From: a virus
Virus record (IMG/VR): IMGVR_UViG_3300042507_002545
Span: 33,989 to 97,988 of that record
Strand: one strand, 5' to 3'
DNA length: 64,000 nucleotides
Made by a program: the position numbers and the translations under genes. Positions 1-64,000 of this stretch are shown here, one piece after another; position 1 is the stretch's first letter, and every line of letters begins with the position of its first letter. The notes beneath the pieces were generated by a model, which had not been told where the DNA came from, did not search any database, and saw nothing but the letters and a program-made list of their open reading frames with translations.

Positions 1-1291
1 CAGGACAAGGATTTGCTGCAATACATAAATCACATGATGTTGGTTCAACACCTTCACCTTGATATGGATACACCGTATCTACTTCAATACCGTATATAGT
101 TGGTAACTGACCAGTATCAACCTTAGTTACTCGCCAGCATATACCGTTTGTATCTACAAAGGCATCACCTTCATTTAAGAGATTTGGTACTGCTATAATA
201 CCACCTATTCCTGCACAACACGATTGTACTCCATAAAAATAAGGACATGGGTTTGCTAACTTACATGCTTCACAATCCCCCATAATAATAGTATCTACAG
301 TAATAGATTCTTCTGATATTGGTGCACCTGTTTCTTCAGCTACAGTCCAACATAATCCGTGGTTATCTACAAAAGTATCTCCTACAACTAATCCTGGTAA
401 AGATCCTGTTACATATTCAATACCCTGTACACAACATGAACTAATGATAAGATTAAGTGGACAAGGATTTGCGTCTTGACATTCTAAGCAAGTAGCATAG
501 TTATCTTCAAAAGTTCTAGTGAAGTTAGTCACGTCCGTAGATGTGTCTATTACCTCCCAGCAGTTACCTTCATTATCTACGTGGAAATCACCTACTACTA
601 GACCTGGGATATTTACCAATTCTGTAATAGAACCTTCACAACAGTTTTTAATAATGAAAGATGTGTTAACTGCCTTACAAGGTCTTTCTATATCTAGGGT
701 GTGTGATACTGTTAATATAGTTGGTGAACCTGGTGTTACTGCATCACCTGTAGCATATGTATTATAACCTATAACAATTCTTGTTTTATGAAAATCAAAG
801 CTAGAGTCTAAAGTTACTTCTGCATTAAAACATGCTGTTCCAAACTCATCAAAGTCTGTTAGAGTTACTGGAATAAAAGTAAACAGCTTTGGATTCTCAT
901 CTGAACAATTAAAATAATATACACCTACTATAAGAGTTACTGATGTAAAACCAGAATTTATCCAGTCTTGATAATAAGGATAATAAGCTGTACCTGATAA
1001 AGTTATTTTATCATCAGGTACAAGATTTATAGGTAATACTATTCCTGCACTTTTTTCATCAGCGCTTAAGTTTAAACTACCCGCTGTATAGTTTTGCGGA
1101 AAATTATATTTTGTAGCAGACCATACTGGATACTCTGTACCATTTACAGGATCATAATCACCTGCAAAAAATAACTGATCTATAACTTGAGCACCTCTAA
1201 AAAAATCACCAGTAAAACCAAATGAGTGTGAAGCTATCTTAGTATACTCAGGTTGACAACCATCGCCTTTAATAAATATTTGTGTAAGCAT
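1..1291 (-). CDS. Cys-rich repeat tail/virion protein (3' end outside window)
   Basis: A minus-strand frame is open from the ATG at 1291 to the left edge, giving 430 visible residues and no stop. The N-terminal half (starting MLTQIFIKGDGCQPEY) has no obvious motif. From about residue 215 there are three tandem modules of about 70 residues, each with a CC pair (residues 217, 286 and 358), then a GDxFVDxxGxCW-like core, then CxxC and NPCP. The regular cysteines suggest disulfide-bonded or metal-binding beta modules. The gene lies 1 nt downstream of another tail-like gene in the same operon, so a receptor-binding or tail appendage role is inferred. The family is not recognised. Confidence 0.75.
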   Translation of the reverse strand, partial: MLTQIFIKGDGCQPEYTKIASHSFGFTGDFFRGAQVIDQLFFAGDYDPVNGTEYPVWSATKYNFPQNYTAGSLNLSADEKSAGIVLPINLVPDDKITLSGTAYYPYYQDWINSGFTSVTLIVGVYYFNCSDENPKLFTFIPVTLTDFDEFGTACFNAEVTLDSSFDFHKTRIVIGYNTYATGDAVTPGSPTILTVSHTLDIERPCKAVNTSFIIKNCCEGSITELVNIPGLVVGDFHVDNEGNCWEVIDTSTDVTNFTRTFEDNYATCLECQDANPCPLNLIISSCCVQGIEYVTGSLPGLVVGDTFVDNHGLCWTVAEETGAPISEESITVDTIIMGDCEACKLANPCPYFYGVQSCCAGIGGIIAVPNLLNEGDAFVDTNGICWRVTKVDTGQLPTIYGIEVDTVYPYQGEGVEPTSCDLCIAANPCP

Positions 1292-1292
1292 C

Positions 1293-1643
1293 TTATTTTA
1301 CAGTTGTAATTAAGAATTCAGTTCCTGTTGCATTTAATGCTACATAATTTGCAGCAAATACATTATTAGGGCTACCTGCTTCAAGGTTAATAATTTCACC
1401 TGTTTTTAAATCAGTTCCATTAACTGTACCTGTTGCAGTACCTACATTAGCTACTGAGATAGAATATATAGGGGTAGTGTTAGTCCAGATTCCTGTACTT
1501 CTTTGTACTGTAAAAGTTCTAACAACGGGAGTTGCTGTACCAGATAGTACATCCACAATAGCCTGAAGACCTTTTAGCATTTTGAACTGCCAAGGGAAAT
1601 TATTCTTCTTATTTCCTTCTGTGTTTAAGTTACCTACACTCAT
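1293..1643 (-). CDS. Small putative tail protein
   Basis: This 116-aa protein starts MSVGNLNTEGNKKNNFPWQF, a type of N-terminus I associate with small proteins in marine phage tail clusters. The rest is Thr/Val/Gly-rich and looks like beta structure, with no catalytic motif. Its stop is 1 nt before the start of the Cys-rich repeat gene, so the two are probably cotranscribed. A structural role is inferred from position and composition only. Confidence 0.7.
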   Translation of the reverse strand: MSVGNLNTEGNKKNNFPWQFKMLKGLQAIVDVLSGTATPVVRTFTVQRSTGIWTNTTPIYSISVANVGTATGTVNGTDLKTGEIINLEAGSPNNVFAANYVALNATGTEFLITTVK

Positions 1644-1681
1644 TGTATTAGTTTTTTAAATGTTTTATATAATATGAATTT

Positions 1682-2932
1682 TTATCTACTTATTTCTTCC
1701 CAATCCACTGAAACATATGCCCCTAAAGTTCCACCTGTAGCATCTATTGCCATCTCAACTGCTAATTCAAAAGCAGTTCCTGTAAAACTATTTCTTTCAA
1801 GCTGAGTAGCAAACAATGCTTCTTTTAATATATTGATACTTGGAGATCCTTGATTGGATGAATTTACATATCCTTGTGCTAATATTCTACCTCCTGTAAC
1901 AGATGATCCTGTAAGGTTGTATTCTACAGATGAATCAGCACCTGCTGAAACCCAAGATCCTCCTGTTGTTATAGCAGATTGGACAACCCTCCATGCATAG
2001 TTTTTACCGTTACCTAATCCTAATAAAGATATTGCTGTAGTTATAACTATAGCATCTAATGTAGTAGTTTTAAGTCTAATTCCTAGCATTGGATAATACG
2101 TTCCTGCTACAGCAAATGTTTTAGGAGCAGTAATAGATGTGCCAACTGCTTGTTGAGCTCCTCTAAGTTCATAACCACCTTCAGATATTGCACTAGAACA
2201 AACTTGTTTTAGTGTACTTGGACTAGCTGTTACTCCCGTATTAGTTATCTCATATCTAAGTGGTAATGAAGCAGTAGTGATATAAGTAGAAGTAATAAGG
2301 TTAGCATGATTAAACCTATGGCATACAATGAAGTTGCCATCTATAATAAAACCTACTCTTACAGTTCCTTCTCCTAACCACTCAATATCCATGAATAAAA
2401 TCTGAGCCTTAGTAATATCTAAAGTTATTCCCGATGGACCATTACCGTTTAAAGGATCAGCATTCCAAGAAGCTTGGTTAACTACTGATTCTGTAACAAT
2501 ACCTGTGACTAAACTTCTTTCAACAAAACTTAAAGTACTATTATTTAATTGAACATAAATTCCATTATCCGTACCAAAGTATCCTACTCTTTGTCTAAGA
2601 TTAGTTTGAGCAGGAGCCATTACAAATGTGTTCATTACAAGTAATGACTTACCTGGTTGATATGACATTACTTTAAAAGTTTCTCTTAATACTTGAGATC
2701 CGCTTGTTGTATTTACATTTAGATTTACTAGACCTTCATTTGCACTAAATACTGCTGTTCCTCCACTGGCTGTGGAAGTGGCCCAAAGTCCATTATCACG
2801 ATATCTATGTGAAGAATCAAATAGAGTTAATGGGTTTGATACTCTTAGTCTACCAAACGCATCTGCTAACATTGGATCATTAGCAACTATTGATTGATTA
2901 GATATACCAGAAGTAGATATTATTGTACTCAT
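1682..2932 (-). CDS. Tail/appendage structural protein
   Basis: The 416-aa product is Ser/Thr/Gly-rich and beta-type. Near the N-terminus it has AFGRLRVSNPLTLFDSSHRY, followed by a GYFGTDNGIYVQ-like segment. This layout resembles uncharacterised structural proteins of marine phages, from general familiarity rather than a search. No signal peptide or enzymatic motif is visible. The ATG overlaps the stop of a 28-codon gene as ATGA. It is probably part of the tail tip or fibre complex with its neighbours. Confidence 0.75.
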   Translation of the reverse strand: MSTIISTSGISNQSIVANDPMLADAFGRLRVSNPLTLFDSSHRYRDNGLWATSTASGGTAVFSANEGLVNLNVNTTSGSQVLRETFKVMSYQPGKSLLVMNTFVMAPAQTNLRQRVGYFGTDNGIYVQLNNSTLSFVERSLVTGIVTESVVNQASWNADPLNGNGPSGITLDITKAQILFMDIEWLGEGTVRVGFIIDGNFIVCHRFNHANLITSTYITTASLPLRYEITNTGVTASPSTLKQVCSSAISEGGYELRGAQQAVGTSITAPKTFAVAGTYYPMLGIRLKTTTLDAIVITTAISLLGLGNGKNYAWRVVQSAITTGGSWVSAGADSSVEYNLTGSSVTGGRILAQGYVNSSNQGSPSINILKEALFATQLERNSFTGTAFELAVEMAIDATGGTLGAYVSVDWEEISR

Positions 2933-3015
2933 TGCGCAATTGAAATAAGTAGTAACTCTCCACCTACTTTAGAGTATTTATCTCTTTCTTTAGGATTGCC
3001 GTTACCTAGTGCCAT
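2929..3015 (-). CDS. 28-aa mini-protein coupled to the tail gene
   Basis: This 28-codon frame starts at ATG 3015 (MALGNGNPKERDKYSKVG...) and its TGA overlaps the next gene's ATG as ATGA, an arrangement typical of translational coupling. Its beginning resembles that of the 116-aa protein at 1293-1643 (MSVGNLNTEGNKKNN), so it may be a shortened paralogue. It lies between two clear tail genes with no other occupant. It may instead be a spurious short frame that only keeps ribosomes moving. Confidence 0.5.
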   Translation of the reverse strand: MALGNGNPKERDKYSKVGGELLLISIAQ

Positions 3016-3025
3016 AGTGGTATAT

Positions 3026-3664
3026 TTAGAGTAGCTTAGTTATCTGCAAGTATGGTTGATTAAAGAAGGTGTTATCAAACACTGGATATCCTGATGGAAC
3101 AGCACCCGCGTGAAGCACCACGATACCCACATAATCACCAACGTTAAATTTAAAAATACCTGAGCCTTGTTTTGTAGCTTCTCCATTACCAGATGTTCCG
3201 ATATAACCCTGATCTAAATACTCTAACTTAGTTCCTAAGTCATTAGATAGGGCGCTTGTTGTAACCGCTAGTCTCATAAAGTCAGTAGCGCCTGTCATAT
3301 CATATGACGCGTATCTGCCGTGAACAAGATAGTAACCTTCAACATTGATGCGTACTTTAGATCCTATTGGTGTATAAACACCAGTACCCTCATTATAAGC
3401 TAGGTTATTAAAAGGAGCTAAAAAGTCTACACCATTTAGTGTATTACTTAGTCCGCTAGTACCATTAATGTTTATTTTAACTACACTGTTTTCACCAAAT
3501 TGACTGGTAAAATCAGATACGGTCATACCATAAGACTGGTACTTGTCTCCGCGTTTAGCAAATGATGCGTTACTACCAAGAATAACGAGGTCCTGTGTAG
3601 GATCCTGTACTGTAGTTTTTACTAGTTTGTTTTTGGCTAAGTAGAGCCAGTTTAAAATGTCCAT
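3026..3664 (-). CDS. Tail appendage protein, shared MDILNW N-domain, variant 1
   Basis: The protein has 212 aa. The first 50 or so residues (MDILNWLYLAKNKLV, then a KRGDKYQSYGM block) recur in the next two upstream genes. The C-terminal part is unrelated to theirs and is Gly/Ser/aromatic-rich, resembling the C1q/TNF-like or jelly-roll tips of phage fibres, though that fold is a guess. The shared head and variable end suggest the N-terminus docks on one virion site while the C-terminus binds a receptor or sugar. Confidence 0.75.
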   Translation of the reverse strand: MDILNWLYLAKNKLVKTTVQDPTQDLVILGSNASFAKRGDKYQSYGMTVSDFTSQFGENSVVKININGTSGLSNTLNGVDFLAPFNNLAYNEGTGVYTPIGSKVRINVEGYYLVHGRYASYDMTGATDFMRLAVTTSALSNDLGTKLEYLDQGYIGTSGNGEATKQGSGIFKFNVGDYVGIVVLHAGAVPSGYPVFDNTFFNQPYLQITKLL

Positions 3665-3665
3665 G

Positions 3666-4301
3666 TTATCCTTTATTTATTGTTACTTCATAATAACTTA
3701 CAACAGTTGAGTCTGCTACACTAACGTTCTGCATATAGAATATAAAGTACTGATCCTGAGCCCAGTTTATATTGTATGTGGAAACTGCTGTAGTAGAAAC
3801 AGAATCATCATCAAAACCACCCGTGTTATAAGGAAATACCTCAGTAGAGGTACTTGACTTTACAACAAGTGTTCTCGATAATTGCCCAAATGCAGCATTA
3901 GCACCTAAAGCAGCAATGGCAATACCACTACCACCTACAGCATCTGATGTATTTACACTTACGTATTGAGCTGTTATTCCAGCTGTACCTGTTTTTCTAC
4001 AACGAGTTCTTACAAAGATGCTATCTCCTGGAGCTACCGTATTAGCAGGTATGAGTACACTTGCAGATTTAGTTGCTGCAGTAACCCCTGTTACAGTAGT
4101 ACCATCAGCAGTTCTAATGAACTGCGGGTTAACACCTATTGCTAATGCAAAGTCTTCAGAAGGCATGGCATAAGATTGATACTTATCACCACGCTTTTGG
4201 AAAGATACATCAGCACCTAACACTACTAAGTCTTGTGGACTATCTAGTTTAGTTCTGATTAAGTTTTGTTTTTTTATGCCAAGCCAGTTTAGGATATCCA
4301 T
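3666..4301 (-). CDS. Tail appendage protein, shared N-domain, variant 2
   Basis: The protein has 211 aa and starts MDILNWLGIKKQNLIRT, followed by a KRGDKYQSYAM block, the same N-terminal module as its two neighbours. After about residue 55 it changes to a Thr/Ser/Ala-rich beta-type domain that matches neither of the others. It starts 1 nt upstream of the stop-side boundary of variant 1, so the three are in one operon. Receptor-binding or decoration function is inferred. Confidence 0.75.
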   Translation of the reverse strand: MDILNWLGIKKQNLIRTKLDSPQDLVVLGADVSFQKRGDKYQSYAMPSEDFALAIGVNPQFIRTADGTTVTGVTAATKSASVLIPANTVAPGDSIFVRTRCRKTGTAGITAQYVSVNTSDAVGGSGIAIAALGANAAFGQLSRTLVVKSSTSTEVFPYNTGGFDDDSVSTTAVSTYNINWAQDQYFIFYMQNVSVADSTVVSYYEVTINKG

Positions 4302-4313
4302 TGTGTTTTAATA

Positions 4314-5234
4314 TTAAGATGGGTAAACGCGTACTTCAATTGAACTTCCGTTCATTAAACTATCTGTTAAGGTACCAGATCCATTGTAAGTGTTAATATA
4401 AATTGCTCCAGAATCAAAGCTAGCTGTTGCAATTCCAAAAATGTTGTAATCCTTTGTAAAGAAAACCATAACTCTTGCATTATTTGAACCAATACCTATT
4501 AAAGTTGAATTACCTGCAAAATAATAATACCCTGTATTAAATCTTTGCCAGCTTCCACCAACACCTCCTAGAGTATTTTCTTTTACTGTAACCGTAGGAT
4601 TTCCTGATCCGGATTGTGATATTTTAGCAGAATAAACAAGATATGATCCTCCTGCACTACCTTGGGGAATACCTAAGTTTAAAACTTGAACAGGTGAACT
4701 TCCTGTAAGAGTTGCTGTAGCACTAGAACCTGCAGCCAATGTGGTAACAGTACCTATAGATAATGCATTGCTTGGGCCTGCAGGACCAGTTGGACCTTGT
4801 AATCCAGTAGCACCCGTAGCTCCTGTTGCACCTTGTGCTGCAAGTAATGCCCAGTTAGTAGGGTCAGCATTAGGAGGTGTGGCAGATGGACCTACAGGAT
4901 CTATACAGAACCATGATGCTCCTGCATAACCCACAGCGTCATCTACAACATAAGTTCCTGAAGCAGACCATGATCCTTGCCAATTTAATCCAGCAGGACC
5001 TACAGGACCTGGTGCACCAGCAGGACCGGTTGGACCAGCAACACCCGCTGGACCTTGAGGACCGGCAGGCAATGTAGCAGCAAAGTCGTTAATTTCCATT
5101 GCGTAGTTTTGATAAATATCACCACGCTTATTAGCACCTACTTTAGCACCAAAGATCATTAAATCTTTAGGGTTGTCAATAGAAGTACGTACAAATTTGT
5201 TTTTGGCTAGATAAAGCCAGTTTAGAATGTCCAT
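4314..5234 (-). CDS. Tail fibre with collagen-like repeats and a carbohydrate-binding-like insert, variant 3
   Basis: This 306-aa protein has the shared module at residues 1-52 (MDILNWLYLAKNKFV, KRGDIYQNYAM). A Gly-X-Y collagen-like run follows, then a segment with WSASGTYVVDDAVGYAGASW that resembles the small CBM5/12-type chitin-binding fold. A second Gly-X-Y run (GATGATGATG...) leads into a Ser/Gly-rich C-terminal head. Phage collagen repeats generally trimerise. The order of dock, triple helix, sugar-binding module, triple helix and tip fits a fibre. The carbohydrate-binding call rests on pattern only. Confidence 0.8.
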   Translation of the reverse strand: MDILNWLYLAKNKFVRTSIDNPKDLMIFGAKVGANKRGDIYQNYAMEINDFAATLPAGPQGPAGVAGPTGPAGAPGPVGPAGLNWQGSWSASGTYVVDDAVGYAGASWFCIDPVGPSATPPNADPTNWALLAAQGATGATGATGLQGPTGPAGPSNALSIGTVTTLAAGSSATATLTGSSPVQVLNLGIPQGSAGGSYLVYSAKISQSGSGNPTVTVKENTLGGVGGSWQRFNTGYYYFAGNSTLIGIGSNNARVMVFFTKDYNIFGIATASFDSGAIYINTYNGSGTLTDSLMNGSSIEVRVYPS

Positions 5235-5298
5235 GAGTTGAGTAGATTAATGGATTAATATATACTATAATATAATAAATATCTGTAGAATAACCAAA

Positions 5299-5523
5299 TT
5301 ATAATGATGTTATTGTTTCCCACGCTGTTCCATTATAAACACAAAGTTTATTAAGTGTAGTATCATAAACTACCCATCCTCCTTGAGGCGAAGGGATTGC
5401 GTTCTTTTGTACTGTGGTCATTTGTGGAAAAGGAAATGCTCTCATTGCTGGTCTACCATTAGGACCTGTTATTTCAAGACCTAAAGGACCATATGCATTA
5501 CCATTAGAATCAGTTACTTGCAT
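5299..5523 (-). CDS. Small tail-tip-like protein
   Basis: This 74-aa protein ends in GGWVVYDTTLNKLCVYNGTA followed by WETI. That signature is common at the C-termini of phage tail and fibre proteins, here found as a stand-alone small protein. The start is ATG 5523, and it lies 1 nt from the stop of the 100-aa gene upstream. It is probably a minor virion component. Confidence 0.7.
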   Translation of the reverse strand: MQVTDSNGNAYGPLGLEITGPNGRPAMRAFPFPQMTTVQKNAIPSPQGGWVVYDTTLNKLCVYNGTAWETITSL

Positions 5524-5524
5524 A

Positions 5525-5827
5525 TTACACTTCTTGTATTAATACTACATACTGGGTACCAGGAGCTGTTGTTAATATATATAACTGATCACCTGCATCA
5601 AATGAATATAGATATGCATCTGTTAAAATATCTCCAGCCGCTAAGTTTACGGTATATACTGTAGTTGTTACCGGTCCAACTGCTTTTACTTTTCTTAATG
5701 TAACGGAATTAGCAGCTGGGTTACTCAATCTTATAGATATTGTATTTGCAGCATTTAAACCCCCAGGTCTAGTATAAATAAGATTACTTCCTGCAGGTAA
5801 TGACCCTTCTAATGATATTAGTCCCAT
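5525..5827 (-). CDS. Small putative virion protein, first gene of the left minus operon
   Basis: I chose ATG 5827 (MGLISLEGSLPAGSNLIYTR, 100 aa). An in-frame ATG at 5914 would add 29 Tyr/Ile/Leu-rich residues encoded by AT-rich DNA that looks like the promoter. The protein is beta-rich with no known motif. It is the first gene transcribed leftward and faces the metallophosphoesterase gene across about 90 bp. Confidence 0.65.
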   Translation of the reverse strand: MGLISLEGSLPAGSNLIYTRPGGLNAANTISIRLSNPAANSVTLRKVKAVGPVTTTVYTVNLAAGDILTDAYLYSFDAGDQLYILTTAPGTQYVVLIQEV

Positions 5828-5919
5828 AGTGTAAAGATAATACAAATATAAAAAAATTTCATATAATGTGCTGATTATTAAAATATTTTGCTTAAACTTG
5901 TATAAGATATACACATCTT
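5828..5919. promoter_or_regulatory. Divergent promoter region
   Basis: This 92-bp AT-rich gap separates diverging operons. On the minus strand, TATATTTG (5843-5850) fits the Bacteroidota -7 consensus TAnnTTTG and sits 16 bp from ATG 5827. I could not find a clean -33 TTTG. On the plus strand ATATTTTGCTT is close to the consensus but off by one base. Confidence 0.45.
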
Positions 5920-6921
5920 ATGAATAAGATAACCGCTACTGGCAAACTCGCTAAACAGTATCTTAAGAAGTATCCTAGTCTTCCCATCCTTACAATTGCT
6001 AAACTTATGTACGCTGAAAATGATTTGCACTTTAATAGTGTAGATCATGCACGTTCATTACTTAAGCGTCACTCTGGACTAGGTGGTAAAGAAACCAGAA
6101 AGAACGTAGATCCAGAATTACAAAGACCTATAACATATAACTATGCTCCATTTAATGACATACCAAAATCATATAAGTCTGGACCTAATGACTTTGAATT
6201 GCCAAGTGATGCTAATCACATTCTTGCTCTTTCTGATGTTCACTTTCCTTATCACGATGAAGAAGCTCTTGGTGCTGCTATACAATACGGCATTGATCAA
6301 AAGATTAATACGGTTATTCTCAACGGTGATATTTTAGACTTCTACCAGTTGTCACGGTTTGACAAGGACCCTTCTAAACCTAAGATGCAAGTAGAACTTG
6401 AACAAGGTAGATGGTTTATGAAAGCACTACGCACAGCATTCCCTAAAGCGAGAATCTATTACAAGATTGGTAACCACGAAGATAGACTTGAAAAGTGGTT
6501 AAAGATTAAGGCGCCAGAATGGATTGGTATGGAGGAGTTTGAGTTAAAGATGTTACTTCGTTTTGGAGAAAACCAAATACAGCTTATCGATTCAAATGCT
6601 ACAATAAAAGCTGGTAATCTTAACATTATTCACGGTCATGAATATTTAGGTGGAGGTACTATAAATCCAGCAAGAAATTTGTATCTTAAAGCTAAGGCCA
6701 GTACTATTTGCGGACACTTTCATAGAAAATCAGAGTTTGTTACTCGCGATATCAACAACAATATCCAAGGTGCTTGGACTACAGGTTGTTTATGTGAACT
6801 ATACCCAGAGTACATGAAAGGACACAGCGATTGGGTACATGGTTTTGCGGTTATTAAGATAGAGAAGGATGGCACCTTTTCAGTAGATAACAAAATGATT
6901 ATTGACGGAGTAGTATCATAA
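5920..6921 (+). CDS. Calcineurin-like metallophosphoesterase
   Basis: The 333-aa protein has a basic N-terminal stretch of about 80 residues and then the full metallophosphoesterase motif set: LALSDVH (DxH), LNGDILD (GDxxD), KIGNHED (GNHE), IIHGHE and CGHFHRK (GHxH). These ligands bind two metal ions in nucleases and phosphatases of this fold. Phage members are usually annotated as DNA exonuclease-like phosphoesterases, and the substrate cannot be read from the sequence. It is the first gene of the rightward block and ends 2 nt before the next ATG. Confidence 0.9.
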   Translation: MNKITATGKLAKQYLKKYPSLPILTIAKLMYAENDLHFNSVDHARSLLKRHSGLGGKETRKNVDPELQRPITYNYAPFNDIPKSYKSGPNDFELPSDANHILALSDVHFPYHDEEALGAAIQYGIDQKINTVILNGDILDFYQLSRFDKDPSKPKMQVELEQGRWFMKALRTAFPKARIYYKIGNHEDRLEKWLKIKAPEWIGMEEFELKMLLRFGENQIQLIDSNATIKAGNLNIIHGHEYLGGGTINPARNLYLKAKASTICGHFHRKSEFVTRDINNNIQGAWTTGCLCELYPEYMKGHSDWVHGFAVIKIEKDGTFSVDNKMIIDGVVS

Positions 6922-6923
6922 CT

Positions 6924-7145
6924 ATGGCAACAACTATTAGAGCTGGAATTTATATAGACCCACTCAGTGAGGAAGAGTCTACCCCTGAGATCTATATTGA
7001 TCACAGCATGATCCAGATATATAGTCAGGAGGATATCCTTGTTGCCCAAATTAGTTATGAAGAACTCCGCGGTATTTTAGCCATCATGGCGGCGGAACAA
7101 GAAAAGACTCACCTGCGTATTCAGGCTATTGGTCGGAACAACTAG
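6924..7145 (+). CDS. Small acidic protein of unknown function
   Basis: This 73-aa product (MATTIRAGIYIDPLSEEEST) is acidic and soluble, with no motif I recognise. It begins 2 nt after the metallophosphoesterase stop and is probably cotranscribed with it. It is the last gene before about 1 kb of non-coding DNA. Confidence 0.65.
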   Translation: MATTIRAGIYIDPLSEEESTPEIYIDHSMIQIYSQEDILVAQISYEELRGILAIMAAEQEKTHLRIQAIGRNN

Positions 7146-7660
7146 TCTTGTAACAAATTTAGCGTAAAATTGTTACCACACTAAAGTATGTTTTAGCAGT
7201 CATTAACCCCAGTTTTCTGGATAATGTATAGTATACCATACTATAATGTGGTTTATAAGAAACAAAAAACCTCAGTTTTATACCCTGTAAGGGACATTAT
7301 CATGTATAGAGAGTATACTCCGTACCTCTCCGGGTACGTTTTATAGTATTGATGTCAGGATAAACCTGGCACCATTGATATGAGATAGATGTTATAAACC
7401 ACATCTGTCACAAATATGTTAAACTTTTGTGACAAGCTTGATGGGTACTGGAGGGGTACTTGGGGGAAAGTATAGTAAACTTTTGCGACAGCTATAGTGG
7501 AAAATAATCACCAGAATCAGGCTTTTAGTGGAAAATAATCCCCAACTCCCTTGCGCTAATCCGCCATTACTGGAAAATTTTAGGAGTATTGGCGAACTAT
7601 AGAGTGCCAAACTCTGTAACAAAACATGGACAAACTCGGAAGTTTACCGAGTTACCCCCT
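7146..7660. repeat. Hairpin- and iteron-bearing non-coding region (possible origin or regulatory hub)
   Basis: There is no convincing gene. Inverted repeats: TATAGTAT/ATACTATA (7227-7245), CGTACC/GGTACG (7321-7338), TGTCAGG/CCTGGCA (7352-7370), AGATGT/ACATCT (7387-7406), TGTCACAAA/TTTGTGACA (7406-7434) and ACTCGG/CCGAGT (7634-7652). TAGTGGAAAATAATC is repeated directly at 7495-7509 and 7526-7540 (31-bp period), with a partial copy ACTGGAAAAT near 7569. TTAAACTTTTGTGACA and GTAAACTTTTGCGACA are also near-duplicates. The combination of iteron-like repeats and stem-loops suggests a replication origin or a protein-binding control region. Confidence 0.55.
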
Positions 7661-7983
7661 ATAATTTTGCATGAATTTTTCCAGATTTTGCATGCAGATA
7701 CATATAGTATTGCCACATGAGCCCATATTTATATGTAGGAGCATATAGGGAGAATGTCCAGTTTTTTGCGCAATAAACTTGACACCTTTGGTTCTCCTAC
7801 ATATACCCCCCTAGGGAAGTAGACAATCAACATACCCCCGGTAGTAAGGTTAGGTGGGGACACCCCCGGGAGGATGGTGTAGGGAATTTTTTATGGGGGT
7901 AGGGGATTTATAATGTGGGAGATGATGTGAGGGGTATACAACAAATCAACCCCCGGCTTTAAACTTTTTAGGGGGTACCCCCC
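7661..7983. other. Non-coding G/C-tract region with palindromes
   Basis: There is no gene. TTTTGCATG is repeated at 7665-7673 and 7686-7694 (21-bp period). From about 7800 short C and G tracts alternate, unlike the AT-rich surroundings. They include the palindrome GGGGGTACCCCC (7971-7982) and four nearby G-runs between about 7894 and 7934 that could form a loose G-quadruplex. The function is unknown; this could be part of an origin. Confidence 0.45.
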
Positions 7984-8162
7984 ATGAAATTTGAAACATT
8001 TCATTTAAAAGTTGAAATCCAAAGAAAACATTTTGCTATGTAGAAAATGTTTATACGTCATATAACTATGACATGCTTGATTTGAGTTGCACAACAAAGA
8101 CTTGAGTTGTTGTGTTGTGCCACCCGACCCCGACCACCACCCCTAGATATGTTGCAAGCAAC
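7984..8162. repeat. Four consecutive stem-loops upstream of the first single-gene unit
   Basis: Four perfect inverted repeats follow one another: ATGAAAT/ATTTCAT (7984-8004), AAACATTTT/AAAATGTTT (8026-8052), GTCATA/TATGAC (8057-8072) and GCACAACA/TGTTGTGC (8089-8120). The palindrome GTTGCAAGCAAC follows at 8151-8162. They lie just upstream of the promoter-like motif at 8169, so they may form a structured leader, an insulator or origin hairpins. Confidence 0.5.
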
Positions 8163-8168
8163 ATCATT

Positions 8169-8191
8169 GATACAACATATCATTCATAATC
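8169..8191 (+). promoter_or_regulatory. Repeated promoter-like motif, copy 1
   Basis: GATACAACATATC is followed by a TTCATAATC tail and ends 9 nt before ATG 8200. The same core, TAATACNNCATAT, lies upstream of the next three genes. Its conservation in non-coding DNA at matching sites suggests a phage- or host-recognised promoter. Confidence 0.6.
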
Positions 8192-8199
8192 TTAAGATA

Positions 8200-8403
8200 A
8201 TGAATAACTTTTTAAACTCGCTAGTAGGTCATACTGACCTATACCAAGCTAAAAAGCAGGTGATTCGTGAAATCATTGCTTTCACCAAGTTTCCCAAATC
8301 ACGCACAAGCCGTGAATTTCTTTGGGGCAAAGACATTCAAGAGCTTGCGGCAATGCACCGTGAGCTATTGACATACCAAACGGTGCAATTGGAAATCGCT
8401 TAG
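8200..8403 (+). CDS. 67-aa protein of unknown function, single-gene unit 1
   Basis: I chose ATG 8200 (MNNFLNSLVGHTDLYQAKKQ). The longer frame from 8107 would cover the stem-loops and promoter motif. The product is basic and helical, with many Lys/Arg residues around KFPKSRTSREFLWGKD, and could bind nucleic acid or a host protein. Its last codons and TAG stop form part of the terminator hairpin at 8392-8416. It is the first of five short units that each carry their own terminator. Confidence 0.7.
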   Translation: MNNFLNSLVGHTDLYQAKKQVIREIIAFTKFPKSRTSREFLWGKDIQELAAMHRELLTYQTVQLEIA

Positions 8404-8416
8404 GCGATTTCTTTTT
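8392..8416 (+). terminator. Intrinsic terminator with the stop codon in its loop
   Basis: GAAATCGC/GCGATTTC forms an 8-bp stem with loop TTAG, and the TAG is the stop of the upstream gene. Five T follow. The mini-hairpin TTGC-TTT-GCAA begins within the T tract (8415-8425). Confidence 0.85.
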
Positions 8417-8429
8417 GCTTTGCAATTAT

Positions 8430-8453
8430 TAATACAACATATCTTTCATAATC
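8430..8453 (+). promoter_or_regulatory. Repeated promoter-like motif, copy 2
   Basis: TAATACAACATATC is followed by TTTCATAATC and ends 6 nt before ATG 8460. It is nearly identical to copy 1 over 22 bases and follows the TTGC-TTT-GCAA mini-hairpin. Confidence 0.6.
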
Positions 8454-8459
8454 ATAATT

Positions 8460-8642
8460 ATGAAAAAGTTCATGTTAATCATTACAATTATCGCATGGCT
8501 AGACAGCCTTGCGCTAATCTTCATTACTAACACTTTGCCGCATATTAGCAGTAAACCATTCGTGAATGGCTTCCTGATATTCTGCGCAGGATTCATCTCG
8601 TACTTGATATACTATCAATTACGCGATATGAGAAAGGCTTAG
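8460..8642 (+). CDS. Small membrane protein, single-gene unit 2
   Basis: This 60-aa protein has two hydrophobic stretches (residues about 4-22 and 35-53) around a short polar turn and ends with the basic tail RDMRKA. It is probably a two-span inner membrane protein, similar in shape to superinfection-exclusion or holin-like proteins, but no family is recognised. Its TAG stop lies in the loop of the following terminator. Confidence 0.7.
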   Translation: MKKFMLIITIIAWLDSLALIFITNTLPHISSKPFVNGFLIFCAGFISYLIYYQLRDMRKA

Positions 8643-8655
8643 GCCTTTCTCTTTT
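8630..8655 (+). terminator. Intrinsic terminator with the stop codon in its loop
   Basis: GAGAAAGGC/GCCTTTCTC forms a 9-bp stem with loop TTAG, which again contains the stop codon. A T-rich tail follows, then TTGC-TGC-GCAA (8659-8669). Confidence 0.85.
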
Positions 8656-8673
8656 CTTTTGCTGCGCAATAGG

Positions 8674-8698
8674 TAATACACCATATACTAATAAAATC
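8674..8698 (+). promoter_or_regulatory. Repeated promoter-like motif, copy 3
   Basis: TAATACACCATATACTAATAAAATC matches the core motif, diverges in the middle, and keeps the final AATC. It lies 25 nt upstream of ATG 8723 and just after the mini-hairpin. Confidence 0.5.
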
Positions 8699-8722
8699 AG
8701 TTTCACTTAATTTAAATTTATC

Positions 8723-9094
8723 ATGGTAGAACCAATCAAAATTCAAATCTCGTTATCAGATTTATTAGACGTCATCAACGCAAGCAGCAATCCTATAGTT
8801 GCAGCTGCTGTTCTTGATGGCTCTTATGTAAGCCCACTTCAAGATAAAGATCTTGTAGGTCGCTTTCATAAGAACTTTAACATCAAGAAAGATGACGACA
8901 CGCGTGACCATTATTTGCTCTTGTTCCAAGGCTACAATAAATGGTCTGATGAGGTGACCTTTAAGAAAGATCACCCCAACGCGTGGTCCGGCAACAACAC
9001 CATGTCTTTAGCAGAATGGCGTGCTGCCTATGACTTTGAGCCTTCTACACTTGGCAAGGCTGATACCAAGGCATCAACCGTTGGCCAATTGTAA
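8723..9094 (+). CDS. Unknown 123-aa protein, single-gene unit 3
   Basis: The product (MVEPIKIQISLSDLLDVINA...) is mixed alpha/beta with no signal peptide, cysteine cluster or nucleotide-binding motif. The C-terminal half is Lys/Asp/Trp-rich. It has its own promoter-like motif and terminator, which suggests strong and independent expression. The family is not recognised. Confidence 0.75.
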   Translation: MVEPIKIQISLSDLLDVINASSNPIVAAAVLDGSYVSPLQDKDLVGRFHKNFNIKKDDDTRDHYLLLFQGYNKWSDEVTFKKDHPNAWSGNNTMSLAEWRAAYDFEPSTLGKADTKASTVGQL

Positions 9095-9101
9095 GGCTCA
9101 T

Positions 9102-9129
9102 GAAACCCCTTCGGGGGTTTCTTTTTTTT
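9102..9129 (+). terminator. Strong intrinsic terminator
   Basis: GAAACCCC/GGGGTTTC forms the stem with a TTCG tetraloop, followed by eight T. The mini-hairpin TTGC-TTC-GCAA follows at 9128-9138. Confidence 0.92.
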
Positions 9130-9143
9130 GCTTCGCAAATAGA

Positions 9144-9167
9144 TAATACTACATATCCTTGAAAATC
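9144..9167 (+). promoter_or_regulatory. Repeated promoter-like motif, copy 4
   Basis: TAATACTACATATCC is followed by TTGAAAATC, 14 nt upstream of ATG 9182. It has the same core as copies 1-3 and the same position just after a mini-hairpin. Confidence 0.55.
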
Positions 9168-9181
9168 AATTATCAAATTTT

Positions 9182-9592
9182 ATGAAAAATTTAACAATCA
9201 AATTTCAGCGTTCTTACCGCAAAGCAGGTAAAACGCCCGGCGCCCCTTCTCGCCTAATCTTCGTATATCTTGTAACTGGTACTGCAGAGCAGTTAACCGA
9301 GTTCCGCGATATCCAAAGCGCAAATCTGCGTGAAGATGAAAAGGGAAACCCTTTGTTCTTCACTAGCAGATATGCTGGCGAGACAGCGATGCTCACGCTT
9401 AACCATGCTGGTACTGACTACTATGTAGACAATACCGAGATGGATAAGCAGGCATCACTGGTTGAACAGTTTGGCGGTAATCTTGGTCAGGCAATTGCTA
9501 TGCAGATTGCTGCCCAAGCCACCGGCAAAGTTCAACAGGTCGCCCCCGCTGCGGTACCCGCTGACAAGACACAAGGTCTTGGCACCGTGTAA
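9182..9592 (+). CDS. Unknown conserved phage protein, paralogue A
   Basis: This 136-aa protein is clearly homologous to the 130-aa protein at 10030-10422. Shared blocks include EDEKGNPLFFTSRY and TEMDKQAS with QFGGNLGQA, and both end in GLGTV. I believe similar proteins are common in Bacteroidota phages without known function. The gene is richer in GC and C-ending codons than its neighbours, which fits high expression. The C-terminal Ala/Pro tail looks disordered. Role unknown; an abundant early nucleic-acid-binding or host-takeover protein is possible. Confidence 0.8.
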   Translation: MKNLTIKFQRSYRKAGKTPGAPSRLIFVYLVTGTAEQLTEFRDIQSANLREDEKGNPLFFTSRYAGETAMLTLNHAGTDYYVDNTEMDKQASLVEQFGGNLGQAIAMQIAAQATGKVQQVAPAAVPADKTQGLGTV

Positions 9593-9603
9593 CTACGCGG
9601 TAC

Positions 9604-9633
9604 ACCCTACTCTTCGGAGTAGGGTTTTTTTTT
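9604..9633 (+). terminator. Strong intrinsic terminator
   Basis: ACCCTACTC/GAGTAGGGT forms a 9-bp stem with a TTCG tetraloop and nine T. A TTGC-TCT-GCAA mini-hairpin follows at 9632-9642. Confidence 0.92.
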
Positions 9634-10029
9634 GCTCTGCAAGTTTTTATATACAAGTCTTGTCCAGTGTTACTTGTACAATAGTAATCGTATATAATTA
9701 TATCCGTAGGAAGCCGTAAATGTATACACGTATATAGTTATTATTGGATTCCTATGTATATACCTCTCCCGGGACACAGACACACTTATGCACTGATACA
9801 CAAGACATTAGCGTATTTGTATACTTGTATTCCTATTAACGCTCGCGCTTCGCGCTCGCTTTTTAATGCTTCGCATTTATTTTAGCTCGCTTCGCTCGCT
9901 TTATTCGCTACGCGAATTTTTTAGATACTACTCATCTTCGCTGCGCTCGATGAGTTCGCCGAGTACTGAGTACAGGTGAACCGGGTAAGCGTGAATAGTA
10001 ATCAATTTATAATCAATTAATTAGGGCTT
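9634..10029. repeat. Intergenic hairpin cluster
   Basis: There is no gene. Between 9841 and 9960 several short GC-rich stems with TTC or TAC loops follow one another: GCGC-TTC-GCGC (9845-9855), AATGC-TTC-GCATT (9865-9877), ATTCGC-TAC-GCGAAT with six T (9903-9922) and ACTCATC/GATGAGT (9930-9955). The words GCTTCGC and GCTCGCTTT recur. The GTAC/GTAC repeat follows near 9964. No copy of the TAATACNNCATAT motif precedes ATG 10030, so this unit must be expressed differently or by read-through. Confidence 0.6.
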
Positions 10030-10422
10030 ATGAGCACACTACAATTGACATTTGCGCGCCAGTATCGCAAGAAAACTACTGGCAAGTTGGTATTCGTGTA
10101 TAACGTGAAGGGCACTGCCGCACAGTTAGATGAGTACCGTGATGCACAGGGAAGTTTCCTTGTGGAAGATGAGAAAGGACAACCATTGTTCTTTACATCT
10201 CGCTATGTGGGTGAGGTTTGCCCGCTTGTTGCTAACCATAACGGGGACGGATTCTATGCCGACACCACGGAGATGGACAAGCAAGCTGCGATGGTGCAGC
10301 AGTTTGGTGGTAATTTGGGCCAAGCGTTGGCTGCACAGATTGCTGCAAGCGTTGCGGGTAAAGGTGCTGCTACCTCACAAGTGGCAAGTGCACCAGTGTC
10401 TAAGGGATTAGGCACAGTTTAA
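10030..10422 (+). CDS. Unknown conserved phage protein, paralogue B
   Basis: This 130-aa paralogue of the 9182-9592 product has EDEKGQPLFFTSRY, TEMDKQAAMVQQFGGNLGQA and the same GLGTV end. The N-terminus (MSTLQLTFARQYRKK) is basic. It too is GC-richer than most of the window and has its own terminator. Tandem duplication with retained ends suggests two related but distinct targets or expression times. Function unknown. Confidence 0.8.
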   Translation: MSTLQLTFARQYRKKTTGKLVFVYNVKGTAAQLDEYRDAQGSFLVEDEKGQPLFFTSRYVGEVCPLVANHNGDGFYADTTEMDKQAAMVQQFGGNLGQALAAQIAASVAGKGAATSQVASAPVSKGLGTV

Positions 10423-10438
10423 TGCTAACTAATTGAGT

Positions 10439-10482
10439 ATCAGTGTGTTTGTGAGTTAATAACACACTGATGCTCTTTCTTA
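10439..10482 (+). terminator. Terminator of paralogue B
   Basis: ATCAGTGTGTT/AACACACTGAT forms an 11-bp stem (10439-10449 and 10461-10471), followed by a T-rich stretch. Confidence 0.75.
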
Positions 10483-10724
10483 TTAGTATTGCAATGTACA
10501 ATGAAGTGCGACAAATGAACGCGCACTAGATAGCTAAGGGATTGTAGTACGAGTACTCTTCCCTGTATTAATGCATCATAACTTACTTCACAAGGGTAAG
10601 CAGTTGTAATAGAATTCCTAATGGAGAACAAGTTTAGATACTTGACGTCTAGTTATCCTACATGGTATTACAACTGAATGCAGAGTGGTACAATAGAATG
10701 TTTAACCCCTTAATCTTTATTACT
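10483..10724 (+). other. Structured non-coding leader
   Basis: There is no clear gene in this 240-bp gap. AGGGA/TCCCT (10537-10564) encloses AGTAC/GTACT. An 11-bp perfect inverted repeat, CAGTTGTAATA/TATTACAACTG, spans 10601-10676 around a 54-nt interior. It ends 48 nt before ATG 10725 and could be a 5' leader structure or a protein-binding site. Confidence 0.45.
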
Positions 10725-10955
10725 ATGGAGTTTGAATACTCAAGTGTTACAAGTGCAGGTTATATATCGGCCTCTGAAGTTAGTTCTTCCGATGTACTTC
10801 CCGCTAAAGAGTTGCTTATGTCAAACTGCAGGCCTTATAAGTTTTACCAAGTGGTTGAGCATATGGCTAATGGTTCCGTTGCTTGTATAGACCAGGATTG
10901 TAATCCTGTATCTTTATCTATAAATGATGTAGCAATTGTTAATTGGTATGAGTAA
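10725..10955 (+). CDS. Small unknown protein
   Basis: I chose ATG 10725 (MEFEYSSVTSAGYISASEVS, 76 aa). Earlier in-frame ATGs at 10698 and 10662 are possible, but the latter overlaps the 11-bp inverted repeat. The protein has a hydrophobic centre, two cysteines and no recognised motif. Its stop region overlaps the next gene's start (10948). Confidence 0.55.
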   Translation: MEFEYSSVTSAGYISASEVSSSDVLPAKELLMSNCRPYKFYQVVEHMANGSVACIDQDCNPVSLSINDVAIVNWYE

Positions 10956-11136
10956 GTTGATTTTGTTTTTCTACTTGTTAACCGGGAAGGTTGAGAAGGT
11001 AGACGGATTGTATACGATACATACTACTGAGAGTTCTGTTATTGAGTACGCTTGTGAGGGTGAAGTATTAGAGTATATAGAGACAGGTGTCTTTAGATAT
11101 GATGATAACCTCGCAAAGCCTGGTGAGTTGGAATAG
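10948..11136 (+). CDS. Small protein with hydrophobic N-terminus
   Basis: Starting from ATG 10948, this 62-aa protein (MSKLILFFYLLTGKVEKVDG) has a short hydrophobic N-terminus and an acidic remainder. The start overlaps the previous stop by 8 nt, so the genes are probably coupled. A hairpin terminator follows at once. Function unknown. Confidence 0.6.
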   Translation: MSKLILFFYLLTGKVEKVDGLYTIHTTESSVIEYACEGEVLEYIETGVFRYDDNLAKPGELE

Positions 11137-11137
11137 G

Positions 11138-11190
11138 TAGGAAGCCGGGGTTTTTGATGATGATTTTCCCCGGCGTTCCTATATTTTTGA
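11138..11190 (+). terminator. Terminator
   Basis: TAGGAA-GCCGGGG pairs with CCCCGGC-GTTCCTA with one bulge (11138-11182). The loop is T-rich, and ATATTTTTG follows. Confidence 0.75.
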
Positions 11191-11194
11191 AAAA

Positions 11195-11590
11195 ATGTTT
11201 AACTTAATACTTAATACCGTGGAAAAGAAAGGTTTTATTATGGGCTTGGTTATAGCCTCATGTGTATGGATTACTACTATTGTATTGATTCTACGCACAC
11301 AAGATAACCCGATAATCATAGAGAAATGTGACTTTACTGAAGATGACATTATAGACACAGAGTTTGAACAACTGATGATTAACACTCGTGTTAATGCTTA
11401 TGCGCATGGTTATTATACCTGTTTACGGGATACAAGACCTGATATACATATGGCATATATGTCTTGTATTGTGCAATTAGAAACAGTACAGGGTGATGAA
11501 GCATTTAACGCTATTGTTGATGCTGAATGTTCAAATCGTGGTCTGAGTGTTGAAGACAAGGAATATTTACGTACTCTATTATTAGATTAA
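11195..11590 (+). CDS. Membrane-anchored protein of unknown function
   Basis: This 131-aa protein has one transmembrane helix at residues about 15-33 (GFIMGLVIASCVWITTIVLI). An acidic, mostly helical soluble domain with four cysteines follows. Given the short N-terminus it is probably a signal-anchor protein, but its orientation is uncertain. It is separated by 1 nt from the next gene. Confidence 0.65.
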   Translation: MFNLILNTVEKKGFIMGLVIASCVWITTIVLILRTQDNPIIIEKCDFTEDDIIDTEFEQLMINTRVNAYAHGYYTCLRDTRPDIHMAYMSCIVQLETVQGDEAFNAIVDAECSNRGLSVEDKEYLRTLLLD

Positions 11591-11591
11591 A

Positions 11592-11810
11592 ATGACAAGA
11601 GAACTTGCTAGAATTAAGACCATACAGAAGTTTACTAACTTACTTGATGGCACGTTGTTACCAGGATATAGTGTGGCTCAAGTAATTAGTTACTATGAGT
11701 CACAGCTTCTTGGTGTCCCTACTGATAATATTAGTAGGGTAGATGGTATCACCGCCAACTTCATGGAGGATTATATAAATAATCTCGATGATGGTGATCA
11801 AATATTGTAA
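11592..11810 (+). CDS. Small unknown protein
   Basis: The 72-aa product (MTRELARIKTIQKFTNLLDG) is helical and acidic at its C-terminus, with no motif. It starts 1 nt after the previous stop, and its stop lies 5 nt before the structured RNA region. Confidence 0.6.
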   Translation: MTRELARIKTIQKFTNLLDGTLLPGYSVAQVISYYESQLLGVPTDNISRVDGITANFMEDYINNLDDGDQIL

Positions 11811-11815
11811 AGCGA

Positions 11816-11876
11816 AGAATGCATACAGCACTATAAACAAACTATGGTAAAGTTAAAACGCATTCTGTATCTTTAC
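11816..11876 (+). ncRNA. Pseudoknotted RNA element A (CAGCAC motif)
   Basis: Two interleaved helices give an H-type pseudoknot: S1 AGAATGC/GCATTCT (11816-11822, 11860-11866) and S2 GTAAAG/CTTTAC (11847-11852, 11871-11876). The first loop contains CAGCACTATAAA (11826-11837). Elements B and C have the same order, the same loop motif and similar loop length but different stem sequences, so pairing is kept while sequence changes. No protein is encoded here. Cis-regulator or trans-acting RNA is undecided. Confidence 0.6.
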
Positions 11877-11881
11877 AATCT

Positions 11882-11986
11882 ATTATGTGTTTAGTTGTAG
11901 GTAGCAATACCATTTAAAGATGTGAATACTATATTTAGAGCGGGTGCTTAACACATCCCAAGTATAGTTACAACTAAATGCATAAT
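11882..11986 (+). ncRNA. 105-nt RNA candidate closed by an 18-bp terminal stem (Y-RNA-like shape)
   Basis: 11882-11899 pairs with 11969-11986 over 18 bp, two of them G-U. Inside are a GGTA-GCAA-TACC hairpin with a GNRA loop (11900-11911) and a possible pseudoknot of GATGTG/CACATC (11919-11924, 11952-11957) with ATACT/AGTAT (11926-11930, 11961-11965). A small hairpin GCCC-ATAA-GGGC follows at 11995-12006. Y RNAs bound by Ro60 also have paired 5' and 3' ends, and a Ro60-like gene lies downstream; the link is inferred. Confidence 0.55.
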
Positions 11987-12233
11987 TATTTATAGCCCAT
12001 AAGGGCAAATTTTAAAATTATATACCTTACATTATTCAATTGAAGTTAAATGGTGACGCCTATAATCTATTAGGCTATGTGTATTTACCCGAAGGTCAGT
12101 CTACCGGGATATTGCAGGAATGTAATAGTTACACAAATGATTGGTAAAAGAACTGTGACAGGTTCTAACCAAAGGTCGTTTGAAAGTTAAGGGTGCATGT
12201 CAAAGCACCGCAAGCTTGTTCTTATGTTAGTGA
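11987..12233 (+). other. Middle part of the structured non-coding region
   Basis: There is no gene. Successive small stems are seen: GCCC/GGGC (11995-12006), GCCTA/TAGGC (12058-12075), CCCG/CGGG (12088-12108), TGTAA/TTACA (12121-12133), a two-part hairpin TTGGT/ACCAA around AGAAC/GTTCT (12141-12172) and GGTGC/GCACC (12192-12209). Together with the flanking elements this looks like one long ornate RNA or a tandem set of RNAs. Confidence 0.45.
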
Positions 12234-12292
12234 AGGATAGTTCAGCACTATAAAAACTACAATTATAAGGTTAAACAACTATTCTGTTTAAC
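12234..12292 (+). ncRNA. Pseudoknotted RNA element B (CAGCAC motif)
   Basis: This is the clearest of the three elements. S1 pairs 12234-12242 with 12277-12285 (9 bp, one G-U). S2, GTTAAAC/GTTTAAC, pairs 12270-12276 with 12286-12292 (7 bp, perfect). The order S1, S2, S1', S2' is a compact H-type pseudoknot with almost no spacer. The first loop opens directly with CAGCACTATAAA (12243-12254). Stem bases differ from those of A and C. Confidence 0.65.
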
Positions 12293-12314
12293 ATAAGAGC
12301 ATTTAGCACATGAA

Positions 12315-12458
12315 AGAATGAATCAGCACTGTAAAAAAATTACAATGCACGAGACAATAAAAGTCTCAAGGGAAAGGTAGGCCACAACAAGTTAGTTGTT
12401 AGGCTCTCTTCATTCTGTTGTATGTGCAAAAGCCTAGTAGTGATACTCGTGGCCTGCC
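12315..12458 (+). ncRNA. Pseudoknotted RNA element C with an extra branched domain
   Basis: S1 AGAATGAA/TTCATTCT (12315-12322, 12409-12416) and S2 TGCAC/GTGCA (12346-12350, 12424-12428) interleave. The loop has CAGCACTGTAAA (12324-12335) and is 23 nt, against 24 and 27 in A and B. An added domain has GAGAC/GTCTC (12351-12367) and a 10-bp stem GGTAGGCCAC/GTGGCCTGCC (12376-12385, 12449-12458) around AACAA/TTGTT and AGTA-GTGA-TACT hairpins. It ends 37 nt before the chosen start of the Ro60-like gene. Confidence 0.6.
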
Positions 12459-12495
12459 AATCTTAAATTATTGTTTAACCAAAACCCTTTACGCA

Positions 12496-13884
12496 ATGGA
12501 TAATTTTACCAACGCAATGTTTTCTAATGATAGTCTTACCAATAACGGCGCAGTTACTCATAGTACTGCAGGTAATTACTGTCTTGACCTGTTCTTTTTA
12601 GCAGGTGCGAGCCGTTTTATGTCTGAAGAAGATATCTTAAAAGCATTTATCAAGGCTTATCGTGAAGATAAGTTAACTGCTATTAAGATTCTATTTTGGG
12701 CACGCGATGCACGTGGTGGTGCAGGGGAGAAGAGATTCTTCCAAGTGATAATGAGAAATCTATTAGTAGCAGACCCTGAAGTATATGAGCAAATTGCTAT
12801 ACATATACCAACGTTTGGCTATTGGAAAGATATATTCATCATTGAAAGACCAACTGATAATACCCTTAATTGGTTGAGTATTCAACTGAAAGAGAATGAG
12901 AATGCTAATCTATTGGCTAAATGGTTCCCTCGCAAGGGTGAATGGTTTGTGGCAATGCATAAGTATCTTGGTGTATCAGCAGGTACATTCCGTAGAAGAC
13001 TTACTTCTATGTCTAATACCGTAGAGCAAAAGATGTGTGCTAATGATTGGGAATCTATTTCTTATTCACAAGTACCTTCTGTTGCAGGTAAGAGATATGC
13101 CCAGTCCTTTACTAAACACGATTATGTAAGATACGCCTCTTATATTAGCGATGTTATGGAAGGTAAGGAGAAGATTAATGCTTCAGTATTATTCCCAAGT
13201 GACCTTGTAGCAAAAGTATTTACAGAGCATGATACCTTTGCATACAATGCTATGTGGAAGAATCTTCCTAACTATATGGAAGGTTGTACTGAAAGAATCT
13301 TACCTGTTTGCGATGTTAGTGGTAGTATGACGGGACAACCTATGGAAGTATCTATAGGATTGGGCCTCTATATCAGTGAGCGCAATGAAGGTCCTTTCAA
13401 GGATTTAGTGTTGACATTTAGTGAATCACCGCAATTTCATAAGATAAGCGGTATGACATTAAGTGAGAAAGCACATAATCTTAGACAGGCTGATTGGGGT
13501 ATGAATACGGATTTAACCAAAACATTCACAGTGTTACTAGATCGTGCTGTTGCAGGTAAAGTAGCACAGGAAGATATGCCTACCAAGTTACTGATTATTA
13601 GTGACATGGAGTTTGACCAAGCCTGTGGTAAGCGTACTAACTTTGATACTATCAAGGATATGTATGCACACTGCGGTTATGAGATGCCGGGTATAATCTT
13701 TTGGAATGTTAATGGTCGCCTCGGTAATGTACCTGTGAAGGCTAACACACCAAACACTGCCCTTGTTAGCGGGTATAGTCCAAGTATTATTACAAATATC
13801 TTGGGCGGTAAGGATTTGAGTCCTATAAGTGTGATGATGGAAACTATTGGCAATGTGAGATACAACTGTATCAAACTTGACTAA
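12496..13884 (+). CDS. DUF2828 / Ro60 (TROVE)-like vWA protein
   Basis: I chose ATG 12496 (MDNFTNAMF..., 462 aa). An upstream TTG at 12418 would put 26 codons over the RNA stem. The N-terminal half matches the DUF2828 pattern: LTNNGAV, LDLFFLAGA, ARDARGGAGEK and IPTFGYWKDIFII. The C-terminal half is a vWA domain with the MIDAS motif DVSGS and a later LLIISDMEFD. Ro60/TROVE proteins have the same plan, an RNA-binding helical ring plus vWA, and bind Y RNAs and misfolded RNA. DUF2828's kinship to TROVE is from general knowledge and the RNA-binding role is inferred. A terminator follows. Confidence 0.85.
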   Translation: MDNFTNAMFSNDSLTNNGAVTHSTAGNYCLDLFFLAGASRFMSEEDILKAFIKAYREDKLTAIKILFWARDARGGAGEKRFFQVIMRNLLVADPEVYEQIAIHIPTFGYWKDIFIIERPTDNTLNWLSIQLKENENANLLAKWFPRKGEWFVAMHKYLGVSAGTFRRRLTSMSNTVEQKMCANDWESISYSQVPSVAGKRYAQSFTKHDYVRYASYISDVMEGKEKINASVLFPSDLVAKVFTEHDTFAYNAMWKNLPNYMEGCTERILPVCDVSGSMTGQPMEVSIGLGLYISERNEGPFKDLVLTFSESPQFHKISGMTLSEKAHNLRQADWGMNTDLTKTFTVLLDRAVAGKVAQEDMPTKLLIISDMEFDQACGKRTNFDTIKDMYAHCGYEMPGIIFWNVNGRLGNVPVKANTPNTALVSGYSPSIITNILGGKDLSPISVMMETIGNVRYNCIKLD

Positions 13885-13896
13885 TTATATAATCTT

Positions 13897-13930
13897 AAAA
13901 GGGTGCGGGAACTATCTCGTACCCTTTTTT
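13897..13930 (+). terminator. Terminator of the Ro60-like gene
   Basis: AAAAGGGTGCGGGA/TCTCGTACCCTTTT forms a 14-bp stem with two G-U pairs and loop ACTA, ending in a T run. Confidence 0.88.
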
Positions 13931-13964
13931 ATTTCAATAAAGTAAATTTTAAACTGTTATATAT

Positions 13965-14144
13965 ATGAGCAAGATGCTTATTACAATTGAAGTTAGTATG
14001 CAGGATCTCTGGAAGCATACAGCACCACGTGTTGAGAGAAATAAAAAAAAGTATTACCGTAAACGTAAGCACAAAAAGCATGACGACACAAGTAGAAGTG
14101 AAGACAAAAGTTACTCTTATAGAGGACATAAACAAAGGCATTAA
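13965..14144 (+). CDS. Small basic protein
   Basis: This 59-aa frame (MSKMLITIEVSMQDLWKHTA...) is very Lys/Arg/His-rich in its second half, which suggests nucleic-acid binding. It overlaps the next gene by 65 nt in another frame. The first genuine ATG after the terminator supports it. An A8 run at 14043-14050 could cause slippage into the overlapping frame. Confidence 0.55.
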   Translation: MSKMLITIEVSMQDLWKHTAPRVERNKKKYYRKRKHKKHDDTSRSEDKSYSYRGHKQRH

Positions 14145-14268
14145 TTTCCTATTTGGTAGGAATATTACTGTGGAGGAGTTCGATACCATATATGATATGA
14201 GTATATTGGAACTTGAGTTAATGATTGAAGATATGCAAAAGCATATAAATTTAGTTATAGGAATATGA
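14080..14268 (+). CDS. Small unknown protein, overlapping start
   Basis: From ATG 14080 (MTTQVEVKTKVTLIEDINKG) this encodes 62 aa, with an acidic amphipathic C-terminal helix (EEFDTIYDMSILELELMIED). The frame stays open further upstream from a TTG at 13987. It ends by overlapping the ATG of the next gene at 14265, which supports it as part of the operon. Function unknown. Confidence 0.55.
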   Translation: MTTQVEVKTKVTLIEDINKGINFLFGRNITVEEFDTIYDMSILELELMIEDMQKHINLVIGI

Positions 14269-14573
14269 GTAAGATTAAAAACACCCCGGAATTTGAAGCA
14301 ATGATGAGAGAGCAAGAGTTAGCCGCATCATTTGACTATCAAGAGAAAGAAGCATTAATGCTAGATATTGCAGCACATGAAGCAATAGAAAAAGCATGTG
14401 ATGAGTATATAGAAGCTCAAAAAGTTTTTATAGCTGCACAAAAAAAGTTTGAACAAGCTTTATGTTTATATAAGATGCATAAAAGTGAGCTTACTCCTAA
14501 TGAAGAGCGTTTAGATAATGCTGTTACACAATTAGGTAATATGTTTAAAGGATTTAATCCTAATGATATATGA
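14265..14573 (+). CDS. Coiled-coil-type small protein
   Basis: The 102-aa product is Glu/Ala/Lys-rich and almost entirely helical (residues about 8-75), as in a coiled coil. It has no catalytic motif. Its stop overlaps the ATG of the lipoprotein gene (14570) as ATGA. Function unknown. Confidence 0.65.
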   Translation: MSKIKNTPEFEAMMREQELAASFDYQEKEALMLDIAAHEAIEKACDEYIEAQKVFIAAQKKFEQALCLYKMHKSELTPNEERLDNAVTQLGNMFKGFNPNDI

Positions 14574-14725
14574 AGAAGAGTAATGCCTACATCTTAATGT
14601 ACTTTGTGTTAATCACATTAGTAGCATTAATGACATCTTGTGCAACAACAGCACACAGTTGTGAAGATAGTTTTAAACCAAAGATTCGCGAGAACTACAA
14701 CTCTCGTGGAACTAATTGGTGGTAA
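14570..14725 (+). CDS. Small lipoprotein
   Basis: This 51-aa product begins with two lysines and a hydrophobic stretch ending in the lipobox-like LMTSC (Cys at residue 25). The mature part would be about 27 residues ending in GTNWW. Phage lipoproteins of this size often act in superinfection exclusion, but no specific family is recognised. Translational coupling (ATGA) to the gene before it supports expression. Confidence 0.65.
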   Translation: MKKSNAYILMYFVLITLVALMTSCATTAHSCEDSFKPKIRENYNSRGTNWW

Positions 14726-14732
14726 GATATTG

Positions 14733-14820
14733 CCTCGCGTCACATACTTTTTTCATCGGGAAGGACAACGGTCCTCTATAAAGTTTAGTTTTTACTGTTA
14801 AATACAACGGTGACGCGGGG
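14733..14820 (+). ncRNA. Structured leader or small RNA with an 11-bp closing stem
   Basis: CCTCGCGTCAC (14733-14743) pairs with GTGACGCGGGG (14810-14820) over 11 bp including one G-U. An inner hairpin AGGAC-AACG-GTCCT lies at 14763-14776. It ends 34 nt before ATG 14855, so a 5'-UTR regulatory role is as likely as a free RNA. Confidence 0.45.
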
Positions 14821-14842
14821 CAACAATATTTTTTTTCAATTA

Positions 14843-14852
14843 AAAAACCAAT
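14843..14852 (+). promoter_or_regulatory. AAAAACCAAT leader motif, copy 1
   Basis: AAAAACCAAT lies 2 nt before ATG 14855. The same decamer, or one base off, precedes four other genes (15716, 16599, 17104, 22371). It may mark the transcript start or act as a non-SD translation signal. Confidence 0.5.
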
Positions 14853-14854
14853 TT

Positions 14855-15625
14855 ATGACAAAAGTTTATATTGAAGATGAGCCTAACTTGAATCGTTTAG
14901 ATTGCGAGAAAGTTATGCAGGCTCCATTACCGGAGCAAAGGTTTAAGTTTTTTGGTCAAATGATTTACCCCTATTCTGATATTACTAGGATGGAAACCGA
15001 TACTCATGTGTATTGGGCTAATTGCATGCATATACCTAAATGGAATGAGAAAAGCGGTATTTATCTTAAAAATGACTCAACAGCTGGTTGTAGTTATGAT
15101 AAGACAACTAAGAAGTTTAATTTTTGGTATGGTAAACAAGTTATGTTTCTTAATGACGACATATACAAGGATATGTGTAAGTACTTTGGTGCTGAATGGT
15201 TTATAGAAGAAACTAGCGGTCTTAAGATTAGCACTACTAATTCTGTATTTGTTAGAGTACTGAAAGGTAAGATTACTAATACTGAAGAGTTAGTCAATAG
15301 TATTGTGAAGACTAACCCATTGCTTCGCAGACATAATGTTGATACTAATAAGTTACTGTCTTATGTAACAACTACTAATAATCGTATTCAAACATTAGCA
15401 GAATACGTAGAGGTTGCTCAAGACATTGATGCTTTGTTAGATCATGTATGTAAGTCCGGTTCTATTTTCTCATGGAGGATACATGACCTTATAAAGTATG
15501 CAAGAATGCTTAATAGGAAAATAGATTTCAGTTGGAGTGAGGCTATGATTACTGATAAACGTAATAAGTGGGAAAAAGAAGTAGAGGTTATTAAACAGGA
15601 GTGGATGCCCCTGTTATCGTTTTAA
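14855..15625 (+). CDS. Unknown 256-aa protein
   Basis: I chose ATG 14855 (MTKVYIEDEPNLNRLDCEKV), just after the AAAAACCAAT motif. A start at 14810 would read through the RNA stem. The protein is mixed, with a Tyr/Trp-rich N-terminal half and a helical C-terminal half (HDLIKYARMLNRKIDFSWSE) that faintly resembles the end of PcfJ-type proteins. That resemblance is weak and I do not assign it. Function unknown. Confidence 0.65.
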   Translation: MTKVYIEDEPNLNRLDCEKVMQAPLPEQRFKFFGQMIYPYSDITRMETDTHVYWANCMHIPKWNEKSGIYLKNDSTAGCSYDKTTKKFNFWYGKQVMFLNDDIYKDMCKYFGAEWFIEETSGLKISTTNSVFVRVLKGKITNTEELVNSIVKTNPLLRRHNVDTNKLLSYVTTTNNRIQTLAEYVEVAQDIDALLDHVCKSGSIFSWRIHDLIKYARMLNRKIDFSWSEAMITDKRNKWEKEVEVIKQEWMPLLSF

Positions 15626-15635
15626 GGGTGAAGGA

Positions 15636-15683
15636 CCTATGGCATTGCGGGAGTTTATCGATTTCTCCTGCTTTGCTAATAGG
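15636..15683 (+). promoter_or_regulatory. Two-tier hairpin in the leader of the 15716 gene
   Basis: CCTAT/ATAGG (15636-15640, 15679-15683) encloses GCGGGAG/CTCCTGC (15647-15653, 15665-15671, one G-U). There is no T tail, so it is more likely a leader structure than a terminator. Confidence 0.4.
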
Positions 15684-15702
15684 GTTAATTATGTATCAAT
15701 TT

Positions 15703-15712
15703 AAAAACCAAT
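15703..15712 (+). promoter_or_regulatory. AAAAACCAAT leader motif, copy 2
   Basis: The decamer is exact and 3 nt upstream of ATG 15716, preceded by CAATTT, as in copy 1 (CAATTA). Confidence 0.5.
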
Positions 15713-15715
15713 AGA

Positions 15716-16060
15716 ATGGCTAAAGTTACAAAAGAGCGTGTTGCTAATATATGCAAACGTGTGAATGGGGGTATGAAACCCGGGTATGCTACGCATGCTG
15801 AAGGATTAGGTGGTGGGTACCTAGTTGCGTTAAAAGATTCAGGTATTATCTATAAAGATAATGAAGGAAATTGGAAAGGTATGGTGAAGATCCATGCAAC
15901 AAGATTTGATGAGTTTGTCAAACTACGTCAACGCTATGATAAACAAGTGAAAGAAGGTGTTATCAGCGTTAAGTATATTAACAAACGCCCTAATGATACC
16001 CCTGTGGTAGAAAAAGTTAGTTTATTTAGAAGAATTTGGAATAGTATCTTAAAGAAATGA
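15716..16060 (+). CDS. Unknown basic protein
   Basis: The 114-aa product (MAKVTKERVANICKRVNGGM) is Lys/Arg-rich and ends in a short amphipathic stretch (LFRRIWNSILKK) that could touch a membrane. No domain is recognised. Its TGA overlaps the start region of the following membrane protein gene. Confidence 0.65.
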   Translation: MAKVTKERVANICKRVNGGMKPGYATHAEGLGGGYLVALKDSGIIYKDNEGNWKGMVKIHATRFDEFVKLRQRYDKQVKEGVISVKYINKRPNDTPVVEKVSLFRRIWNSILKK

Positions 16061-16062
16061 TA

Positions 16063-16242
16063 ATGAGTGAGCAAGATAAAAGACCCGTGTTTATGGGCAA
16101 TTTTGAACGTTTTAAGAAAGAAACGCAAGTAAAACATGAAGATGTTATGAGACAAGCAAAGAAACTAAATGAAAAAATGACGCTTGCATTAGCTATGGCA
16201 ACAGTTGCTATTATAACAGCTATTGCAGCTTTAGCTATATAA
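16063..16242 (+). CDS. Small tail-anchored membrane protein
   Basis: From ATG 16063 (59 aa; the ATG at 16057 is also possible) a charged N-terminal region precedes a single hydrophobic helix at the C-terminus (LALAMATVAIITAIAALAI). This is a tail-anchor layout. Function unknown. Confidence 0.6.
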   Translation: MSEQDKRPVFMGNFERFKKETQVKHEDVMRQAKKLNEKMTLALAMATVAIITAIAALAI

Positions 16243-16312
16243 TGCCGATTTTTTTCTAGTAATTATTGTATATTAAAGCAATTTGTAGTAAGCAGTTTTA
16301 CCTTTGATATAT

Positions 16313-16585
16313 ATGTATTACCAGCTCCCAAATGGGAAAACAATATGGCTTGACGTTAATGATATTCTTAATCTTACAGATAGGGATATTAGAGAACTCG
16401 TCGCCTGTAATGCTGGTGAACATTTATCCAATCCTTGGCATGGTGCTTCTATAAAAACGCAACAAGATGATGAGGAAGACTTTCAAGATGAGGAAGAACA
16501 AGAGAACTATTATAAAGAGTTCTTTCCTGATGAGTTTCCTGATATAGCAGATGATGCTATAGACTTTGACAATTTAGAAGACTAA
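16313..16585 (+). CDS. Small acidic phage protein
   Basis: I chose ATG 16313 (MYYQLPNGKTIWLDVNDILN, 90 aa) over an upstream TTG. The N-terminal half, with NLTDRDIRELVACNAG then NPWHG, resembles a small family I associate with large Bacteroidota phages. The C-terminal half is very Asp/Glu-rich, suggesting a DNA mimic or a flexible acidic tail. Function unknown. Confidence 0.7.
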   Translation: MYYQLPNGKTIWLDVNDILNLTDRDIRELVACNAGEHLSNPWHGASIKTQQDDEEDFQDEEEQENYYKEFFPDEFPDIADDAIDFDNLED

Positions 16586-16593
16586 AAACCAAT
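16584..16593 (+). promoter_or_regulatory. AAAAACCAAT leader motif, copy 3
   Basis: The exact decamer overlaps the stop codon of the previous gene and lies 5 nt before ATG 16599. Confidence 0.5.
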
Positions 16594-16598
16594 TATTT

Positions 16599-17054
16599 AT
16601 GAGTTATCGTGTTATAGTATCCTCTAATGAGGATGGCTCGGTTATTTCTTTGAGTAAGAATAACCCCGTATATGGATACATTCGTGTATCACAAAAGCGT
16701 TTAGTTATTAATAGGAAGGGCTGGGTAAATATGAGAGAATTATCCGCACTTGTCCAAGCTGATGTTGAAACACTAAAGCAATTAGATTGGAAAGCAGGTC
16801 AAGAACTTAATGGTCACATTGTGATTAAAGAAAGTGTTGAGCCTTTTTCCCCAGAGAATTCTGATAAAGACCTTAAGATAGCAGGTGACAGCGATGTTAT
16901 TTGTAGCATTAATGGTCAACCAATTTATCGTAAATGTTTTTATGACCCTACTGCTAATGATACCGATGTATTAGTGCAACACGATAATTTGGAAGAAATT
17001 CGTAGTGCTATGGCGGTTGCTAAATTAGCAGAAGCAGACAACTTTACTTTGTAA
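16599..17054 (+). CDS. Unknown 151-aa protein
   Basis: The product (MSYRVIVSSNEDGSVISLSK) has a beta-type N-terminal half with a repeated NxxxRKGWVN/GYIRVSQKR-like pattern and an acidic helical C-terminus. No known domain is visible. It is followed directly by a terminator and so closes a transcript begun near the motif-3 leader or earlier. Confidence 0.65.
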   Translation: MSYRVIVSSNEDGSVISLSKNNPVYGYIRVSQKRLVINRKGWVNMRELSALVQADVETLKQLDWKAGQELNGHIVIKESVEPFSPENSDKDLKIAGDSDVICSINGQPIYRKCFYDPTANDTDVLVQHDNLEEIRSAMAVAKLAEADNFTL

Positions 17055-17079
17055 AGGGGGTAAGTTTACCCTCTTTTTT
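17055..17079 (+). terminator. Terminator
   Basis: GGGGGTA/TACCCTC forms a compact stem (17056-17073) followed by six T. Confidence 0.8.
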
Positions 17080-17083
17080 GTAT

Positions 17084-17093
17084 AAAAACCAAC
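17084..17093 (+). promoter_or_regulatory. AAAAACCAA leader motif, copy 4
   Basis: AAAAACCAAC (one mismatch at the last base) lies 10 nt upstream of ATG 17104 and directly after the terminator, so it is probably at a new transcript start. Confidence 0.5.
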
Positions 17094-17103
17094 TCAAATA
17101 AAT

Positions 17104-17583
17104 ATGAATAACAAGTACACTTTTGCACAAAAGGTAGTTTACAAAGGTAAGATGCAGTCTTACCAGTTGTACGGTAATCCTGGCCGTAAACAGCAGGTGG
17201 TCTATGAAAAAGACGAGTTTAACGCACAACAGAATTTTCTGTATAAGCGTGTGTTGTTCGGATTAAGTGTATACTCCGAAGAAGAATTGACGAAAATGCA
17301 TTGGGATAAGAAAAAGCGTATCCAAAAGGTGCATAGTCGTGCGCAAAACGTTTTAAATATTTGGAAACATCAGCTTACTAATCAATGGACTGCTGACCTA
17401 TTGGGTCACCTGTTTTGGAATAGTAGCTTTGTTAAAGAATATAGTGAAAAATTTGTTAATGATATTGACCCTACGTATATTAGCAATCTAGAATTTAAAT
17501 CTCTAGGCGTTAGTAAGAAGGAAGTAATTAACAAATTGATAGAGGAAAAGGTATTACCTTATAATTTTTATCAACTAAAATAA
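17104..17583 (+). CDS. Unknown 159-aa protein
   Basis: This basic, aromatic-rich protein (MNNKYTFAQKVVYKGKMQSY) includes a helical segment SEEELTKMHWDKKKRIQKVH similar in character to small phage proteins of unknown role. No catalytic signature is seen. It is the first gene of a tight series after a terminator. Confidence 0.65.
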   Translation: MNNKYTFAQKVVYKGKMQSYQLYGNPGRKQQVVYEKDEFNAQQNFLYKRVLFGLSVYSEEELTKMHWDKKKRIQKVHSRAQNVLNIWKHQLTNQWTADLLGHLFWNSSFVKEYSEKFVNDIDPTYISNLEFKSLGVSKKEVINKLIEEKVLPYNFYQLK

Positions 17584-17588
17584 ACGGC

Positions 17589-17900
17589 ATGAGACTCAGT
17601 GATTTAGATAACCGTGAGATTCTATTTATCTACTTTAGCAATAGAAAATGGTTAGATACCTATGAGGATATATTTGAGTATAAGTCAACAGAGGATGTGT
17701 TAAACATTCTTGACTTTGGTCAAATCCGTATTACTCAACCTCTTACTGATGAGGATATCGTAAAAATACAGGAATCTGATCATTTCATACTTGCTACTAA
17801 TATCAATAGGAAACTTGAGGATATAGTAGATATGATTGAAGAAGCGGATAAAGATCTATACGCTGATGTCAAAGGCTGCTTTGAAAAAGCCAAGATTTAA
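17589..17900 (+). CDS. Small acidic protein
   Basis: The 103-aa product (MRLSDLDNREILFIYFSNRK) is acidic and helical with no motif. It begins 5 nt after the previous stop and ends 3 nt before the next ATG. Function unknown. Confidence 0.65.
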   Translation: MRLSDLDNREILFIYFSNRKWLDTYEDIFEYKSTEDVLNILDFGQIRITQPLTDEDIVKIQESDHFILATNINRKLEDIVDMIEEADKDLYADVKGCFEKAKI

Positions 17901-17903
17901 TCT

Positions 17904-18113
17904 ATGAAAACAACATTTATAATGAACGGGTCAACAAGACTTGTTCTCACTCCTGAGACGGAAGCCGAGGAGATTATGCTTAAGCAACTAACTAAACAAG
18001 ATAATATTATAACACAAGTAGGAGAGGGTAGTCATATTTCCCTTACCTATGGTAGTAATTCTATTATCATTATGAAGTCTGATAATGTTGCAAGCCAAAG
18101 CGAAGAAGTGTGA
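17904..18113 (+). CDS. Small unknown protein
   Basis: This 69-aa beta-type product starts MKTTFIMNGSTRLVLTPETE. The last 29 nt overlap the start of the HNH gene in another frame, which suggests coupled translation. Function unknown. Confidence 0.6.
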   Translation: MKTTFIMNGSTRLVLTPETEAEEIMLKQLTKQDNIITQVGEGSHISLTYGSNSIIIMKSDNVASQSEEV

Positions 18114-18507
18114 TGGGTGTGAAACCACCCAACCTATTTGGAAGAAAGAGGGTAAACAAAGGTTTTGTAAAGCCTGCTGGAGTAAACAATTTAAGGGTTT
18201 ATCTAGTACTAAAAAACCAACGGCAAAGAAACCTTTGTCCCCTCGCTCTTCTAAACAAGAAAAGTTAGATGTACTTTACAGTACTCTGCGTGGTACCTAT
18301 CTAAAAACTAATCCCATGTGTAAAGCTAAGTTGCCCGGTTGTCAGATTAATGCTACAGACGTGCATCATATGGTGGGAAGAATTGGTGAAAGGTTATTAG
18401 ATAGTACCAATTTTCTTGCAGTATGTAGGACTTGTCACAACTGGATTGAAGTTAACCCTAAAGAAGCTAAGTTACTTGGCTTCAGTAAATCAAGAGAGGA
18501 ATCATGA
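18085..18507 (+). CDS. HNH nuclease-like protein with N-terminal zinc ribbon
   Basis: In this 140-aa protein, residues 8-31 contain CDGC and CKAC pairs as in a zinc ribbon. A Lys/Ser/Pro linker follows. The C-terminal part has CKAKLPGCQ, the DVHHMVGR segment and CRTCHNWIE, which is the His-His core of HNH endonucleases with a structural zinc site. It resembles NinG-like or generic phage HNH proteins. It could process recombination intermediates or cut DNA during packaging; the substrate is not known. Confidence 0.8.
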   Translation: MLQAKAKKCDGCETTQPIWKKEGKQRFCKACWSKQFKGLSSTKKPTAKKPLSPRSSKQEKLDVLYSTLRGTYLKTNPMCKAKLPGCQINATDVHHMVGRIGERLLDSTNFLAVCRTCHNWIEVNPKEAKLLGFSKSREES

Positions 18508-18845
18508 TAATTAAATTTGAAAAAATACCTGATTTTGTTAATCTCAGATTAATAGAACCCACATGGCGTGGGGATAGTGGTGAACTTGTAGTTCATCATG
18601 AACTTACCAATGGTATACTTAAGATATGGGAAGAAGAAGTAAAGGATGGTGATATACTAACCTTTGAGATATCTCCTATACCTATTAACGGTGAGTCCTA
18701 TATATTTACCAAAGAGGGTAGTCCTAAAAGCATTGGTGGTTGTATGTATACAAATCCTAAAATAGGATTGCATTATATATGCGAACTACTACTTATGTAT
18801 GTAGGACCTGAATACCCCGAACATTTTTACATTAAGAAAAAATAA
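18504..18845 (+). CDS. Unknown 113-aa protein
   Basis: The product (MIIKFEKIPDFVNLRLIEPT) is beta-type with Pro/Gly turns and one late cysteine. Its start overlaps the HNH stop by 4 nt. It precedes the PP2C gene by 7 nt. Function unknown. Confidence 0.65.
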   Translation: MIIKFEKIPDFVNLRLIEPTWRGDSGELVVHHELTNGILKIWEEEVKDGDILTFEISPIPINGESYIFTKEGSPKSIGGCMYTNPKIGLHYICELLLMYVGPEYPEHFYIKKK

Positions 18846-18852
18846 AATAAGT

Positions 18853-19659
18853 ATGAAAAATTCTATAGAATTAGACGAAATAAGACAAGATAATAAGCCT
18901 TTTATTGCAGTTGAAGACAATGTTTTTTACGGCACAGCTGTAAAACAAGATTATACTAAGAACAACCAAGATGCGGTATATGTAGATAGCCAAAATGGTA
19001 TCTACTGTTTAGCAGATGGTATGGGTGGTGAGACTTCACCATTGCTATCACCTGAAGAGATGTCTAAATTTATTGTATCTAAGTTAGCAGGTTTAGAACC
19101 TTACAAAACTAGATTGCATAAAGCAATTGAACTACTAAATGAAAACCCTGAGATAACTGCTGATAATCTTATATCATATAACTTAAGTTCATTTAGTGGT
19201 AGAAATGTTTATTTGATGAGAGAATTACATCGTGCTATTAAAGAAAAAGAATGTCTTTTGCATGTGTATAATCAAAGAGCTGGTGCAACTACACTAATTG
19301 CTAAAAGAGTTAGTGATAACACCTATAACATATCTAAATCAGGTGATACTGTATTCTTTGTCGTAGATTCTAATAAAAATGTTAAGCAAGTACATGGTAT
19401 CTCTACAGATTTTATGACTACAGGTTATTTAGGTAGTGTTAATGACGGTGAGTTTTATTTAGATGAACCAGAGTTAGATGAGTTTACAGTTACTTTAGAA
19501 GAAGGTGATACTTTAGTTTTATCTACAGATTTCATTGAGACTGAAGAAGCAATTAAAGATTTCATTGATACCAACTTTGGTTTTGACATTGACTTTAGAA
19601 ACTTCCAAAGTAAGCATAAAGCAGATGATTCAACGTTTATAACTATCAAGTATGTGTAA
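18853..19659 (+). CDS. PP2C-type (PPM) serine/threonine phosphatase
   Basis: The 268-aa protein carries the PPM motif series: KNNQDAVYV near residue 40, CLADGMGGE (metal-binding DGxGG) near 57, GATTLIA, SGDTVFFVV, LVLSTDFIE (D in the DG position) and KADDSTFITIKY at the end (DDxT). The full order and spacing are those of a bacterial PP2C phosphatase that removes phosphate from Ser/Thr using two metal ions. It could reverse host Hanks-kinase signalling or regulate a phage protein. I saw no kinase in the window. It overlaps the next gene by 8 nt. Confidence 0.88.
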   Translation: MKNSIELDEIRQDNKPFIAVEDNVFYGTAVKQDYTKNNQDAVYVDSQNGIYCLADGMGGETSPLLSPEEMSKFIVSKLAGLEPYKTRLHKAIELLNENPEITADNLISYNLSSFSGRNVYLMRELHRAIKEKECLLHVYNQRAGATTLIAKRVSDNTYNISKSGDTVFFVVDSNKNVKQVHGISTDFMTTGYLGSVNDGEFYLDEPELDEFTVTLEEGDTLVLSTDFIETEEAIKDFIDTNFGFDIDFRNFQSKHKADDSTFITIKYV

Positions 19660-20035
19660 TTTTAAAAAAGTAATTTTTAGTTTACTATTCTTACTTTTAT
19701 CATTTTGCTTAATAGCTCAAAATAATAGCCACAGTGCACGTGCAATAAGGTTTAGTCATACTGAAGATGATGCTTTTAATTGGGCAGAGTCTGTTAGTGT
19801 AGATATACCTATTATCATAACAGATAATATTCTAAACATATACACTGAAACACCACAAACATTTCGTATTACTGGTGATCCCGTAGATGTTGACAAATTT
19901 AGCAAGCAATGGTCTGCTATAGATGGTAACGATGTAACCTGCAGTATAAAATTTGTGAGTATAAATGCAAAATTCTTCTGCTATATATATTATGCAGATG
20001 TAGCTTATTTTTATCGAATAGCAGAGTATGAATAG
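19652..20035 (+). CDS. Secreted or periplasmic protein with signal peptide
   Basis: The 127-aa product has a typical signal peptide, KK plus a hydrophobic core (FSLLFLLLSFCLIAQ), with cleavage probably after the AQ near residue 23. The mature part is beta-type with no motif. It overlaps both the PP2C gene and the helicase gene by 8 nt. It might alter the cell envelope after infection. Confidence 0.7.
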   Translation: MCNFKKVIFSLLFLLLSFCLIAQNNSHSARAIRFSHTEDDAFNWAESVSVDIPIIITDNILNIYTETPQTFRITGDPVDVDKFSKQWSAIDGNDVTCSIKFVSINAKFFCYIYYADVAYFYRIAEYE

Positions 20036-21119
20036 AGAAGAAATTCAAAAGCAAGCGTTAGATACGTTAATTGCTAATAAAAGATGTGGTATTGCTGTAT
20101 CTATGGGAGTTGGTAAAACTCTCATAGGTCTACAGCATATTGCAACTAACTACTATGAAGAACTCAAAGTGTTAGTTGTAGCACCTAAGAAGTCTATATT
20201 TAAGTCCTGGGTTGAAGAGGCTGATAAGTTTAATATGTCTTATTTGAAAGAGCATATTAAGTTTACCACTTATTTATCTTTAGGGAAACAGGATTTAGAT
20301 TATGATGTCGTGTACTTAGATGAGTGTCATAACCTGTTAGAATCACATGAACCTTGGCTATCTCAGTACAAGGGTACTATTGTAGGTCTTACTGGTACAC
20401 CACCGCGTATTGCAAAGTCTGAGAAAGGACAAATGGTCGCCAAGTATTGTCCTATTAAATACCGTTACATCACTGATGAAGCAGTAGAAGATGGTATTCT
20501 AAATGACTATGAAATTATTATACATTTATTAGATTTAGATAAAAGCTTAACTTATAAGCAAAAAACTAAAAAAGGTTATTTTCCATCTTCAGAGTTAAAG
20601 AACTATAACTACTGGACTGAGAAACTAATGAATGCTAATGGTTTTAAAGAAGAACAAATACTTAGAGTAATGCGTATGAAATCTATGATGGGTTACCCCA
20701 GCAAAGAGCGCTATGCTTTAAAATTGTTCAATGCTATAACTGATAAGGTTATATTGTTTGCTAATACACAAGAGCAAGCAGATAAAATGTGTAAGTATAG
20801 TTATCATAGTGGTAATAAAGGTTCTGAAGTTAATCTCGAGTTGTTTAAGACTGGTGACATTGATAAGTTAAGTTGTGTATTGCAGCTTAATGAAGGTGTA
20901 AACATACCTAATCTTAAACAGGGTATCATTATGCATGCATATGGTAATGAACGCAAGTCTGCTCAAAGACTTGGTCGTATGTTGAGATTAAACCCTAATG
21001 AAAAAGCAGTGATTCACATATTGTGTTATGATAATACAGTGGATACTACATGGGTTCAGAATGCTTTAGAGCAATATGATGACACAAAAATTAAATGGAT
21101 TAAAGCAAATGAACAGTAA
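20028..21119 (+). CDS. SF2 DEAD/DEAH-box helicase
   Basis: In this 363-aa protein, SMGVGKTLIG is Walker A (motif I), VVYLDECHN is motif II (DECH), GLTGTPPR is motif III, and the second RecA lobe has LQLNEGVNIP (motif V) and SAQRLGRMLR (motif VI). The compact UvsW/RecG-like size suggests a phage DNA remodelling helicase for recombination or fork restart. The end overlaps the start of the next gene. Confidence 0.88.
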   Translation: MNREEIQKQALDTLIANKRCGIAVSMGVGKTLIGLQHIATNYYEELKVLVVAPKKSIFKSWVEEADKFNMSYLKEHIKFTTYLSLGKQDLDYDVVYLDECHNLLESHEPWLSQYKGTIVGLTGTPPRIAKSEKGQMVAKYCPIKYRYITDEAVEDGILNDYEIIIHLLDLDKSLTYKQKTKKGYFPSSELKNYNYWTEKLMNANGFKEEQILRVMRMKSMMGYPSKERYALKLFNAITDKVILFANTQEQADKMCKYSYHSGNKGSEVNLELFKTGDIDKLSCVLQLNEGVNIPNLKQGIIMHAYGNERKSAQRLGRMLRLNPNEKAVIHILCYDNTVDTTWVQNALEQYDDTKIKWIKANEQ

Positions 21120-21348
21120 TTTACCCACTGGTGCAGAACAAGATGTTAATGCACCTTGGAATCAAGTAAGTGATTTATGTAAGAATTGCGACAGAGATAT
21201 TATTAGAGGTATGGCTTATGAGTCAACACCTGATGAGTCCGATGTCGATGAACATTTTGAGGCAATGCTTGAAGAAGCAGATATATGCCGTGATTGTTTT
21301 AAAGAAGAACAAGCAGATGATGATGACTGGTGTAACTGGCGAGACTAA
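21109..21348 (+). CDS. Small zinc-ribbon-like acidic protein
   Basis: I chose ATG 21109 (MNSNLPTGAEQDVNAPW, 79 aa), overlapping the helicase stop. CKNC and CRDC pairs about 40 residues apart suggest one zinc site, and the rest is Asp/Glu-rich. Function unknown. Confidence 0.6.
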   Translation: MNSNLPTGAEQDVNAPWNQVSDLCKNCDRDIIRGMAYESTPDESDVDEHFEAMLEEADICRDCFKEEQADDDDWCNWRD

Positions 21349-21619
21349 AACTGTTGAACTTGAAGATGTAAAGCTTGATCTGTCCTTTATGGAGGACAGC
21401 AAGCTCATCTTGTTCAATGATGACCACAATAGCTTTGATAAAGTTATTATGGCTCTTATTGTATACTGTCAAATCTCTAGTGCTAAGGCTGCAGAGATTA
21501 CTATGAAAGTACACAATGACGGTAAAGCTGTAGCAAAGTATGGTCCTCGTAAAGACCTGGAAGTTATAGCTGGTATATTTGGTGAACTAGATTTAACCTG
21601 TGAAATAGAAGACCCATGA
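21317..21619 (+). CDS. clpS: ClpS-like Clp protease adaptor
   Basis: Three ATGs (21317, 21320, 21323) are possible starts, giving 98-100 aa. The core LILFNDDHNSFDKVIMALIV...AAEITMKVHNDGKA follows the ClpS fold: the NDD motif that forms the N-degron pocket, the helix that contacts ClpA/C, and the VH histidine region. ClpS recognises proteins with N-terminal Phe/Leu/Trp/Tyr and hands them to ClpAP. A phage copy could redirect or block host proteolysis. The exact pocket residues need alignment. Confidence 0.8.
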   Translation: MMMTGVTGETKTVELEDVKLDLSFMEDSKLILFNDDHNSFDKVIMALIVYCQISSAKAAEITMKVHNDGKAVAKYGPRKDLEVIAGIFGELDLTCEIEDP

Positions 21620-21843
21620 AACCAGGAGACTACTACATAGATGATTACTATGAGCCAGATACTATTGTAGTAAAGATTACTGATCAAGATACTGCTGATG
21701 GTTACACATGTAGAGTTGTTTATTCAAGTGATCCTGGCCGTATGAGAATAGGTGAAAAGGTATCACGTTATTCAGATGACGAGGACCTTATACCAGTAGC
21801 TATGATCACCATAGATAATAAAGTAATACTAATTAATTTATGA
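21616..21843 (+). CDS. Unknown small protein
   Basis: This 75-aa acidic beta-type product (MKPGDYYIDDYYEPDTIVVK) overlaps the ClpS stop by 4 nt and the next gene by 4 nt (ATGA style). No motif is recognised. Confidence 0.65.
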   Translation: MKPGDYYIDDYYEPDTIVVKITDQDTADGYTCRVVYSSDPGRMRIGEKVSRYSDDEDLIPVAMITIDNKVILINL

Positions 21844-22133
21844 AAAGTAAAAGACTAACTGATGATGAAATGGTGAAAGATATAATCAACACCATGTTTA
21901 TTATAGCTGGTCATGATGTATCCTATGAGGACATTAAAGACCGTAAGGACAAATGGTATGAGCAATGGACCATGACTCCTGAGCAGGAAGAAAAGTGGAC
22001 GGAGTGGATGGTAACCTACTTACGTAAGCATAGAAGGCTCGCTGTTAAGTATGCTCAGAGATCTGCTTCTATGTATAACCTGATGTGGGGCCTTAAGGTC
22101 AACCGTCCTGAACTAGAACAAGAGAATGAGTAA
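21840..22133 (+). CDS. Unknown small helical protein
   Basis: The 97-aa product is helical and rich in Met, Trp and charged residues (EQEEKWTEWMVTYLRKHRRL). No known motif is seen. Its stop overlaps the next start by 8 nt. Confidence 0.65.
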   Translation: MKSKRLTDDEMVKDIINTMFIIAGHDVSYEDIKDRKDKWYEQWTMTPEQEEKWTEWMVTYLRKHRRLAVKYAQRSASMYNLMWGLKVNRPELEQENE

Positions 22134-22335
22134 GTATATCCTATGGGCTATAGCCTTTTTATTATTGCTAGATTGTGCAGGTACAATAGCAATGTATATG
22201 GTCTGGAAAGACAAGCCTCTTGAGAGAGAGGACTACCAAATGTTTAAAGCTGTTTATATACCAAGAGATACCGTATATGTAGATCCTATTACTATAGGTA
22301 CAACTACTGATCCTACGGATGAGGAACTAAACTGA
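22126..22335 (+). CDS. Small signal-anchor membrane protein
   Basis: The 69-aa product has one N-terminal hydrophobic helix (ILWAIAFLLLLDCAGTIAMY) and an acidic/Thr-rich periplasmic or cytoplasmic tail. It is the last gene before the motif-5 leader. Function unknown. Confidence 0.65.
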   Translation: MSKYILWAIAFLLLLDCAGTIAMYMVWKDKPLEREDYQMFKAVYIPRDTVYVDPITIGTTTDPTDEELN

Positions 22336-22359
22336 ATGTGTTGTATATTTGTTAAACTA

Positions 22360-22369
22360 AAAAACCAAT
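22360..22369 (+). promoter_or_regulatory. AAAAACCAAT leader motif, copy 5, with upstream TATATTTG
   Basis: The decamer ends 1 nt before ATG 22371. TATATTTG (22344-22351) upstream fits the Bacteroidota -7 box TAnnTTTG, placing the likely transcript start close to the decamer. Confidence 0.55.
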
Positions 22370-22370
22370 T

Positions 22371-22643
22371 ATGAAATTGCACGGAAAAAGAATTCTCATT
22401 GAGAAGCCTATTAAACCTGAGTCTCAGGTATTGTTAACAGCAGAATCTGAAGCTGCTATGGAACAAGAGTGGATGAAGAGCTGGACTAAGCTTAAGGTAC
22501 ATGCTACCGGATCTGATTGTACTAATGTACAACCAGGAGATTTGGTATATGTAGGAAACGCGTTAGCTAACTCTGAGATTATTGACATTGATGGTAGCTT
22601 ATACTTTCTTGTTAACGAGGCTGCGGTATGCATAACGTGGTAG
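22371..22643 (+). CDS. GroES-like small co-chaperonin
   Basis: The 90-aa product begins KLHGKRILIEKP and has VQPGDLVYVGNALA then SLYFLVNEAAV, which follows the GroES beta-barrel pattern (GDxVxxG then a final conserved strand). The mobile loop region is short and atypical. It may dock on host GroEL to fold phage proteins. The call rests on pattern, not alignment. Confidence 0.6.
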   Translation: MKLHGKRILIEKPIKPESQVLLTAESEAAMEQEWMKSWTKLKVHATGSDCTNVQPGDLVYVGNALANSEIIDIDGSLYFLVNEAAVCITW

Positions 22644-22801
22644 ATACATTAAAGGAACTAATAACGCAGATGGATAATCTACGTAATAATAAAACAGTTC
22701 CTTATCTTAACCCATACAAGGGTATAGATGATTGTGTTGATCTAGTTAACCGTAAAATACGTGAGCTTGAAAGAAAAAAGCCTAATCAAGAAAGTAACTA
22801 G
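22628..22801 (+). CDS. Small helical protein
   Basis: A 57-aa frame (MHNVVDTLKELITQMDNLRN) lies between the GroES-like gene, which it overlaps by 16 nt, and the photoproduct lyase, which it overlaps by 41 nt. It is helical and charged. It is short, but its position between overlapping real genes supports it. Confidence 0.5.
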   Translation: MHNVVDTLKELITQMDNLRNNKTVPYLNPYKGIDDCVDLVNRKIRELERKKPNQESN

Positions 22802-23648
22802 AAAGCAATTAAAGATTACTGAATCTGGCCGAAGCACGGACTTCATTGCTCCTAGCTTTGGCCACGGTTGTCTTTATAACTGTAGTTACTGTTATATGAA
22901 ACGCCACCGTCCTACGGGATTACAGGTGGCAGATAATGTAGATGATGTATTACATGCTATAACTGAACACTACTCTGACATAGTTTACTCGCCTTGGTAT
23001 AAACAGAATAAGCCTAACCAAACTGATGATCATGATATAACGTATGATATAGGTAGCAATGAAGATCTTGCTTTACATGCTAAGTACTATGACATAGACC
23101 ATATTTTTAAAACTGTATATGGTAGAACATATCTTAAATTCTCATTTGCTACTAAGTATGTAAACTATGATTTACCTAATGTTTTTCATGGTATTAGAAT
23201 TAGATTTAGTCTTATGCCGCAGAAGTATGCGGATGTGCTAGAGCCCGAAACCAGTTCTATTATAGAAAGGATTCAGGCTATAGATAAGTTTATAGATAAG
23301 GGTTATGAGGTTCACATTAACTTTAGTCCTGTAATTGTAACAGATACTTGGTTAGATGATTACCGAGATTTGTTTATGCTTGTTGATGAGCATGTTACAA
23401 ATAAGGATAAAGTAAAGTGTGAGGTTATATTCCTTACTCACAATGAGAAGAAGCATAACTACAATCTTGCTAATGATATACCCGGCGAGGACATGTTGTG
23501 GAGACCTGAGATTCAAGAAAATAAGATATCAGGTAACGGTGAATTAAATATTCGCTACCAACATAAACTTAAGTCTGAGTATATTTATCAATTCAAAGCA
23601 TTGCATGGTATAATCTTACCGTGGAATACAATACGTTATATTTTTTAA
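22761..23648 (+). CDS. Spore photoproduct lyase-like radical SAM protein
   Basis: In this 295-aa protein, GHGCLYNCSYCYMKRH contains the CxxxCxxC iron-sulfur/SAM motif near residue 40 in the context typical of SplB-type enzymes, which repair the thymine dimer called spore photoproduct. No ATG is found before the motif; the frame opens at GTG 22761, so a GTG or TTG start is required. A DNA-repair role is likely, though SPL-like proteins in phages may act on other DNA lesions. Confidence 0.78.
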   Translation: MSLKEKSLIKKVTRKQLKITESGRSTDFIAPSFGHGCLYNCSYCYMKRHRPTGLQVADNVDDVLHAITEHYSDIVYSPWYKQNKPNQTDDHDITYDIGSNEDLALHAKYYDIDHIFKTVYGRTYLKFSFATKYVNYDLPNVFHGIRIRFSLMPQKYADVLEPETSSIIERIQAIDKFIDKGYEVHINFSPVIVTDTWLDDYRDLFMLVDEHVTNKDKVKCEVIFLTHNEKKHNYNLANDIPGEDMLWRPEIQENKISGNGELNIRYQHKLKSEYIYQFKALHGIILPWNTIRYIF

Positions 23649-23649
23649 G

Positions 23650-23958
23650 ATGAAAACACAATATAAAAATCGTTATGGTGATATTATCACCTTTGAAAAA
23701 AAAGATAATGTTATAGAGATGAGTGGGTTTACTGAGCACTACCGTGTAGGTGGGTGGCCTGGTGAGACAGAGATGCCTAACTATAAATTCTCTATGATTG
23801 ACCCTAGTGGTGGACCATACATTACTGCGCAAGCAGAGTGGCATGGTGAAGAGATGAGCGGTACAGATATGGGATCATTTCTATATGATTGGCAAGGGCT
23901 CAAGATAGAGTACATTACAGTAGAAGATGGGCTAGCTAAATTACATTTATGCAATTAA
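23650..23958 (+). CDS. Unknown 102-aa protein
   Basis: The product is beta-type and Gly/Trp-rich (FTEHYRVGGWPGETEMPNY). It begins 1 nt after the previous stop and overlaps the next gene by 10 nt. No family is recognised. Confidence 0.65.
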   Translation: MKTQYKNRYGDIITFEKKDNVIEMSGFTEHYRVGGWPGETEMPNYKFSMIDPSGGPYITAQAEWHGEEMSGTDMGSFLYDWQGLKIEYITVEDGLAKLHLCN

Positions 23959-24293
23959 CAGAAGAACATTTAGATAGAGTCAAGATTGCTAATCTTGTAG
24001 TGTGGCTACAGATGGCGGTATTTGCCGCAGATGAGACTGCTCATATTAAATGGTTTAATAGGCATAAAACTAAGAATGTTTTAAATAACTTTAATGATAT
24101 CGTGATTAAAGAACATGGTCCATTACTGAAATCATTCTGGGATATACCTGACCAAATAGACATGGTAGAAATGTCTAATAGATTAAGTAAATTTGCAGCC
24201 CTTATAACCGATATGGACTATGAGGACATGCAAGAAAGTATTGAATTAATAGAAAAATATTTAAAAGAAAAAAGAAATGGTAACAGTAATTGA
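23949..24293 (+). CDS. Unknown helical protein
   Basis: The 114-aa product is mostly helical with a Lys-rich tail. It overlaps the previous gene by 10 nt and the next by 17 nt. No catalytic motif is visible. Confidence 0.6.
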   Translation: MQLTEEHLDRVKIANLVVWLQMAVFAADETAHIKWFNRHKTKNVLNNFNDIVIKEHGPLLKSFWDIPDQIDMVEMSNRLSKFAALITDMDYEDMQESIELIEKYLKEKRNGNSN

Positions 24294-24585
24294 TATTTGT
24301 GTATTAACAGGCGCTGGCCTAGTAGGCGGTATCTGTGTAGGATTGCTTATAAGAGATAAGCAAATTAAAAATCTTAAGGAAGAAGTAGAGTCTGGAGACA
24401 AATCATACATGAACTTAGCAGATAGTTATATGGAGTTGTTCAGCTCACATAGAAATCTTAAGTTAGCTAATGCTAAGAAGGAGGTTGCTAAGCGTGGACC
24501 GGGAAGACCTAAAGGAAGTACTAATAAATCTAAGAAAGATGGCAAACCAACTACCCGTAAGTATACGCGCAAAAGTAGTAAATAA
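24277..24585 (+). CDS. Membrane-anchored AT-hook protein
   Basis: The 102-aa protein has an N-terminal transmembrane helix (residues about 6-26, LTGAGLVGGICVGLLI), a helical linker, and a Lys/Arg-rich C-terminus with KRGPGRPKGSTNKS, a classical AT-hook (GRP core) that binds the minor groove of AT-rich DNA. This suggests it tethers phage DNA to the membrane. No homologue is recognised. It overlaps the next gene by 47 nt. Confidence 0.65.
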   Translation: MVTVIDICVLTGAGLVGGICVGLLIRDKQIKNLKEEVESGDKSYMNLADSYMELFSSHRNLKLANAKKEVAKRGPGRPKGSTNKSKKDGKPTTRKYTRKSSK

Positions 24586-24913
24586 GAACTTAGAGATAGA
24601 TCCTTTGGGATCTGCTAAGCTAGGCTTATTTATTAAAGGATTGCAAGATGGTGAAAGAGTTATTATTACCTATGAAGTTCAAACTGAAGATGCTAGCTAT
24701 GCTCAAATAAGCAAAGTACATAAGCACATTAGAGAACTTGCTAACTATACTGGAGATTCATTTGAGGATATGAAATTACAAGTTAAGTTACGTGCAGGAC
24801 TTTGCACTGACACTAATTGTAAGTCATTTTCGGAATGTGATAAAGAAGAATTATCTATGGCTATTCAGGCGTCGATTGAGATTGGGGAGTTGGTGGGGTT
24901 TTCTCTATACTAA
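24539..24913 (+). CDS. NinB-like or unknown recombination-type protein
   Basis: I chose ATG 24539 (MANQLPVSIRAKVVNKNLEI, 124 aa), since longer frames overlap the AT-hook gene fully. The middle HKHIRELANYTGDSFEDMKL resembles a segment in NinB-like and related phage recombination proteins. The match is short, so the call is tentative. Its 3' end overlaps a convergent gene by 53 bp. Confidence 0.45.
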   Translation: MANQLPVSIRAKVVNKNLEIDPLGSAKLGLFIKGLQDGERVIITYEVQTEDASYAQISKVHKHIRELANYTGDSFEDMKLQVKLRAGLCTDTNCKSFSECDKEELSMAIQASIEIGELVGFSLY

Positions 24914-25208
24914 TACGCTCTCCAGTTTCTAAATCTATTTCAATTTCTTCCATTAAACCTTGCTCTTCAGCAAGATCTTCTAGTAGAACTTGAAATGCCA
25001 TGACGGTATATACATGGTAGGCAAGTGGGGTTTCCTGCTTGCCTTCCTTTAAATCCGCCATTATCTGTTTAAAATGTTCCTGGTCTTTGTACTCAAAGTG
25101 TTCAGCAAGCATTTTGTTGAATCTATAATAGAAAATACCCGGTATTTCAGCTTTGATAATTTTATTTTTATCAATGATCTTTACCTTTTGTGTTTTCTTC
25201 TCAGACAT
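24861..25208 (-). CDS. Lone minus-strand gene inside the plus block
   Basis: The 115-aa protein from ATG 25208 (MSEKKTQKVKIIDKNKIIKA) has a coding-like composition: a helical core (PGIFYYRFNKMLAEHFEYKD) and a Pro/Ser/Thr tail. It is convergent with the NinB-like gene and divergent from the uracil-DNA glycosylase gene across 22 bp. Because both late blocks run on the minus strand, it may be a late-expressed gene isolated here. Function unknown. Confidence 0.65.
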   Translation of the reverse strand: MSEKKTQKVKIIDKNKIIKAEIPGIFYYRFNKMLAEHFEYKDQEHFKQIMADLKEGKQETPLAYHVYTVMAFQVLLEDLAEEQGLMEEIEIDLETGERISIEKTPPTPQSQSTPE

Positions 25209-25230
25209 AGGATTTAATTTATACAAACTT

Positions 25231-25932
25231 ATGACTCAAGAAATTAATATACAAGAAATTAGCCAAAAACTTTATGACAAGGTAAAGGACAAAGGATGGA
25301 ATAAGCTTCGCACTTTTTTGTTATCATCTGATATGGATGATATCTTAGAAAAATTAGTGAAAGAAGTTGAGCAAAATAAACGCTTTACTCCCCCTGTTAA
25401 AAATTTATTTACCGCTTTAGAAAAATGCCCTATAGATAATGTTAGAGTAGTTATTATAGGACAAGATCCCTATCCACAATTAGGTGTTGCGGATGGTATT
25501 GCGTTTAGTTGCAGCAATACAGGTAAGATTGAGAAGTCATTACAGTATATGCATAGTTCAATTAAAGATACTGTTGATGCGGAATATGTAGGAAGTCCTG
25601 ATTTGTCCCCTTGGGCAGAACAAGGCATACTTATGTTAAACTCAGCATTAACCACAACTATTGGCAAACCAGGTACACACCAAGAATTATGGCAGCCGTT
25701 TGTTGCTTACCTCCTAGATATACTAACACATCACAAGGATGGTTTAGTATATGTATTCTTAGGTAAAAAAGCACAAGAATTTGCTGATATGGTACCAGAT
25801 AGTAATCATAAGATTATGGTATCTCATCCTGCTAGTGCTGCATATAGTGGAAGTAAGTGGGACTGCAATAACATGTGGAATAAAATAAACAACTACTTAC
25901 ATGAGAAAGGACGAGAACCCATATCCTGGTAG
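25231..25932 (+). CDS. ung: Uracil-DNA glycosylase, family 1
   Basis: This 234-aa protein starts at ATG 25231. The motif IIGQDPYPQ holds the catalytic Asp, LMLNSALTT is the core segment, and HPASAAYSG is the minor-groove His loop (canonical HPSPLS in most UNGs). It removes uracil from DNA, either for repair or to process host-derived DNA. The end overlaps the next gene. Confidence 0.88.
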   Translation: MTQEINIQEISQKLYDKVKDKGWNKLRTFLLSSDMDDILEKLVKEVEQNKRFTPPVKNLFTALEKCPIDNVRVVIIGQDPYPQLGVADGIAFSCSNTGKIEKSLQYMHSSIKDTVDAEYVGSPDLSPWAEQGILMLNSALTTTIGKPGTHQELWQPFVAYLLDILTHHKDGLVYVFLGKKAQEFADMVPDSNHKIMVSHPASAAYSGSKWDCNNMWNKINNYLHEKGREPISW

Positions 25933-26206
25933 AATTAAGATTAAGATTGTACTTGACCCAAACTTTGGCGAGGTGCAATTTGAAATAGAAGAAACTAATA
26001 TTAAGAACAAGTGTCTATTTGATGCATTATCCGAACATGGTATTGAGCTTGAAAGAGCTAAGTATATTGCACAAGATATGGCCAAGTGTACAAACACTGG
26101 TAAGTTTTATCATTTAGAACCAATAGATTATGTAAAATATGGCAGAGAAAGACGTTATGAAGCTGAGGAGCAATATCAGGCAAGATTTGGCCCAGCTAAA
26201 CTATGA
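25901..26206 (+). CDS. Unknown 101-aa protein
   Basis: This helical, charged product (MRKDENPYPGRIKIKIVLDP) has its 5' end in the glycosylase gene (32-nt overlap) and its 3' end overlapping the DnaA-like gene by 68 nt. No motif is recognised. Confidence 0.55.
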   Translation: MRKDENPYPGRIKIKIVLDPNFGEVQFEIEETNIKNKCLFDALSEHGIELERAKYIAQDMAKCTNTGKFYHLEPIDYVKYGRERRYEAEEQYQARFGPAKL

Positions 26207-26660
26207 TCTGAATTTAGTTATCTCTAAGTTCTTTAGTAGTATCCAACAAGATTTGAATAAGTATGATAAATACATAGGTGATTGCCATGCAATTATACCT
26301 GGCATAGATAACTTCAACGTTGTAGTCAACTTAGCTGAAGAACTTTATCCTGATGATAAACCTTTTACTGACAACATGAAAGTTCGTAAACAACAAGTTA
26401 TTATCATAAGACAATGTTGTTACTTGATAGGTAATGAACTTGGTTTAAGTTATTCTCATATGGTAAGAGTTCTTAATGACATGCATAAAGAGAAAGTTAC
26501 ACATCATGCTACTATGTTGCATGGTGCTAAGAAAACTCGTATTGCATTAGAAATCAAAGACAAAAGTGTATTACCTATATGGAGTAACTTAATGTCTAAG
26601 ATGCAAGAGAGAAATTATTCAAAATCATTTGTATCTTTAGAGTCTATAGACAAGTTATGA
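26139..26660 (+). CDS. DnaA domain IV-like DNA-binding protein
   Basis: The 173-aa protein contains VRKQQVIIIRQCCYLIGNEL then LSYSHMVRVL...VTHHATMLHG. This matches the helix-turn-helix plan of DnaA domain IV (R-x-cYL, Sy-xIg-x, HsTvlhA). There is no AAA+ domain, so it is only the DNA-binding part. It could bind DnaA boxes or the phage origin and recruit or displace host DnaA. Confidence 0.6.
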   Translation: MAEKDVMKLRSNIRQDLAQLNYDLNLVISKFFSSIQQDLNKYDKYIGDCHAIIPGIDNFNVVVNLAEELYPDDKPFTDNMKVRKQQVIIIRQCCYLIGNELGLSYSHMVRVLNDMHKEKVTHHATMLHGAKKTRIALEIKDKSVLPIWSNLMSKMQERNYSKSFVSLESIDKL

Positions 26661-27217
26661 AAGAACTATTTGACTTCTTAATAACTAAGGGTTTGTCCCC
26701 TAATAGTTATTATTTATTGTGGTCCATTTACAACGGTACAGCACCTCAAAATATTAAAGTACCTCTAGAAATGAGAACTGTTGCTCAACAAGGGTATATT
26801 GATGAAGAGGGTAAATTAACTTCTAAAGGTTTAGAAATTGTAAGATTTAACTCTAAAGTTGTAAGTGCTTTACCAGATGATGCATCAGATAATATTGATA
26901 AGTATATTTCTATATTTCCTAAAGGTAAACTTCCTAGCGGTAAAGCTGCTAGAGTAAACAAAAAGAATATAGAAGATGCTTTCAAATGGTTCTTTAAAAA
27001 TTATACGTATGATTGGGATACTATTCTACGTGCTACATTTTATTATGTAGAGACATATGAAAAGACTAATTATATGTATATGAAGAATTCACAGTACTTT
27101 ATACGTAAGCAGAACACCGATAAATCTTGGGATTCTGAACTTGCAAACTACTGTGATATAATTATTAATGGAGATGATGAGCCAGAAACTCCTCATTTCA
27201 GCGATAACGTAGTATGA
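26657..27217 (+). CDS. Conserved phage protein, possible winged helix
   Basis: The 186-aa product starts MKELFDFLITKGLSPNSYYL and has KGLEIVR- and PKGKLPSGKAARVNKKNIED-type segments. I associate this pattern with replication-region proteins of large Bacteroidota phages. The N-terminal third looks like a winged helix. It overlaps its neighbours at both ends by 4 nt and precedes the helicase operon, so a replication-loader role is inferred. Confidence 0.55.
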   Translation: MKELFDFLITKGLSPNSYYLLWSIYNGTAPQNIKVPLEMRTVAQQGYIDEEGKLTSKGLEIVRFNSKVVSALPDDASDNIDKYISIFPKGKLPSGKAARVNKKNIEDAFKWFFKNYTYDWDTILRATFYYVETYEKTNYMYMKNSQYFIRKQNTDKSWDSELANYCDIIINGDDEPETPHFSDNVV

Positions 27218-27417
27218 TTATAAATCTTTTCACAAAAGAAAAGGCATTAGCTTTAATTGTTAGTATCTTTTTTTCAGTACTCAGTTGGTTTATAACCAAC
27301 ACGTTAATTATAGAAATAGCCCTGTGGCAGTATTTTCTTATAGAATTACTCTTGCTTTTTCTAAGTTATTTTTATAAATTCGTAGTAGAAAAATTACAGA
27401 TACCTCGTGCCGAATAG
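27214..27417 (+). CDS. Small two-helix membrane protein
   Basis: The 67-aa product has two hydrophobic helices with a short loop between them and ends in PRAE. Its TAG stop lies in the loop of the next terminator. Function unknown. Confidence 0.6.
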   Translation: MIINLFTKEKALALIVSIFFSVLSWFITNTLIIEIALWQYFLIELLLLFLSYFYKFVVEKLQIPRAE

Positions 27418-27431
27418 GTACGGGGTTTTTT
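27402..27431 (+). terminator. Terminator with the stop codon in its loop
   Basis: CCTCGTGCC/GGTACGGGG forms a 9-bp stem with two G-U pairs and a GAATA loop, followed by T6. The stop TAG (27415-27417) crosses the loop and the stem base. Confidence 0.85.
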
Positions 27432-27442
27432 ATCCTTAAACA

Positions 27443-28441
27443 ATGACAACAAAGAAAAAAAATACAAGCTGGAATAGCCAGCGGGAAGGATTTCTTGACT
27501 CTTTGAAGTACATGAAGGGACGTCAACAAGGCCAAATCAAAAGCTTAAAGACACCCTGGGATAAGTTTAATGACGCAACAACAAGTGGTTTAGAGTGGAA
27601 CTCAATGACGGTTATAGGCGGAAGACCGGCAAGTGGGAAAACTCTTATTAAAGATCAAATAGTACGTGAAGCTTTTGTTTTGAATAAAGGCGAAAACTTT
27701 AGAGTACTGGAATTTCAGTTTGAGATGATAGCACGTACTTCGGCTATCCGTGAATACTCCAGCGTACTTGGTAAACCTTATAAGTACTTATGCAGTGCTT
27801 CGGGGACACTTACCGATGATGATCTTCAAAAGTGTTATGATTACGCAAAAGAAAGAGTACAATACCCTATAGATATCGTAGAGGATCCTTGTACAGTTAA
27901 TGAATTCAAAGAAATCATTAAGGACTACATGGAATACTATGCTGAATCTGATGAAGATGGGGGAAAGGTATTTACAAAAACAATTGTAACGCTAGACCAT
28001 TCGCTCTTACTCAAAAAGGCACCTTTTGAGAAAGACAAATATGACACGTTGTATAATTTAGGTGAGGCGCTAACGGAACTTAAACGTAAGTATCCAATAG
28101 CATTTATTATCTTAAGTCAGCTTAATAGGAATATTGATAATCCTGAGCGTAGTGAAGACGGTAAGTATGGTAATTACATACTAGAGTCTGACCTATTTGG
28201 AGCTGACGCTTTATTGCAACATGCCGATACACTAGTAGGTATTAACAGACCTGGGAAACAAAAGATACGCTTATACGGTCCCGATAGATTTATTATTGAG
28301 GATGATAAGGTTCTTGTAATGCATTTTATCAAGTGCCGTAATGGCGATGCTAGAATGAGTTTCTTTAAGGCCGAGTTTGAGAAAATGAGGATTGTTGAAA
28401 CCGAAACTCCACCGCAACAAGAAAGAAAACTAAAATTCTAA
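27443..28441 (+). CDS. DnaB-like replicative helicase (C-terminal RecA-type core)
   Basis: The 332-aa protein has Walker A (IGGRPASGKT), a Walker-B-like LDHSLLL and the conserved ILSQLNRNID. These match phage DnaB-type helicases that unwind DNA as hexamers. No primase domain is fused; a separate primase is downstream. It is the first gene after the terminator and begins the replication operon. Confidence 0.85.
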   Translation: MTTKKKNTSWNSQREGFLDSLKYMKGRQQGQIKSLKTPWDKFNDATTSGLEWNSMTVIGGRPASGKTLIKDQIVREAFVLNKGENFRVLEFQFEMIARTSAIREYSSVLGKPYKYLCSASGTLTDDDLQKCYDYAKERVQYPIDIVEDPCTVNEFKEIIKDYMEYYAESDEDGGKVFTKTIVTLDHSLLLKKAPFEKDKYDTLYNLGEALTELKRKYPIAFIILSQLNRNIDNPERSEDGKYGNYILESDLFGADALLQHADTLVGINRPGKQKIRLYGPDRFIIEDDKVLVMHFIKCRNGDARMSFFKAEFEKMRIVETETPPQQERKLKF

Positions 28442-28446
28442 GTAAC

Positions 28447-29007
28447 ATGTCAATAAGTACAACACCAAAAGCAGACAATGTAAAGGATAAGCTCCAAGAT
28501 CTTAGACAGTATCATCAGCCAAGCTTTGATGCTCTAGGTATTCCTGATGCACTTTACATCCCTAAGTTAATTTATCGCCCACAAGGTAAAGATGAAATGC
28601 ATTTCAGCATGTTTGTCGGCGAGCTTCGCAAAGAACAAGATGTTTATACCGAAGCTGTAAGCCAAGCAAAAGATCCTGAAGATATTAATCGCACCTTGTA
28701 TGTTTGGCGTTATAATCCACACTGGTTAGAAGAATATGATACCACCGAGCCTATGGCTAATGGTCAAGTAAGATATCTTATTCCAGCTGCTGAATTAGTT
28801 AAAGTTAACATCCCTGGTAAAGAAGACAAAAAAACTATTTCTACTAAAGGTAAATCTCCTGCAGCTCCATTAACTATGGACTTTGATGAGATTTTAGATC
28901 CTAATAGTGACGCACCATTTGACCAATTAACAATTCGCGATTTGGCCGCATTGCTATTAAAGAAGCCTGTAAGTAACAAGAAATGGTTGAATGATTTATT
29001 AAAATAA
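28447..29007 (+). CDS. Unknown protein between the helicase and Sak4-like genes
   Basis: The 186-aa product is acidic and Pro-rich at its C-terminus with no motif. Its position suggests a helicase or recombinase partner, such as a loader or SSB-interacting protein. The assignment is only from neighbours. Confidence 0.55.
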   Translation: MSISTTPKADNVKDKLQDLRQYHQPSFDALGIPDALYIPKLIYRPQGKDEMHFSMFVGELRKEQDVYTEAVSQAKDPEDINRTLYVWRYNPHWLEEYDTTEPMANGQVRYLIPAAELVKVNIPGKEDKKTISTKGKSPAAPLTMDFDEILDPNSDAPFDQLTIRDLAALLLKKPVSNKKWLNDLLK

Positions 29008-29008
29008 C

Positions 29009-29752
29009 ATGGAAATTAAATTGCCGTTAGAAAAAGTTAAGGCTGTATCTCAAAGCCCAAGTAACTTGATTGTATTTTCAAAGCCTAAGACTGGTAAAAC
29101 AACTTTGTTTGCCAACTTAGAGAATTGCCTTATTCTAGATTTAGAAAATGGTGCCGATTATATTGACGCTATTAAGATTAAAGCAAGTTCAGTTGAAGAA
29201 ATCAAGCATATTGGTAAAGCTATTAAAGATGCTGGTAACCCATATCAATACGTTGCTGTAGATACTATTACAGCACTAGAGGAGATGTGTGTTCCTTATG
29301 CCGAAGAACTTTATTCTAGAACACCTATGGGTAAAAACTGGTTTACATCAGGTAAGGCACAATATGGTACTATTCTTAGTTTACCTAATGGTGCTGGTTA
29401 TCCATATCTTAGAGAAGCTTTTACAAAGGTTGTTGATTATATCAAGACCTGGGCTCCTAGAACAATATTGGTAGGACACGTAAAAGACACCCTTCTTGAG
29501 AAAAACGGTTCCGAGTTTAACTCTTTAGACTTGGATTTAACCGGTAAACTAAAGAGAATATCTTGTTCTAATTCTGATGCTATAGGTTATCTATACCGAA
29601 AAGGCAAAACTAATATCTTAAGTTTTAAAACTTCTGATGAAATTGCCTGCGGTGCAAGACCTGAGCACTTGAGAAATCAAGAGTTTGTAGTATCTGAATT
29701 AACAGATGAAAACGTAATTAACGTAGATTGGAGTAAAATTTATATCGATTAA
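29009..29752 (+). CDS. Sak4-like RecA-type ATPase
   Basis: The 247-aa protein has Walker A (FSKPKTGKTT), a Walker-B-like YVAVDTITALEE and a later TILVGH segment. These fit the Sak4 group of short RecA-like recombinases that anneal single strands with SSB. The next gene is a probable SSB, which is the usual partnership. Confidence 0.8.
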   Translation: MEIKLPLEKVKAVSQSPSNLIVFSKPKTGKTTLFANLENCLILDLENGADYIDAIKIKASSVEEIKHIGKAIKDAGNPYQYVAVDTITALEEMCVPYAEELYSRTPMGKNWFTSGKAQYGTILSLPNGAGYPYLREAFTKVVDYIKTWAPRTILVGHVKDTLLEKNGSEFNSLDLDLTGKLKRISCSNSDAIGYLYRKGKTNILSFKTSDEIACGARPEHLRNQEFVVSELTDENVINVDWSKIYID

Positions 29753-29763
29753 CCCTAAGTAAA

Positions 29764-30456
29764 ATGATAAGTACAAAAGATGTAGTAAGTACAACTGGTG
29801 GATCCAGTGTACCTAAAGTAATTCAACCAGGTAATGAAACATGTACAGTGTTGAACATTAAGCTAGAACCAGCTCGCTTTAAAGAAGGTGGTTATGATAT
29901 TATCCTTAACGTTGAAGGTCCAGCAATGGGCGATGACTTTGAAGGCTTTTGGATTAACAAAGACAACCAATCTTTGGGACGCCATTTAGGTCAAGTAGGT
30001 CGCATTCGTGCAAGTGAGTATCCTTATGCTGATGGTACTACTAAAAGTGGTATTGAGGTAAGTCGTGATAAAGAGCTTCTACGTTTCTTGCAATCTTTTT
30101 GTAAGGAAACTAAATCTCTTGAATGGTTTGTGCAGCAAGATAACAAGCATGAAACGATTGAATCTTTATTTGAGGCTTTCAACAATGATAAGCCATTCGC
30201 AGGTAAAGAAATTCGCATGTGTGTTGCGGGTAAAGAGTATGTGAATAAAGAAGGTTATACTAACTATGATTTATTCTTACCTAAGTATTCTCGTGGTCAA
30301 GTACCATTTGAGTCTGCTAGTATTGAAGAAAATTCTAGTAAAATTGTAACTTTTGATGAGCAAATCCACGTTAAGAAACGTAAAGTTGAAAGCGTAAGCT
30401 CATTTGGTGATGATCAGCCTGCAGCTCCAAAAGCTACAGGTGATTTTGAACTATAA
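29764..30456 (+). CDS. Probable single-stranded DNA-binding protein
   Basis: The 230-aa protein has a Gly-rich beta N-terminal domain and a charged C-terminus ending DDQPAAPKATGDFEL, like an SSB acidic tail. It sits between the Sak4-like ATPase and the primase. No OB-fold motif can be verified by eye, so the call rests on context and tail. Confidence 0.6.
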   Translation: MISTKDVVSTTGGSSVPKVIQPGNETCTVLNIKLEPARFKEGGYDIILNVEGPAMGDDFEGFWINKDNQSLGRHLGQVGRIRASEYPYADGTTKSGIEVSRDKELLRFLQSFCKETKSLEWFVQQDNKHETIESLFEAFNNDKPFAGKEIRMCVAGKEYVNKEGYTNYDLFLPKYSRGQVPFESASIEENSSKIVTFDEQIHVKKRKVESVSSFGDDQPAAPKATGDFEL

Positions 30457-30472
30457 TTTTTAATTGAATATG

Positions 30473-30498
30473 GAGGGGAGTGTAATGCTCCCCTTTTT
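30473..30498 (+). terminator. Terminator after the SSB-like gene
   Basis: GGGGAG-TGTAATG-CTCCCC forms a short stem with a T5 tail. Confidence 0.85.
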
Positions 30499-30516
30499 AT
30501 TCTTAATACATTTAAC

Positions 30517-31473
30517 ATGATTAGTACAAAATTACAAGCTACAACTGCTAATAGCATTCCATCTTATTGGGTGTTTGAACATTTTTGCAAATTAGATACT
30601 AAACTTGTTGGTCAAAATATAAAGATTAAATCTCCTTTTAATCCAGCGGAGACTAATCCTAGCTTTTGTATATATGTAAAAGGCAATAAATATTGCTTCA
30701 AAGATTTCTCTACAGATAATGGGGGTAATCATATTGAGTTTGTAAAACTTGTTTATAATTGCGATGCTATGCAGGCTGCAACAATTATGCTTGAGGAGTA
30801 CAACAAAACTATTGGATTAGATGATGAAAGGTTTATTGAACCTGAGGGTCGCTATGAAGTAACTAGCTATCAAGAAAGAAAGTGGACTAACCTAGACGCA
30901 GAATATTGGACGCAATTTAAGATTGATTCTAATACTCTTAACCATTATGATGTAAGACCTATTGAGTCTTATGTTATGGAGAAAGAGAATGCTCCAGATG
31001 TTACTATGAAAAGTGCATATTTCTATGGTTACTTTAGAAGTAGCGGCGAGTTGTATAAAATTTATCAGCCAAAAAATAAAGAGAACAAGTTTATAAAGGT
31101 TAATGGTTATATCCAGGGTACTGATCAATTAAAATTTGATAAACCTAATCTTATAATCTGCAGCTCTCTTAAAGATATTATGGCATTAAGCAAGTTTGGC
31201 TATAACGCTGAATTTGTAGCGCCGGATAGCGAAAATACAATGATTCCTAGCGGGTCAATTGCAATGTATAAAGATCGTTATAAGGCAATATGTACTCTAT
31301 TTGATTATGATGAAGCGGGTATAAGATCTGCAGATAAGTATAAAAAACTATATGGGATAAACAAAGTTATTCTACCTATGTCTAAAGACTTATCCGATTC
31401 TGTACGTGATTTTGGTATTCAAAAGGTACATGAAGAATTATTTCCTTTATTAAAAGAAGCATTAAAGAAATAA
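30517..31473 (+). CDS. DnaG-type primase with Toprim domain
   Basis: This 318-aa protein's N-terminal part (FNPAETNPSFCIYVKGNKYC, then FKDFS) has the CHC2-like fold segment but without a full set of zinc cysteines. The C-terminal part has the Toprim signature, including LIICSSLKDIMAL, the acidic LFDYDEAGIRSADKY loop and KDLSD. It makes primers for the phage fork, and the helicase is encoded separately upstream. Confidence 0.8.
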   Translation: MISTKLQATTANSIPSYWVFEHFCKLDTKLVGQNIKIKSPFNPAETNPSFCIYVKGNKYCFKDFSTDNGGNHIEFVKLVYNCDAMQAATIMLEEYNKTIGLDDERFIEPEGRYEVTSYQERKWTNLDAEYWTQFKIDSNTLNHYDVRPIESYVMEKENAPDVTMKSAYFYGYFRSSGELYKIYQPKNKENKFIKVNGYIQGTDQLKFDKPNLIICSSLKDIMALSKFGYNAEFVAPDSENTMIPSGSIAMYKDRYKAICTLFDYDEAGIRSADKYKKLYGINKVILPMSKDLSDSVRDFGIQKVHEELFPLLKEALKK

Positions 31474-31477
31474 AATT

Positions 31478-31750
31478 ATGGGAGAAGAGAATTTAAAATT
31501 AGCACATAGAATTTTACAGAATTCAACATATGGAATTATGCATGATTCGTTACCTGAAACTATACCTGCATATTATAATAATGATTACGAGAAGTTACTT
31601 GATCAGATTAGTCCGCTTTGTTTACCAGATCAAGCAGATAAAGTAATAGTTAAAATGCTTGATATAATTAAAGGTTATGATGCTGATGATACTCACCGGC
31701 ACGTAAATGATTTACTAATGCAAATAGCTAGAAAACATGTGGGTTTATAA
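31478..31750 (+). CDS. Unknown small helical protein
   Basis: The 90-aa acidic/helical product (MGEENLKLAHRILQNSTYGI) has no motif. It starts 4 nt after the primase stop and overlaps the next gene by 14 nt. Function unknown. Confidence 0.6.
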   Translation: MGEENLKLAHRILQNSTYGIMHDSLPETIPAYYNNDYEKLLDQISPLCLPDQADKVIVKMLDIIKGYDADDTHRHVNDLLMQIARKHVGL

Positions 31751-32153
31751 ATTAAAAGAATTCACCGAGGATATGATTCCTGATGGTGCTGTAGGATTTG
31801 TATACCAAATGGATGTTATCCTAGATGGTGAGCGCAAGTCCTACATTGGCAAGAAGAACTTCTTTGCAGATGTTAAGACTAAGCTTTCTAAGAAGGCATT
31901 GTCTACTGACAAACGTAAGAAGACTTACAAGCGTGTTAGAAAAATTGTATATCAAAATTACTATAGTAGTAATGAGAAACTTAAGGCAGCTCATAAGGCT
32001 GGAGTACAAATCAAAAGGACTATCCTAAAGATATGTTACTCTAAGACAGAGCTCTCTTATCAAGAAGTTAAATACCAATTTATGTGTGAGGTACTAGAGA
32101 AAGACTTCTGGTTAAACGCAAACATACTTGGTAGGTTTTATAAACAAAAGTAA
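31737..32153 (+). CDS. SegE/GIY-YIG-like nuclease
   Basis: The 138-aa protein has GFVYQMDV...KSYIGKKNF near the N-terminus (a degenerate GIY-x-YIG), a basic middle and ILKICYSKTELSYQEVKYQF near the end, which resembles SegE-type proteins of T-even phages. It may be a nuclease or a decayed homing-type protein. The catalytic residues are not certain. Confidence 0.6.
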   Translation: MWVYKLKEFTEDMIPDGAVGFVYQMDVILDGERKSYIGKKNFFADVKTKLSKKALSTDKRKKTYKRVRKIVYQNYYSSNEKLKAAHKAGVQIKRTILKICYSKTELSYQEVKYQFMCEVLEKDFWLNANILGRFYKQK

Positions 32154-32154
32154 T

Positions 32155-32514
32155 ATGGCAAGCTTAAAGACAGCAACCTTATTTGCAGCATTAAAAGATG
32201 CTGGTGTAACACATGTAGAAATTAGATATGATGGCGGAGGAGACTCTGGCCAGGTGGAAGATGTAGAATTTTATGGAGCCAATGGAGATAACACTGCTCT
32301 TAATGATATGTATGAGGGAGATCTACAAGACCTAGCTTATCATATACTTGAGGAGCATTATCAGTATGACTGGTATAATAATGATGGTGGTTATGGAACT
32401 ATAGATATTGACTTTGAAGAAGAACCTCCTACTATAAATATTAATGGTTACGTAAGAAATCTTACTGATGCTTATGGTTCAGTTGATCTTACAGATATAA
32501 AGTGGCAAGAGTAA
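32155..32514 (+). CDS. DUF6878-like protein
   Basis: I chose ATG 32155 (MASLKTATLFAALKDAGVTH, 119 aa), 1 nt after the previous stop. The segment HVEIRYDGGGDSGQVEDVEF is typical of a small phage/plasmid family known as DUF6878. Function unknown. Its stop overlaps the next start. Confidence 0.65.
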   Translation: MASLKTATLFAALKDAGVTHVEIRYDGGGDSGQVEDVEFYGANGDNTALNDMYEGDLQDLAYHILEEHYQYDWYNNDGGYGTIDIDFEEEPPTININGYVRNLTDAYGSVDLTDIKWQE

Positions 32515-32855
32515 TGGCGCATCCATATGATCATGCTCGCAGCTCTGCTAAGAAGTGGGGCGGTGAACCTGACGAGTACCTCCATATCCATAATTGGTTC
32601 GATGAAACTAAGGCGTGGTATGGTCACAGCATGCATAGATTATTCAGGCATCACAGTGAAGGTATCTTTGAATGTGAAAGGGTCTTCGGACCTTTTTTTG
32701 TTAACTCTAAGGGTAAAAAAGTTATGACTCGCTATGTAGGTGAGCAACATGTAAAAGAAGATTGCAATGGTTATCTACCAAGTGCAAAGGAGTGGATTAC
32801 TAATATGAATAACCCTCCGGTATGGATGTTAAAAACATTAAAAATAGAAGACTAA
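32514..32855 (+). CDS. DUF6915-like protein
   Basis: From ATG 32514 the 113-aa product (MAHPYDHARSSAKKWGG...) has multiple conserved His/Trp: HIHNWFDETKAW and RLFRHHSEGIFECERVFG. It belongs to a phage family of unknown function, DUF6915 in my recall. The start overlaps the previous stop. Confidence 0.65.
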   Translation: MAHPYDHARSSAKKWGGEPDEYLHIHNWFDETKAWYGHSMHRLFRHHSEGIFECERVFGPFFVNSKGKKVMTRYVGEQHVKEDCNGYLPSAKEWITNMNNPPVWMLKTLKIED

Positions 32856-33262
32856 TGGGAGAAGTATTTAAACTTGATGAGACAACATATAAGAACTTGT
32901 TGTCAATGGCTAAGTCTGTAGATAGAGAGAATCACATTGTGGTTAAGAATCTTATTGACTCCTCAGATATTGAGGCTAACTTACCCTTTGTACTTATGTT
33001 ATATAAGGAAGCTGGGTATAAGAATATAAATCTTGAACAAGATACCATAGAAAAGATAAAGAGCTTTACTGGTATTACTTACGGTAATGCATTAACATGG
33101 AATCATATGTATGAGATTCTTCACAAGAATGTGAATGTTGATCCTATAGCTATGGCGTTCTTTATTAACAGATTTGCAGAAGAGTTAGGGAAGCAATTAG
33201 AAACTGCTGGTTTCACTTTCATGGAGAAGTATCAACTAACATTAATAGCTAAAGGTAAATGA
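32855..33262 (+). CDS. Unknown helical protein upstream of the vWA gene
   Basis: ATG 32855 (MGEVFKLDETTYKNLL) overlaps the previous TAA, and the product is 135 aa. It is helical and Ile/Asn-rich with no motif. Its stop overlaps the next ATG by 4 nt. Confidence 0.6.
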   Translation: MGEVFKLDETTYKNLLSMAKSVDRENHIVVKNLIDSSDIEANLPFVLMLYKEAGYKNINLEQDTIEKIKSFTGITYGNALTWNHMYEILHKNVNVDPIAMAFFINRFAEELGKQLETAGFTFMEKYQLTLIAKGK

Positions 33263-34452
33263 CAAAACAAGATAGTCTAGCTAAGGCTAGCAAAGAACTA
33301 ATGTTAAAAGAGCCCTTCTATGGGCTCTTTCTCATTGGACTAAATAAACTATGGAGCAATCGTGTTCCTACTGCAGGTGTATGCAAGCATAATATAAACT
33401 TCCAGTTAATGATTAACGAGGAGTTTTGGGAAAGCTTGAGTCCTGAACATCACATAGGTCTACTAAAGCATGAGTTATTGCATATTGCATTCTTTCATCT
33501 TACTATACACAATGATTTCCCAGATAAGAATCTGGCTAACATTGCTATGGACTTGGAGATTAATCAGTATATAGATGCACAGTATCTTCCTGACGGTGGT
33601 TGTACTATTGACAATGAGATGTTTGCACCTATGAATCTTCCTGCTAAGGCTGGCTGTAGAGAGTATTATAAACTACTGCAACAGCAGCTAGATAATGGAG
33701 ATGGTACTAGCAAGTTTGAGCAGATGATGAAAGCTATGGCAGAAGGTCAACCTACTTATGGTAATGGTCAACCTATTCCTGATCATAGCACATGGGATGA
33801 TTTCAAAGACTTAAGTGAAGCTGAACAAAAACTTATACAAAAGCAAGTTGAGCATCAACTTAAGGAGATTGCAGAACAAATAGAAAAGTCTAGAGGTCAT
33901 GTACCTGGAGAACTCAAGGGTTTACTAGACAAGCTTAACAGTAGTGAGCCAGCTAAGTTTGACTGGAAGTCTTATCTTAGAAGGTTTACTGGAGGTAGTC
34001 AGAAAGTATTTACTAAGAAGTTGAGACGTAAGTTTAATAAAAGATTTGAGGATAACCCAGGTCTTAAGATTAAACACCGTAAGCACATCTTAGTTGCTGT
34101 AGATACTAGCGGTTCCGTTAGTGATAAGGAAGTACAAGAGTTCTTCCATGAGATTGATCATATCAATAAGACAGGTGCAGAGATAACTATTGTACAATGT
34201 GATTCAAGAATTCAACATATTGGCAAGTACAAGGCCGGAGATAAGATTGAAATTCATGGACGCGGAGGTACTGAGTTTGACCCTGTATTAGAATTGTATA
34301 ATAATAACCAAGATAAATATACTTGTCTAGTATATCTAACAGATGGTGAATGTAGTTGTAGTGTAAAGCCTGTTGGCAAATTATTGTGGGTAATTTCTAC
34401 CCGTGGAAGTATAAATAAAGACCTACCTGGTCCGCAAATTAAATTAAACTAA
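33259..34452 (+). CDS. vWA-like protein with metallopeptidase-type N-domain (DUF2201-like)
   Basis: In this 397-aa protein the N-terminal half has the zincin motif HELLH with a downstream acidic helix. The C-terminal half has a vWA MIDAS (DTSGSVS) and GRGGTEFDPVL. This combination is known as DUF2201 or VWA-like metallopeptidase proteins and pairs with MoxR ATPases. Proteolysis itself is not proven, since the zinc third ligand was not confirmed. Confidence 0.8.
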   Translation: MTKQDSLAKASKELMLKEPFYGLFLIGLNKLWSNRVPTAGVCKHNINFQLMINEEFWESLSPEHHIGLLKHELLHIAFFHLTIHNDFPDKNLANIAMDLEINQYIDAQYLPDGGCTIDNEMFAPMNLPAKAGCREYYKLLQQQLDNGDGTSKFEQMMKAMAEGQPTYGNGQPIPDHSTWDDFKDLSEAEQKLIQKQVEHQLKEIAEQIEKSRGHVPGELKGLLDKLNSSEPAKFDWKSYLRRFTGGSQKVFTKKLRRKFNKRFEDNPGLKIKHRKHILVAVDTSGSVSDKEVQEFFHEIDHINKTGAEITIVQCDSRIQHIGKYKAGDKIEIHGRGGTEFDPVLELYNNNQDKYTCLVYLTDGECSCSVKPVGKLLWVISTRGSINKDLPGPQIKLN

Positions 34453-34457
34453 GCATT

Positions 34458-35648
34458 ATGAGCGCAAATCAAGTTAACTTAAACACAGACGAGTTGAAGA
34501 CCTTTATTGGTCACATTGTAAAGAATAATCAACATATTCAAGCTGACGGGAAGATTCCTGTAGCAGTGAATATTGAAGGTGAGGCCGGTATCGGTAAGAC
34601 AACCACTATTTTGCAGATTGGTAAAGAACTAGGACTAGATGTAGTTAAGTTGAACCTTGCACAGATCGAGGAGTTAGGTGACCTTACAGGTTTTCCTATT
34701 AAGGAGTTTGAAGTAGTTAAGACTACAGATGATGGAAAGAAGGTAGCCAAGTGGGTGCCTGAGAACATCATGCCTATGTATATTCAGAATAAATATGTTC
34801 CTAGTGGAGAAAAGCGTATGGGTTATGCTACTCCAGAATGGATTCAAGGTAAGGAGCAAGGTGGTATCTTAATCTTAGATGACTATAGCCGTGCTGACCA
34901 AAGATTTACCCAAGCGGCGATGGAATTAATTGACCGTCAAAAGTATATCTCATGGGAGTTACCAAAGAACTGGCATATTGTATTGACTAGTAACCCAGAC
35001 AATGGTGACTATCAAGTAACATCTATGGATGCTGCACAAAAGACTCGCTTTATTACAGCTTACTTAAAGTTTGATGTAGATTGCTGGGCTCGTTGGGCAG
35101 AGCAAAATAGTATTGACTCTCGTTGTATTAACTTTTTGTTGATGCATCCTGAGTTGGTTACACAGACAACTAATGCTCGTAGTATTACTACTTTCTTTAA
35201 CAGTATCTCTAGCATAGAGAACTTTGAGCAGGACTTACCGCTTATCCAAATGATTGGTGAGGGTAGTGTAGGAAGCGAGTTCGCTACTCTATTTACTACA
35301 TTCATTAATAACAAGTTGGACAAGTTGATTACTCCTAAAGATATGTTGACTAACAACAGCTGGGAGTATGTTAAGGGTCAGATGAATAACTGTGTTGGTA
35401 AGGATGATGCATACCGTGCAGACATCGCTAGTATTCTAGCATTGCGCTTCACTAACTATGCGGTTCACTATAGCACAGATAACACTGTAGATCAAAAGAT
35501 CATTGACCGTGTTACCAACTTCATCACTGATAAGGACATCTTCACTAATGACTTGAAGTATGCTATTATCAAGGGTATCCTTAATGGAAGTAAGAAGTTC
35601 ACCAAGTTAATGTTAAACGCTAATATCGCTGCTATTGCAGTTAAGTAA
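34458..35648 (+). CDS. MoxR-type AAA+ ATPase
   Basis: The 396-aa protein has Walker A (GEAGIGKTTTI), a Walker-B-like GGILILDDYSRAD and a sensor-1-like VLTSNPDNG. MoxR ATPases act with vWA partners as chaperones that insert cofactors or activate complexes. It starts 5 nt after the vWA gene, the standard arrangement. Confidence 0.85.
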   Translation: MSANQVNLNTDELKTFIGHIVKNNQHIQADGKIPVAVNIEGEAGIGKTTTILQIGKELGLDVVKLNLAQIEELGDLTGFPIKEFEVVKTTDDGKKVAKWVPENIMPMYIQNKYVPSGEKRMGYATPEWIQGKEQGGILILDDYSRADQRFTQAAMELIDRQKYISWELPKNWHIVLTSNPDNGDYQVTSMDAAQKTRFITAYLKFDVDCWARWAEQNSIDSRCINFLLMHPELVTQTTNARSITTFFNSISSIENFEQDLPLIQMIGEGSVGSEFATLFTTFINNKLDKLITPKDMLTNNSWEYVKGQMNNCVGKDDAYRADIASILALRFTNYAVHYSTDNTVDQKIIDRVTNFITDKDIFTNDLKYAIIKGILNGSKKFTKLMLNANIAAIAVK

Positions 35649-36760
35649 TGAAAATGGATTTGAATCTCGGTAATGTTACAGACACCATGCTGAAGCAGTT
35701 ACCATTTATTAAAGAAAAGGTAAGATATGCCAGTGTAGATAAGAAGCATAAGGCTCTTCCACACACATGGCTATATACTGTAGATGATGATTCAGTAGAA
35801 AAGATTAATGCACTCCTCAAGGGGGGTGCATTAGTTTCTCTTCCCGCTAAATCTAAAGGGTACGTGATACCCGGTTGTAAATATAGTGTTACTCAGTTGA
35901 GAGACATTGCTCGTATAAATAACTGGACCATTACTAATGACGCATCTAAAGCAGATTTCTTTATCGGTCACAGTAATAATGTGAGTAGAGGTAATGCGGA
36001 TCAGCAAGTTCCTAATGCTCTCATAGCTAGCGCCTGTCCTATTATGAAGTATGATATGCCTGATTTTTTTAGTAGGGACAAAGTAAAACTAAAAGGTGGT
36101 GTCTTTAATACTATAACGGATACTGAGAGCTGGATGGCATTTTCTAAATCATACTACCGCTATTATGATTCTTGGTCACCCCTACATAATAATGAATGGA
36201 CATATAACTTCTTACATCCAAGAACTGTAGAGATGTTATACCGCATTCTATCTATGAAGACACCTGTTATAGATGAGGACTTGATCTTCAATTCTATAGA
36301 GCGTATTACCATAGATGATTCTATATACAGAACTTTGACTACAATGTTCAACTCTGATATGGAGAACCGTGCAGTAGCTGCAGAAATGGTGTTCAATTGT
36401 AACTATGATGCCTCTATGTATTACATCTATAAGCTTCTTAAGGAAGATTATTATCAGGTGACTAATGCTATGAGTAATGCTAATATTAAAATCATGCATG
36501 ATAAGTTAGACTTTAACGGTCTTAGATATACTAGTTATCCTGCAGCTATAAAACTATTCCTAAAGAAAGGTTGGTTAACTGAGGAAATCTATGATAATCT
36601 TATTATGGATACCATTGAAGAGAATATTAAAGACAATCTCTCTGATGAGGCAAGAAAGTTTGTAAAACTTACACCTTCCTGGGCCAAGACTTACCAAGAG
36701 TTTATGGAGGAAAATAAACCTAAAGAGGAGCCTAAAACTGAAGCTCCATTACCATTTTAA
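35648..36760 (+). CDS. MoxR-associated unknown protein, paralogue 1
   Basis: The 370-aa product overlaps the MoxR stop by 1 nt. It has SKADFFIGH and a block around residues 220-265 (TLTTMFNSDMENRAVAAEMV then CNYDASMYYIYKLL) that recurs in the next gene at the same position. The C-terminal end is Pro/Glu-rich. It may be a substrate or target of the MoxR-vWA pair. Confidence 0.7.
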   Translation: MKMDLNLGNVTDTMLKQLPFIKEKVRYASVDKKHKALPHTWLYTVDDDSVEKINALLKGGALVSLPAKSKGYVIPGCKYSVTQLRDIARINNWTITNDASKADFFIGHSNNVSRGNADQQVPNALIASACPIMKYDMPDFFSRDKVKLKGGVFNTITDTESWMAFSKSYYRYYDSWSPLHNNEWTYNFLHPRTVEMLYRILSMKTPVIDEDLIFNSIERITIDDSIYRTLTTMFNSDMENRAVAAEMVFNCNYDASMYYIYKLLKEDYYQVTNAMSNANIKIMHDKLDFNGLRYTSYPAAIKLFLKKGWLTEEIYDNLIMDTIEENIKDNLSDEARKFVKLTPSWAKTYQEFMEENKPKEEPKTEAPLPF

Positions 36761-36762
36761 TT

Positions 36763-37887
36763 ATGATACAAGAACAACTAACACTTACTGTAAGTAATAA
36801 TGAGCTAGTACTTATACCTAGCCGTGTACTAGTAGATGATAAGAAAAAATATCTACATTACCGCTGGAGTGAAAATGAATATATAAAAGTATTCAAGCAG
36901 GCAACTGCTGATAAGAAACTAGATCTTACTAATGTAAAAACAATTTACTTCGCACCTAAGTGCAGTATTCCTAGAGATAAGGCTAAGCCTTTCTTGGAGG
37001 AGAAGAAGATCAAAACTGTTAGAGATAGGGATGCTGCAGATATTATTATTGCAGGTGTAGATTCTATAGAGGCAGGTCTAGACACAAAGCACCTGTATTA
37101 TGTAAAAACTTCTGATATAATACCATTTGCTAATGGTTTTAAAATTGGAGGTAATGTACATAATATTACAGAGCAGCTAGCTACTTACCCAGGCAAGCAT
37201 GTTATTGTAGATAGAAATGTTGTAGCCGCATTTTATATGAGTAATCATGTTAGTCCGCTTAAAAGTCTTTATGGTACGGCATTACAGGGTAAATCATTTA
37301 GAAGCGGAGACTACTATGGTGAGTATATAACAACCGTAATAGATGACTTCTTACTTGATAGTTCAAACCTTAGTAATGTTTATTCACAAGAAGTATTTAA
37401 TAATCTTATTGGTGACACAGTTATTGATAGAGATGCCTTTGAATCTTTGAGAACTATGCTCAATAGTATGGATAAGGATAATCACTTAGTTGCAATGACC
37501 ATTATGGCCGGATGTAACTATGAGAAAAGCTTTGTGTACTTGGCATTGCTGCTTGAGGAATTTGGTAGAAACGCTATCTATAACCACAAGTATAGAAACA
37601 CTGTGGGCTTTAAGTCTTTGACTAACTGGCTTGGTTATAATAAGTACCGTTGGGATAAAGATGCTATCCTAGATGTATCTATAGAGAAAGGGTTACTAAC
37701 TCATGAGCTATTAGATACTGTTAAGGCTAGTGTATTAAATGAGGCTAGAACTTTTAGTAGCAACTTTGAAGTTGTAGATGTTAGATTAACAGCTGATGTG
37801 CAAGCTAAGGTAGATAAACTTTTAAATAAACAAAATGATAGACTTCCAAGCGGAGGAGAACTTCTACAAGAAGAAGTTTTACTTTAG
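36763..37887 (+). CDS. MoxR-associated unknown protein, paralogue 2
   Basis: The 374-aa product shares the block at residues about 222-268 (SLRTMLNSMDKDNHLVAMTI then CNYEKSFVYLALLLEE) with its neighbour, and overall design, but low identity. It overlaps the nuclease gene by 53 nt. Two paralogues next to MoxR-vWA suggest they form the complex or its targets. Confidence 0.7.
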   Translation: MIQEQLTLTVSNNELVLIPSRVLVDDKKKYLHYRWSENEYIKVFKQATADKKLDLTNVKTIYFAPKCSIPRDKAKPFLEEKKIKTVRDRDAADIIIAGVDSIEAGLDTKHLYYVKTSDIIPFANGFKIGGNVHNITEQLATYPGKHVIVDRNVVAAFYMSNHVSPLKSLYGTALQGKSFRSGDYYGEYITTVIDDFLLDSSNLSNVYSQEVFNNLIGDTVIDRDAFESLRTMLNSMDKDNHLVAMTIMAGCNYEKSFVYLALLLEEFGRNAIYNHKYRNTVGFKSLTNWLGYNKYRWDKDAILDVSIEKGLLTHELLDTVKASVLNEARTFSSNFEVVDVRLTADVQAKVDKLLNKQNDRLPSGGELLQEEVLL

Positions 37888-38803
37888 TTATTCCGGGTTC
37901 AACAAGTTGTTGTTTGCCCCAAGTGCATTTTATAAACACTATATCCTGAACCAAAGAGAGGACAAGATGGAGCAGCACCTGATTGAAGGTAGCTTGCTTC
38001 ACTGTCTTCTCCTAGAGGAGGATAAGTTTCATGAGAAGTATGTGGTGTCCCCGGTAAATTTGCCGGGTGACAGCATTAAGAATGTTGTTGACAAGGTATT
38101 CACAAGAGCCTGGGCTAATAACAATCTTGACTTATCTTTGGAGCAGAATGAGTTTGAAATCCTTGAAATATTAAAGGATATAAACTTGTATCAGAGTCTC
38201 AAAACTGATGCACAAAGAGTTGAGAAAGTAATAACTGACGCAAGTATAAGTTACTATAACTTCTTAACTACAAAGGGTGACAAGGCTGTTATAGACGAGG
38301 AAACCCTGAACAAAGTAAAAGGTTATGCTGAGATCGTAAGATCTAATGAGAAGATTACAAACTTACTCAACATAGGGAGCCCCTTTAGTATGAGTGAGGT
38401 GCCGTTTGTAATGGACACACAGTATGCCTTTGGTCTTAGAGGTTTTGTAGATAATGTTAACATTGATCATGGTGCCAAAGTGATTTATATTAATGATCTC
38501 AAGACTAGCGGAAAACTGTTACAAGATTTCCCTGAAACCATAGAGTATTATAAGTACTGGTTGCAAGCTGCAGTGTACTGTAAATTAGTAAGAGCTAACT
38601 ATGGCTTAAGTGATTACAAGATTAAGTTTCATTTCATAGTGGTTGACAAGCTCACCCAGTGTTATGCATTTGAAGTTAGTCAAGTAACTCTTGATAGCTG
38701 GATGGATAGGCTTGATGAAGTAATGAAAATTGCAGACTATCATTACACAAATAGAAAATTTGACTTACCTTATGAATATGAAGTAGGTAATGTAATCTTG
38801 TAA
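37835..38803 (+). CDS. PD-(D/E)XK nuclease (RecB/DUF3799-like)
   Basis: In this 322-aa protein, GSLLHCLLLEE near the start, LRGFVDNVNID with IYINDLKTSG (D...DxK) and YWLQAAVYC (QxxxY) follow the RecB-like nuclease family often paired with Sak/RecA-type proteins. It probably resects DNA ends for single-strand annealing with the Sak4-like ATPase. Confidence 0.8.
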   Translation: MIDFQAEENFYKKKFYFSYSGFNKLLFAPSAFYKHYILNQREDKMEQHLIEGSLLHCLLLEEDKFHEKYVVSPVNLPGDSIKNVVDKVFTRAWANNNLDLSLEQNEFEILEILKDINLYQSLKTDAQRVEKVITDASISYYNFLTTKGDKAVIDEETLNKVKGYAEIVRSNEKITNLLNIGSPFSMSEVPFVMDTQYAFGLRGFVDNVNIDHGAKVIYINDLKTSGKLLQDFPETIEYYKYWLQAAVYCKLVRANYGLSDYKIKFHFIVVDKLTQCYAFEVSQVTLDSWMDRLDEVMKIADYHYTNRKFDLPYEYEVGNVIL

Positions 38804-38816
38804 AACAATCATCTCA

Positions 38817-39386
38817 ATGATTAATAAATTGTATACTGATCATTTCCAAAAGTCACGTGCATTTTTGTACCCACTTTTAGGAATAAGAAGAGGTGCTATT
38901 ATAACTCCTATGGAGACTTATGTCGCATGGGAGGATGAGTTTCTTGCAGAAGATAGGAAACTTATATTAACATATCACCTAAGGGAAGATAAGGAGTTCT
39001 CAGATTTTGAGAAAGCCAAATTACTTGATAACAGTTTATTGTGTGACTTTAGAGAAACAAACCATAAAGTTGGTGTATATATCTTCGACTATGAAGGTTT
39101 TGCCAATGATTGGGATTGTTTCCTTAAAGGTCATTACTCTAAGATGTCTGCTGCTGTTAAACGCAGAATACTAGACTTCTTTAAAAACAATCACAGTAAT
39201 TATAAATACTTAGAAAGTTATCTATACCCTGAAAAGTATTTTAAAACTTATGCAGAACTACTTGATGTACCTATTGAAGTACTACAGGAAGTTGGTGAGC
39301 TTGCTAGTCCACCAGATATTGCTAAAGAAACTTTACGCCTAAAGGCTGAAGAACTAATTAATTTTAATATTTTTGAAAAAAAGTAA
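38817..39386 (+). CDS. Unknown 189-aa protein
   Basis: The product has a charged, helical composition with a YDYEG/FDYEGFANDW segment but no known motif. It lies between the nuclease and a conserved small gene in the replication operon. A role in replication or nucleotide metabolism is guessed only from position. Confidence 0.6.
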   Translation: MINKLYTDHFQKSRAFLYPLLGIRRGAIITPMETYVAWEDEFLAEDRKLILTYHLREDKEFSDFEKAKLLDNSLLCDFRETNHKVGVYIFDYEGFANDWDCFLKGHYSKMSAAVKRRILDFFKNNHSNYKYLESYLYPEKYFKTYAELLDVPIEVLQEVGELASPPDIAKETLRLKAEELINFNIFEKK

Positions 39387-39389
39387 TTT

Positions 39390-39764
39390 ATGAATAATAT
39401 GATGTTGATCTCTTCTGGTACTAAAGAAGGAGATAAAACTTTTAAAATGATCCCACTAACTGAGGAATGTGCTTATGTAGAGGGTATTTTCTATCCTGGA
39501 AATAATATCTTAGCGCTTATTGGTGTAAACAAAAAAGATATATTCCATATGATGCCTAAGTTAGATCCTAATGGTGATCCTGAATTCCGTAAGACTCCGT
39601 CTAAAGATGGTGTACCAGTTAAACAAGAGCGCCGTACTATTGAAACTTATCAAGAGTATTATTTAGAAGACCGTGCTGATATTGACGCATTCATTAAGTA
39701 TTTTGCTATTAACGCAGATACTTTTAACTATGGTCAATACTTCAAAGAAGAACCTGCAGCATAA
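39390..39764 (+). CDS. Unknown conserved small protein
   Basis: The 124-aa product (MNNMMLISSGTKEGDKTFKM) is beta-type with acidic tail residues. It starts 3 nt after the previous stop and is followed by a terminator. Function unknown. Confidence 0.6.
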   Translation: MNNMMLISSGTKEGDKTFKMIPLTEECAYVEGIFYPGNNILALIGVNKKDIFHMMPKLDPNGDPEFRKTPSKDGVPVKQERRTIETYQEYYLEDRADIDAFIKYFAINADTFNYGQYFKEEPAA

Positions 39765-39766
39765 AT

Positions 39767-39792
39767 GAGAGGGGGAGAAATCCCCCTTTCTT
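39767..39792 (+). terminator. Hairpin between small gene and PolB
   Basis: GAGAGGGGGA/TCCCCCTTTC forms a 10-bp stem with GAAA tetraloop. The T-tail is short, so termination may be weak and allow read-through to polB. Confidence 0.65.
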
Positions 39793-39825
39793 AACTTTAT
39801 ATGGGGGGACAGCTTAACTGAACAA

Positions 39826-41823
39826 ATGTATATGAGACACTGGGTCATGGATTATGAAACCTTAACGAATTGTTTTGTTGCGGTATTCATACACTATAAA
39901 GAAGAAGAGCAAAGAGTATTTACAATACATAAATCTAAGAATGATTTTTATGCTCTGTGGAATTTCCTACATACATGTAAAGAAGATAATGAATGGCATG
40001 TATCATTTAATGGTTTAGCATTTGACTCCCAAATCACTGAGTATATCCTTAAGCAAGGAGAACAACTTATTGATTTACCTGGGGAAGAAATAGCTAAGGC
40101 TATCTATAGGAAAGCCCAAAATGTAATTGAACGTAGTAATAATAATGAGTTCTCGGAGTATCCTGAGTGGAAGTTATCTATTCCACAAATTGATTTATAT
40201 AAACTAAATCATTGGGATAATGCAGCTAAAAGATCTAGTCTTAAATGGATTGAGTATTCAATGGATTGGCATAACGTACAAGAGATGCCTATACATCATA
40301 CTACAGTTATTGAAACACAAGATCAAATAGATAACATTATATCTTATTGTATTAATGACGTATTAGCAACTAAGAAGATATTACACATATCTAAATCTCA
40401 GATTGGTTTACGGAAAAGTCTTACTGAAGAGTATGGTGTTAATTTATATAGCGCATCTGAACCTAGAATTTCTAAAGAGTTATTTGCTTTATTTTTATGT
40501 GAGGCGCTTGGCATGAAAAAGGCCGAGCTTAAATCACTAAGAACAAGAAGAGGAATAATTGCTGTTAAAGATATCATATTAGATTATGTTAAGTTTGACC
40601 GTAAAGAATTCCAAAATCTTCTTGAGAAGTTTAATAGTCTTAATATTGATGCGAGCAATACCAAAGGTGCCTTCAAGTATACAATGACCCATAAGGGTGT
40701 AAAGACAGATTTTGGTTTTGGTGGTGTTCACGGTGCTACAAAAGCAGGTGTTTATAAAAGCCAAGATGGTATGATAATAATGACGTCTGACGTTACTAGT
40801 TTCTACCCTAATCTTGCTATCCGCAATAAGTGGGCGCCGGCACATTTACCAAAGAAGATTTTTTGTGATCAATATGAGTGGTTCTTTGAAGAAAGAAAAA
40901 AGATACCCAAGAAAGATCCAAAGAATTATGTGTATAAGATTATTCTTAACAGTACTTATGGTTTAAGTAATGATGAGAATAGCTTTCTATATGACCCCGA
41001 GTTTACCATGCGTATTACTATGAACGGACAACTGAGTTTGATGATGTTATATGAAATGTTATCATCGGGTATTCCAGGTAGTATTCCGTTAATGCAAAAC
41101 ACAGATGGTCTAGAAATGATGATTCCTGAAACATATAAGGAAAAGTATCTTGAAATTTGTGCAGAGTGGGAGAAGATAACACAACTTCAACTCGAGCATG
41201 ATCAATATGATAAGATGATTATCGGGGATGTAAATAATTATATTGCTGTACTAAGTGAGAAAGAATTAGATAAGAGTAAATGGGATGAACTTAAAAGTGA
41301 TAAACCACACTATGTATTTAAAGAGCGAGACGGTAAGTATTATTATCAAGCAACAAAATGTAAAGGTAGGTTTGAGTTTACAGACCTAGCGTTACATAAA
41401 AATAAAAGCTTCCTAGTAATACCAAAAGGTATATATAATTATTTTGTCCACGACATTGTTCCTGAGCAGTACATAAAGACCAATAAAAACATATTTGATT
41501 TCTGCGGCGGCGCAAAGATTAAAGGTGATTGGTATTTTATGGAAACATGTTTTAGAAATAATCAACGCTATGATACCGTACTACAACACATTGTAAGGTA
41601 TTATGTCTCTAATAGAGGCTGTAAAATAATTAAGTACAATAAAACAGATAAACGCGAGATCCAGTTAGAAGCTGGCAAGTGGATGCAAACTGTCTTTAAT
41701 GTATATGAAGAAAAACCTTGGGCTCAATATGGTATTAATGAAGACTACTATCTTCAAAATATATACAAGGAAATTGAGCACATAACAAAAGCAAAGCAGA
41801 AATCACAATTAAGTTTATTTTAA
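39826..41823 (+). CDS. Family B DNA polymerase
   Basis: In this 665-aa protein, the exonuclease part has MDYETLTNC (Exo I) and YCINDVLATKKI (Exo III). The polymerase has motif A (DVTSFYPNLAI), motif B (KIILNSTYGLS) and motif C as QNTDGLEMMI instead of YxDTDS. crAss-like phages of the phi14:2 branch carry PolB while others have PolA, supporting the lineage. ATGs at 39826 and 39832 are both possible. Confidence 0.9.
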   Translation: MYMRHWVMDYETLTNCFVAVFIHYKEEEQRVFTIHKSKNDFYALWNFLHTCKEDNEWHVSFNGLAFDSQITEYILKQGEQLIDLPGEEIAKAIYRKAQNVIERSNNNEFSEYPEWKLSIPQIDLYKLNHWDNAAKRSSLKWIEYSMDWHNVQEMPIHHTTVIETQDQIDNIISYCINDVLATKKILHISKSQIGLRKSLTEEYGVNLYSASEPRISKELFALFLCEALGMKKAELKSLRTRRGIIAVKDIILDYVKFDRKEFQNLLEKFNSLNIDASNTKGAFKYTMTHKGVKTDFGFGGVHGATKAGVYKSQDGMIIMTSDVTSFYPNLAIRNKWAPAHLPKKIFCDQYEWFFEERKKIPKKDPKNYVYKIILNSTYGLSNDENSFLYDPEFTMRITMNGQLSLMMLYEMLSSGIPGSIPLMQNTDGLEMMIPETYKEKYLEICAEWEKITQLQLEHDQYDKMIIGDVNNYIAVLSEKELDKSKWDELKSDKPHYVFKERDGKYYYQATKCKGRFEFTDLALHKNKSFLVIPKGIYNYFVHDIVPEQYIKTNKNIFDFCGGAKIKGDWYFMETCFRNNQRYDTVLQHIVRYYVSNRGCKIIKYNKTDKREIQLEAGKWMQTVFNVYEEKPWAQYGINEDYYLQNIYKEIEHITKAKQKSQLSLF

Positions 41824-41824
41824 A

Positions 41825-42814
41825 ATGAGTAAAAGAATTCCTACTGGTATTACCAGAGAGTACTTAGAAAGTGTAGCCCTACCTAACCACGGTGGGCGCT
41901 ATACTCCTATTAGCCACAAGTCTATTATAGATAAAGTTCATGAAGAACTTGTTACTCGTGGTTTTAATGTAGAAGCAGAATTATACCGTGCAAGTATTGG
42001 CGGTAATGTTGCAAATGGTATGTATATCCTAGACCAGGGTACAGATCCAGATATGAAGATGATGTTTGTGTGGGGTAACTCTTACGACAAGTCTATGAGA
42101 TTTAAGTGTGGTATCGGTGTATATATACCAAAAACTGGTAACTATATCTTCGCCGGTGACATTTCTAGTTATGCTAGAAAGCACACAGGTAAAGCTGATG
42201 AGGAAGCTATTGCTATGATTCAAACACAATTGAACATGGCTAATGCTCACTATGCTGACTTAGTAGCATCAAGAGATATACTTATTGGTCAAAATGCTAG
42301 CTTACGTACTTATTCAGAATTGGTGGGACGTATGTTTATTGAAAAGCAATGTCTTAATAAGGAGCAGGCCTCTGCAGTACGTGACCGTCTTATTGGAGAA
42401 GTTGCACTATTGGACAACATATCACATGATAATGCATGGAATTTCTACAACTCTGTAGCTACTGCATTACGCATGTCACATCCTAAGAATTGGTTTGAAG
42501 ACCAGGTAGAATGTCACAAACTTATTAACAATTACTTTACGTTAACTACTTTAACTAAGGAAGATTTATTTACGGAACTTGTACAAGAACCTGTACAGGA
42601 AGAAGTACAAGAACCTACTAACCAACTTAATATATTTGATGTTATTGAGGAAGTGGAAGAGGCACCTAAATTAACTTCTCCTACAGATGTCATAGAAGAT
42701 GATTTAAGCTTACTTGTTCAAGAAGAAATTCAAGAAGAAGTGGTAGAACATAAAGAGGAATTCTTTAACTTTGGTGTTGAAGAATTACCGACATTTGAAT
42801 TACCTGACTTATGA
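41825..42814 (+). CDS. DUF932-like protein
   Basis: The 329-aa product begins ITREYLESVALPNHGGRYTP and has GNVANGMYILDQGTDPDMKM and SKWSV-free but GVYIPKTGNYIFAGD-type segments similar in feel to DUF932/ardC-type phage proteins. The C-terminal third is Glu/Val/Gln-rich and looks disordered. The family is tentative. It overlaps the next gene by 4 nt. Confidence 0.5.
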   Translation: MSKRIPTGITREYLESVALPNHGGRYTPISHKSIIDKVHEELVTRGFNVEAELYRASIGGNVANGMYILDQGTDPDMKMMFVWGNSYDKSMRFKCGIGVYIPKTGNYIFAGDISSYARKHTGKADEEAIAMIQTQLNMANAHYADLVASRDILIGQNASLRTYSELVGRMFIEKQCLNKEQASAVRDRLIGEVALLDNISHDNAWNFYNSVATALRMSHPKNWFEDQVECHKLINNYFTLTTLTKEDLFTELVQEPVQEEVQEPTNQLNIFDVIEEVEEAPKLTSPTDVIEDDLSLLVQEEIQEEVVEHKEEFFNFGVEELPTFELPDL

Positions 42815-43305
42815 CAAGAGAAGATTTTAGCAGAAGAGTAGAGAAGCGGATTGACCTAATCCGCCAGACTCTACTTACTAAGCATAAAGAGTACGCTAAA
42901 GATGATAATGTATTCAGAAACTTTGATGAAGCTGCGGGGGGATTATCCCTCCACAGCACATCAGCTGAAGTTCTTTGGAGCTATATGACTAAGCACTTAG
43001 TTTCTATAAAAGATATAGTGTCTGATAATGTACCTGTTACAAATGAAGTAGTATCTGAAAAGATTGGAGATGTGATTAACTATCTTATCTTACTAGAGGC
43101 TATGTTAAATGAAAAGGGTGAAAGACACTGTAAACTTAAAGAAGCATATGAAAAATATAAGCTTTATAATAAAGCATCTGTAGATAGATTATCAATGTGG
43201 ACTAGTGACTACACTAAGAACACGGACATGCTAGGTCTTGTTAAGATGACTTCTAATGATATAGATAAGATAAAGTATAATACTAACGGAGATAAAGGAT
43301 ATTAA
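42811..43305 (+). CDS. DUF1599-like nucleotide-related protein
   Basis: In the 164-aa product, KHKEYAKDDNVFRNFDEAAG is the typical DUF1599 signature, followed by TKHLVSIKDI and GDVINYLILLEAML. The family is found in phages near nucleotide pyrophosphatases. The ATG overlaps the previous stop, and the stop shares 1 nt with the next ATG. Confidence 0.75.
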   Translation: MTREDFSRRVEKRIDLIRQTLLTKHKEYAKDDNVFRNFDEAAGGLSLHSTSAEVLWSYMTKHLVSIKDIVSDNVPVTNEVVSEKIGDVINYLILLEAMLNEKGERHCKLKEAYEKYKLYNKASVDRLSMWTSDYTKNTDMLGLVKMTSNDIDKIKYNTNGDKGY

Positions 43306-43688
43306 TGAAGAAGTTTATAGATATGGTAGCGGAGTTCCATACCGCGTTTAACATGCCTGACCCACAAGATTACAAACAACTAACACAAGAAGAATATGAG
43401 TTACGTCACAGGCTCTTGGAAGAAGAGAATAACGAGTACCTTGAAGCTTGTGGTGATGATGACTTGGTGGGTATTGCGGATGCTCTTGGTGACCAGCTTT
43501 ATATCATTTACGGGACTATTCTTAAGCATGGCTTACAAGACCGGATTGAAGAAGTCTTCACGGAGATCCACAGATCCAACATGAGTAAGCTGGATGAAAA
43601 TGGAAAACCCATCCTCAGAGAAGATGGGAAGATCCTTAAAGGCAAGAATTATTTCAAGCCTGATATCAGTAGGGTGCTAGGGGTTTAA
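43305..43688 (+). CDS. MazG/HisE-like all-alpha NTP pyrophosphatase
   Basis: In the 127-aa product, EEENNEYLEAC and DALGDQLYIIYGTI give the EExxE...D metal-binding layout of MazG-type NTP-PPases that hydrolyse (d)NTPs or (p)ppGpp-type substrates. It is the last plus gene; its stop overlaps by 4 bp the convergent minus gene end. Confidence 0.78.
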   Translation: MKKFIDMVAEFHTAFNMPDPQDYKQLTQEEYELRHRLLEEENNEYLEACGDDDLVGIADALGDQLYIIYGTILKHGLQDRIEEVFTEIHRSNMSKLDENGKPILREDGKILKGKNYFKPDISRVLGV

Positions 43689-43825
43689 CCCTGACCTCTG
43701 TAAGCTTTCTTATAGTTCTTACTAGACTTTAGTCTACTAGTTTTAGTTTTTGCTATTACCCCAGGGCGGCTAACTTTAGTTGCTCTTGGAGCATAGCTGT
43801 TCTTTGCGTTTACTACTTTTGCCAT
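43685..43825 (-). CDS. Small basic virion-type protein
   Basis: The 46-aa frame starts at ATG 43825 (MAKVVNAKNSYAPRATKVSR) and ends GYRGQG-like (KKAYRGQG). It is strongly Lys/Arg-rich and is probably DNA-binding or structural. Such short basic proteins occur near structural genes in crAss-like phages by general familiarity. Its 3' end meets the plus operon by 4 bp. Confidence 0.65.
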   Translation of the reverse strand: MAKVVNAKNSYAPRATKVSRPGVIAKTKTSRLKSSKNYKKAYRGQG

Positions 43826-43827
43826 AA

Positions 43828-44106
43828 TTAAAATTCTTTTTTTGTTGCTGCTTCAGCCTCATCAGAGTTTAAAAGATTTGTAATTTTATCTCTAAGTTTA
43901 AACATTTTAGTATCATTACTTTTCATAATAGCCTCAAAGATAGATCTAAATGCTTCCTCATCTTTAGCTGATATTTTAGTAGTGATTGTAGCTACCGTAA
44001 AAGAAATCTCTTTAGCTTCTCTTAGTCTAGCAATAAATGCTGCTGTTGTATTTAAGTCAGCTACTAATGTCTGAACTGTTTTAAGTGTTTCTAAATCTAA
44101 TGCCAT
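43828..44106 (-). CDS. Unknown small helical protein
   Basis: The 92-aa helical product (MALDLETLKTVQTLVADLNT) has an Asp/Glu/Ala end. It starts next to the stop of the upstream gene and 2 nt from the basic protein start. Function unknown, probably minor virion or late. Confidence 0.6.
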   Translation of the reverse strand: MALDLETLKTVQTLVADLNTTAAFIARLREAKEISFTVATITTKISAKDEEAFRSIFEAIMKSNDTKMFKLRDKITNLLNSDEAEAATKKEF

Positions 44107-44396
44107 TATTTTTTACCTTTAAGTAGTTTTGCTTTTTCCATTTTATCTACTTGGTCAAGAGCTGTGATTGGTCCACCTTTTTTGTTTTGGCTTAATTTAT
44201 CTATTTTACTAGTAACTCTATTTAAACGATTTTCGTTTCTAGTATATTTTTTATTAAGCTTATCTCCATATCGCTGTGCAAATGGAGGAAGGACACCCTC
44301 GTCTGGCATATTACTTTTAATATCCGCCATGCGATCTGAGATTTTACTAGCCCTATTGGTAAGTCTATTTATTCTACCACCGTTTTGTTTTTTCAT
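44106..44396 (-). CDS. Small basic coiled-coil protein
   Basis: From ATG 44396 (MKKQNGGRINRLTNRASKIS) this 96-aa protein is Lys/Arg/Asn-rich with helical repeats (RLTNRASKIS / RLNRVTSKID). A DNA- or capsid-binding protein is inferred. It overlaps the next gene by 1 nt. Confidence 0.6.
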   Translation of the reverse strand: MKKQNGGRINRLTNRASKISDRMADIKSNMPDEGVLPPFAQRYGDKLNKKYTRNENRLNRVTSKIDKLSQNKKGGPITALDQVDKMEKAKLLKGKK

Positions 44397-44407
44397 TATT
44401 TTAAGTT

Positions 44408-44554
44408 TTAAGATCCGCAGTATAAACAACCGTCATCAGCATCTTCGCTGTCTCCGGCTAATATTTTTTTGCATTCAGCCTCTATTTGCTCATCTGACCA
44501 CTGTGGATGAAATGCTTTTACTTGAGCTCTAAGAAATTGGTAATCGTTATTCAT
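44408..44554 (-). CDS. 48-aa protein with CxxC end
   Basis: The frame starts at ATG 44554 (MNNDYQFLRAQVKAFHPQWS) and ends CLYCGS. It overlaps the upstream stop by TAATG and fits the tight spacing of the late operon. The CxxC pair with one earlier Cys could bind metal. Function unknown. Confidence 0.6.
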   Translation of the reverse strand: MNNDYQFLRAQVKAFHPQWSDEQIEAECKKILAGDSEDADDGCLYCGS

Positions 44555-44820
44555 TAACGTTTTATCTTTGCAATTCTCTTTACCATTTTAGGACGACTTC
44601 CTTCTAGCTTAGCTTCTTTAGCTGCAGCATTTATAGCCATAGCACCTTTAACCATAGCGTTTTTCGCACCAGTAGCTACTGTACCTTTAGATTGATACTT
44701 TGCACCACCTTTTTTCATAATACCTGCTACTTTAGTAGTACCGCCTTTTTTGTAAGTGTTTACACCTGCTCCGCCGCTGCGTGGAGTACGTCCCATCGGC
44801 ATGTAATTGTTTGTTGCCAT
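44554..44820 (-). CDS. Basic Gly/Ala/Lys-rich protein
   Basis: The 88-aa product is Lys/Gly/Ala-rich with low-complexity segments (KKGGAKYQSKGTVATGAKNA) and a basic end (KMVKRIAKIKR). It is probably DNA-binding or an internal virion protein. It sits between the spanin-like genes and the small CxxC gene. Confidence 0.6.
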   Translation of the reverse strand: MATNNYMPMGRTPRSGGAGVNTYKKGGTTKVAGIMKKGGAKYQSKGTVATGAKNAMVKGAMAINAAAKEAKLEGSRPKMVKRIAKIKR

Positions 44821-44832
44821 TATATATAGAAT

Positions 44833-45297
44833 TTAGTTTGTTATAATAAGTATACTTAATAAAAATACGGAGATTCCGCCGAATATCCAATTGTTTCTTT
44901 TAGCCACACCAAGATTACCTTGCGATATATGTAGGGAATCCCTGGTTTCTACCAGGTTTGATTGTAAAACAAAGTTTCTATCAAGGCACTCTGTTGTTCT
45001 TTGGTTTGCTGCATCCATGTATCCAGCCATCTTTTTGATCTCAAACTCCTTATCAAGAATGCGGAGTTCTTGGGTCTTAATGATTTGGTCTTTACCTGCA
45101 ATGCTTTTCTGCAGGTAGTCATAGTCCACAATAGATTTAAGCAAGAGCTCCTCTTGTTTATCTGTGAAGAAGATACCTTTGTCACCATTATAGTTAATCC
45201 TTTGGGGAGTAAGTTGTCCATATACGGTCACGCTGTTCATCAGTTGCGTTAGGGATAATAGCAATAAGTATATCCCGATCACCTTTATCTTTGTCAT
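44833..45297 (-). CDS. Spanin-like protein with signal peptide and C-terminal helix
   Basis: The 154-aa product has an N-terminal signal-like hydrophobic stretch (IGIYLLLLSLTQLMNSVTVY), a central coiled-coil-rich region, and a C-terminal hydrophobic segment (WIFGGISVFLLSILII). It starts inside the preceding gene, overlapping 104 bp. That embedding resembles spanin pairs, but there is no lipobox Cys, so the role is tentative. Confidence 0.55.
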   Translation of the reverse strand: MTKIKVIGIYLLLLSLTQLMNSVTVYGQLTPQRINYNGDKGIFFTDKQEELLLKSIVDYDYLQKSIAGKDQIIKTQELRILDKEFEIKKMAGYMDAANQRTTECLDRNFVLQSNLVETRDSLHISQGNLGVAKRNNWIFGGISVFLLSILIITN

Positions 45298-45559
45298 CTT
45301 GTTTGTTTATAGTGTTTATACTGTTAACTCGTTGAATATCAACAATATCCAAACTGTCTTGGAGAATCTTTAGCTTTAAAGAATCTACTAAGATACTATC
45401 TCTTACATCATCGGCATAAGCTTGACGCTTAAGGTCTTCTATCTTAAGATCTTTTACCTTATTCTTATATTGCAATATTGCGATAAAGGCTACAATTGTT
45501 ACTAAGGTTACTGCTACAGCTATATCACTATACAGTTTCTTCAGTTGGCGCTGTGTCAT
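45194..45559 (-). CDS. Rz-like i-spanin candidate
   Basis: I chose ATG 45559 (MTQRQLKKLYSDIAVAVTLV, 121 aa). An N-terminal transmembrane helix (IAVAVTLVTIVAFIAILQY) is followed by a long Lys/Asp/Ile helical region, like Rz-type inner membrane spanins. Longer starts overlap the holin gene. Its 3' end overlaps the next gene by 104 bp. Confidence 0.55.
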   Translation of the reverse strand: MTQRQLKKLYSDIAVAVTLVTIVAFIAILQYKNKVKDLKIEDLKRQAYADDVRDSILVDSLKLKILQDSLDIVDIQRVNSINTINKQDDKDKGDRDILIAIIPNATDEQRDRIWTTYSPKD

Positions 45560-45839
45560 AAGTAATCTCAGGTTGTGGCTCAGGGGCCGGTTGTACTGGA
45601 GCTGGAATTGGTACCTCTTTTCTTTTATCAAAGATCTTCTCAATAACCGTTAAGCCTAGTCCTCCACCTGCTATTAGACATAGAGCGTCAAACATAAACT
45701 CCGGTGTGATGTGATCATCATTCCTGAAGGTGGCTACGTAAGCTAAGATAATGATATTTAATAATGTAAATGCAGAAAGAACTCTCTTACTTGAAAGAGA
45801 GGATCTGTTACTAAACATGTCATAGAAAAAGTTTTTCAT
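45528..45839 (-). CDS. Holin-like protein
   Basis: The 103-aa product has two hydrophobic helices (VLSAFTLLNIIILAYVATF and LCLIAGGGLGLTVIEKIF) with a basic turn, then a Pro/Glu-rich tail. This is the shape of a class II holin. It lies next to the endolysin and PAS genes. Confidence 0.75.
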   Translation of the reverse strand: MKNFFYDMFSNRSSLSSKRVLSAFTLLNIIILAYVATFRNDDHITPEFMFDALCLIAGGGLGLTVIEKIFDKRKEVPIPAPVQPAPEPQPEITYDTAPTEETV

Positions 45840-45851
45840 TTTGTTATTCTT

Positions 45852-46604
45852 TTATTTTTTTTCTTTACTTCCTTCTTGGGTAGCATACTTGATTCCCATG
45901 ATAGTTCCAACTATTGAAAAGGCGTTTGTTAATAAGACACTAAACATATTACTCCAAGTTGAACCAATTATTTGTGTGTCTTTGCTCATAACTATTGCCA
46001 TCCAATATAGTATTGTTGTAATAACCCCAACTCCTACTATAACGGACAACGCAACTTTAACAATGACTTTTATTAACTCACTTTGACTTTTCTTCATTAC
46101 TATATCCAAGTCATTCAAAGCTGCATCCTTTTCTATCTCTATTGAATTTTTAAGATCCTGTGATTTTTTTAACTCAATCTGCAAATCTTTTGAAAGAGCA
46201 TCTACTGTATTTTTACTATTTACCATAGGTGTAATGTCAGTAGCAATCTTCATTATTTTAGTTATAGTACCGCTTTCATCTAAAATAGGATTGTATGTAG
46301 CTTGTAAGTAAATGGGAGCCCCGTCTATTTTTTTTCTTTCAAACTCTCCTTCAAAAAACTTACCCTCTCTTAGTGTGTCCCAGAACTTTTTATACTCCTC
46401 AGATTTTGAATAGTTATAGTCTACAAAAATGCTATGATGCTTACCAATTAGTTGAGCATGCTCATTTTCTTGAAAGCCCATTGCTTTTAAGAATATAGGA
46501 TTCACCCCTAGGATGTATCCATTGAGATCAAAGTAGATAATAGCGTTACTTCTGTTAATTGCTTCTAATCTACTGAGCAGCTCTTCTTTTGATAAGTTTT
46601 TCAC
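45852..46604 (-). CDS. PAS-domain protein with holin-like transmembrane end
   Basis: In this 250-aa protein, residues about 1-130 form a PAS fold: NAIIYFDLNGYILGVNPIFL, GEFERKKIDGAPIYLQATYN and DESGTITKIMKIATDIT. Residues 131-180 are coiled coil. Two transmembrane helices follow (residues about 182-207 and 222-245) with a Lys-rich end. PAS domains sense redox, light or small molecules. Located between holin and endolysin, it could gate lysis by host state. The family is not recognised. Confidence 0.75.
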   Translation of the reverse strand: MKNLSKEELLSRLEAINRSNAIIYFDLNGYILGVNPIFLKAMGFQENEHAQLIGKHHSIFVDYNYSKSEEYKKFWDTLREGKFFEGEFERKKIDGAPIYLQATYNPILDESGTITKIMKIATDITPMVNSKNTVDALSKDLQIELKKSQDLKNSIEIEKDAALNDLDIVMKKSQSELIKVIVKVALSVIVGVGVITTILYWMAIVMSKDTQIIGSTWSNMFSVLLTNAFSIVGTIMGIKYATQEGSKEKK

Positions 46605-47149
46605 TAGAACTCTCTTAATAGGGTATAAGTAAATGCCTTCTTACCTGATGCTTTACAAGCTGCAATCAATGTAGCATATTGCTTAGGATCATTAAGTACT
46701 TGACATCCTGCTGACCACTTATCTATAATGCTAGATACAGCATTAGGATTAGCACGGTGAATGTTAATACCAAATAAACCTGTTTGTTCTGTAGAGGTCT
46801 CTTCAGCTACATCATCCTTGTCACCATCACGGTATACAGTTACAGGTTTACGTTGTACTAACGCTTCATACTTACCTTGGTGTAACCCTAAGTGGTAAGC
46901 ATCTACATACTGTCCTGGTTTAAGTAATGCTGCTCCTTTAGGATTAAGCAAGTTCTTTAACCAGTGTGTACCAGGATTAGTGGTGCAACTAAATGGAGTC
47001 ATGATAAGACCGTTTACAAGATACATAGTATCATCAAACTTGTTCTTCTCATTAGCCTTAGACCTTACTCCAATAAGATGAAGGGTTGGCCATTGGTAAC
47101 CGAATCCAGCAAATTCTGTTTCTAATTCTTTGTATGTGTATTGTTTCAT
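46604..47149 (-). CDS. Endolysin candidate (L,D-transpeptidase-fold-like)
   Basis: In the 181-aa product, GLFGINIHRANPNAVSSIID then KWSAGCQVLND has the His-x-n-SxGC layout of L,D-transpeptidase/YkuD-like or related peptidoglycan enzymes. It is the first gene of the lysis cassette, before PAS-holin, holin and spanins. Exact bond cleaved is not known. It overlaps the PAS gene by 1 nt. Confidence 0.65.
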   Translation of the reverse strand: MKQYTYKELETEFAGFGYQWPTLHLIGVRSKANEKNKFDDTMYLVNGLIMTPFSCTTNPGTHWLKNLLNPKGAALLKPGQYVDAYHLGLHQGKYEALVQRKPVTVYRDGDKDDVAEETSTEQTGLFGINIHRANPNAVSSIIDKWSAGCQVLNDPKQYATLIAACKASGKKAFTYTLLREF

Positions 47150-47185
47150 ATATATAAGATAATGATAATTATTATTTAAACCAAC

Positions 47186-50100
47186 TTATTGTTCTACTAC
47201 TATGTTTTTACGTCTTGTTTCCATTGTTTTTTGTCTACCTGCAGGATCTATAAATTGACCACTTAATCCAAAGAATTGACCAAATGTTGAATACCATTTT
47301 GGATCACCAGCTTTTTCCCAAGGATATACACCAGAATCTTTTTGGTAAATACCAGATCTATTATCCGTAATATCTGCTGCAATATAACTAATTAAGTTTA
47401 TTGTACGGTTAAAAGTAGGATTAAGCATTGCACCTGTTTTAAGATTAAATATACTACTAAGATTACTAAGTCCGTATCCAGGTGCTGCTAACCAGTCTTC
47501 TTGGTCATGACCTACACGAGTTGTAATATATAGAGCTTGTAATTTTAACCACTCTTGAGAATCAAATCTTGCAGTTTCTTTTTCAACATCTCCATATAAA
47601 TCACTTTCAACTTCAGCACCTAAAATTGGCAATGGTCCACTTCTTCTATAAAGCTTTTTCCAAGTATCAGGAGTTGGTAATTCTTGTACACCACTTTCTT
47701 CTTTTTTACGCTCTTTAACTTTTCTTTTTAAATAGCTTTCGACATCTCCCGTTACAAGCAATCTTGCTTTAGCTTTAAGATCAGCTTTTCTCTTTTTCTT
47801 GGCTTGTTCTTCTAGTGCTTCTTCTTCATCATCATCTGGGTTATAATCAAGAAGTACAGACTTCATGTAGCCAATAGCCATTAACATACCTATCCACCTT
47901 ACACTTTTCATCATGTATACACCTTCTTCTCTTGAAGGAGATACTAATCCTGAACCATATGTTCTTACAGCTTTAGTTAGATAGTTAGTTACAGCACTGA
48001 AGAATCCCATATGAATATCATCATTACCCCAATCGTATCTTCCACGACCTTCACCCAAAAATATATTACCTTTTGCACCATAGTGATTTATTAACATCCT
48101 TGTAAGGTGCTTTTGAATAAATGATACCACTCTATATAAAGCAAACTTCATTGCTTGTGGTTGGTTGAAATCTCCAAATGCTCCGTTTATGTTAGATATA
48201 ACGGTTTGCATTCTACTTTTTACTTTTAAGAATTCTGGACCATTGATATCATATTTAGGGTCTATACCATCTTTTAATTTTATAAGACCATCTGGACCTT
48301 TCTCCCAAGCTCTTAAGTAATTTATATAGGTTGTTTTATTATTTACTGTAATTGGAACTTTTTGATAATGCATCAATGCACCCATAGTTTGCATTGTTGC
48401 TAACATCTCAAGCCACTTACGTGTATTAGTCATGAAGTTAAGTCTAACAATATCACCTGCAAGATTTCTAGCAAGACCATCATCTAGAGCTCTTTTTTGG
48501 TAATCCTCTCCAGGATCAAAAAGCTCAATAAGCTGACCTGTAACTGACTTAGGACCTGCTTTATAAATCTCTGCGGTTACAGTACTCATAGCAAAAAGAC
48601 CCCAAGCTTTACCAGCTTGTAAGCTTGCTGGGTTTATATATTTAAATCCCCAACCTTCAATTTTTAACTCCATTAAGGCATCATAGTAGTTTACAAGGGC
48701 GCTACTTGGATCTAAAGCAAAGTATCCAAATGACGCTACTTTAGCCATTCCTCCAAATAAATTATTTATTGCTGTAGCACCGGCACCTGTTCCATACTTT
48801 TGACCTTCAAATTCTCTAGCGATAAGATAATCTAATGCTTCATATCTAGGAGTTTCTTTAAAAAAGCCAACTACTTTTTCTTTTTGGGTCTTTTTAGTTT
48901 GTTTCTCAGATGTAATAATTTCACCTAAGTTATCTAACTTATTCTTTTTATAAACTCTTTTTCCACTTTCAGCATCCTTAACATAGTAGAATTCTTTCAT
49001 AGCTTTAGCCATTGGAGATAACTCAACAAGCTTCTGATGCTTTTCTAAAGATGCCATATAACGCATTGTACTTTTTACAAAGTTTCTCGATACGTTATTC
49101 ATTTCAATATTAGACCTACCTTGAATAGGAATTTTTGAATTTTGTTTAGCAAAGAAGCTTAATGATTCTACTTCATAATCTTCTGTAAAGTTTGCATCAC
49201 CTTCTTCAAATGATCCAGGTCTTGGTGTAAAGAATCTTATTGCATTTTCAAACCAGCGACTAAAAACTTTTGGTTTTTTTAAATTACGTTTACCAAATAC
49301 ACTCTTTTTTGCATTTCTTAATACATCTCCTACATCTTCTGCAATATCTGTGGTGTATCTAGGAAGCTCCAAATACATTTTAGTGCTACGGTCTTTGCCT
49401 TCTTGAATACCTATATAAAATTCTTTATACTTTTCAAGTGCGTCAAACATAGCCTTATTGGTGCGACGAAGTTCTGCATAACGACTATTTATAAAACGAC
49501 CATCTGGCGCACCTTGCGTTAAACGTTTAGGTAACCAGTTACCTTTATTGTCTTTGTTAGGTGGAATAATATTACCATTTGCATCCTCTGTGTTAGGTAA
49601 TATTTCTTCAGTTAAAAATTCTGGTTTAACATCAAACGTATAATACTCTAAATTAGGTACTGCAAATAATGTTTCTTTTACAAGATTTCCTGATGCATCT
49701 TTTTCTAAAGTTGCCGTAGGTATTTCAGTGCTTTCAAATAGTTTATTATCTGTAGGCTCGTTATAGTTCCAAACTTGTAGTCTTTGCCAAGAATCTGCCC
49801 AGCCGCCTTTACCATCATAAGTTTTTACTCGTATGTGATTTTTATCAAACCATATTGCAAACTGTGCATTTTGAGATTTTATCTCATCTACAACATCGTC
49901 TAATAAAAAGTACTTATCTGCATTTTCTTGATCTATATAGTTAATACCTAAATCGTCAATAACAAATTGGGTATCTACAAGAGTCAAATAGTTATTGTAT
50001 ATATCTAGGTAGTACGTATTTACTTTTTTCTCACTAAGACTTCTTAATGTTTTATAAGCTGTTGCTAATGCTTTGTTTTCATCTTTAGTTAAACCATTAT

Positions 50101-53100
50101 AAGATTGTTTTTCAAATAGCTCAGCAGCACGGTCTTGTTCATCTTGAGATGGCATTTGACCTAGTCCAACATTAGCCATTGCAAAACGTTCAACATAATC
50201 AAGTAAGAAATCATTTTCTTCTTCAGTAAGATTATTAATCTTACCAGAGTTTTCTTTTGCGTATACAATAACCTCTTGGATATTTTTAATAAGAGCCATA
50301 GCTTCTTCTGTTATTTCAGAAGCTGCTACCATTTTACTCTCATCTCTACTAATAGAAGCAATGTCATTTATAATAGAATATAAATCACCAACTGATTCTA
50401 TTTGATCAATTATATCTTGACTTACATTTCTTTGCGCAAGTTGTTCTTTAAGAACCTTAGCAGTTGCTTCTTTTATTTTTGGATCTTTTTTAGCTTCAAT
50501 TTCTTTGATAGCTTGATAAAGACCGGCCTGTATTTCATAGTATTCTTTTTTTGCACTTACTCTTGTATTATTTCCAAGCCAAGCTTCACGCTCTCTTAAA
50601 AATTCTGGAGAATTTCTATCACCATTTATACTTGGTCTTAATAGTAACTGCTGTTCGTAGTCAGCCAATGCTTTTAAAAATACACCAGGACGTGGTTTAG
50701 ATTCATAGAATCCTGAACTTAAGCTTCTATATTCACGTAATCTTTCAGCAATAAGTTTTTCATCTCCGGTCTTAAGGTTTCCAAATCTGTCTACTAAGCT
50801 ATATAAAAATCTTTTTTCTTCTAGTGCAAGTTTACGTAGCTCAGTTTCATCTTTAATTTCAAAGCCTTGACGCTTCATGTCTTTCCACATTTGAAGCTTT
50901 TCATTAATATCATCAAGTCTTCTTTTAGCTTCTGCACCTATATCATCTCTTTCAAATAGTTCTTGTCTATCATAGAATTCAGGCTTATACTTATTATGAA
51001 AGTATAAACGTCGCATTCTATCATAGTCTTGTTTAACCTTATTATATGCTTTCTTATCGACATCATTTAAGCTTTGGTAATATGTAAAACGAGCTTTCTC
51101 AATATTAAATTGTTCCTGCGCATCCCACCATTCATACCCTACAAATTCATCTAAGAACTTTAATACTTTAAACTCATAAAGATTACCATTTGCATTTTTT
51201 TCAGCAATGCTATCCTCCATTAAGAAAGTATCTGCCATGCTAACCAAATTTCTTGCATTTATACCAGCTTTCTTAAGAGCCGGTACAACTTGTGATGCAA
51301 ACATAACTTTATGCATATGGACTTTTGATTCCATTTCCATATAGTTGTTTCTTAGATACTTAGCAAAAGCTCCTACAACAGGATCTTGGTTAACCAAGTA
51401 ACTTTCAAATAATGCATTTATTTGGCTGGCAAGTCCGTTGTTTACAAGATCGCCATCTACCATTTTCTTAAAAGAATCTTTGGTAAGCTTTATACTATTA
51501 TAAGCAGCTTCTTCTATGGCTAATAATCTTGCATTAGCTAATGGAGAATTTTCTAAAAATGCTTTACGTTTTAGCCAACGCTCATCTATTTTTTTAGCTG
51601 TTGGCTCAACAAATTCCCAAAGAGTGTCTGTTAAGTTTTCACCATATATATATAATGCAGCTTTCTTACCTCTTTTTGAAGCTTTTTCAATTTCTGATAC
51701 AAGCTTTTGAAGATCAGATTCTTCTGTAACACCAATGTTTTCCAAGTCATCGGTGATTTTATTAGCTAACTCTATAAAAGAATCTAGATAATCACTTAGA
51801 TTTTTAACACGGTAAATACTAGTTTCAGACACACCAAGCTCTTTAATTTCTTCAATTCTACCAGCAATCTTTTTAGAAATCATATTTAATTGCTGAAGAC
51901 TATTAACAAAGGCAATAGCAAGTTTTCTATTCTCTTCTACAAGATCTTTAATGTGTCTGGTTCTACTAGACTCATAAGTACTAAGGGTAGATGTAATATA
52001 TGCAATGTCCCTACTATCTTCAGTTGTTAGTAGGAGAGCAAGTTCCTGGTACTCTTCTTTAGTGGTAGCTTGAAGCTGATCACTAAATAGTTTATACATT
52101 GCATCGATAGTATTTTTAAGTTGGGCATGTGTCTTTTTAGCAGTCGCGTCATCTACTGCATTATCCAACTCTTTAATAAAATCATTTATTTCTTTAGCGT
52201 ATTGTACTCTATCATCTTCAATAGATTCTTTACTAGCTATAGATGTGTCTATATTAAACTTCTCAGATAGCATTTCATTTGCTAAATCCATAAAAGAAGT
52301 ATTAACTCCTAGGTCACTAAGTTTAGGTCCAGCACCAAATAGTTTTCTAAAGAACTTTTTGATTTGATAAAGTATATTAGAAACAATTTCGCTAAATGAA
52401 TTTGGCATTGGTGTATTAGAAAGCTGAGCTTGTCCAGCCATAGTTAATACATGCACAATAATCTCTTCTGAAAAGCCTTGTGGATCTCCTTCAAGTTCAG
52501 GGTACAGCTTTAAAAAGTTTTCTTGCAGTCCCATTTTACCTAACTCAGACCAAGCTTTCTTAGCTAGTTTTTGAAATAGCTCTGGGTTTTCTTTTGCCAA
52601 GTACTTTACAAAAGGGTGAGCAAACTCGTGGAATAAAGTCTTTGTACTTAATGCACCATCTACTACATATACTTTTCCATTATAAACAAATGCTGGTTCA
52701 TTATTATAAGGAGCCTTTGTATTCTTAGTAAGTTCTATTGCCTCATCTTTACTAATAAATTGAACCTCAGGTTCACCAAACACATTTAACATGTTCATAC
52801 TAGCTGCTAAGTTTTTTACAACTTGCATTGCTTGAACATGCTCTGATTGCTCTTGAGTCAAAGTATTTGTCAATAGTTCATCTATTGCTTCATTACCCTC
52901 TTCATTGACAAGATTGATCATATCATCAATAGCTTCAATCTCCCTTATAAACCACGCCCTATCTATACCACTCTCCTGAGAATTAGGTGAGTTAGGTTGT
53001 ATAGGTAGCGGAGTCTTGAGCACCTTGATGAAATATTTTTGAGGTCCATTTCTTAAATCATTCTCCTCTTTTACAACATCTAAGTAACGTATATTACCGT

Positions 53101-55405
53101 TAAGTCTATTATACGCGTTAACCTCATTTATAGCATTGTTGTAACCACCTTGTGCTAAATACTTTTTATTATATATATTCTTGTCACCATTCAGTTTCAT
53201 AAGATGTTTTTTAAACTGAGCAGGTGTTAAGTCATATATGTTCTTGTTATACTGTGGAGTATCCGTTGCTATATCTACAATAGCATCATTGCTAAATGCA
53301 ACTAGATACTGACTATCTGAAAACATTGTATAATCAAGACCCTTATAGCCTCTATCTTTAAGAAAGCTAAAGAAACTATTTTGAATAGCTAATCCTTCTG
53401 GAGAATTATCAAGTATATTAAACTCAGCTCCAGCTTGTTTTGCAAACTCAGACCTAAGACTTCTATACTCTTTACTATCTCCTTCTAAAAACCCTTTAGT
53501 GTCTACGCTTACTTGTCTTACATTTTTACCGTAGTCCTTTGCCTCTGCTTTATCAACAGTAAAATAGTTAATATTTCTATTATCTAGAGTATCATACCCT
53601 TGATAAACAGTTTTAACACCATCATTAGTCTCCGCAGTTTCTTGTATTGTATCTTCTATAAAAGAAAAATATCTAAATCCAGGAGTTTTAAATTTATAAA
53701 TGTCACTCTTAAATGGAGCAAAGTATATTAAATCCATAATATCTTTACCACGGCCCATATTTATTTTTGCTTCAAAGATTTGCTTCCAATCTTTCCAGTA
53801 GTTATCAAATATCTCTGGATAGTTACCCTCCGCAGTTCTTAAAAAGAAATCTAAAACGTATCTTTTAGGTCTAGTTTCACCAGTTTCTTCATCAATTTCA
53901 AATGCTGTAGGATGCTCAATGTATCCTGTAATAGTAACGCTTTCACCTTTTTTATGGTCACGTCCTATAAATGCAGTTTGGAATGTCCATGAAGGAAATA
54001 CTTCTTTTAGGTTTTTATACCAAGATTGACCTTCTAAAAGTGGTATAATTTCTTTATTAAATTGATTACGCCCCAAAGCTGAACCAACGGTTGTTTTACG
54101 CTGCATGTAACTTAAACCTTTAGTTTGAATCCAGTCTAAGAATTGCATAGCGTTTGCTTCTTTCATGAAATGCTCAAGTGTAATAACACCGTCAATATCA
54201 TGTAGGTCCTCACTAAAGCTTCTGTATGTAGCTCCATATCTTCTCAATACTTGAGAGCCAGATAGTTTATAAGCTTTACCCTCAGGGTCTAATGAGTTAA
54301 ATAGTTTTTGCAACACATCTGCTGCAAAAGGATCTGCAGATAATGTAGTGTAATAGTTTTTTTGTTCTAGTAGATTACCTTTTTTATCGTAGAGCATACC
54401 ATCTCGGACCTCTATACCACGCATCCACTTTTTGAAATCCTTCTTATAGATATCGTCTACTAGGTCAAAAAGTAAATCGTTAAGCTTTTCAGCATTATAC
54501 TTAGTAAAAGGTTTGCCTTTTATAGCCTTACGAATAAAATTATATAATGCAGCAAAGGCTGTTTTAAGAACTGTTACTGCATAAGGGCTTTTAAAACCTT
54601 TTTCCGCAAAAAAAGATTTATCAATATCTGGATTTTCAAAATCTATCTTTTCACGTAAATCTGGTCTATAGTTAAGTAAACCTTCTGTGATAAACTCAAT
54701 AATAACTTGTTTATGAGCCCAAGCATTTTTAGGTGCCCCCTTACGCTCTGAAGGGTCATCAACTATTTCTTCAATAACATCTAAATCAGCTTGTTGAATA
54801 TTATTGTTTTTAGTTAAAGCATCATACTTATCATACAGCTCCTCATACTTATTCCAAAGCTTAATATTAAACCATAAATCTTTAGCTATTTTAGATTTTC
54901 TACCTAAGAATGTATACGCAATATTAGCAGTTTGTTTTGCTAATCCTCTATCGGAAAGATTTTTTGGTATTGCTAGGAGTTTCTGAAGCATATCAAAAGC
55001 TGCAACTGGGGGACCTAGTTCGCCTTTATCCCATCTTCCTGCAGAGTTCATTTGCTCTGCTAAACCAGTCCACTCTTGACTACCTTCTTCAACAATATCA
55101 ATACGTAGTGATCTTATAAAATCATATAAGGAATCTCTAAACTCTTTTTGTTGACCCTCAAATTTTTGATAAGCCTTAAGATTACCTTTGAAGTTTCTTA
55201 CTTTAAACTTTTTAAGCTCTTGTCGCTTAGCTTTATAATAGTCTTTGCGTTCTGGATAAGCTTCTTGTAAAGTATCTAAAATAGCAAAAGGATCAATTAA
55301 AGAGCCCTTATCTTCAGTAAGTAGTAAATAATTACTTACATCGTAGTCTCCTAACAATCTTCTTGCTGCTTCTAATGAAGGATTAAAAATTTGACAACTA
55401 GCCAT
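47186..55405 (-). CDS. Giant virion protein with ART-like and zincin motifs
   Basis: This 2739-aa protein has, at residues about 594-714, TVYQGYDTLDNRNINYFTVD, KAEAKDYG and GLDYTMFSDSQYLVAFSNDA, an ADP-ribosyltransferase-like pattern of the PolyVal type. The zincin motif LFHEFAHPFVKYL lies at residues 925-937 (HExxH at 52616-52630). Long coiled-coil stretches follow (residues about 1050-1750), then hydrophobic patches near the C-terminus. crAss-like phages package giant proteins next to the RNA polymerase and eject them with the DNA; here the ART and protease motifs suggest host attack. Assignments rest on motifs only. Confidence 0.72.
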   Translation of the reverse strand: MASCQIFNPSLEAARRLLGDYDVSNYLLLTEDKGSLIDPFAILDTLQEAYPERKDYYKAKRQELKKFKVRNFKGNLKAYQKFEGQQKEFRDSLYDFIRSLRIDIVEEGSQEWTGLAEQMNSAGRWDKGELGPPVAAFDMLQKLLAIPKNLSDRGLAKQTANIAYTFLGRKSKIAKDLWFNIKLWNKYEELYDKYDALTKNNNIQQADLDVIEEIVDDPSERKGAPKNAWAHKQVIIEFITEGLLNYRPDLREKIDFENPDIDKSFFAEKGFKSPYAVTVLKTAFAALYNFIRKAIKGKPFTKYNAEKLNDLLFDLVDDIYKKDFKKWMRGIEVRDGMLYDKKGNLLEQKNYYTTLSADPFAADVLQKLFNSLDPEGKAYKLSGSQVLRRYGATYRSFSEDLHDIDGVITLEHFMKEANAMQFLDWIQTKGLSYMQRKTTVGSALGRNQFNKEIIPLLEGQSWYKNLKEVFPSWTFQTAFIGRDHKKGESVTITGYIEHPTAFEIDEETGETRPKRYVLDFFLRTAEGNYPEIFDNYWKDWKQIFEAKINMGRGKDIMDLIYFAPFKSDIYKFKTPGFRYFSFIEDTIQETAETNDGVKTVYQGYDTLDNRNINYFTVDKAEAKDYGKNVRQVSVDTKGFLEGDSKEYRSLRSEFAKQAGAEFNILDNSPEGLAIQNSFFSFLKDRGYKGLDYTMFSDSQYLVAFSNDAIVDIATDTPQYNKNIYDLTPAQFKKHLMKLNGDKNIYNKKYLAQGGYNNAINEVNAYNRLNGNIRYLDVVKEENDLRNGPQKYFIKVLKTPLPIQPNSPNSQESGIDRAWFIREIEAIDDMINLVNEEGNEAIDELLTNTLTQEQSEHVQAMQVVKNLAASMNMLNVFGEPEVQFISKDEAIELTKNTKAPYNNEPAFVYNGKVYVVDGALSTKTLFHEFAHPFVKYLAKENPELFQKLAKKAWSELGKMGLQENFLKLYPELEGDPQGFSEEIIVHVLTMAGQAQLSNTPMPNSFSEIVSNILYQIKKFFRKLFGAGPKLSDLGVNTSFMDLANEMLSEKFNIDTSIASKESIEDDRVQYAKEINDFIKELDNAVDDATAKKTHAQLKNTIDAMYKLFSDQLQATTKEEYQELALLLTTEDSRDIAYITSTLSTYESSRTRHIKDLVEENRKLAIAFVNSLQQLNMISKKIAGRIEEIKELGVSETSIYRVKNLSDYLDSFIELANKITDDLENIGVTEESDLQKLVSEIEKASKRGKKAALYIYGENLTDTLWEFVEPTAKKIDERWLKRKAFLENSPLANARLLAIEEAAYNSIKLTKDSFKKMVDGDLVNNGLASQINALFESYLVNQDPVVGAFAKYLRNNYMEMESKVHMHKVMFASQVVPALKKAGINARNLVSMADTFLMEDSIAEKNANGNLYEFKVLKFLDEFVGYEWWDAQEQFNIEKARFTYYQSLNDVDKKAYNKVKQDYDRMRRLYFHNKYKPEFYDRQELFERDDIGAEAKRRLDDINEKLQMWKDMKRQGFEIKDETELRKLALEEKRFLYSLVDRFGNLKTGDEKLIAERLREYRSLSSGFYESKPRPGVFLKALADYEQQLLLRPSINGDRNSPEFLREREAWLGNNTRVSAKKEYYEIQAGLYQAIKEIEAKKDPKIKEATAKVLKEQLAQRNVSQDIIDQIESVGDLYSIINDIASISRDESKMVAASEITEEAMALIKNIQEVIVYAKENSGKINNLTEEENDFLLDYVERFAMANVGLGQMPSQDEQDRAAELFEKQSYNGLTKDENKALATAYKTLRSLSEKKVNTYYLDIYNNYLTLVDTQFVIDDLGINYIDQENADKYFLLDDVVDEIKSQNAQFAIWFDKNHIRVKTYDGKGGWADSWQRLQVWNYNEPTDNKLFESTEIPTATLEKDASGNLVKETLFAVPNLEYYTFDVKPEFLTEEILPNTEDANGNIIPPNKDNKGNWLPKRLTQGAPDGRFINSRYAELRRTNKAMFDALEKYKEFYIGIQEGKDRSTKMYLELPRYTTDIAEDVGDVLRNAKKSVFGKRNLKKPKVFSRWFENAIRFFTPRPGSFEEGDANFTEDYEVESLSFFAKQNSKIPIQGRSNIEMNNVSRNFVKSTMRYMASLEKHQKLVELSPMAKAMKEFYYVKDAESGKRVYKKNKLDNLGEIITSEKQTKKTQKEKVVGFFKETPRYEALDYLIAREFEGQKYGTGAGATAINNLFGGMAKVASFGYFALDPSSALVNYYDALMELKIEGWGFKYINPASLQAGKAWGLFAMSTVTAEIYKAGPKSVTGQLIELFDPGEDYQKRALDDGLARNLAGDIVRLNFMTNTRKWLEMLATMQTMGALMHYQKVPITVNNKTTYINYLRAWEKGPDGLIKLKDGIDPKYDINGPEFLKVKSRMQTVISNINGAFGDFNQPQAMKFALYRVVSFIQKHLTRMLINHYGAKGNIFLGEGRGRYDWGNDDIHMGFFSAVTNYLTKAVRTYGSGLVSPSREEGVYMMKSVRWIGMLMAIGYMKSVLLDYNPDDDEEEALEEQAKKKRKADLKAKARLLVTGDVESYLKRKVKERKKEESGVQELPTPDTWKKLYRRSGPLPILGAEVESDLYGDVEKETARFDSQEWLKLQALYITTRVGHDQEDWLAAPGYGLSNLSSIFNLKTGAMLNPTFNRTINLISYIAADITDNRSGIYQKDSGVYPWEKAGDPKWYSTFGQFFGLSGQFIDPAGRQKTMETRRKNIVVEQ

Positions 55406-55408
55406 CTT

Positions 55409-58400
55409 TTAGCATTTATTGAGTTCTTGTATTTTATTTAAGATATCTTCACGAGTTACTCGTATGAATTTTTTAGGTGCCACAACCTCATAGTTCTTGT
55501 TCTTGTACCCAAATTCTTCGTAAAGCCTCTTAGACAAATATACGAAAGTTTTAGTGGCCTTTGCCTTCTTTTGATTTACATTTTCACCATTAACATCAGC
55601 ACCAATCATGTATTGCCCATATCCAGCAGCATTCCAGAAAATTTTATTATCGTAATCTTTAGCGGCTTTCTTAAGTGCTTGAATACTATTCTCAATAGCT
55701 TTTACATTTAAATCATAGTTATCATCATTCATTTGCTGACTTACAACATCTTGAAAGCCTAGCTTACTTGTTAAGCCAAATGAGTTTGTATGCTCTTTTG
55801 AAAGTGCAAATACTGAGTCATTTGTTTCTAAAGGTTTAGCATTTGGATTAGCTGCCCCATTGTATACAAACAAGTAATTTTTTCTATCTTTAAGAAGCTG
55901 ATCTATAGCTAATTTAAGATCTACTCCTTCAGGTGCTTTTTGTACAATGAAGCTTGGACTTTGGTAGTTATCTCTAAATGTTTGCACTGTACCAAATGAT
56001 CCAGTAAGATCTGCCGCAGGATTTTTAGAAGCTTTCCATAAAGGTTGATCTAGTGTGTAGTTTCTAACCTTATATCTACTAGCAGTATTCTTATATGAAT
56101 TAACTGTACTAAACTTATTAAAGTAACTGTTAACAAGATTCCAAGTCATTAACTTATTGCTTTCCATGTAGTTAAGCATGCTTTCTAAGATTGGAGTTAA
56201 TCTTGTATCCGGCATAATTTGTCCTATACCATATTCCCCTTTGGAGTTAAATCCTGTAGTAAACATCGTATATATAGGTAAGTTGCTAAAGAACTTTGAA
56301 ATCTCCTGAGCCTCACTCGAGGTCATGTTAGCAGTTTCAATTAAGTTATATGGGTCCATTAGCTCAACTAAGTCTTCGTGGAATCTATTTATTCTATCTG
56401 GGTCTAACTTGCTAGACTTAAATTTAATAACACGTTCTTTAGTTTTTGCCTCATCAGCAGTTAGGAAGTCCAATACTTTATACTTCTGTACTAGGTCTGG
56501 GTACTTCTCTTTGATATCAAGAAGTCTTTTTGCATATGATTTAGTAGGACTCTTTAAAATATAGTATTGGTTAAATGTATTATCCAAGGCCATATCTCTT
56601 AGAGTATTCTCATATGCAAAAGTTGTAGCTTCTTTTTCTATATCAGCCTCTGCAAAGTCTTCATACTTAGCAGCTATAAAATCTTTTTTATACTGGATGT
56701 AGTCATCTCGCTTGATGATTTCAGATACTGGTATTGCATTTCTTAAATATTCACGCTCCATTACATATCTACCATATTCACGTATGTTTTGGAACATACT
56801 TGATCTAATTACACCAAATGAAAATGGTAGTTCTGGATTAGTGATATTAATGTTTTCTTTACCGTTATTAGATTGTAAGTTTTCAAACTCCTCTACCAAT
56901 TTTTGTTTATCAAAATACATCATCGGTATAGTTGTCTTGTCTTTTAACTTAACGTTTTTAACAAATACCGATACAGGAGACTTAGTTGTTGGCTTAAGTT
57001 TTACCGACTTAGATGCTACTTGCAAACTCTTATAATACTTAATAGAGTCAAGGTCCAAATTACGCATGTAGTTCTGGAACATAAACATTACTAAGTCATT
57101 TCTAAAGTTAGAAATGAACGTCTCTTGATCACCAAATGTATCAGAAACCGTATCCTTAAAGTCTTTTCTTCCTAACTTTTTAAGTAAATAATCATTTACC
57201 AACTTAGAGTCTCTAATAGTAAATAGATTCTTATAAATATCAGCCATGAACTCTGATATACCAAAGCTTGATATAGATGACTCATCTAAGATTTTATTGA
57301 TAACATCATCACCTAGTCTTTCATCTTCACGTAACTGGTCAGCTTGATATTGTCTTAAGTTAGTTTCAAATAAACTTGCTGCAACTTGGGTATCTAAATT
57401 AGTAGTACGCTTTACTGCAGTAATTACTTTAGACATATCTTCTATATCTAAGAAGTGTAGTAACAATCCCAGCTGCTCAGTGCTTTCAAAATCAAGTTCG
57501 TCTTGTAAATGATCTTCAAAATATTGCTGATTGAAGATTTTATCTTTTAATGATCCTGCAATATCCGTTGCTGCATTTTTAACACTCTTTGTATAAAGCA
57601 TTACCTCACCATCATCATTAGTATCTGTGTAAGGCATCATTTGTGAAAAGTTCATAAGAACTTTTCTACGTGCTTCACTTCTAAAGAAGTTAGGGTTTGA
57701 TAACTCAATACCTAGAGGACCTGCATAAGCAGACTTAGCTTTCTTAACCTCGTTAATGTATTGACGAATAATAGGTTGTGATACAAAGTAAGCAGCTTGT
57801 CTTATAGGTACACCAGCTTGAACCATTAATAATAATGATGGCGCAACAAAGTTATTACCTTGAATATCAAAGATCCACGGATCTTTAGCGATATCTACCC
57901 AACCATTGATAAGTTGAGAAATAACATCTGACACTTTGTTTACACCATCTGCATCATATAAGTTACTTAATGATATAGCAGTACCTTTTGGAGTTAGTAA
58001 TGTATTATGTGGCAAATAAATAGTTTGCTCTTTTTTAATTGGATCACCTTTATCGTCTTCTCCAATTGTATATTCAGGTTGTAAATAAGCACCAACCGTA
58101 TTAAAGATTACACTATAAGTATTGTCTACAGCACCTTGTCCAAGAGTTCTCTTACCAATGCTATTAGAACCATGCTTATAGATATTATATTCTATTTCAA
58201 ATATTCTAGTACCTTTAATTTTATCACCTCTTTCACTAAATACATTTTGTAAAGAGTCGTATGGTCTTACTTTAGAAGCAAGCTCTTGTGCAATAGGTTG
58301 TACAATATCAGTTGCGTTAGGTGTAATAAGATCTACATAGTTACTCTCTAAAGAAAGTATATCTATAATATCTGTAATAACATCATTTTGAAAATCTTCT

Positions 58401-61400
58401 GCTATAGATACAGAACCATCTTCATTTTTGCTAAGCTTATACATTAAAGTAGTAAGCTTATCAATGTCAAAGTCACCTCCTGATTTAGCTACAATTTCTG
58501 CTGGAAGTACAATTTGGTTACTACCTTCTGGTAAGAACTCATATACTTCCATAAACTCCATGGAGTTTAGACCTTGCACAGGAATACGCACACCAGCTAA
58601 AGAAACAAGCTTGCGATTATCATTTTCATTTAGCCAAGTCTCATCTTTAAGAAGTTGGTTAAGAGCTTGAAGACGAGTAAGTGATTCCCCTTTTCTTGCG
58701 GCTTCTTCAATCATCTCAGTAACTTTTGGCAAGTCTAAAAGCTTTTTATACTCTCCCTGAATACCAATCTTAATCTTCATAGCCATTGTCTTACCATCTT
58801 TTTTTCTATAGAACGGTAAATCATTGGTGCCTAAAACTTCCAGGCGCTCTTTAGAGTCTTTGTTAGCATTGAAGAAATCACGACTAGTATAACCAGCACC
58901 TGATACTTGAACAAGAGCCTCTCCTGTAACCTTTTGTTTAATAAGTTTTTTATTAATAATAGATACAAGAACCTTCTCAATCTCAGCCGCCGCTAGAGAT
59001 ACATCAAGAGAAGATTTTAATTTACCTTCTTTATTAAGCTTGACAAAATCTAAGTGGTGCTCAGCAAGTTCACGCTTAGTTAATTGACTTTCTATATAAG
59101 CAAATAACTTATCTAAAGGTCCTGTTGGTTTACCATTTTCATATGTCCAACCTATTTCATCTAATAACTCTTGTTTCTTCTGAGCCATAAGATTTTCAAG
59201 GTTACCTTGGAAACGTTTAATTAAACTATAGTTTTTAGATTCTCTACGTTTAGCTGTGTCATCTCCAATTTCATTCCACCTTGCCATACGTGCTTCTTTA
59301 GGCAAGTTAGGTTCAAAGTCTGTAGGTACACCATTTTCCATTAACCCAGACTCAATAAGTTTACGTAACTGAGTAGGGAATGTGGTTTTACTCTTATACT
59401 TAGGTGCAATCTCTAACTGCTTTTTAAAGTATTTTAAGAATATATCGTTAGGAGTAAACATGTACCCTTCTTCTGTGAATGCTAGCTCACGGTTAGCAGC
59501 ATCTTCTGGATTTTTATAAAATTTATCTGGCTTGCCATTAGGTGTAATAGTAGCAATCTTAGATCCTGATCCAAATAAAGCATAGTCTACCTTTTGCTCA
59601 ACCATCTTATTATGAAGCTTTTCAAGATCGGAGCCTTCAATAGTAGATGGAATTAATGGTACCAATGAGAATTTATGGAATGCTGTAAGTGGCAAACCAT
59701 TTGTTGCAAGTGGTCCCCAGTATTGCATCTTAAGTACAGGGAAGAATTCTTTAATCTTAGTCTGATCAATGTTCTTCTTAGCCAATACATCTCTATATAA
59801 TAACTCTTGTGTATCTGACCATGCACCCATCATAATGCTAAGTGCTTTATAACCATCAAAAGTTATCCAGCCTTGAGCATCCCCTTCTTTCATTTCACGG
59901 TATGGCTTAGCACGTTCTTTAACAATTTTATCAACGTCCTCGTCCGTTAATTTACCATTCTTATAGCCAGGTGAATTTTTGATAGAAGTTCTAATGTCAT
60001 CTTCAATGGCAGCGTAGTATAATGATTTTGTTTCAACATCTTCTAATACAGCACTTCTAAATTGTTCACTATAAGATTTTTCTACACTTTGCCCCGTATA
60101 CCAACTACTTGAACTATAGCTAGCTTTACCAGGAGCAAATACAACACTATTTAAATAACGTAACATTGCAGGATCTGTTCTTGGAATAATACCACCGCTA
60201 TTAATACCGGCGTTACGTTTTTGGAACTCTTCCTTAGCCATGTTATACAATGCTGGATCACCATGATAAAGCAATACGGTTTCTACATTGTGTATAAAGC
60301 TGTTGTAAACATGTGTTTTAATTGCAATATTTCTGGTTTCATTTCTACTTAGCTTCTTAGCTTTTGTATCATCACCTGCATAGATCTCTTGAATTTTATC
60401 ATGCATGGTGTTATCTATATACTCAGCTTCTACTAGTTGTTCAGTAAACTCATTTATCTTGTTTGCAAAATATACTTTTATAACATCATCTGCTATTCTC
60501 TTTCTAAGATCACTTGACTCCGGTAAATCCAAATAATCACGTAATCTACCGCCGTACTCAGCAGGAATATTCATTAACTCTTCTTGAAGTTCAGGTCTAA
60601 TCATGTCTGAGAATATCACAAACTTTTGACCCTCTACCCCATACGTAGATTTACCTACTGGTATCATACGCTCAATAGCATTAGCTGGTAAAGCCTTTAC
60701 TCTATTAATACGATCAAGCTCGGCCTCTAAATAACCAAGTAAGATATTAAAAGCTGCAGCTTCCCCATTGGTACCAAGTGCAAACTCTCTAGGGTTTACA
60801 TAATACTTTCTATTAGATAAGTGATATACAAGTATTGTAGATTTATCTGCAGGAGTAGTTCCCATAGGTAAACCGTGGATAACACTCACGTGAAAATCTG
60901 TAAGGCGCTTTGTAAATTCATCTGAGTCTGATGCTGCAATACCATTATAGGCTTCACCATTAACAGTAAATGAAACACCTGCTAGATTATTAATATCTAT
61001 AGTAATCTTTTCATTAGACCCAACCTCTTCTTTAATAGAACGCTTAGGACCACTAGGCTTTGACATGTCAAAAAGCTCGTGGATTGTAACAAGACGTTTT
61101 CTCTTAGGATCTGGATTATTACTTACAAATGGATTACGTAGTGCAGATAAATGATTCATCTCAGGCTTTGCAGTAAGAGTATTAAAATCAGGTGCTTCCT
61201 GTAATTCTCTAATCTGTTGAGTAATGGTATTGTTTTCCATAAACTCATACTGAGTATCACCTGCTGCATTTAATACCATGAAGTCTGAATAGTCATCAGT
61301 ATATGTAGCTTGAATCTTTTGTAAAGAGTTGTAGAATCCACGCAAGCCTTTTAAAACTTCACCATTGTCCCTAATCTTTTTAGTAGGGTTAATCAAGTCA

Positions 61401-64000
61401 TCAATTTTTCTTACAATGACTATGTTCTTTGGTTTGTTTTCAGCAATAGCTTTATCGTTATGAAGCTTTATAGCCTCAATGCGATCAAAGATTACTTTAG
61501 CTGGATTAGGAATCATCTTATTTAACGCCGCAACAATTTTAGATTTGTTGTCAAAGTAAATTCCTACATCTTGTAAAAACTTAATTCTATTAAGATTGCT
61601 ATATTGTGATACATAGTCGTTATATATAGCATCAATATCTAAGAAGTTATTACCATTTATATCAGGTTTAATATACTTAGTAGTAACTGTTTTAAATCTA
61701 TCATTCCAGTCACGGCCTATTTTAGCATCTGCCGTTGAAGCTCCTCCTACCTTAGCACTATACTCAAACTCAGTTTTAATGATATTACCCTCTTCATCTC
61801 GCTCAAGTACATTAGTTGTTCTATCTACAACTAAAGCAACAAGTGGTACACGAGTTTTATTAAATGCATCATTAAACTGTGTCCATAAGTTTTGAGCATT
61901 AGCCGTCATCTGTGTATCAGGATTGCCAAGTTTAATTAACAATTCTTGTATAAACGGATAGTCTTCTTTTGAATCTTGTAAACGAGTATACATTTCTTGT
62001 GGGCTATTAGCACCCTGAAGTATTCTAGTTATACGATTCCAGGCAATACCAAAATCCATTAATGTATTAAACCCTAGATTGTTCATTGCTTTAGAACCAT
62101 CTGACTCTAAAGCATGTAAGCTTTTAATTAAATAGATTACACTTTCACTAGCAAGATCTAGTAATGATGCTTCATTACCTCTTCTATCATGACCATCTCT
62201 ACTCTTAAATTCACCAGTGTCTTCAAATAATAATACTGCTTTTTCTGCAGCTGTAACAAAATCTGAGAAACGAGACTTCTTATTATAATAAGCAATAATA
62301 CCTTTATCGCTATCAGTATCCCAGTTGTCCGTTGCCCATACTAAAGCATCTTGTTGATTTAATAGTTTTTGCTTTTCACTATCTGTTGTAGCATTTGCTA
62401 TTTGAACATCTAGTGCTTCAATAGCTTCTTCTATTTTAGTCTTAGCGTAAGTTAAAGCTGCTTCTCTACCTTTTGGTATAGATAGGAGAGCCGTTGTGTA
62501 ATATGCTTTATCGCCGGAACCGTCTTCGGTTACACCAATTCTAAGATTAACAAAATCGGATACTAATGAATCTAAAGTATCCACTAATTCCATAGAGTTA
62601 CGCATAGTAAGTAAAGGTGTACTATAGTTTTCATCTATAGACTCAGCACCCTTATTCATTACTTGCTGTCTAATCTCTGCAGGTAAGTTTTGCTCAGAGT
62701 AACTATACTCAGTTAATCTTCCAAACTGCAGCTTATTATAAATATCATTAGCATAAGTCAACGCTTCCTGGTTTAAAACCATGTCGTTGTAACTCTGCAC
62801 TCCAAATAATTCAAAGAAGAAATCAAGAATTTTCCTAAAGATACTACGCTGTGTAACATCTTTAATTTCCATTTTACCACCAGATAGCATGTAAGCTCTA
62901 AACTCTTCAGCTAGGAACTCTTCAAGTTCAAGGTCACTTGCTTTAGAGAAGTCTCTATATACACCTCTGTAAGTTCTAAAGTTACCACTACGCTTTCTAG
63001 TTTTTTCATAAAGCTCTTGTCTTTGAGCATCTGTCATAAACATGCGAGTAAACCCGTGCCATGCTTCGTGGTACAAGTCCGAGTAATTAGCACCTTCAAA
63101 AAGTATAATAGCATTTTGATACCACTTTGCAACTGATGCAGGGTCATAAGTATTAACCTCGTTCATTAAATTTTCAAGTGGAAACTTATCTTTAAATATG
63201 CTATTGTCAAACCACTTCTTAGCCTCTTCAAGTTTAGCTTTTAATTCATTTGGACTAAGTTGTGCAATGTCAAAGCGTAAACCGAATTGTCTAACAAAAT
63301 CTCTAGCTTGTTTTTTATTTCTAGAAAGCCCTTGGAATTCATCATCCTCAAGGCTATCATTCTTAATGATCTCATTTATAACCTCAATAGCTGATGGCTT
63401 AGGTGCTTCCTCAACTTTTTCAACTGGAGTTTCTTCAGTAGTTTTAGCAGCTTTCTTTTTATCAGCCGGTTTAGTAGTAGCTGACTTCTTACCCTTATTT
63501 GTTTTAGCAGGTGTAGCTGCTTTCTTTTTCTCGTAGTTTAAGATCTTCTCAAAAGTTTCTGAGCTAGGGTCAAACTTAATATGACCATTAAGCCCTACTA
63601 TTTGATTGTCTTTATTAAGTGGAATATTAATATAGAAGTTATCTTTAATGTAATCTACATAGTTAACTTCATTTTGTGTTTTAACCCACTCACCATCTTT
63701 TTCATTAATACTAAAATTGTCAAATAAACCACTAATGTTACCAAGTACATTTGACTTAATATGCAGACGTCTTTTATAGACCTTGTAGTAGCCAGTACCT
63801 TTAGTTCTTTTTCTAGCTATAGGGTCTTCAATAATAGTATTCTCATCTAACTTATCCGCATAAGCTTTATCTTTTTGATTATTTATAACAGTTTTACCGT
63901 CAAGAAATCCAGCTTTTATTTCTTTCTCAGTAACCTCAGTTCCTGATACATAAAACTTTTCAAAAAGATGTTTATATATCGCTTCTTCTACAGCAGCTTC
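55409..64000 (-). CDS. Giant virion RNA polymerase-like protein (5' end outside window)
   Basis: The frame is open from the right edge (GAA at 64000) to the stop at 55409, 2863 visible residues, so the ATG at 63166 is internal. A Lys/Ala/Thr linker lies upstream of that ATG. YHEAWHGFTR (HEAWH at 63056-63070) is a zincin motif with EEFLAEEFRAYML as a likely third ligand. The segment GVRIPVQGLNSMEFMEVYEF then KSGGDFDIDKLTTLMY (DFDID at 58460-58474) mimics the beta-prime catalytic loop RxP...DFDGD. crAss-like virion RNAPs of the YonO group use DxDxD, which fits. Confidence 0.8.
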   Translation of the reverse strand, partial: EAAVEEAIYKHLFEKFYVSGTEVTEKEIKAGFLDGKTVINNQKDKAYADKLDENTIIEDPIARKRTKGTGYYKVYKRRLHIKSNVLGNISGLFDNFSINEKDGEWVKTQNEVNYVDYIKDNFYINIPLNKDNQIVGLNGHIKFDPSSETFEKILNYEKKKAATPAKTNKGKKSATTKPADKKKAAKTTEETPVEKVEEAPKPSAIEVINEIIKNDSLEDDEFQGLSRNKKQARDFVRQFGLRFDIAQLSPNELKAKLEEAKKWFDNSIFKDKFPLENLMNEVNTYDPASVAKWYQNAIILFEGANYSDLYHEAWHGFTRMFMTDAQRQELYEKTRKRSGNFRTYRGVYRDFSKASDLELEEFLAEEFRAYMLSGGKMEIKDVTQRSIFRKILDFFFELFGVQSYNDMVLNQEALTYANDIYNKLQFGRLTEYSYSEQNLPAEIRQQVMNKGAESIDENYSTPLLTMRNSMELVDTLDSLVSDFVNLRIGVTEDGSGDKAYYTTALLSIPKGREAALTYAKTKIEEAIEALDVQIANATTDSEKQKLLNQQDALVWATDNWDTDSDKGIIAYYNKKSRFSDFVTAAEKAVLLFEDTGEFKSRDGHDRRGNEASLLDLASESVIYLIKSLHALESDGSKAMNNLGFNTLMDFGIAWNRITRILQGANSPQEMYTRLQDSKEDYPFIQELLIKLGNPDTQMTANAQNLWTQFNDAFNKTRVPLVALVVDRTTNVLERDEEGNIIKTEFEYSAKVGGASTADAKIGRDWNDRFKTVTTKYIKPDINGNNFLDIDAIYNDYVSQYSNLNRIKFLQDVGIYFDNKSKIVAALNKMIPNPAKVIFDRIEAIKLHNDKAIAENKPKNIVIVRKIDDLINPTKKIRDNGEVLKGLRGFYNSLQKIQATYTDDYSDFMVLNAAGDTQYEFMENNTITQQIRELQEAPDFNTLTAKPEMNHLSALRNPFVSNNPDPKRKRLVTIHELFDMSKPSGPKRSIKEEVGSNEKITIDINNLAGVSFTVNGEAYNGIAASDSDEFTKRLTDFHVSVIHGLPMGTTPADKSTILVYHLSNRKYYVNPREFALGTNGEAAAFNILLGYLEAELDRINRVKALPANAIERMIPVGKSTYGVEGQKFVIFSDMIRPELQEELMNIPAEYGGRLRDYLDLPESSDLRKRIADDVIKVYFANKINEFTEQLVEAEYIDNTMHDKIQEIYAGDDTKAKKLSRNETRNIAIKTHVYNSFIHNVETVLLYHGDPALYNMAKEEFQKRNAGINSGGIIPRTDPAMLRYLNSVVFAPGKASYSSSSWYTGQSVEKSYSEQFRSAVLEDVETKSLYYAAIEDDIRTSIKNSPGYKNGKLTDEDVDKIVKERAKPYREMKEGDAQGWITFDGYKALSIMMGAWSDTQELLYRDVLAKKNIDQTKIKEFFPVLKMQYWGPLATNGLPLTAFHKFSLVPLIPSTIEGSDLEKLHNKMVEQKVDYALFGSGSKIATITPNGKPDKFYKNPEDAANRELAFTEEGYMFTPNDIFLKYFKKQLEIAPKYKSKTTFPTQLRKLIESGLMENGVPTDFEPNLPKEARMARWNEIGDDTAKRRESKNYSLIKRFQGNLENLMAQKKQELLDEIGWTYENGKPTGPLDKLFAYIESQLTKRELAEHHLDFVKLNKEGKLKSSLDVSLAAAEIEKVLVSIINKKLIKQKVTGEALVQVSGAGYTSRDFFNANKDSKERLEVLGTNDLPFYRKKDGKTMAMKIKIGIQGEYKKLLDLPKVTEMIEEAARKGESLTRLQALNQLLKDETWLNENDNRKLVSLAGVRIPVQGLNSMEFMEVYEFLPEGSNQIVLPAEIVAKSGGDFDIDKLTTLMYKLSKNEDGSVSIAEDFQNDVITDIIDILSLESNYVDLITPNATDIVQPIAQELASKVRPYDSLQNVFSERGDKIKGTRIFEIEYNIYKHGSNSIGKRTLGQGAVDNTYSVIFNTVGAYLQPEYTIGEDDKGDPIKKEQTIYLPHNTLLTPKGTAISLSNLYDADGVNKVSDVISQLINGWVDIAKDPWIFDIQGNNFVAPSLLLMVQAGVPIRQAAYFVSQPIIRQYINEVKKAKSAYAGPLGIELSNPNFFRSEARRKVLMNFSQMMPYTDTNDDGEVMLYTKSVKNAATDIAGSLKDKIFNQQYFEDHLQDELDFESTEQLGLLLHFLDIEDMSKVITAVKRTTNLDTQVAASLFETNLRQYQADQLREDERLGDDVINKILDESSISSFGISEFMADIYKNLFTIRDSKLVNDYLLKKLGRKDFKDTVSDTFGDQETFISNFRNDLVMFMFQNYMRNLDLDSIKYYKSLQVASKSVKLKPTTKSPVSVFVKNVKLKDKTTIPMMYFDKQKLVEEFENLQSNNGKENINITNPELPFSFGVIRSSMFQNIREYGRYVMEREYLRNAIPVSEIIKRDDYIQYKKDFIAAKYEDFAEADIEKEATTFAYENTLRDMALDNTFNQYYILKSPTKSYAKRLLDIKEKYPDLVQKYKVLDFLTADEAKTKERVIKFKSSKLDPDRINRFHEDLVELMDPYNLIETANMTSSEAQEISKFFSNLPIYTMFTTGFNSKGEYGIGQIMPDTRLTPILESMLNYMESNKLMTWNLVNSYFNKFSTVNSYKNTASRYKVRNYTLDQPLWKASKNPAADLTGSFGTVQTFRDNYQSPSFIVQKAPEGVDLKLAIDQLLKDRKNYLFVYNGAANPNAKPLETNDSVFALSKEHTNSFGLTSKLGFQDVVSQQMNDDNYDLNVKAIENSIQALKKAAKDYDNKIFWNAAGYGQYMIGADVNGENVNQKKAKATKTFVYLSKRLYEEFGYKNKNYEVVAPKKFIRVTREDILNKIQELNKC

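Follow-up and report, generated by a model that had tools for sequence, protein, structure and literature searches.

Introduction

The timing of phage lysis depends on holin accumulation, on membrane potential or on the sensing of superinfection. Phages that sense conditions for lysis are already known, namely T4 with its proteins RI and RIII (PMC8385771) and N4 (PMC12642591). The T4 antiholins RI and RIII are sensing partners that tune holin-mediated lysis, RIII being cytoplasmic (PMC8385771, PMC11413866). Two-TM (transmembrane) holins and dual holin-like lysis proteins such as LysF1a/LysF1b place an N-in/C-in hairpin beside the endolysin, and a second TM protein regulates lysis (PMC13056207). 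In VqmA of vibriophage VP882, a phage-encoded PAS sensor makes the lysis decision depend on a small molecule (PMC8284805, PMC12802170). PAS chemoreceptors lead from one or two tandem PAS domains into a long helix.

Here we describe PASTM, a PAS-linker-2TM protein encoded in the lysis cassette of an uncultivated virus. PASTM may be compared with RI and RIII as a possible sensing partner of the holin; however, RI senses superinfection in the periplasm, and neither antiholin has a PAS domain, such a TM hairpin or any sequence relation to PASTM. The predicted hairpin beside an endolysin recalls two-TM holins and LysF1a/LysF1b, but these are small, have no sensor domain and show no detectable homology to the PASTM hairpin. 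VqmA, for its part, is no membrane lysis protein but a DNA-binding transcription factor whose signal is an autoinducer. With BdlA, AerC and Aer (and with MmoS and NifL) PASTM shares the PAS subfamily pattern GKHH...FW...LQATYNP...ATDIT, and the His and the F-alpha Trp of the chemoreceptors are kept, but it has neither an MCP domain nor a kinase, carries a unique hairpin of two TM helices at its end and has the residues corresponding to Aer Asn85 and Arg115 replaced. No description of a PAS sensor on a phage lysis membrane protein was found in open-access papers on PAS and lysis or holins, where the transcription factor VqmA came nearest, and a recent survey of lytic proteins does not mention PAS (PMC12596118). 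This agrees with an earlier note on this DNA, made without database searches, which knew of no described phage lysis protein with such a sensor.

Results

The lysis cassette

The window, i.e., the whole stretch of 64,000 nucleotides analyzed here (IMG/VR record IMGVR_UViG_3300042507_002545, positions 33,989 to 97,988), contains the following features; the basis of each assignment is given in parentheses.

46604..47149, minus strand: endolysin, 181 aa (phrog_33083, 9.4e-13; phrog_3000, 2.2e-33)
45852..46604, minus strand: PASTM, 250 aa, GTG start (ORF list, Pfam, AlphaFold2 model)
46230..46547, minus strand: PAS domain of PASTM, residues 20-125, with H57 (Aer H53) and W75 (Aer W70, F-alpha) (Pfam, model, PDB sequence matches 3ewk/8dik, conservation)
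46077..46229, minus strand: helical linker, residues 126-176 (AlphaFold2 model, within one helix 125-205)
45990..46076, minus strand: predicted TM helix 1 of PASTM, residues 177-205 (hydropathy, model)
45879..45977, minus strand: short loop and predicted TM helix 2, residues 210-242, TQIIGSTWSNMFSVLLTNAFSIVGTIMGIKYAT, invariant in the PASTM family (conservation, hydropathy)
45528..45839, minus strand: two-TM holin-like protein, 103 aa (hydropathy)
45194..45643, minus strand: spanin-like protein, N-terminal TM followed by a helical region (hydropathy)
44833..45297, minus strand: putative membrane or exported protein, hydrophobic segments at the N and the C terminus (hydropathy)

The position of PASTM between endolysin and holin, as claimed in the earlier note, was borne out by PHROG matches on the endolysin side and by topology and position on the side of the two-TM holin-like protein; both labels are thus founded on profiles, topology and position. 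The endolysin gene ends in a TAG stop that shares one base with the GTG start of PASTM (TAGTG), and the 103-aa holin-like gene begins 12 bases after the PASTM stop. Since the 103-aa ORF has no family match in Pfam, PHROG or NCBIfam, it is called a holin by topology and position; homologues of its product (cluster 1) adjoin PASTM in many loci. For the spanin-like ORF, which has no Pfam or PHROG match, an internal ATG near 45559 is the likelier start. The ORF at 44833..45297, also without a match in Pfam or PHROG, may belong to the spanin set.

The window endolysin, for which Pfam gave no match, contains a His...Ser-x-Gly-Cys arrangement (INIH...WSAGCQV), which by eye resembles the active-site motif of L,D-transpeptidases of the YkuD type. 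Its nearest cultured relatives occur in Bacteroides and crAss-like phages, hinting at a Bacteroidota host. The same phage encodes a virion structural protein (1682-2932) that is cyanophage-like, being 66 percent identical to proteins of cyanophages S-WAM2 and S-RIM8. An assignment of the window phage to the crAss-like phages via phrog_1645 was rejected, as the best relatives of that protein are cyanophage structural proteins (66 percent) and PolA is widespread. Upstream of the lysis cassette, two giant genes lie in a row (47186-63166; 2739 aa and at least 2585 aa), neither of which has a PHROG match; the 2739-aa product has no Pfam match either.

Predicted architecture of PASTM

The PAS domain was recognized by PF13426 (5.6e-11, residues ~20-125), by PF00989, PF08447 and PF08448, each above its cut-off, and by the NCBIfam model TIGR00229 (3e-12). 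An AlphaFold2 model, built from 26 aligned homologues and of moderate confidence (pLDDT 74.6), shows a PAS fold at residues 21-123, a continuous helix at 125-205 and a second helix at 211-246, and a Foldseek comparison relates the fold to the PAS domains of LOV, MmoS, NifL and Aer. Hydrophobic segments were found by hydropathy at residues 177-195 and 220-238. The structure prediction that the earlier note had proposed as a check thus reproduces its PAS fold and its two helices; of the coiled coil described there, the helix following the PAS domain stands, while heptads lend a canonical coiled coil little support. Lysines precede TM1 and follow TM2, and hydropathy, charge and the moderate-confidence model together suggest that both ends of PASTM are cytoplasmic (N-in, C-in).

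PAS subtype and cofactor residues

The best PDB sequence relatives of the PASTM PAS domain are two redox sensors, MmoS (3ewk, 1e-8) and Aer (8dik, 4.8e-4), and judged by its sequence the domain is of the chemoreceptor (BdlA/AerC/Aer) type. In PAS domains of this kind the F-alpha Trp is the primary FAD determinant, whereas the His and the Asn are secondary and not kept in every cluster; conservation of the Asn is confined to clusters 4 and 14 and does not extend to cluster 9, to which AerC belongs (PMC10468136). In our reading, Aer W70 corresponds to this F-alpha Trp. The side-chain contacts of Aer to FAD are H53, N85 and R115, with H53 stacking on the flavin (PMC9668731), and the PAS domains of BdlA have been grouped with FAD binders (PMC8694187).

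Every one of the 205 phage PAS copies readable at these positions has H57 and W75. W75, aligned to Aer W70, is present in 74/74, 64/64 and 67/67 ungapped phage copies, and H57, aligned to Aer H53, in all ungapped copies, even where H56 has changed. At the Aer N85 position PASTM has R90 throughout, so that the flavin-contacting Asn is not kept, and the position of Aer R115, an Arg near flavin N5, is A121 throughout. Six residues (N35, H57, W75, R90, N105, and K119) never vary, either among the phage PAS copies or among the 25 cellular copies read. Binding of a cofactor is plausible, and because His57 and Trp75 are invariant, a redox/flavin sensor is our best guess. The redox sensing put forward in the earlier note is accordingly favored by these two residues but weakened by the loss of Aer Asn85 and Arg115. 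Another of its suggestions, light, is disfavored, and a LOV photosensor was rejected, since the position of the reactive Cys of LOV sensors (the Aer H53 position) holds the invariant His57.

No match to the MCP signaling domain PF00015 was obtained for PASTM, whereas the cellular relatives L147 and L151 have one. In three Vibrio loci (L148, L150, and L152), three PAS domains of the PASTM type are followed by STAS instead of MCP (Pfam, L148).

Extent of the PASTM family

A first pattern scan found relatives of PASTM on 277 IMG/VR contigs, 80 of which were kept; these are 69-85 percent identical to PASTM in the best segment. When the hairpin alone was used for scanning, it was found on at least 554 IMG/VR contigs. 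The family ranges from 250 to 387 aa and has two layouts, with one PAS domain (~250 aa) or two tandem PAS domains (~370 aa) on the same linker and hairpin. A model of a two-PAS homologue reached pLDDT values of ~90 and ~85 in the PAS domains and ~60 in the hairpin. The 81 homologous ORFs, 64 of them distinct, are under strong purifying selection, which argues that the PASTM ORF is not a chance one.

No PHROG family covers PASTM, and a full-length match was absent from 50,697 phage records; MT836939 and Listeria phage records, considered as relatives, match the PAS part only. In bacterial genomes and plasmids, too, only the PAS part was found, mostly in chemoreceptors (PAS-MCP), and a cellular origin of the whole protein was rejected on these grounds, although a scan with two short PAS patterns could miss a divergent cellular copy. 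Among 74 further loci fetched by pattern, none joined the hairpin to a non-PAS sensor, and an apparent hairpin without PAS (L203) proved to be a frameshifted copy.

As a cultured homologue we considered gp108 of Cellulophaga phage phi19:1 (KC821607, 54202-54924; L267:24202-24924; 240 aa), and rejected it because it has no Pfam PAS match and a reversed domain order. The protein gives a structural PAS-like match (R9ZZL0), preceded by a probable N-terminal TM and a coil, and belongs to PHROG 31932 (function unknown). Its gene is clustered with small TM genes ~1.5 kb upstream of gp113, which encodes the lysozyme. It represents a second, unrelated PAS-like protein in the lysis region of a cultured phage; S0A2B2 of phi18:3 may be similar.

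An invariant transmembrane helix

Residues 210-242 are invariant among the 64 distinct PASTM proteins; the scans favor conserved stretches, which makes a selection bias possible, and several patterns of the first scan lie outside the hairpin. In a set of 22 sequences, synonymous differences amount to ~0.7 per site and are saturated, ruling out recent spread as the cause of the invariance. The dN/dS ratio, a rough value given this saturation, is ~0.015 for residues 208-243 as compared to 0.1-0.2 for the PAS domain, the linker and the first helix. Along helix 2, a small residue recurs every four positions (T210, G214, S218, S222, T226, S230, and T234), as is typical where helices pack closely.

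The hairpin has no holin match in Pfam, PHROG or NCBIfam. Homology to the neighboring two-TM holin-like families was rejected as well, the best probability in a profile comparison being 27 percent and in a different region. The term holin-like, which the earlier note had used for these helices, thus finds no backing in homology, and PASTM is not filed as a holin, because its hairpin shows no significant holin homology. In most cases PASTM is better conserved than the proteins encoded around it, with a median identity of 0.72 versus 0.32 for the holin-like protein.

Linkage to lysis genes across phages

Neighbors were counted at 76 distinct PASTM loci having both flanks. An endolysin gene lies within three genes of PASTM in 68 of them and is immediately adjacent in 43; a holin-like gene (clusters 1 and 21) lies within three genes in 54. 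The other 22 have no recognized holin-like gene within this distance, and a few of these are also without another small TM gene nearby. In four distinct loci (L081, L119, L103, and L142), no recognized endolysin gene adjoins PASTM.

In a second test, which depended less on the fetched neighborhood, 35 whole contigs were searched for PASTM and for three Pfam families of endolysins. On 24 of the 25 contigs (40-272 kb) with a Pfam-detected endolysin, PASTM lies within 2 kb of it on the same strand, with a median gap of 291 bp; such linkage would arise by chance with a probability of ~1.6e-34 were the contigs independent, an assumption that does not fully hold. The linked endolysins are of four unrelated types, namely peptidase M15, GH19, GH24 and the phrog_3000 type of the window, and gene order varies among the cassettes, suggesting that the association has been re-made or maintained. 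The lysis-cassette context reported in the earlier note for this single stretch thus extends across hundreds of phages, and PASTM belongs to lysis cassettes.

The carriers are diverse: T4-type gp23 was found on 5 of the 35 contigs and a strong PolA match (phrog_1252) on 8 others, and the remaining contigs carry neither. The gp23 and the PolA group each include one-PAS as well as two-PAS forms, which suggests exchange between phages.

In two loci (L081 and L119, the contig of the latter carrying T4-type gp23), PASTM lies among replication genes, which by eye are recombinase-, exonuclease- and ribonucleotide reductase-like. On two related contigs, a ~750-aa TonB-dependent-receptor-like gene, recognized by eye (L069:8190-10439; L070:7189-9441), and lipoprotein-like genes are found directly downstream of the PASTM lysis block.

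Discussion

A redox-type sensor on membrane helices beside lysis genes suggests that phages may time bursting by the energy state of the host. In the reading we prefer, to which we assign a probability of about 45%, PASTM is a membrane sensor of the lysis cassette whose redox/energy PAS domain gates holin-mediated lysis via the hairpin. The cytoplasmic PAS domain, in one or two copies and of the flavin/redox chemoreceptor type, would read the redox or respiratory state of the host, and a change in its state would be signaled down the continuous helix to the tightly packing two-helix hairpin. Within the membrane, the hairpin may then contact the holin, acting as antiholin or co-holin, and release of the endolysin would be advanced or delayed. 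The presence of a separate holin-like gene in most loci and the higher conservation of PASTM suit such an accessory regulator. Several points speak against this reading. The Aer FAD contacts N85 and R115 are replaced by R90 and A121, four loci have no recognized endolysin next to PASTM, the topology comes from hydropathy and a model of moderate confidence, and a hairpin that does not vary while the holins beside it vary strongly is odd for a direct contact with the holin. This last point is the least explained fact of the family; a conserved host membrane partner or self-assembly may account for it.

A conserved membrane protein of the host could likewise be what the hairpin binds if PASTM did not act on lysis at all and was a late membrane protein travelling with the late or lysis block, with a role in superinfection exclusion or in interference with energy-taxis or respiratory signaling of the host. 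The chemoreceptor type of the PAS domain and the four distinct loci away from an endolysin fit this explanation, which we nevertheless regard as rather unlikely given that the linkage is specifically to lysis genes, across unrelated phages and endolysins, and that stop and start overlap with the endolysin in the window. Alternatively, PASTM itself could be the hole-former, or a second one, as a sensor holin or pinholin in which PAS domain and linker set the oligomeric state and the hairpin makes the lesion. Two TM helices that are N-in/C-in by charge, the small residues along the invariant helix, which suit helix packing, and the nearly constant lysis context would be in line with this; like holins, PASTM has an endolysin neighbor and at least one predicted TM helix, and 22 of the 76 loci have no recognized holin-like gene (clusters 1 and 21) within three genes. 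However, at 250-387 aa PASTM is far above the known size of holins and matches no holin family in the three databases, a separate holin-like gene to which it has no significant profile similarity is near in 54 of the 76 loci, and holins are normally variable while the hairpin is not. A hole-forming PASTM is thus quite unlikely.

Many PAS domains serve as dimerization modules, and with two of the three Aer side-chain contacts to FAD replaced, the domain could be cofactor-free and only dimerize the hairpin. This is improbable, as the six invariant residues are stricter than a plain dimer interface needs and the related PAS domains of BdlA fall among FAD binders (PMC8694187).

Returning to PASTM as a sensor that gates lysis, its broadest form, in which flavin-type PAS lysis regulators are widespread and portable across unrelated phages and host redox or energy state directly gates the membrane step, is more tentative and in our view rather doubtful. 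Whatever signal PASTM reads, its unusually invariant TM helix needs explaining. If a dedicated intracellular sensor is indeed wired to the membrane step of lysis, host metabolism is something that phages are able to gauge ahead of the burst, metabolism-dependent lysis becomes testable with single-residue sensor mutants, and environment-dependent lysis timing would be carried by a portable gene.
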